Positions 1-64,000 of a DNA stretch of 64,000 nucleotides are shown piece by piece. Under the pieces are notes generated by a model. That model was not told the origin of the DNA and did not search any database. It was given only the letters and a program-made list of their open reading frames with translations. Numbering within the stretch: the first letter of the stretch is position 1; every line of letters begins with the position of its first letter. The translations under genes were made by a program, and so were the position numbers. The stretch lies in NCBI RefSeq assembly GCF_910592395.1, contig NC_088312.1, forward strand, positions 3,472,001 through 3,536,000, in the 5' to 3' direction. The stretch comes from Lineus longissimus. Its lineage: Eukaryota; Nemertea; Pilidiophora; Heteronemertea; Lineidae.

Positions 1-140
1 ACGAACATACACTTTTTCCAACAAGAAGACACGACCTTTGCCATCACAGTACATACCTATACACTGTTTACTTCTAATACAAAGAATTGAGAAATGGTTC
101 CGATTGACTGGTGGGACTCCAAGTCCATAGTTCCGAAATA

Positions 141-389
141 TGCTATCAGATGGCGTTGGAAGGCCATAGAAATCCAAGAAACATTCCTCGTTTGAAAGTT
201 GAGCTAGAGTAGGGAGCAGTATCAGGTGTTGTGTCAAAATATGTTTGGGATAAAAAAGCCCGTCCAGACTCACTAGCTGAACATTTGGACTGGCAGACTT
301 CTCGTCTTTCAATCACAGCACTCCAGCGCCATATGGCAACAAATTTTGGAACTATCGACTCCAAGTGGTACCAATTAACCGAAACTTAG
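141..389 (+). pseudogene. Unidentified coding-like fragment with an internal stop
   Basis: One frame reads like protein from about 141 to a TAG at 387-389. It is interrupted by an in-frame TAG at 210-212. The segment after that stop (213-386) encodes 58 residues of normal composition, including the stretch ARPDSLAEHLDWQTS. No pyrimidine-rich splice acceptor sits before 213, so a broken retrocopy or transposon-derived piece fits better than a terminal exon. I do not recognise the family. It could also be the 3' end of a gene lying left of the window. Confidence 0.3.
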
Positions 390-635
390 AGAAATATGCC
401 TGGGTGCAGATATAATGCAGATTGGGTTGCATCCAAACTGGGCACCAGAAGATCAGCAATAATAATATATTAATTTGAGATCATAACGAACCTGATTTTT
501 AGAGAAATTTTCAATTCTAATCTAAATGTACATTTCACCTCAAAACTGACAGAACTGCCAACATATTCATGTAATGTCCTATATCGCAAAAGGCAAGCCT
601 AGTTTGGCAAACTTGAAATGGCTCTTTTATACAAT

Positions 636-641
636 TTTATT
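636..641 (-). promoter_or_regulatory. Candidate polyadenylation signal of the RhoGAP gene
   Basis: AATAAA reads on the minus strand about 390 nt past the stop codon of the RhoGAP gene. A second AATAAA lies at 684-689. Either would give a 3' UTR of ordinary length. Confidence 0.35.
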
Positions 642-1032
642 CATGAAGAACCAAAAATCCTATAAGTTTCTTTCAGATGAGATTTTATTCTAAATTGTAG
701 AAGTCAAATATATGATTTTTTTCTTAAGTTTTATGCTTTCACCAAATTTTCTTTTAACTTGTAATTTGTATTGCACTCGCATTCATAAGGGAACAAATAG
801 ATGTATAATGCTTGTCTAAATTTTGTGAACGACTAATAAAAAATGTGTAACAGGTCTTGAAAATTTCAATAAATAGTCCACAACCAGTTGATGCCCATTT
901 TATCTCGGGCCTCCTCTTAAATACATTGAAATACAATGCTAAAGAACACTGAATGCACAGCATATCCAAGTCTTCCCGAAATGAAATGAACACTTAAACA
1001 CTGAGCTTCTGGTACTCAAGGATAACCATCTA

Positions 1033-4000
1033 TCATGGCTTGCCTGACCCAGGCTTATCTGGCATATTACTAGATTGCTTATTACCGTTGTACCAATTCT
1101 CCACCAGAAAATACCGCACCTCCTTGTCAGTCAAGTCGGACTTCTCCCCGTCGGCGTCATCATCCTTTTTGTCCAAATCCTCGCTGTCATGTGTCGTGTC
1201 AATTTCCATCGGCTCCTCCTGAGCCTCTTCGACCCTCTCGGTCGCATGATACCCTGAATGCACGCCAGCATTTTTCTGCGGCTGCTTCCGAGCAACTGGT
1301 TCAGAAGAGGGTGCAGTGCGCCGCTCACCAAAAATATTCTCGCAGCTGTCCTTTGTGTCCAAGATATCAAAATCCGATGACGTTGCCATTCCCGACGAGC
1401 CCAGACTATTCGCCGTTACACGACTTCCAAAGCGGTTAAATCTAGAGTCTATAGATATGGTACAAGGTTGGGCCAAGAACCAATTTGATCTTCTCTCTAA
1501 TTGAGCAAGTTGCCGCCGACGTACTAGTTCGAATCTTCCAAGGCTTATGGAATTGAACATGCCCTCGGACATGTCTTCTATTGCAGGGGATATGGGCTGT
1601 AAAGAGAAGGGAAGGTTGGGATGAGTATTGGGAGAAAATATTTAAAACTTCATGTCTATAGCAGTTGGGGTAGAAAAGTTAAAGCAACATGGCTTATCAG
1701 GTGATGTGAGCCTCCTGAACAAGACCACAAACTCTTGGAATACAGTAGCGAAAAACCTGTGATTCTGCCAAGTGTCTGAGACAAAGGCAAATCTATGGGA
1801 AGGCACTTTGGGTTCCAAAGTACCTTCATTGACTTTTACAGCTTCTGTGATAAAACAAGTCTTATGCATCATGACGCAGCTGATATGGACCTAATGCCTA
1901 TAATAGCACCAGCATGCAGACATGACAAAACTCATGCATGTCTTTATCGAAGGCAAACAGAACCAACTGCAACAGTTTATTCATTGGTGAGGCATAAGTA
2001 AAGAGGGGCATGAGGGTGGAAAAGTCACTGTGACTTTGGACATTGAATGCAAGATGCTTTTGAACATAACCTGAACAATCAGTTATGACATTTTCATTCT
2101 GATATCAGCAATGTTTAACTACATTCTGAAAAGGGCATAAGGCAGAGACTTGCTGAAAATGAATGGAAATGCAGCATATGCAGATTTTGAGAACAGGCAA
2201 GATCATGATGCTGAAACAGAGATCATCAATCATATAAGTCGATGACGTCCATGCTGAAAGATGACATATGTCATAAGAAAGTTTGTATTTTTACATGTAT
2301 AGCTTCGTCTGCGTAGAAAGAAAGTGTGATTGGGGCTAAAATCGAGGTCTAACTAAAGAAACTACTCCAGTTTATGTTTTGCATAAGAATCTCAAACAAA
2401 ATTAATTTGGGCTGTTGGGGTCATTCAACAGTTTTGGATGGATCAAATAGGGCGGACACTCGAACAGCAAGAAGAGTGTGAACACTTATATAATGAACAT
2501 TTGTTAACACATTCTGAACTGCAGAAGGTAAGGACTCAGACTGCTTTAGGTATCATTGAAGTATTGAAAGATGGCTGTGCTGAAAGTAGTACAGGAAGGA
2601 AAAAGAAATAGCGGGAAAAGAGCGACATTGACTTTAGGACAAATTTTGTTTTAATGACCACATGTTTGATAAGGCAGAATATGCCAATCCAGGATGCCTG
2701 ACCCACCCAGCTCTTTGACGCTTTGACTAGAAGAAGGCATTTCTTTGATTTCAAGTTTCAGAGTTCAAAAGGGAAGACAGTAGCAATGTTCAGTGTCTTC
2801 AAGTTTTCACCTTGCCCCCTCTGCTCAAGATTATCCCAAGAGATGCAGATTTTTCTCCTTTTATCATCCTTCACCAAGCTCAAACTTATCACATGCAACA
2901 TTCTAACGACAAGATGTACAGCATGCTTGAGACATGTGTGGGATATACAGCTATCAGGAGGCACAGTCAGTGTGTGGAAAGACAAAGAGTAGTCTTAACC
3001 AGCCTTGATACTATAAGACCTGATAGATTCACAAGTGATACAAGTTTATGAATTGTTTGACGTATAAGAACTTTAATCACAGTGACATAGTTATAAAGCT
3101 TAAGAGTAGAGAGTTGGGAAGAGAGAGTAATCTGTGAGGGTGTGACTAAAATGGTCTATGAATACCCTGTGGACTCAGCAGCAAGTATCTCCCACCTCAA
3201 CAAGAGGGTGCTGCTGATTCCATAGGGTGACGAATGGGAATAAACTATACTCCTGGAAAAGTTACTGTGTGCACATGAAAAGAAACACACTTCATCATAA
3301 ACTTTTAAAACATTGGCAAACTGACAGTTTTAACTGATGTAGCAAAATAAAATGTTGTGATGTCATGATCCATACTTTGCTAGAGACAGACTTGAACATG
3401 TTGAATGAAAATTCTGTCATTGGTCAAGTGAACGAAATTTCCTGAAAAGGTTAGGTGTGCATTCCAATGAACTGTTTGGTGATTTAACAATAATAACGAG
3501 GACTGAAAAATCATGTGGAAGTTGAAACCAGAGGAGAAACTGGGTTACAGTGATGATTATAAACGTGTGTGAAACGATGACATCATACGTCATGACAACA
3601 TCTTGACTGATAGCAAATTCAAGTTTGAAAATGATTCATAATTTCGGCCACACACAAGAATACTGTGCCATTGGGGTTCATGCGGGTTTTATAGAATCAC
3701 ACACAGGCGTACACTGTGGAAACTGGGAATGCCATGTATTTTGGACACGTACATGTAGCTCCACTAGGTAAAACTACATGTAGAAAATACACAACATACA
3801 ATGTACCACAGCCAGTGTTCTCGACACACCATTTTAGCAAGACAGGTCACCCCACAAAGAAAAGTTGACAGGAAAAGTTTCTTTCGATTTTGAACAGACT
3901 GCACAGCTATTTGATGTTGATTTTGCACAAAGCCATCATTGACTTGTAACTGACCAAAGACATGAAAGCTACTGCACTTATGTTGACTCGAGTTTCCTCC

Positions 4001-7000
4001 CAGCAGAAAGATATACACGACAAGGTTTGGTACAAAACGGATTTGATTAACTCCATGGATTGTTACCCTTCGAAACAAACTTTGCATCAAATTCTGAAAC
4101 TACTACTTCCACCATGTGCCAAAAATGACATGTTAGAGAACACTGCACAGCCAAACTTACAATATTACAATTTGCCCGCATCCCGATCCAGGCCTTTAAA
4201 TTGTATGTCTTCTCTGCAATAATGAATAGTGAGTATTGCCAATCATATCGTTTCTGATTATTACGACTCGGCGCCACCAAAATGTGTCGGTCTTGGCGGC
4301 ACCTCTCAGGACTTGAGAGACGAGCCAAACATTGACAGAGAAGATGCCAAAGGGTTAATAACATGGTTGCTGTGGTTAGTTATGAGATTAATGGATGGAT
4401 TAATTGAATGAGGATGAAGTATAATGACATGCCTAAAAGTCTCAAAAATCACAATTACCCTCATGATGAAAAATGGACAGGGGGATTCTGTTATGTTTCT
4501 AGAGATGACTGGGGTCAACTTATAGCAATAATCTGTACTATGTTACTTGGAACAGACTTCTGATTGTGGCGGTAGCAAACTGCACCAGCCACCCATTTGA
4601 GAGACGTCCCACAGATGTGATTATGATATGAATGCTGGTTGTGAAGTATTTCTTCCCAATGGATTAGTACAGATACAAAATAACCAAAATATAGCTTGAT
4701 ATCATTCAATGAAAACAGAGAACTTCCACTTCCAGATCAAAAGTTTCTAATCATTCAAGTATCATAGGACAGATCACCAGAACCAATGTTAATGCTATTT
4801 CGTTATTTCACGAAATCCCACCAAATCAAGTTTCGAGTCCCACCTGTGAAGTCCATTTTTTCTTTTTCCTTTGGTTAAGCGCTTGGAGTCCTGGACCAAC
4901 CAGGCTGAGAGAACTGTGGCAAGGGGGATGCTGGTTCAACTGTAATATGTATTCCAGAAATGAACAGAGGTTTTAGCGATGTAACAATCATAACTAAATA
5001 TACTATAGTGTTGCTTTTCTCCTGTGGAGAATGTGTAGCTTGTTTCGACATGCATAGTGGGTATGTTCCAACACTGGTGTGAATCTAGTCTTAGAAACTG
5101 CTATTCACAAAGAATGTATACAAAAATAACCCATCTTGACCACAAAAAGATAAACTTTTGGTACAGCAAAAGATATCACGACTCGGCATGAATGCAAAAT
5201 TACTAAACTCACCTGCACACATATACATTTTATGGGGCCAATACACTTGGAAACGTAGCAAAATCACCACATCAAAATTCTCAAGACAATATTTTAGAAT
5301 TGACTTCAGACAGTGACGCACTAACTTGTCAGAAACATCAATAATTTTGCACCGGTTCAACAATCATTTTGACACCCTGTGATCATTACAGTGAGGAGTG
5401 CAGGACTTCTTGCAGGTGAGGACGAGTTATTCATTTTTTGACGATTTTGGCACAAAAAAGATTTCGATAACTGCCAAACAGAAACAGAAGGACTAGATAC
5501 ACATCAATTTTGGAACAAGCACAAGAACATGAATAGTGGGCTATACAGTCAAGTGAATTACCCAAGACACAAAATCTACCTGATCAAGATCAAAAGATGT
5601 TTGAAACCAAGCAGCACAGTTAAACATGTGCCTCACATGAATATTGTGAATAAATCCTACAAAGTGTAACATGCGGATGTATGGTACACTTGTTCACTAT
5701 AGATGGCGCATTTTTCCAAACCTCACCCAAAACCATTACCAGTAAGGTTAAAGCAATTTTCATGAGACTTGTCATAGCGGTCACTAGGGTATGATGGTTT
5801 TGTCAAGGGATGTAAGCATAAACAGGCATGAATCAATGGATGGATGGTTGAATTTCCACCAGAGGTCACCAGGAAAATGGTTTGTGCACTTCGCTACAGC
5901 CTCTTTCAAAGAATATGTCCAAAAAATTAATAAGCCGAGGCAGTAATGTAAGAACTATTTCTAGAAAAGTACTTAATACGTCATTTTAAAACACCCAGTA
6001 TAAACCCAAGCAAGCGAATATATTCATTAACTGCCATTTATTTGACCCCTGGAGGTCAAAGCATAGGTGTTTAAAGCATATGCGTCAAGCTTGGCCGAGA
6101 TGCCAAGGGCAGCGCTGATGTGAAATATGGTGTTGTCTTTGTAAGAGCTTTTATTAAATCGGAGATTTCTGTGATATATTTACAAGTGTTGTTGTATAAC
6201 GGCTTAGTTCAGGCTTTGGAAATACATGAAGTTCATCAAAAGTCGTGTAGGCTCATCATCTCGCTCTCATTTGCCTCTCAGGCAACACCAATTTGACACT
6301 AGTACCTCCATTTGAATAGAAGGCATGGAGGCAAATCTTTCTTTGTTGGAGTGGTGAAGAAGCTTTAGTCTCCAAATTTAAGAACATTGGAATGTTGTAC
6401 ATTGTAATGCACTATATAAGAACTTATATCTACTTGTTGATAGTCTCTTGATACTTATGTGTTGTAATAACCCCCATCCACAAGTAAAACAGAAATGACA
6501 CAAGTAGGCAAGGTCAGCTGTGAAGTGTGAATGAGAAGCAAAGCTGATGAACCTACATGAAACTGTTGACATGGTTTACAAACACACCGAACATTTCCTG
6601 CCTTTCCAGATTGATATCTCAAATATGTATTTTAATGCCTTGTATAAGGTTCAAAATACTTGACGCATACAATGTCAACTTTCAAGTGGATTTTTACACT
6701 TTCCCCAGTGCGTTATCTTCTGCAAGGTTTCCGCAGGGGTATACATCTAGATTTGTTGCTACACTACCACCGAATCCATTGTGCAAGTGCACTATCAACG
6801 CTAGACCATGGATGGGTGAATGTATGTTATGCTTTTTGGGCTAAGCACACGCTTTGCAGCTCATACCTGCTCGGGGTTGGTTTGGGATCTGTTGATCGCC
6901 AACACTCTGGACGCATCTAGTCTTTCATCGCTCTGGATGGAACGACAACAGATAAATTTGAAATTTCTAACACGAAAGTCATTACATGAACACTGAAAAT

Positions 7001-10000
7001 GGTTCAAAATTTGGAAAATAAAGTTAGAGACTGTCAAATTAAAACCACATCAGTTTCAATCACATTCACTCAGGAAAATGGATTCACAACAAATACTTCA
7101 TCTCCCATGTAATCATTTGGTGTCAAGTTCTAAACAGGATGGGTTTGGAAAAAAACACATCACTGAAAGGAAACAAGCGCACCACATCAAGAACTGAATG
7201 ACTTTTATAAACGTGACAGCAACGCCATGATGACCTACCTTAGACACTTCTGGCGCAGACATGGAATTAGTCTGAGATTTATTCGACAATAGTCGTTGTA
7301 ATGGCTGATGTTTCTCTTTCATTGAAGGCTTTCTAGATGAGATGCTGCCCTCGTCATAAGTATTCGAACGTCGTCGTGTCTCGTGGAATTCTTCCTCCGA
7401 GATAGCTGAAATGTGAAGAGCAGAAAATGAAATAGAGAATCAGGGTCGTCAGAGATATGATAATCAACAATTACAGACCATCATGACCAACCCAAAGTGA
7501 GCCAAGACCTTACACCTGTGATAAATTTCTGTGCTTTGAAATCCCAACTACCCATGTGAATAAATGTATGTATGCATGAGATAAGTTTGGTGAAGACCAT
7601 GTATGATGTAAGGAGGAGAAAACCCAGCCCAAAGGAATCATAGTGAAAACTGAAGCCCTTAATGCGATGTTAAGTGTCAGAATCAGGTCATGGGCCAGGG
7701 ATACATTCCAACTATCCTTATTCAGATCTTGAGATGATGAATGTCAATGAAATGGGTAATTAGTTAAACTGGGATAAAAAAATTTTAGAAACAAAAGAAA
7801 CATGAGATCACATACAAAACACTTGGCATGCATGGACATAACTTGTAATTAGGCCCTTTCAAAAAGGGGTTGACAATACGAAGATGTTAATGCCAGAATA
7901 ATAGATCAAAATACGTTACATTATAATAAGTGAGAAAAACATACAAATTAGATATTACATGTAACAAAGAATATCGTTATTTTTTTCCAAAAAAAACCTT
8001 TTACTATTAGTTTTGAAAAATATGTTGCCCTTTTATTGGATAGCTCACCGTTTCCGACATGAAAACCATATTTTTCACTCTCATTGAGCAGGAGGCGTGC
8101 AAACATCTCGAGCGACTTCTCGCCTAAACAAACATGCAAACACAAAAACATCATGCAAAGGCCAACAATAAACAATAAACAACAACAAAACAACACTACA
8201 ACACTAAAAGCTGAAACATAACTGCATGGGTTAATGTTAGCAGAGGCTGCCCTTTTGTACTTCTAGAGTATAGTCTGCTCAACTGCCTGAAGATGTGTTT
8301 GGTTTGTCAACAAGATTATGCGACATGATGCTTTGATTGTTTGATATCACTCTCTCTATCTCATGTTCTTTATTCTCCTTTCATAGCCCTGGACAACCAA
8401 ATTATCAGATGGACGAGTTACTTCAGTAATGTATATCCCCTGTGCTGTGGACAAGTAAAAATTCGTGAATTTTGGTATAAAACATATTGTACGGCAACTG
8501 TCCAATGGTAAAGGACTATGAGTCCCATTGAGCCTTTCTGCCACTCCAGAAACTGTGTAGAGAATTTCAAAATATATCACTGGGGTACCAATGTGTTTTG
8601 CAGTTTGAAATCTCATGTTTCCAAGCATCATATTACACTGTCTACATCCATTGCGACCAACTTTCAAAATTGCATATGCCATTGTTCTGAGGACTGTTAT
8701 CACGGAACTTGAAATTCAAATACATTTAGCCTGACCCATGACTCGGTTCATATTTCCTTTTTTTCTGGAACACCCAGTGAATGATGTGTATGAATCAATG
8801 TCTACATGAACATACACTGTTGGAAACTGGTACTGTTACTGATCTCCCCAGAGATGATAATAACGCTGTCCTGGACATGATGTTAATCTGTTCTTAGCTA
8901 AAGGCTAAAGCACCAGACATTAATATACCTGATCAGTTAAGCGATTAATCAATATCAGCATGCCACACCCACAACAACTGTTCTCTTGACTGCATCATCT
9001 CTTTGTGTGGTGATCCCCATAAGAAGATTTGACAGATAATTTGAGGTTGCAGTCGACGGAGATTGAATTGAAAATGCCTCCGGGGAATATGTGTATGTGC
9101 ATTGAGGTTTGATTGGTACAACAGTCACGGAAGAGTCAATCTCTCTTTTTTTACGCCATCAACCTTTCCTTTGGATCTTTTTGTACAGATGACAATGCTG
9201 TAATTTACACCCAGTTGGTCAATCAGCGCATTGTAGTCAGTGCATACATGAACTAAACAACAGAATTTATCCAAACATGCATAACTTCTGCACAGATAAC
9301 AATGCAGGGGAGACTAAAGGCCTATTTCCAAATAGGCGTTTCACGTCGTGTAACAAGCATAAGGTTCTTCGTTATTTTACGGCATACATGTATTGCCAAG
9401 GAAGAATGCAGTGTGAAATGCTCATTTGGAGAGAGGTCTTTAAAAAGTTTGTCGTGCAGTGCCGTAAATTTAGAGAAATGTGAGGAAAACTGTTGTAACC
9501 TAAGAATTAAAATAATAATAATCTGAAGCACACCGTACTGGATAATATTGAAATCAACGTGTTATAATATGGCACAAAAAAAGTGCTGAAGTTGCTCAGT
9601 CAGTATGCCATTGCCAAGTGTGTGTATTTGGACAGAATCTGCTACTTGTAACTGAGTCACCAGAGAAACATCTTTGGTTAAACTTTAGAGTACCTCCATC
9701 TAGCCTACGACGTACCTCCATCAATGCTTTTGCGATGCAGGTATTTCTATACTGATTATATTTTATTTTATTCAATATTATCCAGCACCGACGTAGATGA
9801 CGTTGAAACATGCTTCATGATAAGCATCTGTAGACCCCTGGAGTCTTACCTGCCAGAGTTTCGACTGTACAAACAAAAAGACAGGCATTGATCACAGACA
9901 TGTACAAGACACTCTAAAACTCGCCCAGTACATACGCACACCAACCTGTGGCCAATTGACAATTTGTTTTTTGAAAGGGCACTTTCAACAAAATACTGAG

Positions 10001-13000
10001 TTAAAGGAAATGATGCCTAGGTTTCCCCAGAAAATTGGCCCCAGGTTGTATGTCCTGCTGATAACTGGACTGGAGTAACCCAAATATAGATTAGAGAAAA
10101 ATTAAATAATTCCTACAGAGCAGGTGGTTAGGTACATTCAATTCAAACAAATGGGAGCATAACAAAATCCTTCAGTGGCCTAAGGTAGTCACATTGTATG
10201 AATCTTAATCTCTCTGGCTGCCTGATGACTTTGTTATGCCCCCAAGACATTGGAAATCATGAGTGTGTAAGGCAGACTGTGGTAACTTTCACAAGACTAA
10301 TTGTACTAACATCATCAAGTGATACTTCAAGCATTGAGGACTCGGCACAGAACGAAAGGCAGCACAGAACAACTTACGGACAGCACACACGACAGAATCC
10401 AGGAGCGTGCTTGTCGAGATAACGACTACGGTTGTTCCAAGTGAGAACATTCATGTTCAGGTCAGGATAATTTGCAGCAGCACATTTAGTTTCCATCTGA
10501 ACTAAAGAAGTACTGAACTTCTGGAATTTCAACTCAGGGCCCAATTCACAAAGCATTCCAAGCAGTTGCGTGTGGGTACATGTAGCACAATGCTGCTAAG
10601 AATGCTTTGTGAAACCGGCCCTGGGCTCTGCCGCTACAAACCGGCACACAAACATCTTTTTTCTCATACTTACGGGGCACAATGTCTGAAGGCGGATAGG
10701 AATATTCATATTTGAATGTTTCCCGCGTACATATCCCTGTTTGGGTTGAGTTTGCAAAGAACTGAACGTTACGTGCGCCAAACATATTTGTGACACCAAA
10801 GTTTGATATAAGTAGCTCGACTACTTGAGATGCACAGTTCACTTTTGTGGGGTCAGATGTGCACGATTGGAACACACTGCCGGCCACACTCTTTGCGACT
10901 GCTTCAACATGCATTTTATTGTACTCCGAATGATGAATCATGCGGAACCAAATCCCGAATAATAGCGCCACAAGCTGCTGCACAGGTTCGGCTAGGGAGG
11001 TCAGAATGCTGAAAGGTAAATATTTAGACTTTAAAATATCTGCCACGCAACACAAGCAAATATTTCAGACAACTAACATCTATAGCAGTGACTCCTTGAA
11101 GCAGAATTCCTCTCTATATTCTTAAAATGGGGCACAGTTGGGAACAGGCAAAGGTCAATACTGCCAAAAACCTCCAAGAAAGAACTTGACTTTCATTTTC
11201 ATTGCATTAGCCTTACCATGCTTACCACAGTGCTGGCCTTACCTATTTACAGTATCTAACTGTTCATTAGGATCCTCTATGAAGTAAGACTCTAGCAATA
11301 ACTCCTCTATTTCTAACCCAAACATTCCTCCAGGAATCCGTAATAAAAATCTCTGCAAATTACAAAAGTAAGCATGAGACAAGGTTCAAGGCACATCTTT
11401 CATCAATGTCTTGGTGCAGGGTTCTCCCACGCTGGTGGCTTTCTCTGACAAACTATTCTGTGAAATAACTGTACACTTGTTTTGCAATATTTCTGTATTC
11501 AAGCCTGGCTAACTGCTGCCAATAATGAGGACTTTTTGCCGAGTGGTGATTGCAGTGAGAACAATCGCCAACCAGCAGGGCCCTGGGAGGACGAATGGCA
11601 AATGATTCATGTCACTGGCACATGATTGACCCACGAGGACAAGCAATCTGTGTTGCATACAACAAATATTGCATGCCACTGCCATAAAACTCACTTGTCA
11701 GCAGTTTGTTTTAGTTTCTATTTTACTCACCTTGACTACATTTGCTAATGTATAGAAATTATATTCATGCCACATGATCGGTTTTCCCTCTTCCATTCGT
11801 TTTAAAATCTTCTTCATATCCTGAGGATTGCCTGGACGGCGGAACAGGTCATTTGTCGACATGCCATCCCTAGCGATAATCACTAGTAATTCCTGAAATA
11901 ATTATTATAATGATTATATTATTGAAGATGTGTGCACTGTAGCATTTCTTTTTAAGATTTTGCATATTATATTTACAGGTCCTCCCATATCAGGGCACTG
12001 TACCCTGCCTTTTTTAGGCTGTTCATGACCATGTGTCATACATGATCGACACATCACAATCCCTTACTGATGAAACAACTTTTTCTGAAAGATTTCTCTT
12101 CAGTGAGGAGTTGAATCAAAAAACACACTCTTGCGTGATTTGAATTCTGGATGATGAGCAGATGCAAGGTAAATTTTTCATTTCTATTGATACACCCTTT
12201 AGTTCAAGTAAGTCAAGAGGCACCTCTCATCTCAATGGCACTCGAGTGTAAAGAATTGAAGTCTGCAGGCATTAAAAGCACTTGCCGAGGTAAAAACATG
12301 TAAGCCTGTGTTGATGATACACTCGTTGACCTTACCTTGAGTGGTTGTGGTAGTATCCCCTCTTTGAAGGACTCTTTCAAAGGAAGGCCAAACCTGACCC
12401 TGGAAGAGTAAATTGTTATATAATACATTACAATGGTATAAACTTGAAGGACATTTTTTCACTCATCGATTTTATACCAATCTCCATGAAAATTGTAGCA
12501 CTGTTTCATGACATCTGTTTTGAAATTCAATTATCGACACTCAACAACACAACATTGATACATCAATAGAATCAACCTAACACTGGGCGCATCAATTTAT
12601 TGATTTGGGTATGATTAGCCCAAGGTGATACAGCTTACTAAATATCACCTAGCAATTGGGCTCAGAACATTTAAAACCACAAACAGGCGTATCAGAATAT
12701 TGGCTATTTGGATTTAGATGAATGCTGAATCGAAGAATCAGTTCTTGTGGGTGTGGAATAGTTAGCATGGGTGGTGCTGGTGAATGTTTGAATGAAGTCA
12801 GTACTGGGACTGAGAGTGAGAGACAAATATTGGTAACACAAATTAGCAGATTTCAGGGGTTTCAAACTGCTATAAAGGAGCCCTTGGGGCACCAAGCTGG
12901 TCAAGGGGGCCGGTGATCTCAGAGAAAGAAGACATAGCACCACATGACTTACTTTGTTGGCGCCTCCGGCTGGTTTGGGCCACCTCCGGTGGTGCCACCA

Positions 13001-13044
13001 TGGTGGTCACCCATACACGAGAAGAAATTCCTGAGCACAGACAT
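1033..13044 (-). CDS. RhoGAP-domain protein (Rho-family GTPase-activating protein), 9 exons, 527 aa
   Basis: Predicted to speed GTP hydrolysis by Rho-family GTPases in the cytosol or at membranes. Exons in transcript order are 13044-12953, 12399-12336, 11892-11731, 11352-11243, 11008-10674, 9865-9851 (a 15-nt microexon), 8123-8049, 7405-7239 and 1596-1033. All junctions are GT-AG and reading phases agree throughout, giving 528 codons with the stop. The RhoGAP domain spans about residues 33-225. It shows an arginine-finger-like LFRRPGN (R70) and the conserved lysine in NVVKRFLLRIPGG (K106). The helix that normally carries the catalytic-site Asn and Pro reads VEAVAKSVAGS, so those residues look replaced. 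The last 300 or so residues are Ser- and Arg-rich, then acidic, and probably disordered. An ATG preceded by an in-frame TAA sets the start. The fold resembles small RhoGAPs of the TAGAP/ARHGAP20 kind, but I cannot assign an orthologue. Confidence 0.85.
1597..7238 (-). other. Last intron of the RhoGAP gene (5.6 kb)
   Basis: No further exon is needed, because the flanking exons join in phase 0. Open frames here, such as the 108-codon minus frame near 3764-4090, look like chance. The only structure noted is a short imperfect hairpin at 3164-3228. An additional in-phase exon cannot be excluded by eye. Confidence 0.6.
3164..3228. repeat. Short imperfect hairpin in the RhoGAP intron
   Basis: Arms 3164-3183 and 3209-3228 are 20 nt each and pair with two mismatches around a 25-nt loop. 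Size and shape are within the range of a microRNA precursor, but no known microRNA was recognised. It could equally be a worn miniature transposon. Confidence 0.4.
10535..10623. repeat. Small foldback (MITE-like) element
   Basis: About 30-bp imperfect inverted arms begin with CAGGGC and contain the shared core TTCACAAAGCATTC. They enclose a spacer of roughly 30 bp. The element sits in the RhoGAP intron just beyond exon 5. The arm structure fits a miniature inverted-repeat transposable element. No target duplication could be defined. Confidence 0.6.
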
Positions 13045-14281
13045 TTTAGATACGTTGTTGACCCATAGGCAAGTAGTTTTGACGATGAGAAAGATCTCGC
13101 TTGGTCATAACCAGTACAGCACATGATTGTCAGGTGTACACAGAGAGAAAGTGCATATTCTGGCATGCAGAAAACCTGAAAATATACAATTCGACAATAA
13201 TCATTAGACATTGTTTGACAAGATTTTAATGTCAATAATGAACCAACAAATTTTAAACATGTGAAATGATACAGACACCCTGCAGGAAAAACTTAAAGAA
13301 GAAAAATTTCATTTAAGCACTGGCAAATGAGTTGACATGCTGATGATTAATAGTAGCAAAGTGTTAGGCCGACAAGCTTTTTTTCTGTTGCTGTGACAAG
13401 CCATGACAACAAAACAACCACTTAGTGGCTGCGGACCAATTTTTGTCAAGGCACCTTGACCAGCAATGACCTACTTGTGGTAAATATCACACGTCTCTAA
13501 ATGATAAAAATCCCGAGATGAGGCATGCTTTTTACATTAAATACAACTGGCTCATTACCTCATACATTTTTGTATGTATTCCTCCTAAAGGATGGTTCAT
13601 CACATCACAGTATATACATGTACAAATACCCATTGCTTACTCCAAGTATGTACATTTTGTACTTTATCGATACAAGAAGTGAAAGGTTGCACATCAAATG
13701 ACACTGCCATAGAAAGATGTCATCTCAAATTATCTGGAAGCCAGCCAAAGTGATCTAATTATAGAAAACTGATATGCAGCTCAATCAAATCGCCTCGAAA
13801 TTCATAATACCCACCCGTCCCAAGGATAATTCCCCTTAATCGACATGCTACGTTCTAACGTTAAGCTCCTGACTGACAATGTCTGAGCAGAGTTTTGTTA
13901 AGTAATCGTATAATGCAAGGTGGGGTATCATCTAATTCCTTAAGAAAACCCGATGTAGCACTTTTGTATGAAATAATCAGGTCCTAGGCATTATCCCCTG
14001 GAATCATGTTCCTTGACTTTTTTAAATGTTACTGCTTTACAGGCGACAAACAGGTTGTTTTGTGTAACATATCAATGTGCCTAGCATGTAATGTAGTCAG
14101 GCAACAAAAATTTGGCAGGTTTATTGTTCTAATCTAAATAAAGTTCTGCATTTCAAGAATCATTTGTAGATGAAACATCAATGGCAAGGTCAACTACGTC
14201 AGGTGAACAACATCAGGTGACAAAATAAATATTTAAAAATTGAAGGTATTTTGCAAGTGGTGATGACTCAGTTAACGGGGC

Positions 14282-14300
14282 GGGGGGGGGGGGGGGGGGG
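14282..14300 (+). repeat. G homopolymer (19 G)
   Basis: Nineteen consecutive G follow GGGGC, making a G-quadruplex-prone tract. Sequencing error in the exact length is likely. A shorter G run lies near 15417-15427. Confidence 0.9.
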
Positions 14301-14763
14301 CAGTACATGTTCCCCGTAGTACCCATGAAAATCCGCAAATTGGAATACTGGCACGGAATTTGCCACTTCAAAATGTGGAATTTGTTGAAACATGTAGTAA
14401 AAAACAGAATTCTGTGTTTTCAAATTTAAAACACAGATTTTGACTGGGGTCAAGGGTTTTCAGCATTATTCATGGATTTTTTGCAAAATCAACACATTCT
14501 CCCTTGCTCCTATTGATGCTACGCTATCACACCACGTGGATATTGATTGTTCTTGCAAACTATCACGTTCCTGACTTGACTTCTAGTGCAGGGGAGTGAT
14601 GATTGTTGTGATCAGCACTCCCGTGATATCTGAGACGAAGTTCTGAATACCTCCTGGAGGTATTATGTGACACAGACTCAGATCTGTGCATGATTCTAGA
14701 TATCCCTGCGAGTGGGATGCTTTGCTTGCTGGAGTAGACAATCATCTCCAAGGGACCAATGCT

Positions 14764-14806
14764 TTCATCATCATCATCATCATTAAATGATGATGATGAT
14801 GAATAC
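14764..14806. repeat. Palindromic CAT/ATG microsatellite
   Basis: Six CAT triplets are followed by TAA and then six ATG triplets, with matching TT and AA at the ends. This makes a perfect 20-bp inverted repeat around a 3-nt spacer that could form a cruciform. Confidence 0.9.
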
Positions 14807-16396
14807 CAGCGTCGCGTAACCCTAATGGATTTTTGCCAGAGGTATGGAGTTCAATATTGGCTGTTGTCCACCTAAGTGGGATCTTATACTTGCCCTGGAA
14901 TACATAGATACTTATTCATCTGTATTTTGACGGACAGTTAAGACCCTCAAAACCATCTTCTTGAAGTCAATGACATTCCTTCATTCATTTGAAGTCCATT
15001 TTGACTTAGCATCATGCTATAATGAAGTGCACCAGATATACAGATCAGTGCAAAAGCACTCCTTACTACTAGTATGTCTATCTTTTGTAAGATCATTCAG
15101 CGTTACAAAATATATGAACATGTGTAGTCCTTCCTAACTTTGGACACTGAACGAATGAGCGATTATGAGTGACCCATGTCTTTAGACGGGGTTCAGCTAC
15201 ATGTACATGTATAAGATATCTATCTGTCTATAGACCCCCCGAAGAGGGATGCACTCAAAAACCCACATGACCAAAGGCTAAAAAATTTAAGTCGGTTTTA
15301 CAGATGGGTAGAAAGTTTTTGTTTCCTGACAATTACACCAGACTAACAAAGTGGCAGTGAAAGATTTAAAATGGTGTTATTTTCAAAATAGTGAAATTGT
15401 TATTGTTGTGGTTTGGAGGGGGGGGGGCTTGTTTTGGTAGCTGTACTGCTCAAAACCCAACGTAAGTTTCAAAATAGCATATATCAAATCATGATTGCAA
15501 AGGGTCTGAACCTGGAGAGTTCTCATCCATAAATGACTTCAGGAAATGCAGGAAGCTCTGAATCCACACCTACAGACAATGATAGTTGTGATCTGCAATG
15601 CACTGGATAATATTATACCAATGCAAATACTCATATAAATTATGCACATTCAGCATGATAGGCCCTGCGAACATGTATCATCAATGGACAAAGGTGCCTT
15701 GGAATAATGATAAGTTTTAATAGTTGCCTGTTGGATAATTAACACATATTTCTCCATCCCTTTTGACCTACATCTCAACATACCACACTTGACATTCATA
15801 CATCAATAATGGTATTATACATGACACTTCCATATGTAAAGTGCGATACGGATTTGGGAACACTAAACAGTCCCTGAATATACACAACATTATGCAGCCT
15901 GTATGGTGGCGCACATTGTATTTTGAAGGAGTGACAAACATCCTGTTATCTGTTTGTGATCATCATGTTATCTGTTTGTGATGTCAGATGAGGACCCAAG
16001 TGACATTTATATTCCCTTGCAGAACTTTGTTGCTAAACCAGAACCAGAACATGTCAACTCCATAAATGGGGAAAGAATTTACCATCTACTGACTTCTTCG
16101 GACTCTAAAATTGTAGGAATGGTAGTTACAAAAAGCGACAATAACAAGAAGATAACAACAGCTCCCTAACAACACACTACTTCATGTACCACAACGACTG
16201 ATGAAATTAAATCTTTGCACATTATAAAAATAGATGACACCAGACACATGATATTGATAAAATTATCTTGCTTGATGAAGGGTACCTAGTGTGCAATATC
16301 ATGAATGAAGTTGTTTGTACGGCGCTTTAAGTAAAGGCATGTACAAACTTTGTGTAAGAGAGTCCTTTGCTGTCATTTTGGCTGCTACAATAGACT

Positions 16397-16513
16397 ACAT
16401 TCGAAAGTCCGCCAGCAGACAAATGCTCAATACATATCCGGCATGTGTGCAATCATTTATTGGCCTGTGTACATTGAGCATCTGTTACTATCTGCTGGCC
16501 GACTTTTGAATGT
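16397..16513. repeat. Imperfect inverted repeat
   Basis: Arms at about 16397-16433 and 16469-16513 share the outer AAGTC-CCAGCAGA block and the inner ATGCTCAAT block, with a small insertion in the right arm. The spacer is about 35 nt. It may be a degraded foldback element. Confidence 0.55.
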
Positions 16514-17629
16514 GATATTCAAGTTCCAATTGGAATTATATTTTACATGTTTGACCTATCAGGTATTTAGTGAGGTATACAGGACCTCAATCACACATAA
16601 AAGGGTAGCGATGGGGTTAGGTCAAGTGCAGACAATACACTGCAATCCCCAACACCCCGACAGTGACACCGTTTTAGGCGTTTGCAGAAATAATCATGGC
16701 ATATGTACTGTATCAGTGAGGTAGATGATGTATAGCTGCTGTTGCTCATTTATTATTGTTGACCTTCGCCATCACCATTTTGACTTCCTCTTACAATGAT
16801 GTTTTTCTTACCGGTAGGCCGTACTCATTCTAAATCAGAGCCACCCCGCCACTCAACTACTGAAAAAATCTTTCTTCTAATTAGTAATTGTAGTATTATG
16901 CATTGATTAGCATTCACACTCCAACCGATAGTTACCATGAATGTAGTATGTTAGAGGGCACTGCACATGCTGCATATGTCCCTATTTGGTCAATGAATAC
17001 AAAAACGAAACCGTCTTCTGTAAAACGAAACCAGTAATCTTTTCAGGACATCAAGGTTTGTGTACATAGGCTATGTGTACATCAATGTACACCAATGCCT
17101 TTTACACTAATTTTGGGGAATTTTGGAGAGGGTGGAAACGCCAAATAACAACTGTTTTCATGCACTGTTCAAGGTGCAAACGACAATATGCAATGCTGTT
17201 TGGTTAGAGAAATATCATATCTTCTTACCTAAGCTCCATTTCTAGACATCAACCCATCATTATTGGTAGTAAAATGAATTTTCTACAGTGACAAAATCCA
17301 GGGCTAGCTGAGAGTGTCCGCCATAACCATACATGGTGACCCGGAAGTAATACCAGTGAGTACCTTGACCTTTCATCACTTCTGGGGTTCAGTTACTACA
17401 TGACTATGGTTCAGTTTCATAATTATATACCATAAAACTATGATATGCAGCCACTATGCAAGGTATGCATGTCTCATGTTGATTATACAACACAAGAACA
17501 TATATTTCTCAGTAGAGATTAGCTAAATAACCCCATGAGGAATGATTTAATTCCAATTATCAAAATATCCGCGCCATCTGGGGTGCGCATATGGAACTGA
17601 AATATCCCTGATACCAGTAGTCTTTCTGG

Positions 17630-18075
17630 CTGTCCTGGCTGCTCCACAACATGATGAGAGAGATGAAACAGTCACAGCCAGCGGTCACAGCCATTCCAAA
17701 TCAGTCTTTGCTGCTCCACCCGACCACCGTGTTGGCAACATGATGAGAGAGATGAGACTGTCACAATCAGGCCACATCAGTATTGTTGGCTGCTCTGCCA
17801 AGTTGTCAACATGATGAGAGAGCTGGGACAGTCACAGCCAAACCGAATCAATCCTGGCTGCTCCAACGTGTTGACAACATGATGAGAGAGATGAGACAGT
17901 CACAGCCAGGCCACATCAGTCTTGGCTGCTCTGCCAAGTTGTCAACATGGTGAGTGAGATGAGACAGTCACAGTCGGGCCGAATTAGTCCTGGCTGCTCG
18001 ACCGTGTTGGCAAGGTGAGAGAGATGAGACGGTCACGGCCAGGCCAAATCAGTCTGCTGCTCTGCCAAGTTGTTG
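17630..18075. repeat. Minisatellite, about 68-70-bp unit, about six copies
   Basis: The block ACATGATGAGAGAGATGAGAC followed by GTCACAGCC and GGCTGCTC recurs near 17649, 17738, 17809, 17877, 17945 and 18012. The first interval is longer and the rest are 67-71 bp. Alternate units differ (TGCCAAGTTGT versus CCGTGTTGG), which suggests an older dimeric repeat. Confidence 0.85.
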
Positions 18076-18658
18076 GACCAAGCTCCTTCGTGCTCATTCG
18101 GGCCATGGTTGGCCCAGGTGCGGCAAGACATTGGTGAGGGGTGGTATGCCAGATGAGAGTAGGCCTATGTCATCACGGCCAGGTTGTATTCTCAGGACAA
18201 GGGTTGCAGACTTGCGAGGGGAATCTCCGGGGTTGGAGGGGGTAGAAATGAAAAGCTTGCCAGCAAAAGGGGGTGGGGATTTCATATGGCTGTGACCAAC
18301 TGGAGGGGTCTATTGAAAAGTCGGAGTACAAGGATGCTCTACAGATGTAATGGAGAGTGACCCCCTTGGAGGTTGTGACGATGTCTCCAAAAACAGGCCT
18401 TCTACATACCCTTTTCTGAGACATTGTGTATAGATCTCTGCATGGTAAGACAGATCGCAACTTTGGGCATAACTAGCTGCTTCGAGAAACATTTGTTGCG
18501 AATATTCATTTTGGAACCGTGATTACAAGGCTTATAATCTTGCTGATCTGAGACATCATGTTTATAGCACAGCAAATTGAACAGAATGAGCGACAATGAA
18601 TGATTAGTTGGGATGATGTTTTCATGCCTTGTCAGGCCCTTATTTCAAAGCTTTATAA

Positions 18659-18910
18659 GGTTTGGTTGTGGCAGCATCTGCAATCTCATCAGGTCTGGTT
18701 GTGCCAGCATCTCCTGTCTATCAGGTCTGGTTCTGGTTGTGGCAGTATTGCAGTATCTGCAATCTCATCTGGTCTGGTTGTGCCAACATCTCCTGTCTAT
18801 CAGGTCTGGATGTGACAGCATATGCTGTATTATCAGGTCTGGTTGTGGCAGCATGTTATGGTATGGTTGTTGCAGTAGGCCTATCTGCTGTATCTTCAGG
18901 TCTGGTGTTC
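18659..18910. repeat. Minisatellite, about 32-35-bp unit
   Basis: Units start with GGTCTGGTTGTG, continue CAGCATCTCC and end TATCA. About seven units are present, with internal length variation. The open frames across it are a by-product of the repeat. Confidence 0.8.
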
Positions 18911-19694
18911 TTATTTCATGCAATTCCTTTGTGAAAATGATCAGGTATTCACCATATGAAAATGAGACACATTTTCCTAACGGTGGAGACAAGGTCTACC
19001 CTCTAAAAACATGGTGCACTATGACGTTTGGGAGAGTACACATCTAGACACAGACAAAGTACGCACAGTGAAGGAGCATGGCACATCCAGCAAAGACTTG
19101 GTACACTCTCTGGCAACATGGCGAGCTATGGAGGGGAGGGCACATCCACTACAGAAGAGATATGGTGCACTACTGTCTCTTTGGCCGAAAGTCATTTCTG
19201 CAGGTAACAATATGTAGAGCGACGGTAAAATACACAGGCCCGTTGAAGTGGAAAACAGAAATATCCTCGTTTTTCACTTTCGCTCCGATATCTTTGACCG
19301 AGTAGACTAAGTCGGGTGGGGATTTACCTCAAGTCAAGGGGATAGAATTTCCTTTAACACGGGATGCCGTTTTTGTCGTCTGCAAGAGGTAAGGAATTTA
19401 TATTAACCCAACTTGTCTCTCGCGCATGAATACACATACTGGCCAACATTGAGAACACAGTGTTAAATCCTATAAATGGAAGTGTTAGTCAAATTAAAAT
19501 TTTTGAAGTTTAATATAAAAGAGAAAACGTAGTGGTAAAACTGATAATTATGCATGCTGAGGCGAATTATATTTTTAATATAGAGGGCGCGCAAGTATAT
19601 CGGAGGTAGACAAGGTGCTCTAGGGCATTCCCAGAAAATTGTCTGAAAAAATCTGATTTCTCTCTAATTTCGACTTTTGTAGTCACTTTTGAAG

Positions 19695-22600
19695 ATGTCT
19701 GCTGCTAATTGTAGAGTTCTTTCGATCCAGAGCCACGTAGTATCCGGCTATGTTGGCAATAAAAGCGCAACATTCCCCTTGCAAGTGAGTTTGTGTTGTA
19801 ACTTTTTGGCTCCCTTGCAAGTTGCATGATCAATGCATGCTTGCTGCCATGCTTCATTGCTTGCCTTGACCTGTCCTTGACTGAGTTAGGTTAAGGCTTA
19901 ACCCTTTTTATGTTCTGTAGCTTGTCAATCATTATGCAATTGCAAAATCCAAACAGCTGACAATTGTGACATGGCTGAGGCACTTGCGTTGATCATGGAT
20001 AGTGAGCGCAAACCGCAGATACGCTGTACAGTGTACTGTCTACTGACACTGACAGTGACACTCCCAGAGAGAGAGAGATTAGAGAAGAAAAGACAACACA
20101 GTCAACACAAGTTCGCAACACTAAATTACTGACTGAGTCTCAAACAAATATGGGACAGGACACTCAAAAGTGGGAGTGTTTGCAAGACATCCCATGCCAT
20201 TGATAGCAATCTCCAAATGGTTTATATATATATATAGGCCTATGTACTACTACTATGAATTAAAAACTACTATTTACTAATGAGGTCGTTTGTGAGCATC
20301 AATCCATATGGCAGTTTGTGAACTTTTTGTTATTGCCATATGTCAAAACTAATGTAGATCTTCTTTTCCAGGTCCTGGGGTTTGAAGTTGATACAATCAA
20401 TTCTGTGCAATTTTCAAACCATACAGGTGAGACTATGAATTTATGCTGTTTTAGTACAGCGTGAGCTAGTGGTTCTGTCACTTAATAGTCATGTCAGTGC
20501 AGATGAATTTCCTCCTAAACTTATGCTTAAAACTTGCAAAGGAATAATGCAGATCAATATGACCCATGTGTGTCACAGTCATGAAGGTTCTGATACTGCT
20601 CATGCTGCAAAAATGTTATTTAGTTTGGTGTGCAGATCTTCCAAAAGAGGTCCACAAGTCTGTTACTTGCTGCCTGAAATAGATTGTAACTGCACGGATT
20701 TCCTTAACTAACTTCTAAAACAGAAGTTTCTTTATGTTCCCAATGGGTGCTACATAATGATGAATTTGTTTTTTGCTGTTTTAGGTTACAAGTGTTTCAA
20801 AGGGCAAGTGCTGAAAGATAGTGACCTGACCGAGCTTTATGAGGGTTTAAAAGAAAACAACATTAATCATTACACCCACTTGCTCACAGGTAACTAAACT
20901 ACTTGAATAGCTGATGCAGTAAAAACCTCCCCAAATAACTGTTTCAGTGGAAGAAAGTATGTTTTGTAGTGCCTTTATGTGAACTGAACTTGAATAATGA
21001 AGCATGGGAAGAAATTTGGTCTGTATGAATACAGATGATTTTAACCTATTTTGAGTCACCTGGTGTCCTTTTTCACCCCAGTTGTATAAAACATGGCTGA
21101 TTTGCTCTTGACTAAAGATGTCAAATTCCTATAACAGAGTTTGACAAATTATTTTATATCAAAAAGCTTGGCCAAGGTCTTCTGTGAAAGGCTACCAATA
21201 TTGGCAAATTAAAGAGTACACCCTTTCTACTTTTAGGTTACGTCTTTGCAAAGTCCTTCTTACATAAAGTTTGTGAAGTTATAACAGATCTCAAGAAGGT
21301 GAATCCAAATCTAGTCTACGGTGAGTAGCACTCGAGGACCCAGTAATTAGTTCTGTCAGAAGTGTCCAGAGCCCAAGAGGCTGAGTGTTCTTTCTGTTTT
21401 CAATTACTGTGTCGTCGGAAATGCAATAAAGATTGAAGTCCTAGTAACCATTTGGAATATGGCATTAGTCTCGAGTCAATTAATTGGTAGAGCTTGTTAA
21501 CGTGTAGTCAGGTGGTGCTTGAGAGCTGTGATAGAATAGAAGACAAGAAATCGGCTGTATGCAAATTTGTGTGCCAAAATGTTTTGAGTAAGATAGTTTT
21601 ATTTGGTATGAATAATGTAAATCAATTGAAATTCATTTCAGTCTTTTAATTCTATTCAATTTCAGTTTGTGATCCAGTCATGGGTGACAATGGGAAATTG
21701 GTAAGGAGCAGTGTTTTCTTCATGCTAATGGACATTTTCAAATCCTCAATTACAAATTTCTAACGAATGGCATTGGCCTTTCGGTAATGCTTTATGAATA
21801 TCCATGTGAACAAGACATATTCTTGATGTACCGGTAACTAATGTCTCTTCTTCCAGTATGTGCCTGCTGACCTCTTGCCTGTATACCGCGATCACGTGAT
21901 TCCACTTGCAGATATCATCACACCAAACCAGTATGAAGCAGAGTGAGTGTTGTTTAGAATGAGTAGTCAGAGCAATTAATCACCATTAAACATTTGAACT
22001 CTTGACTGCAATGATGGCAGTAACCAGCCTGAATCAGAACTAGAATTCTTCATTTACATTGTAGCATTAATGAATCATCCGCTAGGGAGGGGTAAAGGAT
22101 TATAGCAGTTAAAAGAGGCAGTTGATCTGATGTAAGTCTGAAGTAGAAATATTAATAGCTTACTAAAATGAATCATTAAATTTTATTTCTTTTGTAGACT
22201 ATTAACTGGGATTGATATAAAGACAGAGGCTGATGCATGGAAAGCAATGGATTTCTTTCACAGTAAAGGAGTGAAAACGGTCATGATAAGTAGCACTGAT
22301 TTAGGAACTGATGACAAACTGCTTGGATTAGGAAGCTCAAAAATAGGTAGGGCTTGCATTTTAGGCGGAGTCGACAAGTGTGGTACAACTTGCCTCCATT
22401 TTGAGCTAACTCCATCCTGTATCCTGTAGGAGTGTTCCCTTCTTCAAGCCAGAGGGTGAGAACCATACAGGTTTCTTTTCTAAGCAAAGGACGCCCTGGC
22501 CTCCACCATAAATCTTTTCTTTCCCATCCCGCAACAGGGTTTGCATTGAATGATACATCACGCGGCAGTTTTCTAGGTCACTGTCTCATGCTTTTTTGAT

Positions 22601-23530
22601 TTCAGATGGAAAAAAGACTGCCTTACGAATAGAAATTCCCAAACTTCCAGCTAGCTATACTGGAACAGGAGATTTATTTGCAGCATTACTTCTTGCCTGG
22701 ATGCACCATCACAACAATGACCTCAAGGTACACCTCATAGACAATCTTTCAAAATCTGAAATTACTACCGTGAGTGCTTCCAACTTGGTTGGCATCAGGT
22801 TATAAACTAATAATTGTACTGCACATGATACACCAGTACCTTATATTTAAGTAGTTCATTGGTTCCAATTTGATTTGAAGGTGCTCTGATACTATGTAGT
22901 TGGTCTTGACCTCTGTTTTTCCGTTTTTGCCGCATTGATATGAGTCATTTTGTCATCTCTTTGATTGAGTCTTATTTTCTTCTCTTCAGATTGCCTGTGA
23001 AAAGACTGTCTCCTGTATGCAGACAGTACTCAGGAAGACACTGGAAGCTGCACAGCGTAAGTCAGTTTGGTCCATCAAAAGAAAGTGCATTTCCCAAGGT
23101 CACGAGTAGGGAAGGCTGTGATGGTATACTTATATGCCCACTATGGTCTGATAACAAGCTATGACACCTTAGCCCCGAGATGACACCAACCCTTGACCCA
23201 GTAAAGTTCAGGTTGACATCATTCTGATGGATAATGTTCTCTTTCCATGACCTGTTATCTAAACATTGACTGGAACTTTGTAGCTGTCTGATCTTTCCCT
23301 CTGGACTGCTGGTCACCAGAATTGATTAGAAAACCTTATTTGTCTCTCCTTTTCTCACTGGTTAAGTCCATATCATTGATCAGCTAATATTTCTTCCCAT
23401 TTCTCTTTTAGGTCAAGCTGGTGAAGGGAATAAACCAACTGTGAAGGAACTAGAGTTAAAGATGGTGCAATGTAAGAAAGACATAGAGGAACCTGTGATA
23501 ACGTGTTCAGCTCAAGTGCTTGAGTCATAG
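19695..23530 (+). CDS. PDXK: Pyridoxal kinase, 10 exons, 303 aa, complete
   Basis: Phosphorylates pyridoxal, pyridoxine and pyridoxamine at the 5' position with ATP, the first step of vitamin B6 salvage; cytosolic, ribokinase-like fold. Exons are 19695-19784, 20372-20426, 20785-20889, 21237-21320, 21666-21700, 21857-21942, 22198-22346, 22606-22727, 22990-23056 and 23412-23530. All introns are GT-AG and phases are continuous over 304 codons with the stop. The N-terminus reads [17 protein letters not shown] and the substrate-lid region [11 protein letters not shown]. The nucleotide-site region has [11 protein letters not shown], and the anion-hole and catalytic motif is [13 protein letters not shown] in exon 8, whose Asp is the expected base. 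Length is close to the 312 residues of the human enzyme. No key residue appears lost. The start is the first ATG, and the protein aligns with the family from residue 6. Confidence 0.97.
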
Positions 23531-23559
23531 CTTGGCTTTTACCTTGTGTAAACCATGAA

Positions 23560-23565
23560 AATAAA
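23560..23565 (+). promoter_or_regulatory. Proximal polyadenylation signal of PDXK
   Basis: AATAAA lies 30 nt after the PDXK stop codon. A second AATAAA at 24548-24553 would give a 3' UTR of about 1 kb. The first is unusually close, so alternative polyadenylation is possible. Confidence 0.5.
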
Positions 23566-25065
23566 GTGTCTTCTGTGTGCAGAAAGGGAGCTAGGCCATG
23601 TCTGACTTAGCTAAAGTCCTTGTATGATTGAAATTGTGCTTATTAGAGACACCTATAGGTCACTTAACAAAGTTTAATCTGGCCGAAACGACTCCTGCCT
23701 ATGGTCTTCCTACAGGGTGAATTTATTATAAAATGGTGAGGCTAATGATTTGCACCATTTATTATCAATGTGATTTTGTGATAAAATTCCGAAGACATTT
23801 TAGCCTCGTGAAAATGTCATGGTTTATGTTACTGGGAACAAGTGCCAGCAAAACTGTACTAATAGATCCTCTATAGCAGTATTAATTCATTCATTCCAGT
23901 GATGGACGTGATTTGTGTCTTAATCATGTGATTATTGGCTAGCATACAATAGGGATTTTTCAATTGTCAAAGATACACAGATTATTTATGGGAAGATTCT
24001 GCAATCATGTTGTTCAGTTAACTCAGGACGACGTGCAATTTAATTTATTTCTGTATGTGTATGTAGATTTCTGCATGTAAATTTTGCATCGTCAAATTGT
24101 TATCATGTCACATCGACCATGTATTGTACATAAATGAAAGGTTGTGGTCTTGTGATGCATGTTGTGGGTTGGGAGAGCACGGCATGAAATGATACATAGG
24201 AGCTACTCCTATGCCACTCTTTTGTTATGTGAGGTATTTTAGCAATTAGGATTATCATTAAGAGAAAGGAGTAGAATTTGGGTAAGGGGTAATTTTCCAT
24301 GTTTTTATTTGGGGTGAACAAATTTTAGTTTAGTTTACTGTGGAGGTTACAGTTGTACTTGGTATACATTCGCAATATAATGTGTCAACTTAAGCGTTTA
24401 ATTCAGTCAAGGTGTGTCTGTTACGCATATGCCTACATTGTATTGCATGTAATTAGGCCTTTTGTACAGGTGCCTTTTCAACAAGCTTCTATTCACGTTG
24501 ATACAGTGTATATTCAAGTATAATAATTTGTAGTATATTTTCTATACAATAAAAATGTAATAAAAGATCTACATGTATGGTAAATACCAAATCATGACTA
24601 TTTTATAATGATAGATAAATAAAATATATGAGATGAATGGATTACTTTATGTTTCAATCATTAGTTTGTGCCAAGACCATTTGAGGAACACTATTGCAAG
24701 TTAATTGTACAGTGGCGCCCGGGCACGCAACCAGTGATGGAACTAAATTCAAATGGTCATGTTTGTGAGTTTGGAAGTCCCAGAGACAAAGTTTGTGAAT
24801 ATGTTCCCTACCCGAAACTGCTGACTAGGTGTGTCTCCCCTGTACATCCATACTAACTCTGTACATACATAAACTTAACGTTGTTCAGAGTGTGGGGCCT
24901 TGTTTGTGGTGTAGCGGCTGGTGTACCTCTAAAAGAGGCAACTGGAGGCAGAAGCTTAACAGGAGAAGGTAGAGGAAGACCATGGATGATCCACATTTAC
25001 AGGCTCTAGATTGGGTCAACAGCTAGAAGTAATCATATACATATGTACATTTAAGAGACTGGAGA

Positions 25066-25389
25066 TATGTATCCCATAACACCAAATCAGATGGTAAGTT
25101 TCCTGTCTTGTCTCCTGGAGTTGGTCTTCGACGATCCTTCCCGAGATGTGCCATGGCCGAAGTTGTCCCCATCGATATGTGTCCCATGACACCAATCGGG
25201 TAGTAAGGTTTTTGTCTTGGCTCCAGGAAGTGGTCTTCGACGATCCTTCCCGAGATGTGCCATGGCCGAAGTTGTCCCCATTGATATGTGTCCAATGACA
25301 CCAAATCAGGTAGTAAGTTTCCTGTCTTGGCTCCAGGAAGTGGTCTTCGACGATCCTTCCGGAGATGTGTCATGGTCGAAGTTGTCCCC
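25066..25389. repeat. Minisatellite, about 108-bp unit, three copies
   Basis: Three near-identical units start with GATATGTGTCC near 25066, 25174 and 25282. Each contains CGACGATCCTTCC and GGCCGAAGTTGTCCCCAT. The period is close to a multiple of three, which produces a repetitive 130-codon minus frame. A one-base shift in the middle unit breaks the reading register. Confidence 0.9.
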
Positions 25390-25833
25390 ATGGACATTTG
25401 CACTGAATATTGCAACCCTGGGCATGGTTGAACTCAACTGAACTTTGATGGACTTAACCATTGGCATAACTTGTTTTGAACAAACAGACCAAATTTGTCG
25501 CCATGCTCAGTGCCCTTGGCAGTTCTCAAGAGGGAAAGTTAACCCTGGACTATGACTGGTCTCATTGCACACATCGTCTCTGTGGACTATTTACATGTAC
25601 TCCACTGAAGACAATTCCGACAGTGCCCAATTGAAGACAAATATTTTCAGTAAAAAGCATGGTTTCAATTCCACACCATGCCATCGCTGCATTGTGCGCC
25701 AACCTGTTTGGTTAACGGTATTGATATCTTCAAATATGTCACTAAACTTGTTAATTTCTTTCTCCCTGGTGAATGTCTCCATTCAGAGTTGATAATAAGA
25801 AATCAGAGAAATAATTTAAGCATATAAAATGAG

Positions 25834-25839
25834 TTTATT
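25834..25839 (-). promoter_or_regulatory. Candidate polyadenylation signal of ATE1
   Basis: AATAAA on the minus strand lies about 440 nt past the ATE1 stop codon, a plausible 3' UTR length. Confidence 0.4.
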
Positions 25840-26280
25840 TACAACTTTACTTATCACAGATTCCTTTAAATAAATAAACTAAGATACATACATACCAGTA
25901 TACATTTACAAGATCTCTTTCTAATGATACATAGATGTTTGAACATATGCTACAATTTTTTATCGCTAGTCAAATGAGTTTCCTTGGCAAGAATAGCCAA
26001 TGTGTGTCACCACACTCTTCGACAAATAACAATTACTTGGTGAAAACATACCTGGCATCTTTTCAGATGAAATGTTGTGCACTACTTGCTTCAAGTATAA
26101 AGTATTTCACCTTTTTCTTGAAAAATACATAGGAGGTCTACTGATTTGTGAAGGACAGCCAGCTCTACTCAGCAGCTTGCCCGATTGACCTCCCCAAAAA
26201 ATCTACCAATGATGGATCTCGAATCCTAAGTACAAGTAGAAGTGTCTTGGATAATGATATCAACATTGCACTCATCCAAA

Positions 26281-31064
<4,784 letters not shown>

Positions 31065-31219
31065 CTTGAGTACGTTCGATTCGGTAAGCACCGGATCTCG
31101 GGCCTTAAAGCGCATGCCCAGTATGAGTCGAGCCCAAACGCTCTGGCGCCTTCGAAAGCCCAGAAGGCTCTTACTCGCGCAAGCGCGGCGCTAGTAATCG
31201 AACACGCTACTGAAACTAA
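31065..31219. promoter_or_regulatory. CpG-rich 5' flank of ATE1, likely half of a former bidirectional promoter
   Basis: This 155-bp segment between the ATE1 start codon and the transposon target site is rich in CpG and contains GCGCATGC, an NRF1-like half site. There is no TATA box. Together with 38601-38640 it would form a compact shared promoter. That role is inferred. Confidence 0.5.
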
Positions 31220-31228
31220 CAATTCCAC
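31220..31228. repeat. Left target-site duplication, CAATTCCAC
   Basis: This exact 9-bp direct repeat matches 38592-38600 and lies immediately outside the terminal inverted repeat, as expected for a transposon insertion. Confidence 0.9.
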
Positions 31229-32929
31229 GGGTAGGTGTAAACTGTGGACGAAAGTGTGGACGAAAGTGTAGACGAAAGTGTGGACAGCGGCCCTCTAAGT
31301 TTGGTGGGCTGGCATTTCTTTGTCTTTAAATATATTTAAAAGAAATTGCAGTATGTTAATGCATTATAACCTTTTTAATGGGTCAGCGAAAGAAAAAAAG
31401 AAAAAATTAATTTTGATGGGTGATTTTGATCAATGAGTGGACGGGCTTTTTAGCCCCTTTTTTGAAGGTTTTCGAAGTAGCCTTTGATTTTGTGGACGGG
31501 GAAATGCAAGGTCTAGTGTCCAAATGTGGACTAATATCAAAGAATTTGTTGAAACTGTGATATTTCTAACAAGTCCAAATAATATTCTTTCACAAAAACT
31601 ACTTTTATTTGAATGACAATGACAATATCATTCAGTTGTAGGCAAAAATAGTTTGCCCTCTCTCAGACCAACTTTTGTTGATCCAAGATGGCGGCACCAC
31701 TAGAATCGAATGTACGTAATAAAGGCACTGGAAAAAAAGGCACTGGAAAAAAAGGTACGGAAAAAAGGCACTAGGTAAAAAAGGCAATGGAAAAAATGGC
31801 ACCCAAAAAAATGTATGGGAAATCTCTGAGAAATCTCTACTACATAGATAAAAAATAAAAATAAAAATTTCTCTGTGCATTTCTATGTGTAGTTTTTCTA
31901 CATCAACAGAATACTGGGTGGTCCAAAAAAACGGAACAGCCTATTTTCAATACCTCCGACCAGAAAAACTAGCTTGGATAGGCAGGGAATCCTTATAAAA
32001 AATAATACAAAGATCATCCGATTTGGTCCACTAGTTTAATCAAGTTAGATTCAGGGTTCCCTCACCAATAACCTATTTCTACAAGATACAATAGTTTCAC
32101 AAGAGTGGCTATTGACATCTAGCAAAACATTCTTGATGAGTCTCATTGCAGTTTTATTGGTGAGAAAGACTTGGAAGGACATTACACATAGCACATTACA
32201 CATATAGAAATGCACGAGGGGGGGCACCCCAATGAATTTTTAACCTAGGGATTTCCTGGTGCCTTTTTTTCCAGTGCCTTTTTTACCTAGTGCCTTTTTT
32301 ACCCAGTGCCTTTTTTCCTAGTGCCTTTTTTACCTAGTGCCTTTTTTTCCAGTGCCTTTTTTTCCTAGTGCCTTTTTTCCGTACCTTTTTTTCCAGTGCC
32401 TTTTTTTCTAGTGCCTTTATTACCGTCTACCCCAGAATCGACTCGAATCTTAATTCAAATCTGCCATTGCCGACATCATTGGCGCCAAAAACTATTTCTT
32501 TTGACCCTGTTGACCTCGCTTCTAAAAATTTTGTTTTTAAACCATTCAAACATTTAAATCAACTGCAAACATTTTCAATAAAATCACCGAGCTATATATA
32601 TACGATATATTAAGAAATATATATAGTAATATTGTGTTATACGGTTACCTTGGAACTATTTGCACCCAATGACTCTTCCGCCAGCGTGACCTAGCCACAA
32701 TCATGGCGCGTACCCTAAGGCCTGTCTTCAGATTGCCAAATATCTCACGTCAAACATGAAAGCCCTGATAGCTCAGCGGTTAGAGCGCTGCGCTTTAGAT
32801 TGGGTGGTCACGGGTTCGAACCCCGGCGAATGTGTTTTTCGTTTTTTTAAAAGGTCTTCTTTCCATTTTTCATCCATGAACGTTTATCAGGCCCGGATTC
32901 GAATTAGATTCAAACCCTGGCAAATCTAC
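31229..32929 (+). repeat. Left terminal inverted repeat arm
   Basis: Reverse complement of 36949-38591. From the tip inward it contains the 12-bp subrepeats, an A-rich minisatellite at 31722-31810, about 400 bp of unique sequence, a T-rich minisatellite at 32262-32420 and a tRNA-like unit at 32762-32832. It is about 60 bp longer than the right arm because of minisatellite copy number. Confidence 0.85.
32762..32832 (+). repeat. tRNA-like segment, copy 1 (left arm)
   Basis: It has a D-arm GCTC-GAGC, a perfect A box (TAGCTCAGCGG) and a perfect B box (GGTTCGAACCC), followed within 15 nt by T runs that could end Pol III transcription. The 3' side cannot pair with the acceptor GCCCTGA and the anticodon stem is broken. 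This is therefore a tRNA-derived unit like a SINE head, not a working tRNA. Confidence 0.75.
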
Positions 32930-33464
32930 TTTCATCAATGATTTGAATTAAGATTCGAGTCGATTCTTTTGGAAGCCGAAAGTGCGGATGCACAGGGCAA
33001 TTGCATTTAGAAAGCTTCGCCGACTGATAGTCAAACCATTCCCTGGAGTGCTCGAAAACCTGGAATCAGTGTGTACTTCAGCTTGAAAAGTTCGCGGGTG
33101 AAGGGGTTTTCTTCATGATAATATTGATAATGATAATAATGATGATGGTCTAAGAGCGCTAGCGGATCCAGGAACTGGAAGAAAAGGGAGCGTGCACTGC
33201 ATTTCTCATCAAAATTGCTGCACTACAGGTGTGTTCCAAACTTTCATGGTCAATTTCAAAGATTCTATATCAATTAGGGGCCGTGCCTCTGGTGCACCCC
33301 CTTGGATACGCGCCAGATAAACGTTCATGGATGAAAGTAGAAAGAAAGCTTTTTAAAAAAAACGATATAAGATTCGCCAGGGCTTGAATCTAATTCGAAT
33401 CCGGGCCTGATAAACGTTCATGGATGAAAATGGAAAGAAGACCTTTTAAAAAAACGAAAAAATA

Positions 33465-33535
33465 CATTCGCCGGGGTTCGAACCCGTGACCACCCAATCT
33501 AAAGCGCAGCGCTCTAACCGCTGAGCTATCAGGGC
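33465..33535 (-). repeat. tRNA-like segment, copy 2
   Basis: Same 71-nt tRNA-derived unit on the minus strand, with A and B boxes intact and a T run (A run on +) just downstream. Confidence 0.7.
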
Positions 33536-34358
33536 GTTCATGTTTGACATGAGATATTCGGCAATCTGAAGACAGGCCTTAGGGTACGCGCCATGATTGT
33601 GGCTAGGTCACGCTGGCGGAAGAGTAATTGGGTGCAAATAGTTCCAAGGTAACCGTATAACACAATATTACTATAGATATTTCTTAATATATCGTATATA
33701 TATAGCTCGGTGATTTTATTGAAAATGTTTGCAGTTGATTTAAATGTTTGAATGGTTTAAAAACAATTTTTTTAGAAGCGAGGTCAACAGGGTCAAAAGA
33801 AATAGTTTTTGGCGCCAATGATGTCGGCAATGGCAGATTTGAATTAAGATTCGAGTCGATTCTTTTGGAAGCTGAAGTGCGGATGCACAGGGCAATTGCA
33901 TTTAGAAAGCTTCGCCGACTGATAGTCAAACCAATCCCTGGAGTGCTCGAAAACCTGGAATCAGTGTGTACTTCAGCTTGAAAAGTTCGCGGGTGAAGGG
34001 GTTTTCTTCATGATAATATTGATAATGATAATAATGATGATGGTCTAAGAGCGCTAGCGGATCCAGGAACTGGAAGAAAAGGGAGCGTGCACTGCATTTC
34101 TCATCAAAATTGCTGCACTACAGGTGTGTTCCAAACTTTCATGGTCAATTTCAAAGATTCTATGTCAATTAGGGGGCGTGCCTCTGGTGCACCCCCTTGA
34201 ATACGCGCCTGATAAACGTTCATGGATGAAAGTAGAAAGAAAGCTTTTAAAAAAATCGATATAAGATTCGCCAGGGTTTGAATCTAATTCGAATCCGGGC
34301 CTGATAGACGTTCATGGATGAAAATGGAAAGAAGACCTTTTAAAAAAACGAAAAAATA

Positions 34359-34429
34359 CATTCACCGGGGTTCGAACCCGTGACCACCCAATCTAAAGCG
34401 CAGCGCTCTAACCGCTGAGCTATCAGGGC
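34359..34429 (-). repeat. tRNA-like segment, copy 3
   Basis: Minus-strand copy with both internal Pol III boxes intact. One substitution lies just 3' of the B box (GGTGAATG instead of GGCGAATG). Confidence 0.7.
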
Positions 34430-35253
34430 GTTCAAGTTTGAAGTGAGATATTCGGCAATCTGAAGACAGACCTTAGGGTACGCGCCATGATTGTGGCTAG
34501 GTCACGCTGGCGGAAGAGTAATTGGGTGCAAATAGTTCCAAGGTAACCGTATAACACAATATTACTATAGATATTTTTTAATATATCGTATATATATAGC
34601 TCGGTGATTTTATTGAAAATGTTTGCAGTTGATTTAAATGTTTGAATGGTTTAAAAAGAAAATTTTTAGAAGCGAGGTCAACAGGGTCAAAAGAAATAGT
34701 TTTTGGCGCCAATGATGTCGGCAATGGCAGATTTGAATTAAGATTCGAGTCGATACTTTTGCAAGCCGAAAGTGCGGATGCACAGGGCAATTGCATTTAG
34801 AAAGCTTCGCCGACTGATAGTCAAACCATTCCCTGGAGTGCTCGAAAACCTGGAATCAGTGTGTACTTCAGCTTGAAAAGTTCGAGGGTGAAGGGGTTTT
34901 CTTCATGATAATATGATAATGATAATAATGATGATGGTCTAAGAGCGCTAGTGGATCCAGGAACTGGAAGAAAAGGGAGCGTGCACTGCATTTCTCATCA
35001 AAATTGCTGCACTACAGGTGTGTTCCAAACTTTCATGGTCAATTTCAAAGATTCTATGTCAATTAGGGGGCGTGCCTCTGGTGCACCCCCTTGGATACGC
35101 GCCTGATAAACGTTCATGGATGAAAGTAGAAAGAAAGCTTTTTAAAAAAACGATATAAGATTCGCCAGGGTTTGAATCTAATTCGAATCCGGGCCTGATA
35201 AACTTTCATGGATGAAAAATGGAAAGAAGACCTTTTAAAAAAACGAAAAAATA

Positions 35254-35324
35254 CATTCGCCGGGGTTCGAACCCGTGACCACCCAATCTAGAGCGCAGCG
35301 CTCTAACCGCTGAGCTATCAGGGC
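35254..35324 (-). repeat. tRNA-like segment, copy 4
   Basis: Minus-strand copy. A substitution in the anticodon-loop region (CTCTAGA instead of CTTTAGA) is its only notable change. Confidence 0.7.
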
Positions 35325-36148
35325 GTTCATGTTTGACGTGAGATATTCGGCAATCTGAAGACAGGCCTTAGGGTACGCGCCATGATTGTGGCTAGGTCAC
35401 GCTGGCGGAAGAGTAATTGGGTGCAAATAGTTCCAAGGTAACCGTATAACACAATATTACTATAGATATTTCTTAATATATCGTATATATATAGCTCGGT
35501 GATTTTATTGAAAATGTTTGCAGTTGATTTAAATGTTTGAATGGTTTAAAAACAATTTTTTTAGAAGCGAGGTCAACAGGGTCAAAAGAAATAGTTTTTG
35601 GCGCCAATGATGTCGGCAATGGCAGATTTGAATTAAGATTCGAGTCGATTCTTTTGGAAGCCGAAAGTGCGGATGCACAGGGCAATTGCATTCAGAAAGC
35701 TTCGCCGACTGATAGTCAAACCATTCCCTGGAGTGCTCGAAAACCTGGAATCAGTGTGTACTTCAGCTTGAAAAGTTCGAGGGTGAAGGGGTTTTCTTCA
35801 TGATAATATTGATAATGATAATAATGATGATGGTCTAAGAGTGCTAGCGGATCCAGGAACTGGAAGAAAAGGGAGCGTGCACTGCATTTCTCATCAAAAT
35901 TGCTGCACTACAGGTGTGTTCCAAACTTTCATGGTCAATTTCAAAGATTCTATGTCAATTAGGGGGCGTGCCTCTAGTGCACCCCCTTGGATACGCGCCT
36001 GATAAACGTTCATGGATGAAAGTAGAAAGAAAGCTTTGAAAAAAAAACATATAAGATTCGCCAGGGTTTGAATCTAATTCGAATCCGGGCCTGATAAACG
36101 TTCATGGATGAAAATGGAAAGAAGACCTTTTAAAAAAACGAAAAAATA

Positions 36149-36219
36149 CATTCACCGGGGTTCGAACCCGTGACCACCCAATCTAAAGCGCAGCGCTCTA
36201 ACCGCTGAGCTATCAGGGC
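36149..36219 (-). repeat. tRNA-like segment, copy 5
   Basis: Minus-strand copy carrying the same GGTGAATG variant as copy 3, suggesting the array grew by duplicating pairs of units. Confidence 0.7.
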
Positions 36220-36948
36220 GTTCAAGTTTGAAGTGAGATATTCGGCAATCTGAAGACAGACCTTAGGGTACGCGCCATGATTGTGGCTAGGTCACGCTGG
36301 CGGAAGAGTAATTGGGTGCAAATAGTTCCAAGGTAACCGTATAACACAATATTACTATAGATATTTCTTAATATATCGTATATATATAGCTCGGTGATTT
36401 TATTGAAAATGTTTGCAGTTGATTTAAATGTTTGAATGGTTTAAAAAGAAAATTTTTAGAAGCGAGGTCAACAGGGTCAAAAGAAATAGTTTTTGGCGCC
36501 AATGATGTCGGCAATGGCAGATTTGAATTAAGATTCGAGTCGATTCTTTTGGAAGCCGAAAGTGCGGATGCACAGGGCAATTGCATTTAGAAAGCTTCGC
36601 CGACTGATAGTCAAACCATTCCCTGGAGTGCTCGAAAACCTGGAATCAGTGTGTACTTCAGCTTGAAAAGTTCGCGGGTGAAGGGGTTTTCTTCATGATA
36701 ATATTGATAATGATAATAATGATGATGGTCTAAGAGTGCTAGCGGATCCAGGAACTGGAAGAAAAGGGAGCGTGCACTGCATTTCTCATCAAAATTGCTG
36801 CACTACAGGTGTGTTCCAAACTTTCATGGTCAATTTCGAAGATTCTATGTCAATTAGGGGGCGTGCCTCTGGTGCACCCCCTTGGATACGCGCCTGATAA
36901 ACGTTCATGGATGTAAGTAGAAAGAAAGCTTTTAAAAAAAACGATATA

Positions 36949-38591
36949 AGATTCGCCAGGGTTTGATTCTAATTCGAATTCGGGCCTGATAAACGTTCAT
37001 GGATGAAAAATGGAAAGAAGACCTTTTAAAAAAACGAAAAAAATACATTCGCCGGGGTTCGAACCCGTGACCAACCAACCTAAAGCGCAGCGCTCTAACC
37101 GCTGGGCTATCAGGGCTTTCATGTTTGACGTGAGATATTCGGCAATATGAAGACAGGCCTTAGGGTTCGCGCCATGATTGTGGCTAGTCACGCTGGCGGA
37201 AGAGTAATTGGGTGCAAATAGTTCCAAGGTAACCGTATAACACAATATTACTATAGATATTTCTTAATATATCGTATATATATAGCTCGGTGATTTTATT
37301 GAAAATGTTTGCAGTTGATTTAAATGTTTGAATGGTTTAAAAACAAAAATTTTAGAAGCGAGGTCAACAGGGTCAAAAGAAATAGTTTTTGGCGCCAATG
37401 ATGTCGGCAATGGCAGATTTGAATTAAGATTCGAGTCGATTCTTGGGTAGACGGTAATAAAGGCACTAGAAAAAAGGCACTTGAAAAAAAGGTACGGAAA
37501 AAAGGCACTAGGAAAAAAAGGCAAAAAAAGGCACTAGGTAAAAAAGGCACTAGGAAAAAAACGCACTGGGTAAAAAAGGCACCAGGTAAAAAGGCACTGG
37601 AAAAAAGGCACCAGGAAATCCCTATGTTGAAAATTCATTTGGGGTGCCCCCCACCCGTGCATTTCTATATGTGTAATGTGCTATGTGTAATGTGCTTCCA
37701 AGTCTTTCTCACCAATAAAACTGCAATGAGACTCATCAAGAATGTTTTGCTAGATGTCAATAGGCACTCTTGTGAAACTATTGTATCTTGTAGAAATAGG
37801 TTATTGGTGAGGGAACCCTGAATCTAACTTGATTAAACTACTGGACCAAATCGGATGATCTTTGTATTATTTTTTATAAGGATTCCCTGCCTATCCAAGC
37901 TAGTTTTTCTGGTCGGAGGCTACTGAAAATAGGCTGTTCCGTTTTTTTGGACCACCCAGTATTCTGTTGATGTAGAAAAAACTACACATAGAAATGCACA
38001 GAGACATTTTTATTTTTATTTTTTATCTATGTAGTAGAGATTTCTCAGAGATTTCCCATACATTTTTTTGGGTGCCATTTTTTCCATTGCCTTTTTTTCC
38101 AGTGCCTTTATTACGTACATTCGATTCTAGTGGTGCCGCCATCTTGGATCAACGAAAGTTGGTCTGAGAGAGGGCAAACTATTTTTGCCTACAACTGAAT
38201 GATATTGTCATTGTCATTCAAATAAAAGTAGTTTTTTGTGAAAGATATTATTTGGACTTGTTAAAAATATCACAGTTTCAACAAATTCTTTGATAATTAG
38301 TCAACATTTGGACACTAGACCTCGCATTTCCCCGTCCACAAAATCAAAGGCAACTTCGAAAACCTTCAAAAAAGGGGCTAAAAAGCCCGTCCACTCATTG
38401 ATCAAAATCACCCAGCAAAATAATTTTTTTTCTTTTTTTCTTTCGCTGACCCAATGAAAAGATTATAATGCATTAACATACTGCAATTTCTTTTAAATAT
38501 ATTGGAAGACAAAGAAATACCAGCCCACCAAACTTAGAGGGCCGCTGTCCACACTTTCGTCCACACTTTCGTCCACAGTTTACACCTACCC
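36949..38591 (-). repeat. Right terminal inverted repeat arm
   Basis: Reverse complement of the left arm. Its inner 500 bp is also the last partial unit of the tandem array, so arm and array overlap. The tip carries two 12-bp subrepeats and ends 49 nt before the DNAJC8 start codon. Confidence 0.85.
37046..37116 (-). repeat. tRNA-like segment, copy 6 (right arm)
   Basis: Minus-strand copy inside the right arm, the inverted partner of copy 1. Changes include TAGCCCAGCGG in the A box and GGTTGGTTGGTC in the former anticodon-variable region. Confidence 0.7.
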
Positions 38592-38600
38592 CAATTCCAC
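38592..38600. repeat. Right target-site duplication, CAATTCCAC
   Basis: Exact partner of 31220-31228. Only 40 nt separate it from the DNAJC8 start codon, so the DNAJC8 5' UTR and promoter now include or abut transposon DNA. Confidence 0.9.
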
Positions 38601-38640
38601 CCTCGTTCCTTCGAATGCCGAAAGGGGCACTTGTTTCAAA

Positions 38641-41215
38641 ATGGCTGACACTGGCTCCACAAGTAAAAGTTGTGAAGGAAAAGTTGATCCTGATACAAAA
38701 GAAACGGGAAAATCTGAAGACGCATTTAACACATTCTACTCAGAGGTATTTCATCTAACTGCCCTCCAAATTTTGTGGTTATCTGATTTCAATTTGTCGA
38801 ATTATTTGAACATTTCTGAAAAAATTTAACCATGTTTGTTTTCAGTTTTGCATGCTCCTTCCTATCTCTAGTATCTTCAGCAGTCACTTTCTCATGTTCT
38901 TCACTGACTCCAGCTTCATATCACCTTAATCATTCGTCTTGTAGGCTACACAACATACACAGCATGCATGTATGCAATATTTCTTCAGGTTTTCCTTTAG
39001 TGATCATTGGGCACAGGCCTGGCCCTGGACCAGGGGCAGGTCCAGAGACCAACGGAGGGCGAGAGGCAGAGTGGCACAGGCAACCTGCTGAGCTGGCGTT
39101 TGAGTTCGACCATCAATGGCATTAATCATGCTGTCGGCCATGGTTGGATGGCGATAAGTTCTTGGAATTAGATTTATTCCTTATTCTAAATTTCAGGTGA
39201 AACAAATTGAGCAACAAGATTCTGTCCTGACGTCCAAGCAACAAATTGATAGACTTACCAGACCTGGGGCCACATATTTCAATCTTAATCCATTTGAGGT
39301 AAGAAATGAAGACGTGGCACTTTGCATACAGCCTTCAGAGAGAACATTTCCTCATGACGAGAGTCTGCATCTATTGCAAAAATCACGTAAGGCCATCCTT
39401 AAAGAACAGCTGCTTTTCATTCCTGCCACCCGCCCCCCCCCCCGCACATCAAAACCCACGTTGTAAACTTGTTTGTAGTTATTCCAATGATATTCAATTT
39501 GTGGTGATGGAATTTGTTGATAATCATGTTTTGTATTGTATTTCAGGTTCTTCACTTAGATCCAGACATCGGGCCAAACGATGCCAAAAAGAGATACAGG
39601 CAGCTTTCAATCCTGGTCCATCCTGACAAAAACCAAGATGATCAGGAAAGAGCGCAGAAAGCCTTTGAAGGTGAGAAATCTTCTTTACTACTGATTATCA
39701 TGATCCTGAAACATTTGAAAATTTTTGACCTAGGAACATATACAACTGATTTTTTTAGTTTGCCAAGAAATACCATGTCCAGATAACCCCTTTAACCAGT
39801 TTTTCTTTGTTGCAGCTGTGAACAAGGCCTACAAAACATTGGAGAATGAAGAAGGATTGAAAAGATGTAAAGAAATCATTGATGAGGCTGTGGTCAGGGT
39901 TGAGGAAAATGTAAGTGAAGGATGACGTCTCTGTTTCATCAACTAAAAAGACTAAACACTTTTAGTTAAAAAAAATCTGGAATAAACTTTAAAAAAAACA
40001 ACAACTCATGTTAAACTGCATTTTCTCAACCGATAGAAATACAGTAAGCTCGCCCTCCTAACTCTAAAGCTGTTAAGAATGCAGCAGTGTTGAAATGGAT
40101 ATGAGGAAGTAAGAAGGCAAGTCAATACTCTTGACCTTGTTGTGAGTTTTATCTTTTGTTTTTCTTCAGACTAAGTTAAAACGAAAGCAGCTAAAGAAAG
40201 AGGGAAAGCCTCAAGAAGTGCCTGAAGATGACCCTGCAAAGGTGAGTGAATGCCTCATTTGTTCAACTCATAAAACTAAAAGAACTGGCAAAACACACCA
40301 GAAGATGGCCATAAGCTTCCTCAAGCTAATCCAATCCTGGGCGGGTTCCTCAATTTAGTGTGGTATCAGCACTGGACCTAGATAATTCTCTGAAGTTGTC
40401 CTTATTTTCTTTTGTTGCATTATGTACTGGGCTTGTCATTTTCCTCATAATTTGTCACAAAATAGCATCTTGTCAGCTACAGCATCAACATCTTATTTTC
40501 ATATTTTCAGTACAAACATGCTGTTTATGTGCAGACAGCCAAGCTATTTGCTGATTTAGAAAGAATGAGACAGGAGCGAGAGGCAAAGGACATGCACGAG
40601 AGGTAGGCCTGAAAAACATCTATAAGGGGCAACATTAACATAATTATGCAGATTTGGGGTGAAAAGTAGAGTTCTGTTCAGAGAGCCTACCCCTAGACCA
40701 AAAACCTTAATAGAGTCTCGTTTTCTGTTTAAGGAAACGTAAAGCTGAAGATGAGGCTGAAGCTGAGGAAAAAAAGAAAAAGGATGCCGAGTGGCAGAAA
40801 AATTATGAGGTAAGATTTCCCATCCCATGTGTTGAGACACAGTTGAGATTTTGATGCCCCATTGCTATGGTATTAGTTGGTTGTGGCATTGTCTCAATAT
40901 GACCTGAGGCAGAGTTGAAGATATTCATGCCCCCCTGTCCTTTGCTATCATATTGGTTGTGACAATGTCTCAGTATGACCTAAGGCACAGTTGAGGGTAT
41001 TCATGGCCCCTTGCTGAGGTACTTTGCCTTGTTGATACTCGGGTGTTTTGCCTTACATAGGTCTGTGTCCTCCATTCACACTGCTATTTCACTTTCAGGC
41101 GAGCCGAGACGGTCGTGTGGACAGCTGGAGAAATTGGGCAAAGAAGAGAAAGGGGAGCACGAAGGTCATGAAAGGAGGATTCAAACCACCAAAAATTCAA
41201 GCAGAAAAGAGATAA
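38641..41215 (+). CDS. DNAJC8: DnaJ homologue subfamily C member 8, 8 exons, 260 aa, complete
   Basis: A nuclear J-domain protein associated with spliceosomes, expected to stimulate Hsp70 ATPase. Exons are 38641-38745, 39197-39298, 39547-39670, 39816-39910, 40170-40241, 40511-40602, 40734-40809 and 41099-41215. All are GT-AG and in phase (261 codons with stop). The N-terminal block has FNTFYSE, DSVLTSK and RLTRPGATYFNLNPFEVL. The J domain (about 65-130) holds the HPD triad at H94-D96 within LSILVHPDKNQDD. The rest is a highly charged Lys/Glu coiled-coil region ending with SRDGRVDSWRNW. Length matches the 253-residue human protein. The gene is divergent from ATE1, and its start codon lies 49 nt from the transposon end, so its promoter may be rebuilt from transposon sequence. 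Confidence 0.97.
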
Positions 41216-41784
41216 TGTCAAGGACAAGTAATAGGTTTTTGAGACAATGTGTTCTGATTCGGAATATATGGTTACACAAGAAGAGACTTGATATGATCTC
41301 AGTCCTGTTGATGTCTTTTTGTAAAAGTACTGCAGAGAGCAGAGATGTCCGGCCGAGAGTTTAAGTATTCTGGGTAGATATTTTTGTGTTGTAACACATT
41401 CTGAAACGACTGAATTCAGATATGACTGAGTTACGAATCATAGCTTCTGTTCCACATGCATTTCGGTTCCATGATGAGCATTTCAGTGGCTTCCTGCATT
41501 GGCCTCTTCCTTGCCAAGCCTAGGAAGCTGTTAGTTGTTAAATTCATGTGCTATAGGACAGATCATAAAAAATGTGAAGCTGCTGTGTTTACGTGTCAAG
41601 AGCTAGGTTCAGGTCCAACAATCGGGTCCTGGAGAGGCCACACTTGGCTATTGCCATTGAAGTGCTGACGACATCTGGTCAACATGTGTCAGTGAGGTAA
41701 ATTTGACAGCCAAAGTGGTGTTTTTTCCTGGGATGGTGGACATTGGAAGATATCTGACGTGACTGTACGGTACAACTTTGGCCA

Positions 41785-41790
41785 AATAAA
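41785..41790 (+). promoter_or_regulatory. Candidate polyadenylation signal of DNAJC8
   Basis: AATAAA lies about 570 nt after the DNAJC8 stop codon, in otherwise gene-free sequence. Confidence 0.45.
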
Positions 41791-42599
41791 CTTTGAATGC
41801 ATATGATTGTGGTTGTACGATCAGGTTTCCATGAGTGCATGAAGCACATAATTGTGTGAAACAGTGGGATTGTGTGCATTAGACTAAAGTGTGGTCTGAG
41901 AAGTTGACCATCCAAATATTTTCATAATACATGTACATATTGTATACTTTCGTCGAGTTTTCAGGATTTCTGAAAAAGTGTGTGTTAGATTAGAGACTAA
42001 TCTAAATCGTTTATGTGCATTTGTGGTTTTTGCTGAACCCATGATTTCGTGTGACATTCATGAGAAAAATACTGTAACAGTGTAATAGAGGAAACGTTTG
42101 CTGTTATTGACATACTGTTAAGCACTTCCGAAGAATTTCTGTACCAGTAAATAGATGAACCTATGACTGTGGTGTAATTAGGTAGATTCCATGGTGTTTG
42201 TGTATAATTTCCATTTATCCTAAATCAGTCTTTTGAGGACAAAGTCACAACCAGAATGCCAGGATAAGATCACTTCAGGGTCATGAAATATGTCGAGCCA
42301 CTAAAAAATGACCGAAGATTTTAAAAACTTTGTTTTGTGTAACTGGCAGCTCTTGCGAATCAGCTAATAAACTTCGAATGGGATATTCTTTGAACTTGTG
42401 TTGTGCCATCATTTTGAAATTATATTTTTTAAACTGGCCTTGCAACCCTCCTGAATGTGACTGGTTGCCCTGATCATGTTTCACTTTAGAATACAACGAT
42501 GGTCTCTTCACTTGGACGTTTAGGTCCTCCGCTACATACTAGATGGCAGCACCACACAACGAGGACCGGTGCGCAAATAAATGCAGTCCTCCTGGAGAA

Positions 42600-42783
42600 T
42601 ACCGGTGTAATGTTTTTGAGTGTTTCTGTTTTTGTGTGTTTCCCCTCATTGTTTGGGAACGCTCAAAAATAGATTGACAAGTTTTCCTGTGCATCCCCCC
42701 TATTGAAAAGTCGTGGTCTCTCTAGCTGCCTATTGTTTGGAAACACTGACACATGGGGAACAACCACAGATGTTACACCGGTA
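42600..42783. repeat. MITE-like element, copy 1
   Basis: Short terminal inverted repeats TACCGGTGTAA and TTACACCGGTA enclose about 160 bp. Internal sequence (TGTTTGGGAACGCT, GGGGAACAACCACAG) recurs in degenerate form at 50839-51009, so this is a dispersed family. Confidence 0.6.
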
Positions 42784-43191
42784 ACCCTATTGGCCAGTGG
42801 TGCAATCCCGTGAATGAAATTAAGGTCTATGCCTGGAGAGACCAAAGTCCTTTGATTACGATCAGACGGTAGATACGAGGAGTGTCTTTTATCTCCTTCT
42901 AAGGTCGCTGTCACACCGGTTCTGACGTCTGCATCTCGTTTTAGGATTTCACCGAAGTGACCAAACAATGTTTTGGCCGTATGGAAATGAAATTGCTTGA
43001 CGAACTCCCTTCCTGATTAAAGCTGTTATAGAGAATGGAGATGAGACGGAGTTAAATTAACGAGATAATTATTTCGCGATCTCAGCGAATGGTCGTGGAA
43101 CATTGACACGTTTTTGTCCTTTGTATAGTTCTCAATGTCAATTTTCAGCACAATCCCAACTGATAGAAATTACGAAATGGAGAGGTCACAT

Positions 43192-46100
43192 CTAAGTTAC
43201 ATGTGGTGGTGAAAAGAGACTCTCCTTCCCTTCCCAGGAGGTTATGGGCTGTAAACACTCATAAACCAAATCGGGGTTTTCGTGTGTTTCATTTTCACTG
43301 ATACTGTTAGCCATGACAACTTCATTTGCTTCAAGCTCAACCAGTGCGCTGCGCACAGCGCTTTGAAATGTTTCATTAGTCTTCTCTTGCGGCATCGTGG
43401 AGGCGCCACTCTTTTCTTGGCTGGTTCCTGCTTGACTCGACGTAGGCGCATCGTTTTCTACTGCCTTCTCCTTGCTTGCTGTCTGCTCTTGGATAGGTTT
43501 CAGCTTCATGCAGTCCAGGGGTTCTCTGTCGGAAGTTGTTTCGACGCTTTCGCTGATGCAGCGCCGTCGCCAGCGATGTCCCTGGAATGAAATGAATAGT
43601 CACATTCACTGATGGGAAGGACGTCAACCCAGTCGTCATATGCGACAGCAAAAGTTTGTTGGTCGGATGATTTTACTTTACATTTGATAGTGATAGAACG
43701 TATTAATAAAGGCTGGACCAATCGCCATCCTATACAAAACATCTTCACAGTCCTAACTTAGATATGGACAATCCGGTCAGGATTCTCACCTCCGGTCTTG
43801 GCCTCTCAGCACACCCCTCAAATTCTAAGGACCGATTCTTCTTGACGCCAATCTGTCCCGTGCTTCGCCATCGACTTCCTACCATGTCCGCGAAGTGCAC
43901 CGATCGAGCAGGCGGAGCGTCCTCTCTGTCGATGAACTGAAAGTCGGCTTCGTGAAGCAGGTTCCTGCTGCCCAGCTCCTCTTCGTCGTCGCTGCTTGAG
44001 AGTACCTCCGGCAATGTGGGGGCGTAGTCGCGGATTTCGTGCATAGAGTTGGTGCCACGGGCGGTGCGCTGGGCCCATGGGAGAAGGAAGAGAAGCAAGG
44101 CAGCGATCATCAGGGGGATGGCGGCCACGTGGAAAGCCAGGTTGTAGGAACCGGTTGCATCCGATATCAAACCTTTGATTGGAGAAAATACAAAACAGAA
44201 ACTCTTGACCCAAATTTAACTTGCGCATAGCTTGTCGTTTGCCAGTCAGACTTTCTGTAGGGTGGGGACTGCGAAAACAGAGTGAACATTATAGTTAAAG
44301 GGGTTGTCAGGTAATCTGAAAAGTTTGTAACTCTGGTTGATCTCACTCGAAAACAGGCTAAATAGCACCTAAACAGTATATCAAAATGATGAGCTTATCT
44401 TACCGGCCATAGGCGGGCCCGTCATGAAAGTCAAGGAGCAGACTCCGACAAGGAAACCCCATGCGACTGATGCTTTCTCTGACCCGACCAACTTGGACGT
44501 CACAATCGGGAGGAGCACCACGAAACAGCCGTCCACCAGTCCGTGGACAATACAATAGGCGACCAGACCGCCGTAGGATTTGATTGAGGGCAGCATCATG
44601 TACAGCGTCCCCGTGGTGATCATCGAGGCCTGGTGAAGGTTGACGCGGTTGAGGATGCGCCACTGGACAATTTTGCCCCACATGATTCTGCCGACTGCGG
44701 TGGATCCCCCGAGGAAGATAAGAAGAGTGGAACCCTTCTCGGGCGGGATGCCGATGTCTTCTGCATGAGACACCTAAACATAATCAGATAAAATATATTA
44801 GGTGTGGTCAAATCCCTTGGTTAATTCAGTCCAGTGTTAACCATGAGATTTGCTCTCTTGACGAAGTCGTGCTGAGATGGCTCTGGAGTATAAGTGTTGA
44901 CTCAAGGGTTTACTAAGAGTTAACCTGAGCACTTAACATAGAATACGCCCTCTTTTTCTTCTGTTTTGGCTATGTAGGATGTTCCAAACCGGGGAAGTGA
45001 ACTGTCACCTATTGAGTAAATGCGTCTTAAAAGTCTTCTTACCAGGTGGACTCCGATGATAAAGTATCCGAAGAAGGACATTGCTAGTGCAATCGTCCAC
45101 AGGACAAAAACCCTGTTCTTCCAAATCTTCAACTCCGCCAGGAACTGCTTGGCTTGGCTGTGCTGCTGTCGTTTGTTCGCCTTCGTTATCGGGGCGGGTT
45201 TGACGAGAGCACCGAAGAATACTGTCGTGAACGTGAATGCAGCGAAGACTCTGAAACTGTTTCGCCAGCCGACACTCCTGAGAAGAGCTTGCGCGATTGG
45301 TGAAAGTATCAACGTCCCGGTACTGCTCCCAGCTACCATGATCCCCGTGGCTAGCGACATATACTTGTCGAAGTAGACCTGGCTAAGGCACATAGTCGGG
45401 GTGTAGGCCATGGAGGAGCCGATGCCGTAGACGACAGAGAATGTTCCAAATAGGACCTCTATGGTCGGGGCGAAGGAAGAGGCGACAAGCGAGATGGTAC
45501 AGATAGTCGAACCTATCATGAGGACGGGCCGGGTACCTATCCTAGACTCTATCAGTCCGGTCAAGCAGCCGAATGCCATGTTCAGACCGTAGGCGATGGA
45601 TCCAAGCCATGCTGAATTTTTCGAAAGTTTATACGTGTAATACAGTATATTGTAATAGAAATTAAATGTATGTGTTGGTAAAAAATTATATCGAAATCAT
45701 CAACACTGTCTATGGTCAAATGACGATAGAACGACAAAAGGTCTTCGTAAATGTTTTGTGCGCATCGTTTGGGGTTCTTTAAAATGGACTCCTCGCTCTG
45801 ATACCACAACCCCTGTATTAGCTGATTTTTGTCCATTCCAATGAGGGCGTTGGACTTGACTTCAATCCCCGGTTGGACCTTGATGTTTTTCCTCTGTTAC
45901 ATTCCGATGGTAAAGATGGTCCTCAACAAATAGACCATGGTTTCGAACATCCAAACGTACCAAGGCAAACCCGGTTGTTAGGCCTATATATAAGCTACAT
46001 ATCATTTGGAATATACGCACCTGTCTTTGCTTTTGTAGTTTGAAATTCCTCCACGAAATATACAAAGAAAATTCCAAATACATGTAAGAACCCAACTATG

Positions 46101-46246
46101 ATGACCTGGAGCATGAAACCAGCGAAACAAACAACCCAAGAATATCTGGTGTCTTTTATAGAAACCGCGTAGTCTATATCTTCATCGACATCATCAGTCT
46201 TCGCCTCAAGGGAAGGGCCAGTCTTTTCTTCGTCACACAGGGCCAT
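43192..46246 (-). CDS. Monocarboxylate transporter-like (SLC16 family, MFS), 5 exons, 645 aa
   Basis: Predicted plasma-membrane transporter of the major facilitator superfamily; substrate unknown. Exons in transcript order are 46246-46021, 45611-45043, 44773-44404, 44172-43790 and 43581-43192, all GT-AG and in phase. Twelve hydrophobic segments are visible: one in exon 1, six in exon 2 and five across exons 3-4. The family signature around TM5 is present as VYFDKYMSLATGIMVAGSS. The usual TM1 signature is weak (DTRYSWVV). RIGTRPVL marks the TM2-3 loop. Exons 4-5 add a cytosolic tail of about 220 residues, rich in Ser, Glu and Lys, making the protein longer than typical members (about 500). The ATG at 46246 has a strong context (AAAAATGG). 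An upstream in-frame extension to 46327 would begin at TTG and is not used here. Confidence 0.9.
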
Positions 46247-47175
46247 TTTTTCTTTTTCAGCTTGAACGATGTGACAAGTGTCGCCTATATATTCGACGTT
46301 CCTCCTTTTCCTGCGGCCCTGCCCCAAGGACTATTTCCTGGCTACCACTGACCGTCGCTCTATTTTTTGGACGGATAAAAAAACTACAGAAAAGCTGTCC
46401 CGGTAGATAGATGTCACATTCGCCGCCCAAGTCCGGAAGGTTAACCCACATAGGGCCTACTAAAGGGTCACTCAATGTTCCTTCTCCTGTGCTTTCACAA
46501 CGAACGCCATTCCAGTCACGATCACTCTACGTCTTTTTGTCGACGCCGTAAAACGAAACGTCGCCCAACAAGTACGCGTGACGTCACATACGGTTCTCGT
46601 TGTCGCACAGAATCATGCACAGAATAGTGTCCGATCTATTTTGTGTTGATAGGTCTTATTCCCAAATGGGCGTGATAAGAAACAGACATTTGAGTCACCA
46701 TAGGCCTACACCCGTTTATTCGGGAAAATATCTGCGCCTACATTATTCATCTAATTCGTGGTACCGTGACAGATGATTAAAAAGAAGGGTACCTAAATGG
46801 AAAAGGAGGATGCATACGATTGGCTGTTAGTGAATCGTAGAATATCCACGATAGGCCAATATAAAGGCCAGATGCGAGACTACGTTCGTTGTGCAGGACC
46901 AGGCCAGTCCACGTTGTCTCTGCGTCCGGAGTGTAATGAGGGGAGGCCACGGACGGAGTACCTCTGATAGTTTAGAATGCAACAGCTGTCGGCGAAGTAC
47001 ACCTGCAGTTAGATATCGGCTAATGCAGAGCCAATTCCTTTGAAGAGAACTCCCCGGCCTCTGATGGAGGTTTGGCATTGCGTGAAAATCTATCTGATGA
47101 TGGGACACTCGTTTTGTAGCCGTGTTTCATTGTAGGAAGAATACCTCGAAATTGCTCTAGTCAGGTTCATTGGCA
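46247..47175. other. Intergenic region between the SLC16-like gene and zinc-ribbon paralogue 1
   Basis: The two genes are divergent. CCAATATAAAGG at 46856-46867 is a possible CCAAT/TATA pair for paralogue 1, about 310 nt before its first ATG. Nothing else is recognised. Confidence 0.5.
46860..46866 (+). promoter_or_regulatory. Possible TATA box of zinc-ribbon paralogue 1
   Basis: TATAAAG preceded directly by GGCCAA. The distance to the first ATG (47176) implies a 5' UTR of nearly 300 nt, perhaps with an intron ending at CTCTAGTCAG (47164). Confidence 0.35.
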
Positions 47176-47817
47176 ATGGGCCGCGCCAATTACTGTACAT
47201 TCATTACCAATTGCGAGACAACAAAAGCCATGGCCGCCAAGATCCCAGACGATGTGGAGGAACTTGCGAAGGCAAAGGGCATCGAACTGGTCGAAAGTAC
47301 TTCTTCGGTTTCTAAGGGGAAGTGTATGGACTGTAAAGGCCCGCTCCTTGAAGGAACCGGTACCTGGTATGAGGAGCAGATTATATACTTCGAGGAGCCA
47401 ATGGTTAAATATTGGATCGTTTGGAGCAAGCAACTGAGGCCCGCTGCCTACAGCTGGCCGATGGGCGAGCGGAAATACCGTTGTCACAAGTGTTTTAACG
47501 ACTTCAACGACGCCCGGACAAAAATGACTGCGACTCGTGAACAGGCTACGAAAGCTGCCTCAAAGAGGGGTATCAAGCTCTTCAGCGATGGCCCGTATTT
47601 CCCGGGCAGGGAGAGACGTCGATGCAAAAAGTGTTCTGTCCCACTGACAAACAAGGGTTGGTACTCAAGTGGAGACACATCGAAAAACAACAAGCCGGTG
47701 TACGTCTGCTGGGATGTCAGGGATGGCACTTTGGTTCCTCTTGCATACAAAGTCGCGGGAGAAATCGAGGCGTACGTGTGCCATGACTGTTACAAGAAAA
47801 ATGGTAAGATAGTTTGA
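47176..47817 (+). CDS. Tandem double zinc-ribbon-like protein, paralogue 1 (213 aa)
   Basis: Single uninterrupted frame in an intron-rich neighbourhood. Two homologous modules are visible. Module 1 runs from CMDC (C50/C53) through GTWYEEQIIYFEEPM and LRPAAYSWP to CHKC (C103/C106). Module 2 runs from CKKC (C150/C153) through KGWY and LVPLAYKV to CHDC (C202/C205). Two CxxC pairs per module, about 50 residues apart, suggest one structural zinc each. A linker holds CFNDFNDARTKMTA and GPYFPGR. No signal peptide or membrane segment is seen, so it is probably nuclear or cytosolic. I do not recognise the family. An inner ATG at 47230 (GCCATGG) matches the start of paralogue 3 better and would give 195 residues. 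Confidence 0.85.
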   Translation: MGRANYCTFITNCETTKAMAAKIPDDVEELAKAKGIELVESTSSVSKGKCMDCKGPLLEGTGTWYEEQIIYFEEPMVKYWIVWSKQLRPAAYSWPMGERKYRCHKCFNDFNDARTKMTATREQATKAASKRGIKLFSDGPYFPGRERRRCKKCSVPLTNKGWYSSGDTSKNNKPVYVCWDVRDGTLVPLAYKVAGEIEAYVCHDCYKKNGKIV

Positions 47818-48583
47818 GAACTTTGGCACGCCAAAAATGATAGACAAGGTCGAACAAGGATATTCTCAGTTGGTTTCTGTTTTACGTCGTGTATTATACG
47901 TGTATCATTCTCTTCCTTTCGACTAAATTCATGCCCGGTAACTGGCCGCATCGTCAGTTGATAAACATGTACAGTGATTTAACATGTATTTCTCTCACAT
48001 ACAGAACAAGCATGATGTGATGCGAAGCTTTTTTATTGCATACAAACGATGGTTGTGGTACAATTGCCGAGGAAATAACATCAAATCGGTGACACCATTT
48101 TCTCCTTAAATGACCGCTGGATCAGCCGTCTCTTTCGTACATTGTTATTTCCGATTGCGTTAAATGTGGAATGATAATGATCATCCGTTAATTAGATACT
48201 TATAATTTACTGATGTCATCAACGTAATAGGCACTTGTTTGACTCATCAAGTCTAAATATCAGCGGAATTAACAATATTATGTGTAGTGATTGTTTGCAG
48301 GCGAGACAATGGACACGCTGGGCCCTACGCCAATTTCGTAGGAGGAATGACACCATGCCATTGTCGAGAGGATATAATTAGATCGAAACGCATATTTAGA
48401 GACGCAGTAAGCGATATTGACTTGGTAACAAAATATTTCATCTCTATAAATAGTTCTATATCCGCAACTCTCTCAGCTGATTTCATTTTCCATTATATTT
48501 TCGCCACATACGCAGTTGGATAGCTTGAAGTCGCAATCCTGGAGGTCGTCAGGGACTTATCCGAACCACCATTATACTCCCAA
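47818..48583. other. Spacer between zinc-ribbon paralogues 1 and 2
   Basis: AT-rich sequence with no coding signal. It should contain the paralogue 1 3' UTR and the paralogue 2 promoter, whose TATA box is listed separately. Confidence 0.5.
48442..48451 (+). promoter_or_regulatory. Likely TATA box of zinc-ribbon paralogue 2
   Basis: CTATAAATAG is a strong TATA consensus 133 nt before the paralogue 2 start codon. It implies a transcription start near 48475 and a 5' UTR of about 110 nt. TATA promoters are common for inducible genes, but regulation cannot be read further. Confidence 0.55.
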
Positions 48584-49327
48584 ATGTTTGGTTCTAAGAG
48601 TTTCATCAGAGAAATGTCCATGTCTGGGTCTTCCTCAAAGTTGGAAAAGTTAGAAGATGCGGCCCTGACGGATGATTTATACGCAGTACAGCAGATTATC
48701 AAGAAAAAGAAAAAGAAGATTCGTATTCGGAAGGCGTACGAGCCATGCGGGCGGATTCGCTGCGGCGACTGCGGCGGATGTCTTCCCGAAGGGACTTGGT
48801 ACGTCGAGGAGATGCTGTACTACGATGAACCGATGATCAAGTACTGGTTCCCCTGGGACGGTGACCTGCGCCCTGCAGCCTACAGCTGGCCTTTCGAAGA
48901 TAAGGAGTACCTCTGCACGAAGTGCTTTAACGACCGTGACGACTCTCGAACCAAGATGACGGCAAGTCGGCCGGAGGCGTTGCAAGCCGCGGCGAAGTGT
49001 GCCATCAAGTTGCACGAAGGCGGACCGTTCTTTCCCGGCAGGCAAAAGCGTCACTGTAAACGTTGCAGCGTCATTCTCACAAACCGTGGATGGTATCTGA
49101 GCGATGATACCACGAAGAACAATGTTCCTGTGAATGTCTGTTGGGACCTTCAAAAGAGTGAGTTGATGCCAATAGCGTATAAAGTTCGCGGACCTGCTGA
49201 AACATATATCTGCTTCAGGTGCTTCAAGGAATGTGACGAGAAGATCGATGTGGCTTCTTTAGCTCAGAGTACAGACCAGGAGGGGCAGGACCGTCGAGGC
49301 TCTGCTCCATTTTATCTTGGGGAGTGA
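48584..49327 (+). CDS. Tandem double zinc-ribbon-like protein, paralogue 2 (247 aa)
   Basis: Intronless, with the same layout as its neighbours: CGDC (C60/C63), CTKC (C111/C114), CKRC (C158/C161) and CFRC (C210/C213), with GTWY in module 1 and RGWY in module 2. It shares PMIKYWFPW, LRPAAYSWP, CFNDRDDSRTKMTASR and PGRQKR with paralogue 1, its closest relative here. It differs by a longer N-terminus with a run of basic residues (IIKKKKKKIRIRK, about 38-50), which could be a nuclear localisation signal, and by an acidic and polar C-terminal extension. An inner ATG at 48614 is also possible. Function unknown; zinc binding and a role in protein or nucleic-acid contacts are inference. Confidence 0.87.
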   Translation: MFGSKSFIREMSMSGSSSKLEKLEDAALTDDLYAVQQIIKKKKKKIRIRKAYEPCGRIRCGDCGGCLPEGTWYVEEMLYYDEPMIKYWFPWDGDLRPAAYSWPFEDKEYLCTKCFNDRDDSRTKMTASRPEALQAAAKCAIKLHEGGPFFPGRQKRHCKRCSVILTNRGWYLSDDTTKNNVPVNVCWDLQKSELMPIAYKVRGPAETYICFRCFKECDEKIDVASLAQSTDQEGQDRRGSAPFYLGE

Positions 49328-49882
49328 CCTTCGACCAAACTGCATCATATCAAAACATTTATACGGACACGATCATAATCACTTTTCAGCCGAACAAAAT
49401 GTAAACCTTTCGGTTCATAATGACTGATTAGATAAGAGAGTCACGACAAGGATGTTCTGCGTGACACAGTGAGTCTGTCACAAGGGCGACGTCTAAAAAC
49501 GCTACGGGAAATTTCAGGGAAAAATATCGAGTAGGCGTCGTCTTAGATGTTAATCGGTTCTCCGCCCTTCAAATTTGATGACACCCTGCCTGAAGTTTGT
49601 CCTGTGTAAAAGTCAAAACATGTGAAAACATAGTGAAAACAGATTGACAATTCTCTGAACCGGGATTTGCACTGGTCTTAACAAATATTCAAGCCAATAG
49701 AACATTATATGACAGGACCTAGACATAAAATGAACAGCCTTTGATATGTTGAATCTTCTTTAAAGTATGGTTGACATAAACATTTGTGTCGGTATGAATT
49801 GCTTACAATTTCTTAGGTTCACTTTTATGGAAAACGACCTCAACCAAATACGTGGACACTAAGAGCTACTAGATTCAGCAGG
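49328..49882. other. Spacer between zinc-ribbon paralogues 2 and 3
   Basis: No gene, repeat or clear promoter element was recognised. No TATA box matching that of paralogue 2 is seen upstream of paralogue 3. Confidence 0.5.
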
Positions 49883-50509
49883 ATGGCATCAAAAAAGAGA
49901 CCAACAAAACCTCTGGACGAAGAGTTTTTAGCATTGCAACAATTGGCTGCGAGGAAGGGTATCAAAATCAATGCTTCGTTTGGCTCAACTGGTACCAACA
50001 AATGCGTGGACTGTGAAACTTGCCTACGAAGCGGAAAATGGTACTCCGAGGACATCGTGTACAACGAAGAACCAATGATCAAATTCTGGTTGAACATTGG
50101 GAGTGATTTCAAGATGGTTTCCTACTGTTGGCCGTCAGGAGATAGGAAGTATCTCTGCCCAAAGTGCTTCGATATCCGCGATGAAGCCCGCCTGAAACAT
50201 ACCGCGAGTCGCGAGGCTGCACTTCAAGCCGCGACATCATCAGGGATAAAGCTCGACCCAAATCCTGGACCTTACTTCCCCGGGCGGGGCAAGCGGCGCT
50301 GTCTGTATTGTCAAGATTCCCTGTCCACCCAGGGATGGTACTTCAGTAGTGTGAAGAGTAAGAATGGCATTGCTATGTCCGCCTGCTACGATGTCGGCCA
50401 GACGATGGGCTCCCTGATCCCCATTGCATACAAGGTCAAGGCCGCGGTGGAGGATACGTATGTCTGCCGGAACTGCTATATGGCTTGCGATGGGGATATA
50501 GAGTTGTGA
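49883..50509 (+). CDS. Tandem double zinc-ribbon-like protein, paralogue 3 (208 aa)
   Basis: Third intronless copy and the most divergent. CxxC pairs are CVDC (C41/C44), CPKC (C92/C95), CLYC (C140/C143) and CRNC (C195/C198). The module landmarks GKWYSEDIVYNEEPM, KYLCPKCF, GPYFPGRGKRRC, QGWYFSS and LIPIAYKV are kept, while LRPAAYSWP has drifted to FKMVSYCWP. The N-terminus (MASKKRP) is basic. Same strand and regular spacing (766 and 555 bp gaps) point to tandem duplication. Family unknown. Confidence 0.87.
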   Translation: MASKKRPTKPLDEEFLALQQLAARKGIKINASFGSTGTNKCVDCETCLRSGKWYSEDIVYNEEPMIKFWLNIGSDFKMVSYCWPSGDRKYLCPKCFDIRDEARLKHTASREAALQAATSSGIKLDPNPGPYFPGRGKRRCLYCQDSLSTQGWYFSSVKSKNGIAMSACYDVGQTMGSLIPIAYKVKAAVEDTYVCRNCYMACDGDIEL

Positions 50510-53500
50510 GGAAAGTGAGGTAATGTGCTTCATAGAATTCGCATTCGGAACTTGTCGTTCACGATGGGCTCTGGAAACTTAAACATTTTTAGATAGATAT
50601 TGCATGTTTAGCAGGATATTACGCGATGGATTTAGTGACTGTTGTATAGCTGCCGTACGTACATGTAGTTGCAATCAGTCCTTTTGATTACACGATGTAC
50701 TACAGAACCTTAGGGATTAGGTCAAGGATTAGGTCTTATGTCACCTCTACTCGTTCTCAAATTCGTGATCAAGGTTCGGACAGAATTTGTGGGTTTGAAA
50801 GAAGATAGAAAGTTGATAGATTTTCACTTCGTGGACGGCCGGTGTAACGTCTTTGGGGGTTTCCGTTTCTGAACGTCTCCCTTCGTTGTTAAGGAATGCT
50901 GAAAAACAAATCGACACGTTTTTCTCCTTGGTGTTTCCCCTTGTTTACAAGATCGCTGTCTATTTTATGGAAACTTAAATATGGGGACAACCACAGGTGT
51001 TAAAACGGACTGGCTGCACTTGGTACAGTTACGAGATAAAGTAACAGGACACCGGCGCTGCTTTTACGCCGTGAATTGGGTGAAAAGCGTCTTAAAAATG
51101 AATTGACCTTCGACCCTTTTTCTCGACAGTTGCGGAGAATTGCAGCAGGCGATGGTGGAGCAGGCAACTGACACTGGTAGGCCTATACGAGGGTTGAACA
51201 GACGTTTTGCTGCTGCTAGCTTCTCATGCTAGTTATGACGCTGCCTACTATAATCCTTCTAGAATGTTAAAAAGTCCCATCTTGAGAATTGTATATACAT
51301 GTACCTACATTTTCCTTACATTAAGATTGTATTCCGTTTATAAGCATGTTCATATTCAATGCCAATGTATATATATTCGTACACACACAAAAGTAAAAGT
51401 AATAAATCATTTACTGTCAATGGCTTTAGTTGCTATATGTCACATTAAGGACAATCGCTGAATTGGTCTGAATCAATGGGTCAGGCAAATTTCAAATTGG
51501 CACTTGGAACTGGAGATGATCGATAGTCGAGCCCTCCGTATGGTTATGAACAGGGAACACTGCGAAATGTACACAAAGTCAACAAGAAGTCAGTGATGAC
51601 CATTGGACAACTACGGTGCCGAGCAATGATTGTCTATCCAAATTCAAAATGTTGATGGTATCGAACGACCACTACCGTTTCTTGAATATTCAGCAGAAAC
51701 GGTCGTAGACAGGTGAAATTACATAAGATTAAATGTATTGTACGTGGTCCTTTTAGATACACTTTGAGCATAAAACTAAGTGTCCTTGTTACGGGGGTTC
51801 CCAATGGGATTGACATGAAAGACAGCACAGCCGCTGAGCATATCACCAAGCCTTGATAAAGACTTCATTAATTGTCGATATCGCCGATAAATAGATAAAA
51901 GTGAGTTTTGTTTAAAAAAAGTTTAAGTTTCTCCCAACAGGCAGCGCGTCCGTACGCACAAAATTAAAACTGGCCATCATCGACCACTGCCCTCTTTTGT
52001 AATCTTATTAAAATACGAACGAGGAAGTTCAACTTTGTCAGTGGTAATTATATAGGCCTGTCTGTATTGGGTGACGAACACACGAGAAGGCTACTGGGCT
52101 GATATAGGGACAATCGAAATTTTATCAGAAGATCGTGTGCAGGTTTAAGGAAGTGTTCAAGGCCCTCTAGACTTTTTCGTGACATTCTTTCAAATTGATT
52201 ATCTTTCTGTTTGGTGTTGGGACCGCAGGCGGTTTTATTCCGTATTTTCCATCATTATCTCGAAACTTCCCGATACCACCGACTATAAATAGGATACAAA
52301 GATCTGACGCGATATTGTCCAAGCTGATCTTTTATTTGATGCATTCTGTTCTGAGTCGGTTATTTGAGAATCTTGCTGAGTGGATGCAGGACTAAGGTTG
52401 GCACATTGTTTCCTTATACTGTATAAAACGAACACGGGAACATTCGGGATTAAAAATTGTGTCGAAGTCTTGAGTCAGATATTGTGAGTTGTCCGATTCT
52501 AAAAAAAGAACCCTGACATTTTTCATTGGGTCATTAAATTTATCATTCTCGGATGCCAAGAGTAACGATGGAGTGTATTCATGCGGCAGTATAGCGCCGC
52601 GGAAGACTTGATGGACCTTCTGCAGGTCGCCACTTCTTTATGAAAGAGAACTGACTGTTGAGGAATTATTAACATAAAGGCGCAGAAAGGGAAGATTTCA
52701 AGATGGTCATAAACGGCCAACAGGTTAGTCGGTAAAGTTAATCAGTTATTGACAGACACATGGTTAAGAACGAATTTCTCCCTATTTTGTCTGAGTGACA
52801 TGAAGATGCGCTCTTTGAGTGTGACGGGGGCGAGAGAAGTAATCCAAAGAAGGTCCAATACATGTATATCCTATTGCTATAACTATAACATAAGACCCCT
52901 GTAGGAGATACATGTACAGGCCGACCCGTACAAGCCTGCCGATGTAACAGTCTTAACCCACCTAGAAAAAGTGCCCTGAAGGAATAGTGTTGGCATCCCG
53001 GAGATTAGAATACAATGATAGCCATTTGTCCCCAGCATACTCAATTCTAAGACAGGTAACCCCTTTACAATATCTTCGGTCGAATGTTAACGTAAAAGTT
53101 CAAAGAATATATCAGGATGCTACATTTTATATCATTTTAAACTGAAATGAGTTCACGCCCACCCACTCACGTATTTCTCACCTCATATATAATATCAATT
53201 TGATAGATTCTTGCAGATCGGTATATTGATCAACAAGTGGGGCATGTGACCCACATGACTGATGACAAGTTTTACCTGCACTTTAAAGGCGGTGGTCACG
53301 TCATTCAAATTCCGTTTTTTATTTAGTTGAATCAGCTTGTCTAATGTACTACATGTGTATCTGAATACCTGTTCAAATGAGCCTATATTTGGGTCATTTG
53401 AGCATTGTCTCCTCTTAACTTCTTATCTTATCATTAGTCTAGAAGCATGACGATAATTTCGATACGTAGGCCTATAATGTACATTCAAGTTATTTCACCT

Positions 53501-54850
53501 CAACACTGGCCCTCGAGTCAATATGCTTGATATCACGACGTTCATCCCGTGTAATGTAATAACTAGGAAGTTCGAGATTCGAAATTCAAAGGATCGGGTT
53601 AATAATAGGTTTCCTTTGAATAAAATTACATGACGAATAATTTACAGATGCCATGCCGATATAACAGGTCCGGGTGATTACCCGCCAAAAGCAAAAGGGG
53701 AATTCCCCTTCTTGAAGGTGTAGCTTATCATTATCTACGGCCTCAGAAAGACGAAAGCAGTTGCAAAGTGAAAGTTCTTTTGACCCCGTATACAATAACA
53801 TCAATGAAAATAGAACTGTCTAAAAACAATGGGGACTGCGAATTTGATATTTTACATTGACTGATATATGGATATTTACAGTAATATTTGCCATATTCGA
53901 TAAAAAATCTAAGGTCTACGTAACAACCATTGTCAAGGAAGGAACACTTGCAAAATCTTCAGTAACAAAATGCGGCGGAAAAAGCTAATTGAACATTTTT
54001 TGTCTATGATGGCCATTCGTATGCATTATGTCGGAAGGTAAAAAAAAACTAGTTCTCATATACATGTACTACATGATTGCAGGCTTACTTCTAAAAATGC
54101 GTAGAATCAAATGCAATTCATAAAATAAGTTTAGGTCATCATTTCCTTTCGTGTATTAGTTTCTGATTCGACGTTGTATTACTGATATGTACTAATTTCA
54201 ATTCGCCCTTAGTGCTGGGCTGGTATAGTCTAGGTTATTCCGATGATAACCCATTAATTGAAAATGTCAAGAGAGCCTCTCTTATCAGGGTGTGCCAGCA
54301 TTGGAATTTAATTCAACCATGCAGGAAGATATATTGTGTACACTATGTATTCGTGACTTTTAAGATGTCATCACTGCAAAGTTGTTGAAGCGTGAATCAT
54401 GGATATTATAGTTTTATGGAAACACCAGTTGATCTTTGGATTCTTCTTAGAATCATTAAAAACAATCCTTCATGTACATGTATGTATCATAATTGTATTG
54501 ATCGATTACATTTTTAAAAAATGGTATCTCATTATAAAGTGACGGTTTTCAACGGCGTTTCGGGCCGGCCAATCTGGTAAAATGAAAGCGAATAATTGTC
54601 ATTATATATATGAATGAACAAGGAAGTTTCAATGTAAGTGGTTAGGTATACAATGTATATACGCATATCTATATTACACTATACTACCCCAGAGTCTTTC
54701 AAATAAGTTATAGTCGACGTCTACGTTTTTGACAGCATTTATGAAAAAAAGAAGAAATAAGGTCATTTTCTCTTCGTCAGCAATTCCTTCAGAAGTGTAG
54801 TCGTCGGTTCGGTCGTGAGTTTTATCCCTGATACAAAATGTTCTTTATAG
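50510..54850. other. Intergenic region upstream of the FN3 gene
   Basis: No coding gene was recognised in 4.3 kb. It contains a degenerate MITE-like copy at 50839-51009. The first exon of the FN3 gene, with its start codon and most of its signal peptide, may lie here or further left but could not be identified. Confidence 0.55.
50839..51009. repeat. MITE-like element, copy 2 (degenerate)
   Basis: Starts CCGGTGTAACGT and ends TGTTAAAACGG. It shares internal blocks with the element at 42600-42783 in the same order (ATGGGGACAACCACAGGTGT against ATGGGGAACAACCACAG). The right end has lost its inverted-repeat match. Confidence 0.5.
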
Positions 54851-57800
54851 ATCGCGTTTGTCATCGTTCTCCTTGCAATTGCGATGACTACAACCACAGT
54901 ACTGTCAGCTACAACTGTGTCAACAGCACCAGCAACAACAACAACAGCGGAGACTGTTAGCACAACCCACCCAAGTTCTCCAGTGACAACAGCAACATCG
55001 GTGACGACGACAGCATCCGCCACCACCTCTACGCCTGCTGCTACGGGTAAGGGAAATATGATACCATAAAATTTCGTATCACTCATATCATTAAAACATG
55101 GTAAAACAAAAGAGTGATAAAATTACGAACTCGTTGTGACATCACAATGCTTTTGATGATATCCAAGCAGCATTCCTTTCATAATTTGATTGCGAAATTA
55201 AAACGTCATAAGTGGTTTAAGAAGTTGTCCAGTTACATTCAAACCAGGAAAATGCAACACCAGCTTGTACCTGCATCGATTGTAAATGAGGAGGAAGAGG
55301 ATAAATAATATCACGAAATGTTTGGTTTGTCGTTTTTCGGGTCTTGGGATCTGATATAGTTTTATCATGCATTTTCTTACAGACTTTATCTACGTATTTT
55401 TCAGTACTTCTGGCAGTTGCGGGACTAGCAGTGTCTAATACGAGCACAGCGGGACTTACTCTGACATGGATTAAACCAGTTGGTGATGGTCATGTCTACA
55501 CTGTCTCATATAAGCGGGAGGACGGTCCAACAAATAGTAACAGCACAGAGGCAGAGACTTTTGAGTTCTCCGGTCTACTGCCAGGTTATAACTACACTTT
55601 CAATGTCACATATGAGGTCAAAAATGCAACTGAGGAGAGCCCAGCAGCATGGATAGCATTTGTATTAGGTAAGTCGATTCAGCTCATTTTGATAAACGAC
55701 ACAATTTTATCTTACTCAGTTTTGGTATATAAAACGTCAATTACTTCCCAACCTGCACCTTTAGGATCTTAGCACAAATAATTTGTTACGGGAATCATTG
55801 GAAAATTCAAAGGTACTTTCGAAGTGATCATGTTAGTGGTCTCTTACCAGCCAGAGACGTGGTGCTTGTGTTGATGTGATGCTCAATGTCGAGAGAAGTG
55901 TATTTTGAAAACGGAATGATGCTCACAAATGTTATAGGGTCGCAGAAAGATATTATCTATACCCAAGCAAATGATGACCAGTCAGTCACTGATTAATCGT
56001 TTTCATCGATAAAACGAACCAATTATACATTTTAGCTCCGGAGGAACCGAAAAACATTACGGTCTTGCAATATACGACTGCACTGACTTTGACCTGGGAG
56101 AAACCTGCTGGTAAGGTGGACAAATATGTATTCAGCCTAAATGGCACAATCAAGGGGAATACTACCACAGAGAAGTTAGAAGTCACCGGACTATTGGCTG
56201 GGACCATCTACATGATTGGCATCAGCTCTGTTAGCAATGGAAAGGAAAGTCAAGAGGAAGTCCTGCATGCTGCTACGAGTAAGTTTAGTGACCATTGATT
56301 GTGCTCTTACATACAGCCATTGTAAGCCAAAGCTTAGACATAGCTAACGACTCATTATTACTTTTAAGTTCCTAACACCGCTAAAAACTTGGCTGTTCAC
56401 AGTAGTTGTTATATTAGCGAAGTGTGACGTTCTCATGTCCTCCCATCTGTATTTATTATCTATTTTACGACTGTTTTCTTTATCCGCCAAAGGACCAGAG
56501 CAGCTCGTAAAAATGTTAAAGGCAGAGGAATCAACTTCATCAAGCGTCTTGCTGACGGTCATTTTATATAGGCTTAACCCGGACTATATGATATCCATCC
56601 ACTATAAAATCGAATATGGTACTGAACATACTTATAGTATCCAGCGTTTCCCCATGCCGGCCAGCGGAGATGCTAATGTCAATGTCACTAACCTCTCCCC
56701 TGGGACAAAATATTCGTTCACTGGATATACGGAATTACATGCAGTCGAGTCGGAACTTTCAACTGGTAGTTCAGCTTTCGATAGTTTTTATACCCGTGAG
56801 TATATCTTCCACTTAGTATGTCTTCTTCATCTCAGCGTTCGGTGACAGCATCAACTTCTTAGGTCGGTGGATGTCACAAATCAGGTTTCACCATTGCTGT
56901 TATTGTGAAAGGTTGTTCTTGATCCAGTGGAACATTTTGCTGGTGATGCTCCTTTTCAGGAGTTTGTAGAAGAGGCCCACATTCCATACCCTGTCAAATG
57001 CCTCGGCGAGATAAGAAAACACAACTAAAGTATTTTCCTTTTTCTGAAATCCACCCTCCGCCACCTGGGCGAGAAGTAAGCGCTGGTCCTCCGTTCTTCG
57101 GTGTTTGCGATTAGCAGACAGTGTTGAGCTGAAAGGGTGGTTAGACACCGGATGCCAGTAGAGTAGTCGCTTGTTGACAATCCTTTCCTGCACTGGCAAC
57201 TTTCCATGCATCTGGGAGGAAATTTATTGGGTGGTAACTGTCTTGACTGGCATTTTCCTTTCCTTTTTGTGGATAAGAATGATGTTTGTTACTTTCCACG
57301 CCCTTGCCACAGTTCCTTTTCTGCAGCTTACATTGAAAATAAATGGGGAGAAGCTTGGCTGTTGGACGGAGGTGTTTTAGCATATTATTGCTGACTATAT
57401 CAGGACCCGTTGTATCATTCTAGTATATGGGATCTTTTAAAACATACTGTTGCTTTCGACAACGTTGCTCATAGAACTAAGGCTTGTAAATAACGAGCCG
57501 AGCTGTGGAGCCATGCCTTGATCTCTGTCTACTGAGGACTCGTACAAAGTGTTCGTTCGATCAGAAGATGACACCTTTTGGCTGTATAAAGAATTGATCA
57601 GACTTCTGCTGAATTCATATTCCTGACGCCTCTGCAACGTTTGCGCTTCTGATCTTAAATGCTGAAATGCCTTTGGTCTGGAAGGGACAAATCAATAGCA
57701 GATTCGTCGTTGTCGGGCAGCTTCAGGAGTTGGAAATTCAGGCCATCCTTCTCACTTGAATATCTTGTGTGACAGAAAAGCTAAGACAAAAAGATCTCTT

Positions 57801-60800
57801 TTGATCTATAGAGACAGATATAAAGAAACTGTCATCGTTTCAGGTAACAGCTCCTCCGAGGAGAAAACTACCGTCAATATTTTCGTGAGGAAAGCTACCA
57901 AGTTTGGTATAACATTAACGTATTATTAGCATCGTACGGCGTTGCCTGCAGCCTATGCATGTTTTGCGTGTTTTGTATGTTTAGCATATTCATTGTATGC
58001 TCTTTTGCATCATATACACGTAGATGTACACATTATATCAGTCAGTCACCTTTATTTATTGGCCGGGTCTATTTGGCAAGCCGCTCGCCGAACAGGCATC
58101 TTTTTTTGTCCTGTTTGGAGAGCCGCTTGCCAAACAGCACTAAAAAGCCACCCTGTTCGGCCAGCCGGGCTTGCCAAACAGGTAGAGACTTTACTTTAAT
58201 ATTAATGAGTTCGGCTCTCCATTCAGGACAAGAAAAAGTCGCTGTTTGGTAAGCCGGGCTTGCCAAGTAGTCACTTCCTTATTTTATTAAGCACGTTCCA
58301 AATGTTAACAAATTCCCAAAACTGTCCTTGGTAAAACTCCCAACCAATCACCTACATGTAGGACATAATGGTCATGAAAAATCACACTCTTGCGTATTTC
58401 AAGTCAGTCTGTTTGTACAATTCAGGGATTGATTAATTGTTCTTAATCTTTTTGATATTTTATATGGAAACTAACTATCATAATTGATTGTATACCTAGA
58501 CGAAGTCGCACAAGCTGTTGGTGGAACTCTATCCTTGATTCAAATCGAAGTGAAAGAATGACCAGTTTGACTACACAATCACAAAGTCTGTTCAGTTCCG
58601 TATGTTTAGCCTTTCTTTTCGCGACTCATCACAACATGGTTAGCTTTTGAACCAGTTGCCTGTAACACTTAACCTTAAGCAGTTTCATATTCCCTTCTCC
58701 AGGGTACGCTGCTCCTCAGAACCTTACAGTCAATGAAATGACGCGAGGCACGACTCAAGTTGGAATAACCTGGGATCCATTCGGTGACTTTACGGAATTC
58801 GTCTTGCATTGCAACGACACTGCGGAGGTAGCAGTGAAAACGACCAGTGGAGAATGCAACAACCTCACCCCTGGATCTATTTTCACAGCCTATGTTGTTA
58901 CCAAGGCTAATAAAGATATTTTTCAATCTGAACCATCTGAGATACTGACTAGTATTACAGGTAGGTTGACGTCCATCCATTTCATAGGCTATCGATTTAT
59001 TTCCAACTAAATTGTATAGGCATGCATCGTACAGAAGAGTTTGTTGAAATAGGAGGCGGTAAGCTCAAACAAGCTTCAAATAAATTTCATTCATGTGGCA
59101 TTAACTTGATTAAGTCAAGTCAAATTCAGTAGCAGTTGCCTCAGCCAAACTAAGAAACTGTACGAGGGTTGCGTACAGCCTTAACAGCTACGTCCAACAC
59201 AGCCGTGAACTGCAACTGTACTCCGAATACTCATCAGAAGATTATCTGTCTACACAGTTCCTCTACAACCAAAGACATTCACCGCTTCTGCCTCGACCTC
59301 GACCACCATCCATCTCGCTTGGACAAAAGACGAAGGCAATTTGAGGAACTGGATGTTAAAAATGGATCCTGCTGAAGGTTCAACAGAATTCTCATTATCT
59401 CTGGAGAACACCCAAACAACACATTATATTGATGGCCTGACACCAGGAAGATTGTTCAACTTTAGCATGTTCGCCCAAAGCAAGGACCCAGTGACTAATG
59501 AGACATTTGATAGTTCGGTCACTTTTGTTGACGAAAGGACATGTAAGTTTGAAAATACCTTGTACAAGTGTTCAGCCATCATTTTAAGTCAAGAGTAATC
59601 TTTCATTAACATTGTAAGATATATCATCATGTAGATGCTTCTTCGTGATTCACAAATTTCGCCTCACTATCTTCGATTCGAACCGTAATAAAATGCAATT
59701 TGTTGACCCCTTATATATATATTACAATTTGTAATATGTGGATACTTGCAGATCCAGAAGTACCCGAGAACATAACGATTCTCGGTACAAGTGAAAGCTC
59801 ACTGGATGTAGCCTGGGATGCACCAAATGGTGATGTGAGCTTCTATAATGTGACAGTTTGCCCCGCTGATAGTAGTTCACCTTGCAAACCTGCCGTGAAC
59901 ACCACGGGCACATCATTCAACCTTACGAACCTGGAGCCTGCTGGACTGAAGTGGACTGTCAAAGTAACAGCTGTGAGTGGTAAAAAGGAAAGCCAGTCAA
60001 GCCTTGACCAAGATACGTTTACCTGTAAGTGAATTATCCTTTTTAGCTTTATATTAGAAGACCCCGATTATGACACTGTAAAAAGGACAGCATCAGACTA
60101 GTATGTGGAGCAAAGCAACAAAACTCTCTTTACCACCGATGTTTGTCTGTGATATAATGATTAAGGTACAAACAACTTGAATTGCTCTTCATTGCACCGA
60201 TATTTTCTTCGTCTAGATCCCCTACAGCTACTCTCCCTAATCATTGACGACGTGATGACCACAAATGTCACACTGACGTGGAAACACGATTCTGGCGACA
60301 AGGCAGAAACGCTCCTTCTTCGCTGGGAACCACAGACCAGTACCGGGCCAATGAATTTCCCTAGTACCAGTGCTTCCCAAGTCATTACTGGCCTTACCCC
60401 GGGACAGGGATACGTGTTCTTCATGAAAGCAATGTCTGGCCAGTGGAACAGCACAGAGATCAACAATGCCACGACGATGGGTAAGGCGTATTTCAAATCA
60501 AGACGAGAACTGACATTAACTATAAGATGTCATCCACATATACAATGAGGCGAGCATAGAATGATATTTCACACATACAGCAGTAAACTATTCATTCTGT
60601 GATGTATAAATCGAACTATTACGTCGTTTCAGTGCCTGTCAGCCCATCAAATCTGATGGCAACCATAACAAAGCCCCACCAGTTGGCAGTATCTTGGAAC
60701 GTCACCGAAGGCCTTTACGACTCCTTCATGGCTTCAATCAACCCAGGACCAAGTAATGGCTCAGCAACCATTGACACCAATACCACAGACGCTGAGTTCA

Positions 60801-63800
60801 TAAACCTGGTTCCCGGAACAGAATATACTGTCACCGTCTTCACCAAAGCTGGTGACAGGGAAAGCGAAACTGTCTGGCAGTCTTTTAATACTAGTGAAAC
60901 AGGTAAGTTTGGTAATACATTTGATGGACTGTTCTTAATGCTCTTTAATGGAACATCAATTCACAGTGGAAAATCACGGCGGGCTTTTTTGGACGTCGAA
61001 ATTTGATTTTATAAGTATATTTTCAATTCCGTTTCAGAACCAGGTCCGCCTCGCAATCTTACTCTTGTTGAACCAGCAAACAGTCGCTTCTTCACTGTGA
61101 GGTGGGAAGACCCTTTGAAGAAAAATGGTTGGATTGAGCTCTACGTGATTTCTGTTGCACTGCCCTCCGGTGTTCTGTTCAGTCTAAATACTTCTAAGAA
61201 TGAGACGACAGAGAGGAAGAAGACGATCATTGGGTTAACGCCGGCGACGGAGTACACTGTATATGTTAAAGCTGTCAACGGTGCTGGTGCGGGACAGACG
61301 TCAGAGAATATTAGTGTCACGACAGGCGAGGAAGGTATTAGATGTCCACCAAATTTTCTTAGAACATGTTGAAGGAAAACTTTCTTTGAATTATTTGTTT
61401 CCCAGTGATACAAAATGTTCGACCAATATAATAATAAAGATTTGTTTCTTCATAATTTACCATTACTTGCGTGGCCACATGAGCAAAATAAAGAAAAGAA
61501 AAAGATTTGCAAGCAAAGATTTTTCACTCACCAACAAGATGGCATTAGTTCCTCAAAGTCAAAGAGGACTCATTCATTCAAAATAATAACAAAATTGCGG
61601 TAGCAGGAAAACGAAAAGTGTATTCTGTATTTCTGACTTTCTTACAGCCTCTGGTGTAGTATCCAACCTTACCGTGACTAAAGACACGGCCTTCTCTATG
61701 ATGATTTCCTGGGGTCACCCACTCGTTCCACACGGCAACATTCTACATTACGTTCTTGAAGTCAGGTTATCGACAGGGGAAGCCAAGTGCCAGCAGGTCG
61801 TCCTCTTTAACTGCTCTGACTGTCCCGCGATGAACGAAACAGATGCTGTCTTGGTAAGGAGTTTATCTTTTTTATTGTGTCGTACATGTATACCTTCATG
61901 ATGCCAAGTGGTTATTGTGACGACTCTTATACGCAACGGCAACAACCAGTCGTTTGCATAATTGACAGCATCAACCATTGGGTTTCAACTTTCTGAGATG
62001 CCAGGTGAAAATATGGTATTTCGTTCCCCGGTTACGGATATTGGTCTGGGTCAACAAATTGGTGCTCGCTGTAAGAGCCTGGTCTATTATTGAGAAGAGC
62101 TAAGAACGTGCATTTGTAGCTTAGAATGATCAGCATATTACGTAGTACTAACGTGTTTTTTCAGGGAAAGGTGATTACACCCTGCTACCCACGAGACAAC
62201 GATGTCCGTGTTGATGGAGTCGGATATCAAGACGAGGCATCTGTAACTTATAACGTGGCGTCTCTCTCGCCCTTCACTGAGTACATATTTACGGTGTACC
62301 CCGTCAGTCGACCTGGGCTGGGCAACCTGACGTCTGTAACAGAGACAACTGAAGAATATTGTAAGTGGAACACGAACCTTAACAGAATAAGCAATAAGTA
62401 ATGATATCTATAACTATGATAATGATATGTTACGTTTTATGATCCATTTTGTCTGCGAACGTCCAATTTTCTTTAGGCTTATGCTGTGGATAGTTTTTGG
62501 CGTTGGTTTGTTTGAGATGAAAATCTTATCTGATAATATCAATTTCAGTTCCTATTTTAAGTCAGATTATACGAAATACAAAATGCTGGACAATGGTAAT
62601 TTCAGATCCTGGCATGGTTGGTAGCATCAATGTCACTGACATTACAAGTACAACGTTCGTCGTGTCCTGGGCAGCCCCAGAAGAACCCAATGGAAACATT
62701 ATGAACTACAATATATCCACGGAGGATATTTCCACTGGCGACACTGAATTCTTTTCTACGGATTCCACACAGACGTTGATAGACAACCGTAAGATGTTTA
62801 GTGACTATAATGTCAAGGTCCGGGCTAACACGAAAATTGGTCCGGGGAACTGGAGTGAGGAGCAACTTGTCAGAACAGAAGAGGGTGGTGAGTTATTTTT
62901 CTTTATCAAAACTACAAACTCCACTGGACTCTAATGGCCATGCCTAAGACTGGAAGCTTTATGTTTAAGGCATATACTTATTCCTATCACAACCTTTGTC
63001 TTCGATGAGTTTCACCACCGTGCGTGGACAGCTCAGTGTGTTCAAAGTCATTTTGCACAGTTTATCCTGTTTTCAGCACCGGCTGAGGTACAGAATCTCA
63101 CTGCTGAAGCCAGGAGCTCATCTTCGCTGGCATTGTCGTGGGAACAGCCTGCTGAATTGAATGGTATCCTGAGAAATTACGTCATTAACTACACATACAA
63201 AGCTGACTTTGAGGACATCACAAACTCGACGGAAGTTTCCAATGCAACTACCAACTACATCCTTGACGGCCTGACGAAGTGGACATTTTATAATGTTGCC
63301 ATTGCTGCTGTCACGGTGAAGGCAGGGCCATCTAGATCCCTTGTGGTGAGGACTGACGAGGACGGTAAGCCATAGATTTTGTTTTTTCTCTTCTGGATCA
63401 AAACAAGAAAACAACTTAATCTCCCTAGATGACCAGATTTAAATAGTGAAACAGCACGTCCAACGATGGCACCTTCTCTACAACGTGTGCTCTTGGGTTG
63501 TATCTCTAGTCATGGTTCTATGTGCTGATTAAACTTCTTCACCATCTGTTATTGTATCATAGCCGCATCACCTCGTGATCCTGTCTGCAAGGAAGCAACC
63601 TATCGAACCAGTTGTTATACTATTTGTTTGGAAAATGGTCAAAATACGAAAGGTTAAGATGTTCCATTTCTTTCAGTGCCGGATGGACCTCCAAAAATGG
63701 TAGAAGCAGGCGACGTGACTTCCACGTCAATCAAGTTGTCATGGCAGCCGCCGGAAACACCTAACGGATTCATCACAAAGTACACAGTTGAATACAAAGA

Positions 63801-63967
63801 TGTTGATGCACAACCCAAACGATCCAAAGAAACTACTGATAATTCAACCAGCCTTGTCATAGATGGTTTGCAGAGTCACAAATTGTATGCCTTTTCCGTT
63901 TGCGCTAATACGAGCAAAGGCCAAGGTCCTTGCAGTGATGAAGAGGAATGGCGAACGGATCAAGACA
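54851..63967 (+). CDS. Fibronectin type III repeat cell-surface protein, receptor tyrosine phosphatase-like ectodomain (partial, both ends open)
   Basis: Extracellular part of a large surface or secreted protein. Exon 54851-55046 encodes a hydrophobic stretch (IAFVIVLLAIA), probably the end of a signal peptide, then a Thr/Ser-rich mucin-like stretch. FN3 exons are 55405-55668, 56036-56278, 56493-56795, 58703-58960, 59258-59542, 59752-60024, 60217-60480, 60633-60902, 61038-61334, 61648-61853 plus 62165-62360, 62606-62887, 63077-63364 and 63677-63967. That is thirteen domains and about 1305 residues in the window. Every domain boundary is a phase-1 intron; only domain 10 is split (phase 0). Domains keep the Trp of strand B and the LTPG or LxPG-Y turn, and have many N-glycosylation sequons. 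The domain style (VSGKKESQS, LEPAGLKW) resembles PTPRB, PTPRJ and PTPRQ. No phosphatase domain is reached, so that identity is inference. Confidence 0.88.
56900..57383 (-). pseudogene. Degenerate non-LTR retrotransposon reverse transcriptase fragment
   Basis: Lies in the intron between FN3 exons for domains 3 and 4, antisense to the gene. Minus-strand frames show a weak PKKGK-like block with SYHPINFLP (around 57260-57330), then TEDQRLLLAQVAEGGFQKK and AEAFDRVWNVGLFYKLLK. These match the finger and palm start of LINE reverse transcriptases. Frames are shifted, the usual catalytic Asp before AFDRV is replaced and the rest of the domain is missing. Inactive; exact clade not assigned. It may extend left to about 57640. 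Confidence 0.65.
58073..58266. repeat. Nested foldback (MITE-like) element
   Basis: Outer arms of about 55 bp (58073-58127 and 58209-58266) begin TTGGCAAG and share a TTGTCCTG-TGGAGAGCCG block. The interior (58128-58183) is itself a smaller foldback with CTTGCCAAACAG at both ends. It lies in the FN3 intron near the reverse transcriptase fragment. Confidence 0.65.
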
Positions 63968-64000
63968 GTACGTAATTTAGAAAATGTTTGTAATGTTCTA

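What the first reader, a model, noticed from the sequence alone, without database searches (positions are those of the whole stretch)
31220..38600. Foldback transposon splits the ATE1-DNAJC8 bidirectional promoter
ATE1 (-) and DNAJC8 (+) are divergent. Removing the 7363-bp element and one 9-bp duplication leaves about 0.2 kb between their start codons, typical of a shared promoter of two housekeeping genes. The element end is only 49 nt from the DNAJC8 ATG. Both genes look intact, so each must now start from half of the old promoter or from transposon DNA.
Basis: partly seen in the sequence, partly recalled or inferred. Interest (0 to 1): 0.8.

Follow-up and report, generated by a model that had tools for sequence, protein, structure and literature searches.

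The report
Foldback transposon inside a two-gene promoter
In a ribbon worm, a 7.4-kb mobile DNA element with folded-back ends has landed in the roughly 200-base gap between two housekeeping genes that start back to back, most likely inside their common start region; element and landing place are of a known kind, but the site is a good natural test of what such a split does.

Summary
A 7363-bp element (31229-38591) with inverted arms of about 1.7 kb and a perfect 9-bp duplication (CAATTCCAC) sits between ATE1 (-, ATG 31064) and DNAJC8 (+, ATG 38641). Without it the start codons are 204 bp apart, in one of the three most CpG-dense places of the window's host DNA. The species is Lineus longissimus (Nemertea); both proteins equal its database records. 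The split is lopsided: ATE1 keeps 164 bp with both NRF1-like motifs, DNAJC8 keeps 49 nt including the duplication, so DNAJC8 is the gene at risk. The element shows no transposase; 9-bp duplication, tandem-repeat ends and foldback arms fit a non-autonomous Mutator-like (MULE) foldback element. Its core is five tandem ~895-bp units plus one inverted partial unit, each with tRNA-like Pol III A and B boxes. MULEs are known to land near start sites; in one maize set 4 of 4 promoter insertions had no effect, but 5 of 20 leader insertions were strong. The two genes share a contig in 8 of 13 spiralians compared and 0 of 6 other animals; adjacency was shown only in Lineus. No expression data, other copies or empty alleles could be reached, so a shared promoter is inferred, not shown.

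The parts
31229..38591 (.). Foldback transposon, 7363 bp, no transposase gene recognised
   Evidence: TIR termini and 9-bp TSD; longest ATG/GTG/TTG frame in it 88 aa, longest stop-to-stop frame 132 aa; the four element translations given to Pfam had no hit
31220..31228 (.). Target-site duplication, left copy CAATTCCAC
38592..38600 (.). Target-site duplication, right copy CAATTCCAC
31229..32927 (+). Left inverted arm (outer ~485 bp with 12-bp tandem repeats; middle segment with 15-bp repeats; inverted partial core unit); inner domain borders set by eye
36949..38591 (-). Right inverted arm, 97.25% identical to the left arm read inverted
31239..31285 (+). 12-bp tandem repeats (AAAGTGTGGACG) at the left end; mirror array 38547-38581
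31714..32426 (+). Middle segment bounded by inverted AAAGGCACTGGAAAA-type 15-bp repeats; mirror copy about 37446-38107
32940..37415 (-). Five tandem core units of 894-896 bp (starts 32940, 33836, 34730, 35625, 36520); units 1 and 3, and 2 and 4, are the closest pairs
32763..32845 (+). tRNA-like sequence with Pol III A box, B box and T run (right-pointing copy); the five left-pointing copies have their A box starting at 33528, 34422, 35317, 36212, 37109
   Evidence: below the Rfam gathering score
31684..31695 (+). Exact YY1-like motif CAAGATGGCGGC in the left arm, pointing into the element; mirror at 38135-38146 (-)
31065..31228 (-). ATE1-side remnant of the intergenic interval (164 bp incl. 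one TSD copy): NRF1-like sites 31110-31117 and 31176-31187; CpG o/e 1.39
38601..38640 (+). DNAJC8-side remnant (40 bp), 3 CpG, out-of-frame upstream ATG at 38615
26281..31064 (-). ATE1 coding exons, with tandem alternative exons 27643-27807 and 27408-27569
38641..41215 (+). DNAJC8 coding exons (8)

Best explanation
A non-autonomous Mutator-like (MULE) foldback element was inserted by a transposase supplied in trans into the open common start region of ATE1 and DNAJC8, with a staggered 9-bp cut (inferred from structure). Shown: the element, its 9-bp duplication, the 204-bp CpG-dense head-to-head interval, two intact genes, and that the NRF1-like motifs stay on the ATE1 side. Inferred: (a) the interval was a shared promoter; (b) ATE1 still starts from its own 164-bp remnant and is little changed; (c) DNAJC8 starts in the 40-49 nt left to it, helped by whatever activating sequence the outer right arm provides, and is the gene whose level or start site most likely changed.
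For: TSD and TIR; arms 97.25% identical; 204 bp between ATGs with 20 CpG, o/e 1.37 against 0.64 for the window without the element; 13 of 2822 host windows reach 20 CpG, 4 of them at this site; NRF1-like 12-mer with 1 mismatch matched as well in 4 of 478 host windows, and the GCATGCGC half site in 2 of 478, windows over the site itself included; proteins equal to Lineus records on contigs of the same length, 23,943,388 bp. Literature: MULE duplications of 8-11 bp and long TIRs (PMC6446971 passages); 9-bp duplications and tandem-repeat foldback TIRs with a Phantom-type MULE transposase in Tm1 (PMC3169594); maize Mu and Pack-MULEs peak just upstream of start sites, and 4 of 4 tested promoter insertions left expression unchanged (PMC7337890 passages).
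Against: No transposase, second copy or empty allele was found, the genome search never having answered, so MULE membership rests on anatomy; foldback anatomy also arises elsewhere (Galileo, P type). Shared-promoter function rests on distance, CpG and motif matches; the YY1-like match at the ATE1 ATG is weak evidence (as good in 20 of 478 windows). In the same maize set 5 of 20 insertions in 5' leaders were knockouts or strong knockdowns, so if the DNAJC8 leader was hit the effect need not be mild. Locus tags of the two genes lie far apart in three bivalves (Sinanodonta 468, Solemya 1352, Pinctada 9026 numbers), so the pair may be young or confined to some lineages.
Confidence: 0.72

Rival explanations
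1. Transposon promoter takeover: DNAJC8 is now transcribed from the outer right arm, so its mRNA leader is transposon sequence and its regulation follows the element.
For: Only 49 nt remain upstream of the DNAJC8 ATG; an AT-rich TATA-like stretch lies about 90 bp inside both ends (38492-38503; left arm about 31325-31340, not scored as a promoter); the last 120 or so bases of the right arm hold no ATG; TIRs of MULEs carry promoters of the transposase (PMC6446971 passage).
Against: The one strong motif of the arm, the exact YY1-like site, points inward. A leader starting in the arm would carry the out-of-frame ATG at 38615 with a 47-codon upstream frame. In maize 4 of 4 promoter insertions left expression unchanged.
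Confidence: 0.2
2. Two separate back-to-back core promoters, never functionally shared; the insertion is a neutral spacer.
For: The NRF1-like motifs are all on the ATE1 side; in three bivalves the genes are not neighbours by locus tag.
Against: At 204 bp between ATGs both start regions must overlap or nearly so; CpG density is high on both sides of the insertion point (17 in 164 bp and 3 in 40 bp).
Confidence: 0.2
3. Assembly or haplotype artefact.
For: Nothing specific found; tandem units are a place where assemblers can miscount.
Against: Exact TSD, coherent anatomy, contig of 23.9 Mb. The unit number could be wrong without touching the insertion itself.
Confidence: 0.03

Closest known systems
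Tm1, Mutator/Foldback family of root-knot nematodes (PMC3169594)
   Same: 9-bp duplications in most copies; terminal repeats built of short tandem units (mostly 14 bp there, 12 bp here); non-autonomous copies; arms of one copy usually not identical (mean 93.15% there, 97.25% here); a terminal 7-mer CCTACCC is reported at one Tm1 end and our right end reads CCTACCC
   Different: Our element is 7.4 kb with a tandem tRNA-like core and symmetric ends; the reading direction of the Tm1 7-mer could not be settled from the text, so that match, noticed after the fact, may be chance; no transposase known here
Tetris, foldback element of Drosophila virilis (PMC4079207)
   Same: TIRs up to 1735 bp with several domains and internal tandem repeats, 8-10 bp duplications, no conserved ORF, variable middle, repeats seeding satellite-like arrays
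   Different: 220-bp repeats lie in the arms there; here ~895-bp tRNA-like units run through the loop into one arm
Helenus, tRNA-containing TRIM retrotransposons, reported in L. longissimus (PMC10886601)
   Same: tRNA-like Pol III promoter sequence in a short non-coding repeat; tandem arrays reported for one family
   Different: Helenus has LTRs, primer-binding site and, in animals, 4-bp duplications; no such borders were identified for the unit here and its consensus could not be compared
Maize Mu and Pack-MULE insertions near start sites (PMC7337890)
   Same: insertion just upstream of a start site
   Different: plant elements; foldback arms are not discussed in the passages read

Membership tests
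Mutator-like elements (MULE) | 8-11 bp target-site duplication | tested here: met
   9 bp, perfect; range
Mutator-like elements (MULE) | DDE transposase of MULE type, in the element or in a partner with the same ends | tested here: inconclusive
   No long ORF in this copy; the partner could not be sought, the genome search having failed to answer ten times
Foldback-type element | Long, multi-domain, internally repetitive inverted arms | tested here: met
Tm1 / Phantom | Conserved terminal 7-mers and FLYWCH-MULE transposase | tested here: inconclusive
   CCTACCC at our right end, direction in Tm1 unclear; no transposase
Helenus TRIM (core unit) | LTRs, PBS, PPT, 4-bp TSD | not tested
   Unit borders unknown in a tandem array; looked at by eye only; published consensus not available here
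Functional tRNA gene (core unit) | tRNA model at or above the Rfam gathering score | tested here: not met
   25.7 bits at best against 29; ARAGORN none at default, 3 weak candidates in the element with its threshold lowered; fold z-scores -0.20 and -0.73 for the 2 of 6 copies folded
Bidirectional promoter | Divergent start sites within 1 kb | tested here: inconclusive
   ATG-ATG 204 bp once the element is removed, with ATGs standing in for start sites; today the ATGs are 7.6 kb apart
Bidirectional promoter | One stretch drives both genes | not testable with these tools
   needs reporter or nascent-RNA data

The most novel reading that the evidence does not exclude
The insertion has put six TFIIIC-type A/B-box modules (five pointing left, one right) between two genes that used to share one promoter, so the element may act as a Pol III-type insulator or second promoter that uncouples ATE1 from DNAJC8: a natural promoter-splitting experiment.
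Probability: 0.1. Interest if true: 0.65.

Novelty: new member of a known kind. Interest (0 to 1): 0.42.

Why it matters
Head-to-head housekeeping pairs are thought to be held together by a shared start region. A large, structurally coherent insertion in such an interval, with both genes still intact, is a ready natural test of how much of that region each gene needs, especially if an empty allele still segregates. For the mobile-element field it adds a nemertean foldback element whose core has grown by tandem, apparently two-unit, amplification of a tRNA-like repeat.

Tried and rejected
Rejected: origin of the arm's YY1-like stretch from the ATE1 promoter (best local score 22; shuffled promoters averaged 19 and reached 32 in 300 trials). 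Rejected: working tRNA genes in the core units. Not supported: coding capacity; one repeated 72-aa frame found no relative in the protein database. Led nowhere: exact scans of viral contigs for the terminus and for the tRNA-like core (0 hits each); no other copy of the element elsewhere in the window. Paper searches, one open-access library only, listings seen: this gene pair (1 paper, on ruminant resequencing), a transposon that separates a head-to-head bidirectional promoter (0 papers with all four terms), a looser form (2 Salmonella papers). A Drosophila and vertebrate survey of divergent pairs (PMC2670823, term search in its main text) does not name ATE1 or DNAJC8. Age: the arm divergence (K2P 0.028) is not used as a date, because arms of such elements need not be identical at insertion (in Tm1 5 of 61 elements have identical arms).
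Full report
What is there. The window carries ATE1 on the minus strand and DNAJC8 on the plus strand, start to start. Between them lies an element of exactly 7363 bp (31229-38591) that begins GGGTAGGTGTAAAC and ends with its reverse complement, flanked on both sides by CAATTCCAC. The numbers in the finding are right: 49 nt from the element to the DNAJC8 ATG, and 204 bp between the ATGs once the element and one 9-bp copy are removed.

Species and genes. The DNAJC8 protein read from the window (260 aa) equals a database protein of Lineus longissimus at 100% identity and coverage, on a contig of 23,943,388 bp. ATE1 of the same species, on a contig of the same length, is a 453-aa isoform X2 that is letter for letter my model with the second of two tandem alternative exons. 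Pfam finds ATE_N, ATE_C and DnaJ above their cut-offs. Both genes are intact as coding sequences. What transcript evidence stands behind the database records was not seen.

Anatomy of the element. The arms 31229-32927 and 36949-38591 are 97.25% identical over 1634 aligned bases with 15 gap events (K2P 0.028). From outside in: 12-bp tandem repeats within about 485 bp of outer arm; a middle segment bounded by inverted 15-bp repeats of the AAAGGCACTGGAAAA type; then the core unit. The left arm has one partial inverted core unit, and five units of 894-896 bp follow in tandem from 32940. Units 1 and 3 (K2P 0.0135) and units 2 and 4 (0.0147) are the closest pairs; the other eight pairs among the five lie at 0.020-0.026 and the partial inverted unit at 0.036-0.045 from all of them. 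This points to amplification as a two-unit block (inference). Each of the six copies has a Pol III A box, a B box 44 bases on and a T run at the same spacing. None reaches the Rfam tRNA threshold (best 25.7 bits against 29). ARAGORN at default finds no tRNA in the window; with its threshold lowered it lists three weak candidates in the element, two of them over these sequences. The two copies folded are no more stable than shuffles. The longest ATG/GTG/TTG frame is 88 aa, the longest stop-to-stop frame 132 aa, and the four element translations given to Pfam had no hit, so the copy looks non-autonomous.

The interval it hit. The joined 204 bp hold 20 CpG (o/e 1.37, GC 54%); the window without the element has o/e 0.64 and a mean of 5.5 CpG per 204 bp. 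Of 2822 such host windows 13 reach 20 CpG: 4 at this site, the other 9 in two places, near 43.8 kb and 48.7-48.9 kb of the window. On the ATE1 side stand an NRF1-like 12-mer with one mismatch (31176-31187; a match as good in 4 of 478 host windows), a GCATGCGC half site (31110-31117; 2 of 478) and a YY1-like motif across the ATG (as good in 20 of 478, so weak evidence); windows over the site itself are included in these counts. The names NRF1 and YY1 and their consensus are recalled, not from a call. The DNAJC8 side keeps 40 bp plus the duplication, with 3 CpG, a partial YY1-like match at its ATG and an out-of-frame ATG at 38615. So the cut is lopsided. ATE1 also has an in-frame upstream ATG at 31115.

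Was it a shared promoter? Distance and CpG say probably; function is untested. From the two protein listings (the best 120 of 997 hits for DNAJC8, and of 4511 for ATE1) I compared by eye the longest-contig lengths of the 19 species that I found in both with contig values. They agree in 8: Lineus, Tubulanus, Nucella, Littorina, Pinctada, Sinanodonta, Solemya, Pecten. They differ in 5 spiralians (Biomphalaria pfeifferi, Batillaria, Lingula, Haliotis rufescens, Elysia marginata), in each of which at least one of the two contigs is under 7 Mb, and in 6 other animals (Limulus, with short contigs, and Polypterus, Neoarius, Spea, Chanos, Microcaecilia). In Nucella the contig is 4,478,047 bp and the locus tags are 021649 and 021655; in Sinanodonta, Solemya and Pinctada the tags are 468, 1352 and 9026 apart. 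Tag numbers need not follow gene order. The fair reading: adjacent in Lineus, six tags apart in one gastropod, on one contig in several other spiralians including the nemertean Tubulanus, and not neighbours in three bivalves. An ancient head-to-head pair is not shown.

What the element is. Nine-base duplications, long repetitive arms and lack of a gene match the foldback elements Tm1 (PMC3169594: abstract, sections 5, 6, 9 and passages read) and Tetris (PMC4079207: abstract and sections 3, 10, 17), which their authors place in or near the Mutator superfamily. MULE duplications are 8-11 bp (PMC6446971 passages and section 8). Foldback anatomy is not proof of superfamily. Helenus, a tRNA-bearing retrotransposon group, is reported from this very species (PMC10886601: abstract, passages, section 13); whether the core unit derives from it could not be tested, because the published consensus sequences were out of reach.

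How it most likely acts. Maize Mu elements and Pack-MULEs concentrate just upstream of start sites; 4 of 4 promoter insertions tested there left expression unchanged, while 5 of 20 insertions in 5' leaders were knockouts or strong knockdowns (PMC7337890 passages). The mosquito MULE Muta1 makes 8- or 9-bp duplications without sequence preference (PMC5225508 passages). The expected outcome here is ATE1 unchanged and DNAJC8 shifted or somewhat reduced, possibly helped by the arm; if its old start lay upstream of the insertion point the effect could be larger. The exact YY1-like motif in the arms (31684-31695 and mirror; the window has 4 matches with up to one mismatch against 0.21 expected, two of them this one site twice) points inward and so does not obviously serve either gene.

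Limits. Ten requests to search the worm's own genome did not complete, so copy number, empty sites, partner transposase and insertion preference of this family remain untested, and no transcript data were available.

Noticed in passing
27408-27807: ATE1 carries two tandem, similar exons in one slot (27643-27807 and 27408-27569), like the alternative exons I recall for vertebrate ATE1; the Nucella model P0141 shows a similar doubled stretch by eye. Looks like an old mutually exclusive exon pair.
   Followed up: partly
30488-30623: Palindromic MITE-like repeat in ATE1 intron 1 (36-nt arms, 92% complementary).
   Followed up: no
28879-28953: Tight hairpin (32-nt arms, 94% complementary) in an ATE1 intron.
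   Followed up: no
32940-37415: Tandem units show a two-unit period of similarity (1 with 3, 2 with 4), a small higher-order repeat inside a transposon.
   Followed up: partly
31714-32426 and 37446-38107: The middle segment of each arm is itself bounded by inverted 15-bp repeats, as if an older element had been trapped in the arm; no duplication seen by eye at its borders.
   Followed up: partly
47161-50506: Long plus-strand open frames at 47161-47814, 48524-49324 and 49817-50506; the first and last encode related cysteine-rich proteins (46% identical), the middle one looks similar by eye. The first has no Pfam hit.
   Followed up: partly
54800-64000: Many open frames with fibronectin-III-like sequence by eye, perhaps one large cell-surface gene.
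   Followed up: no
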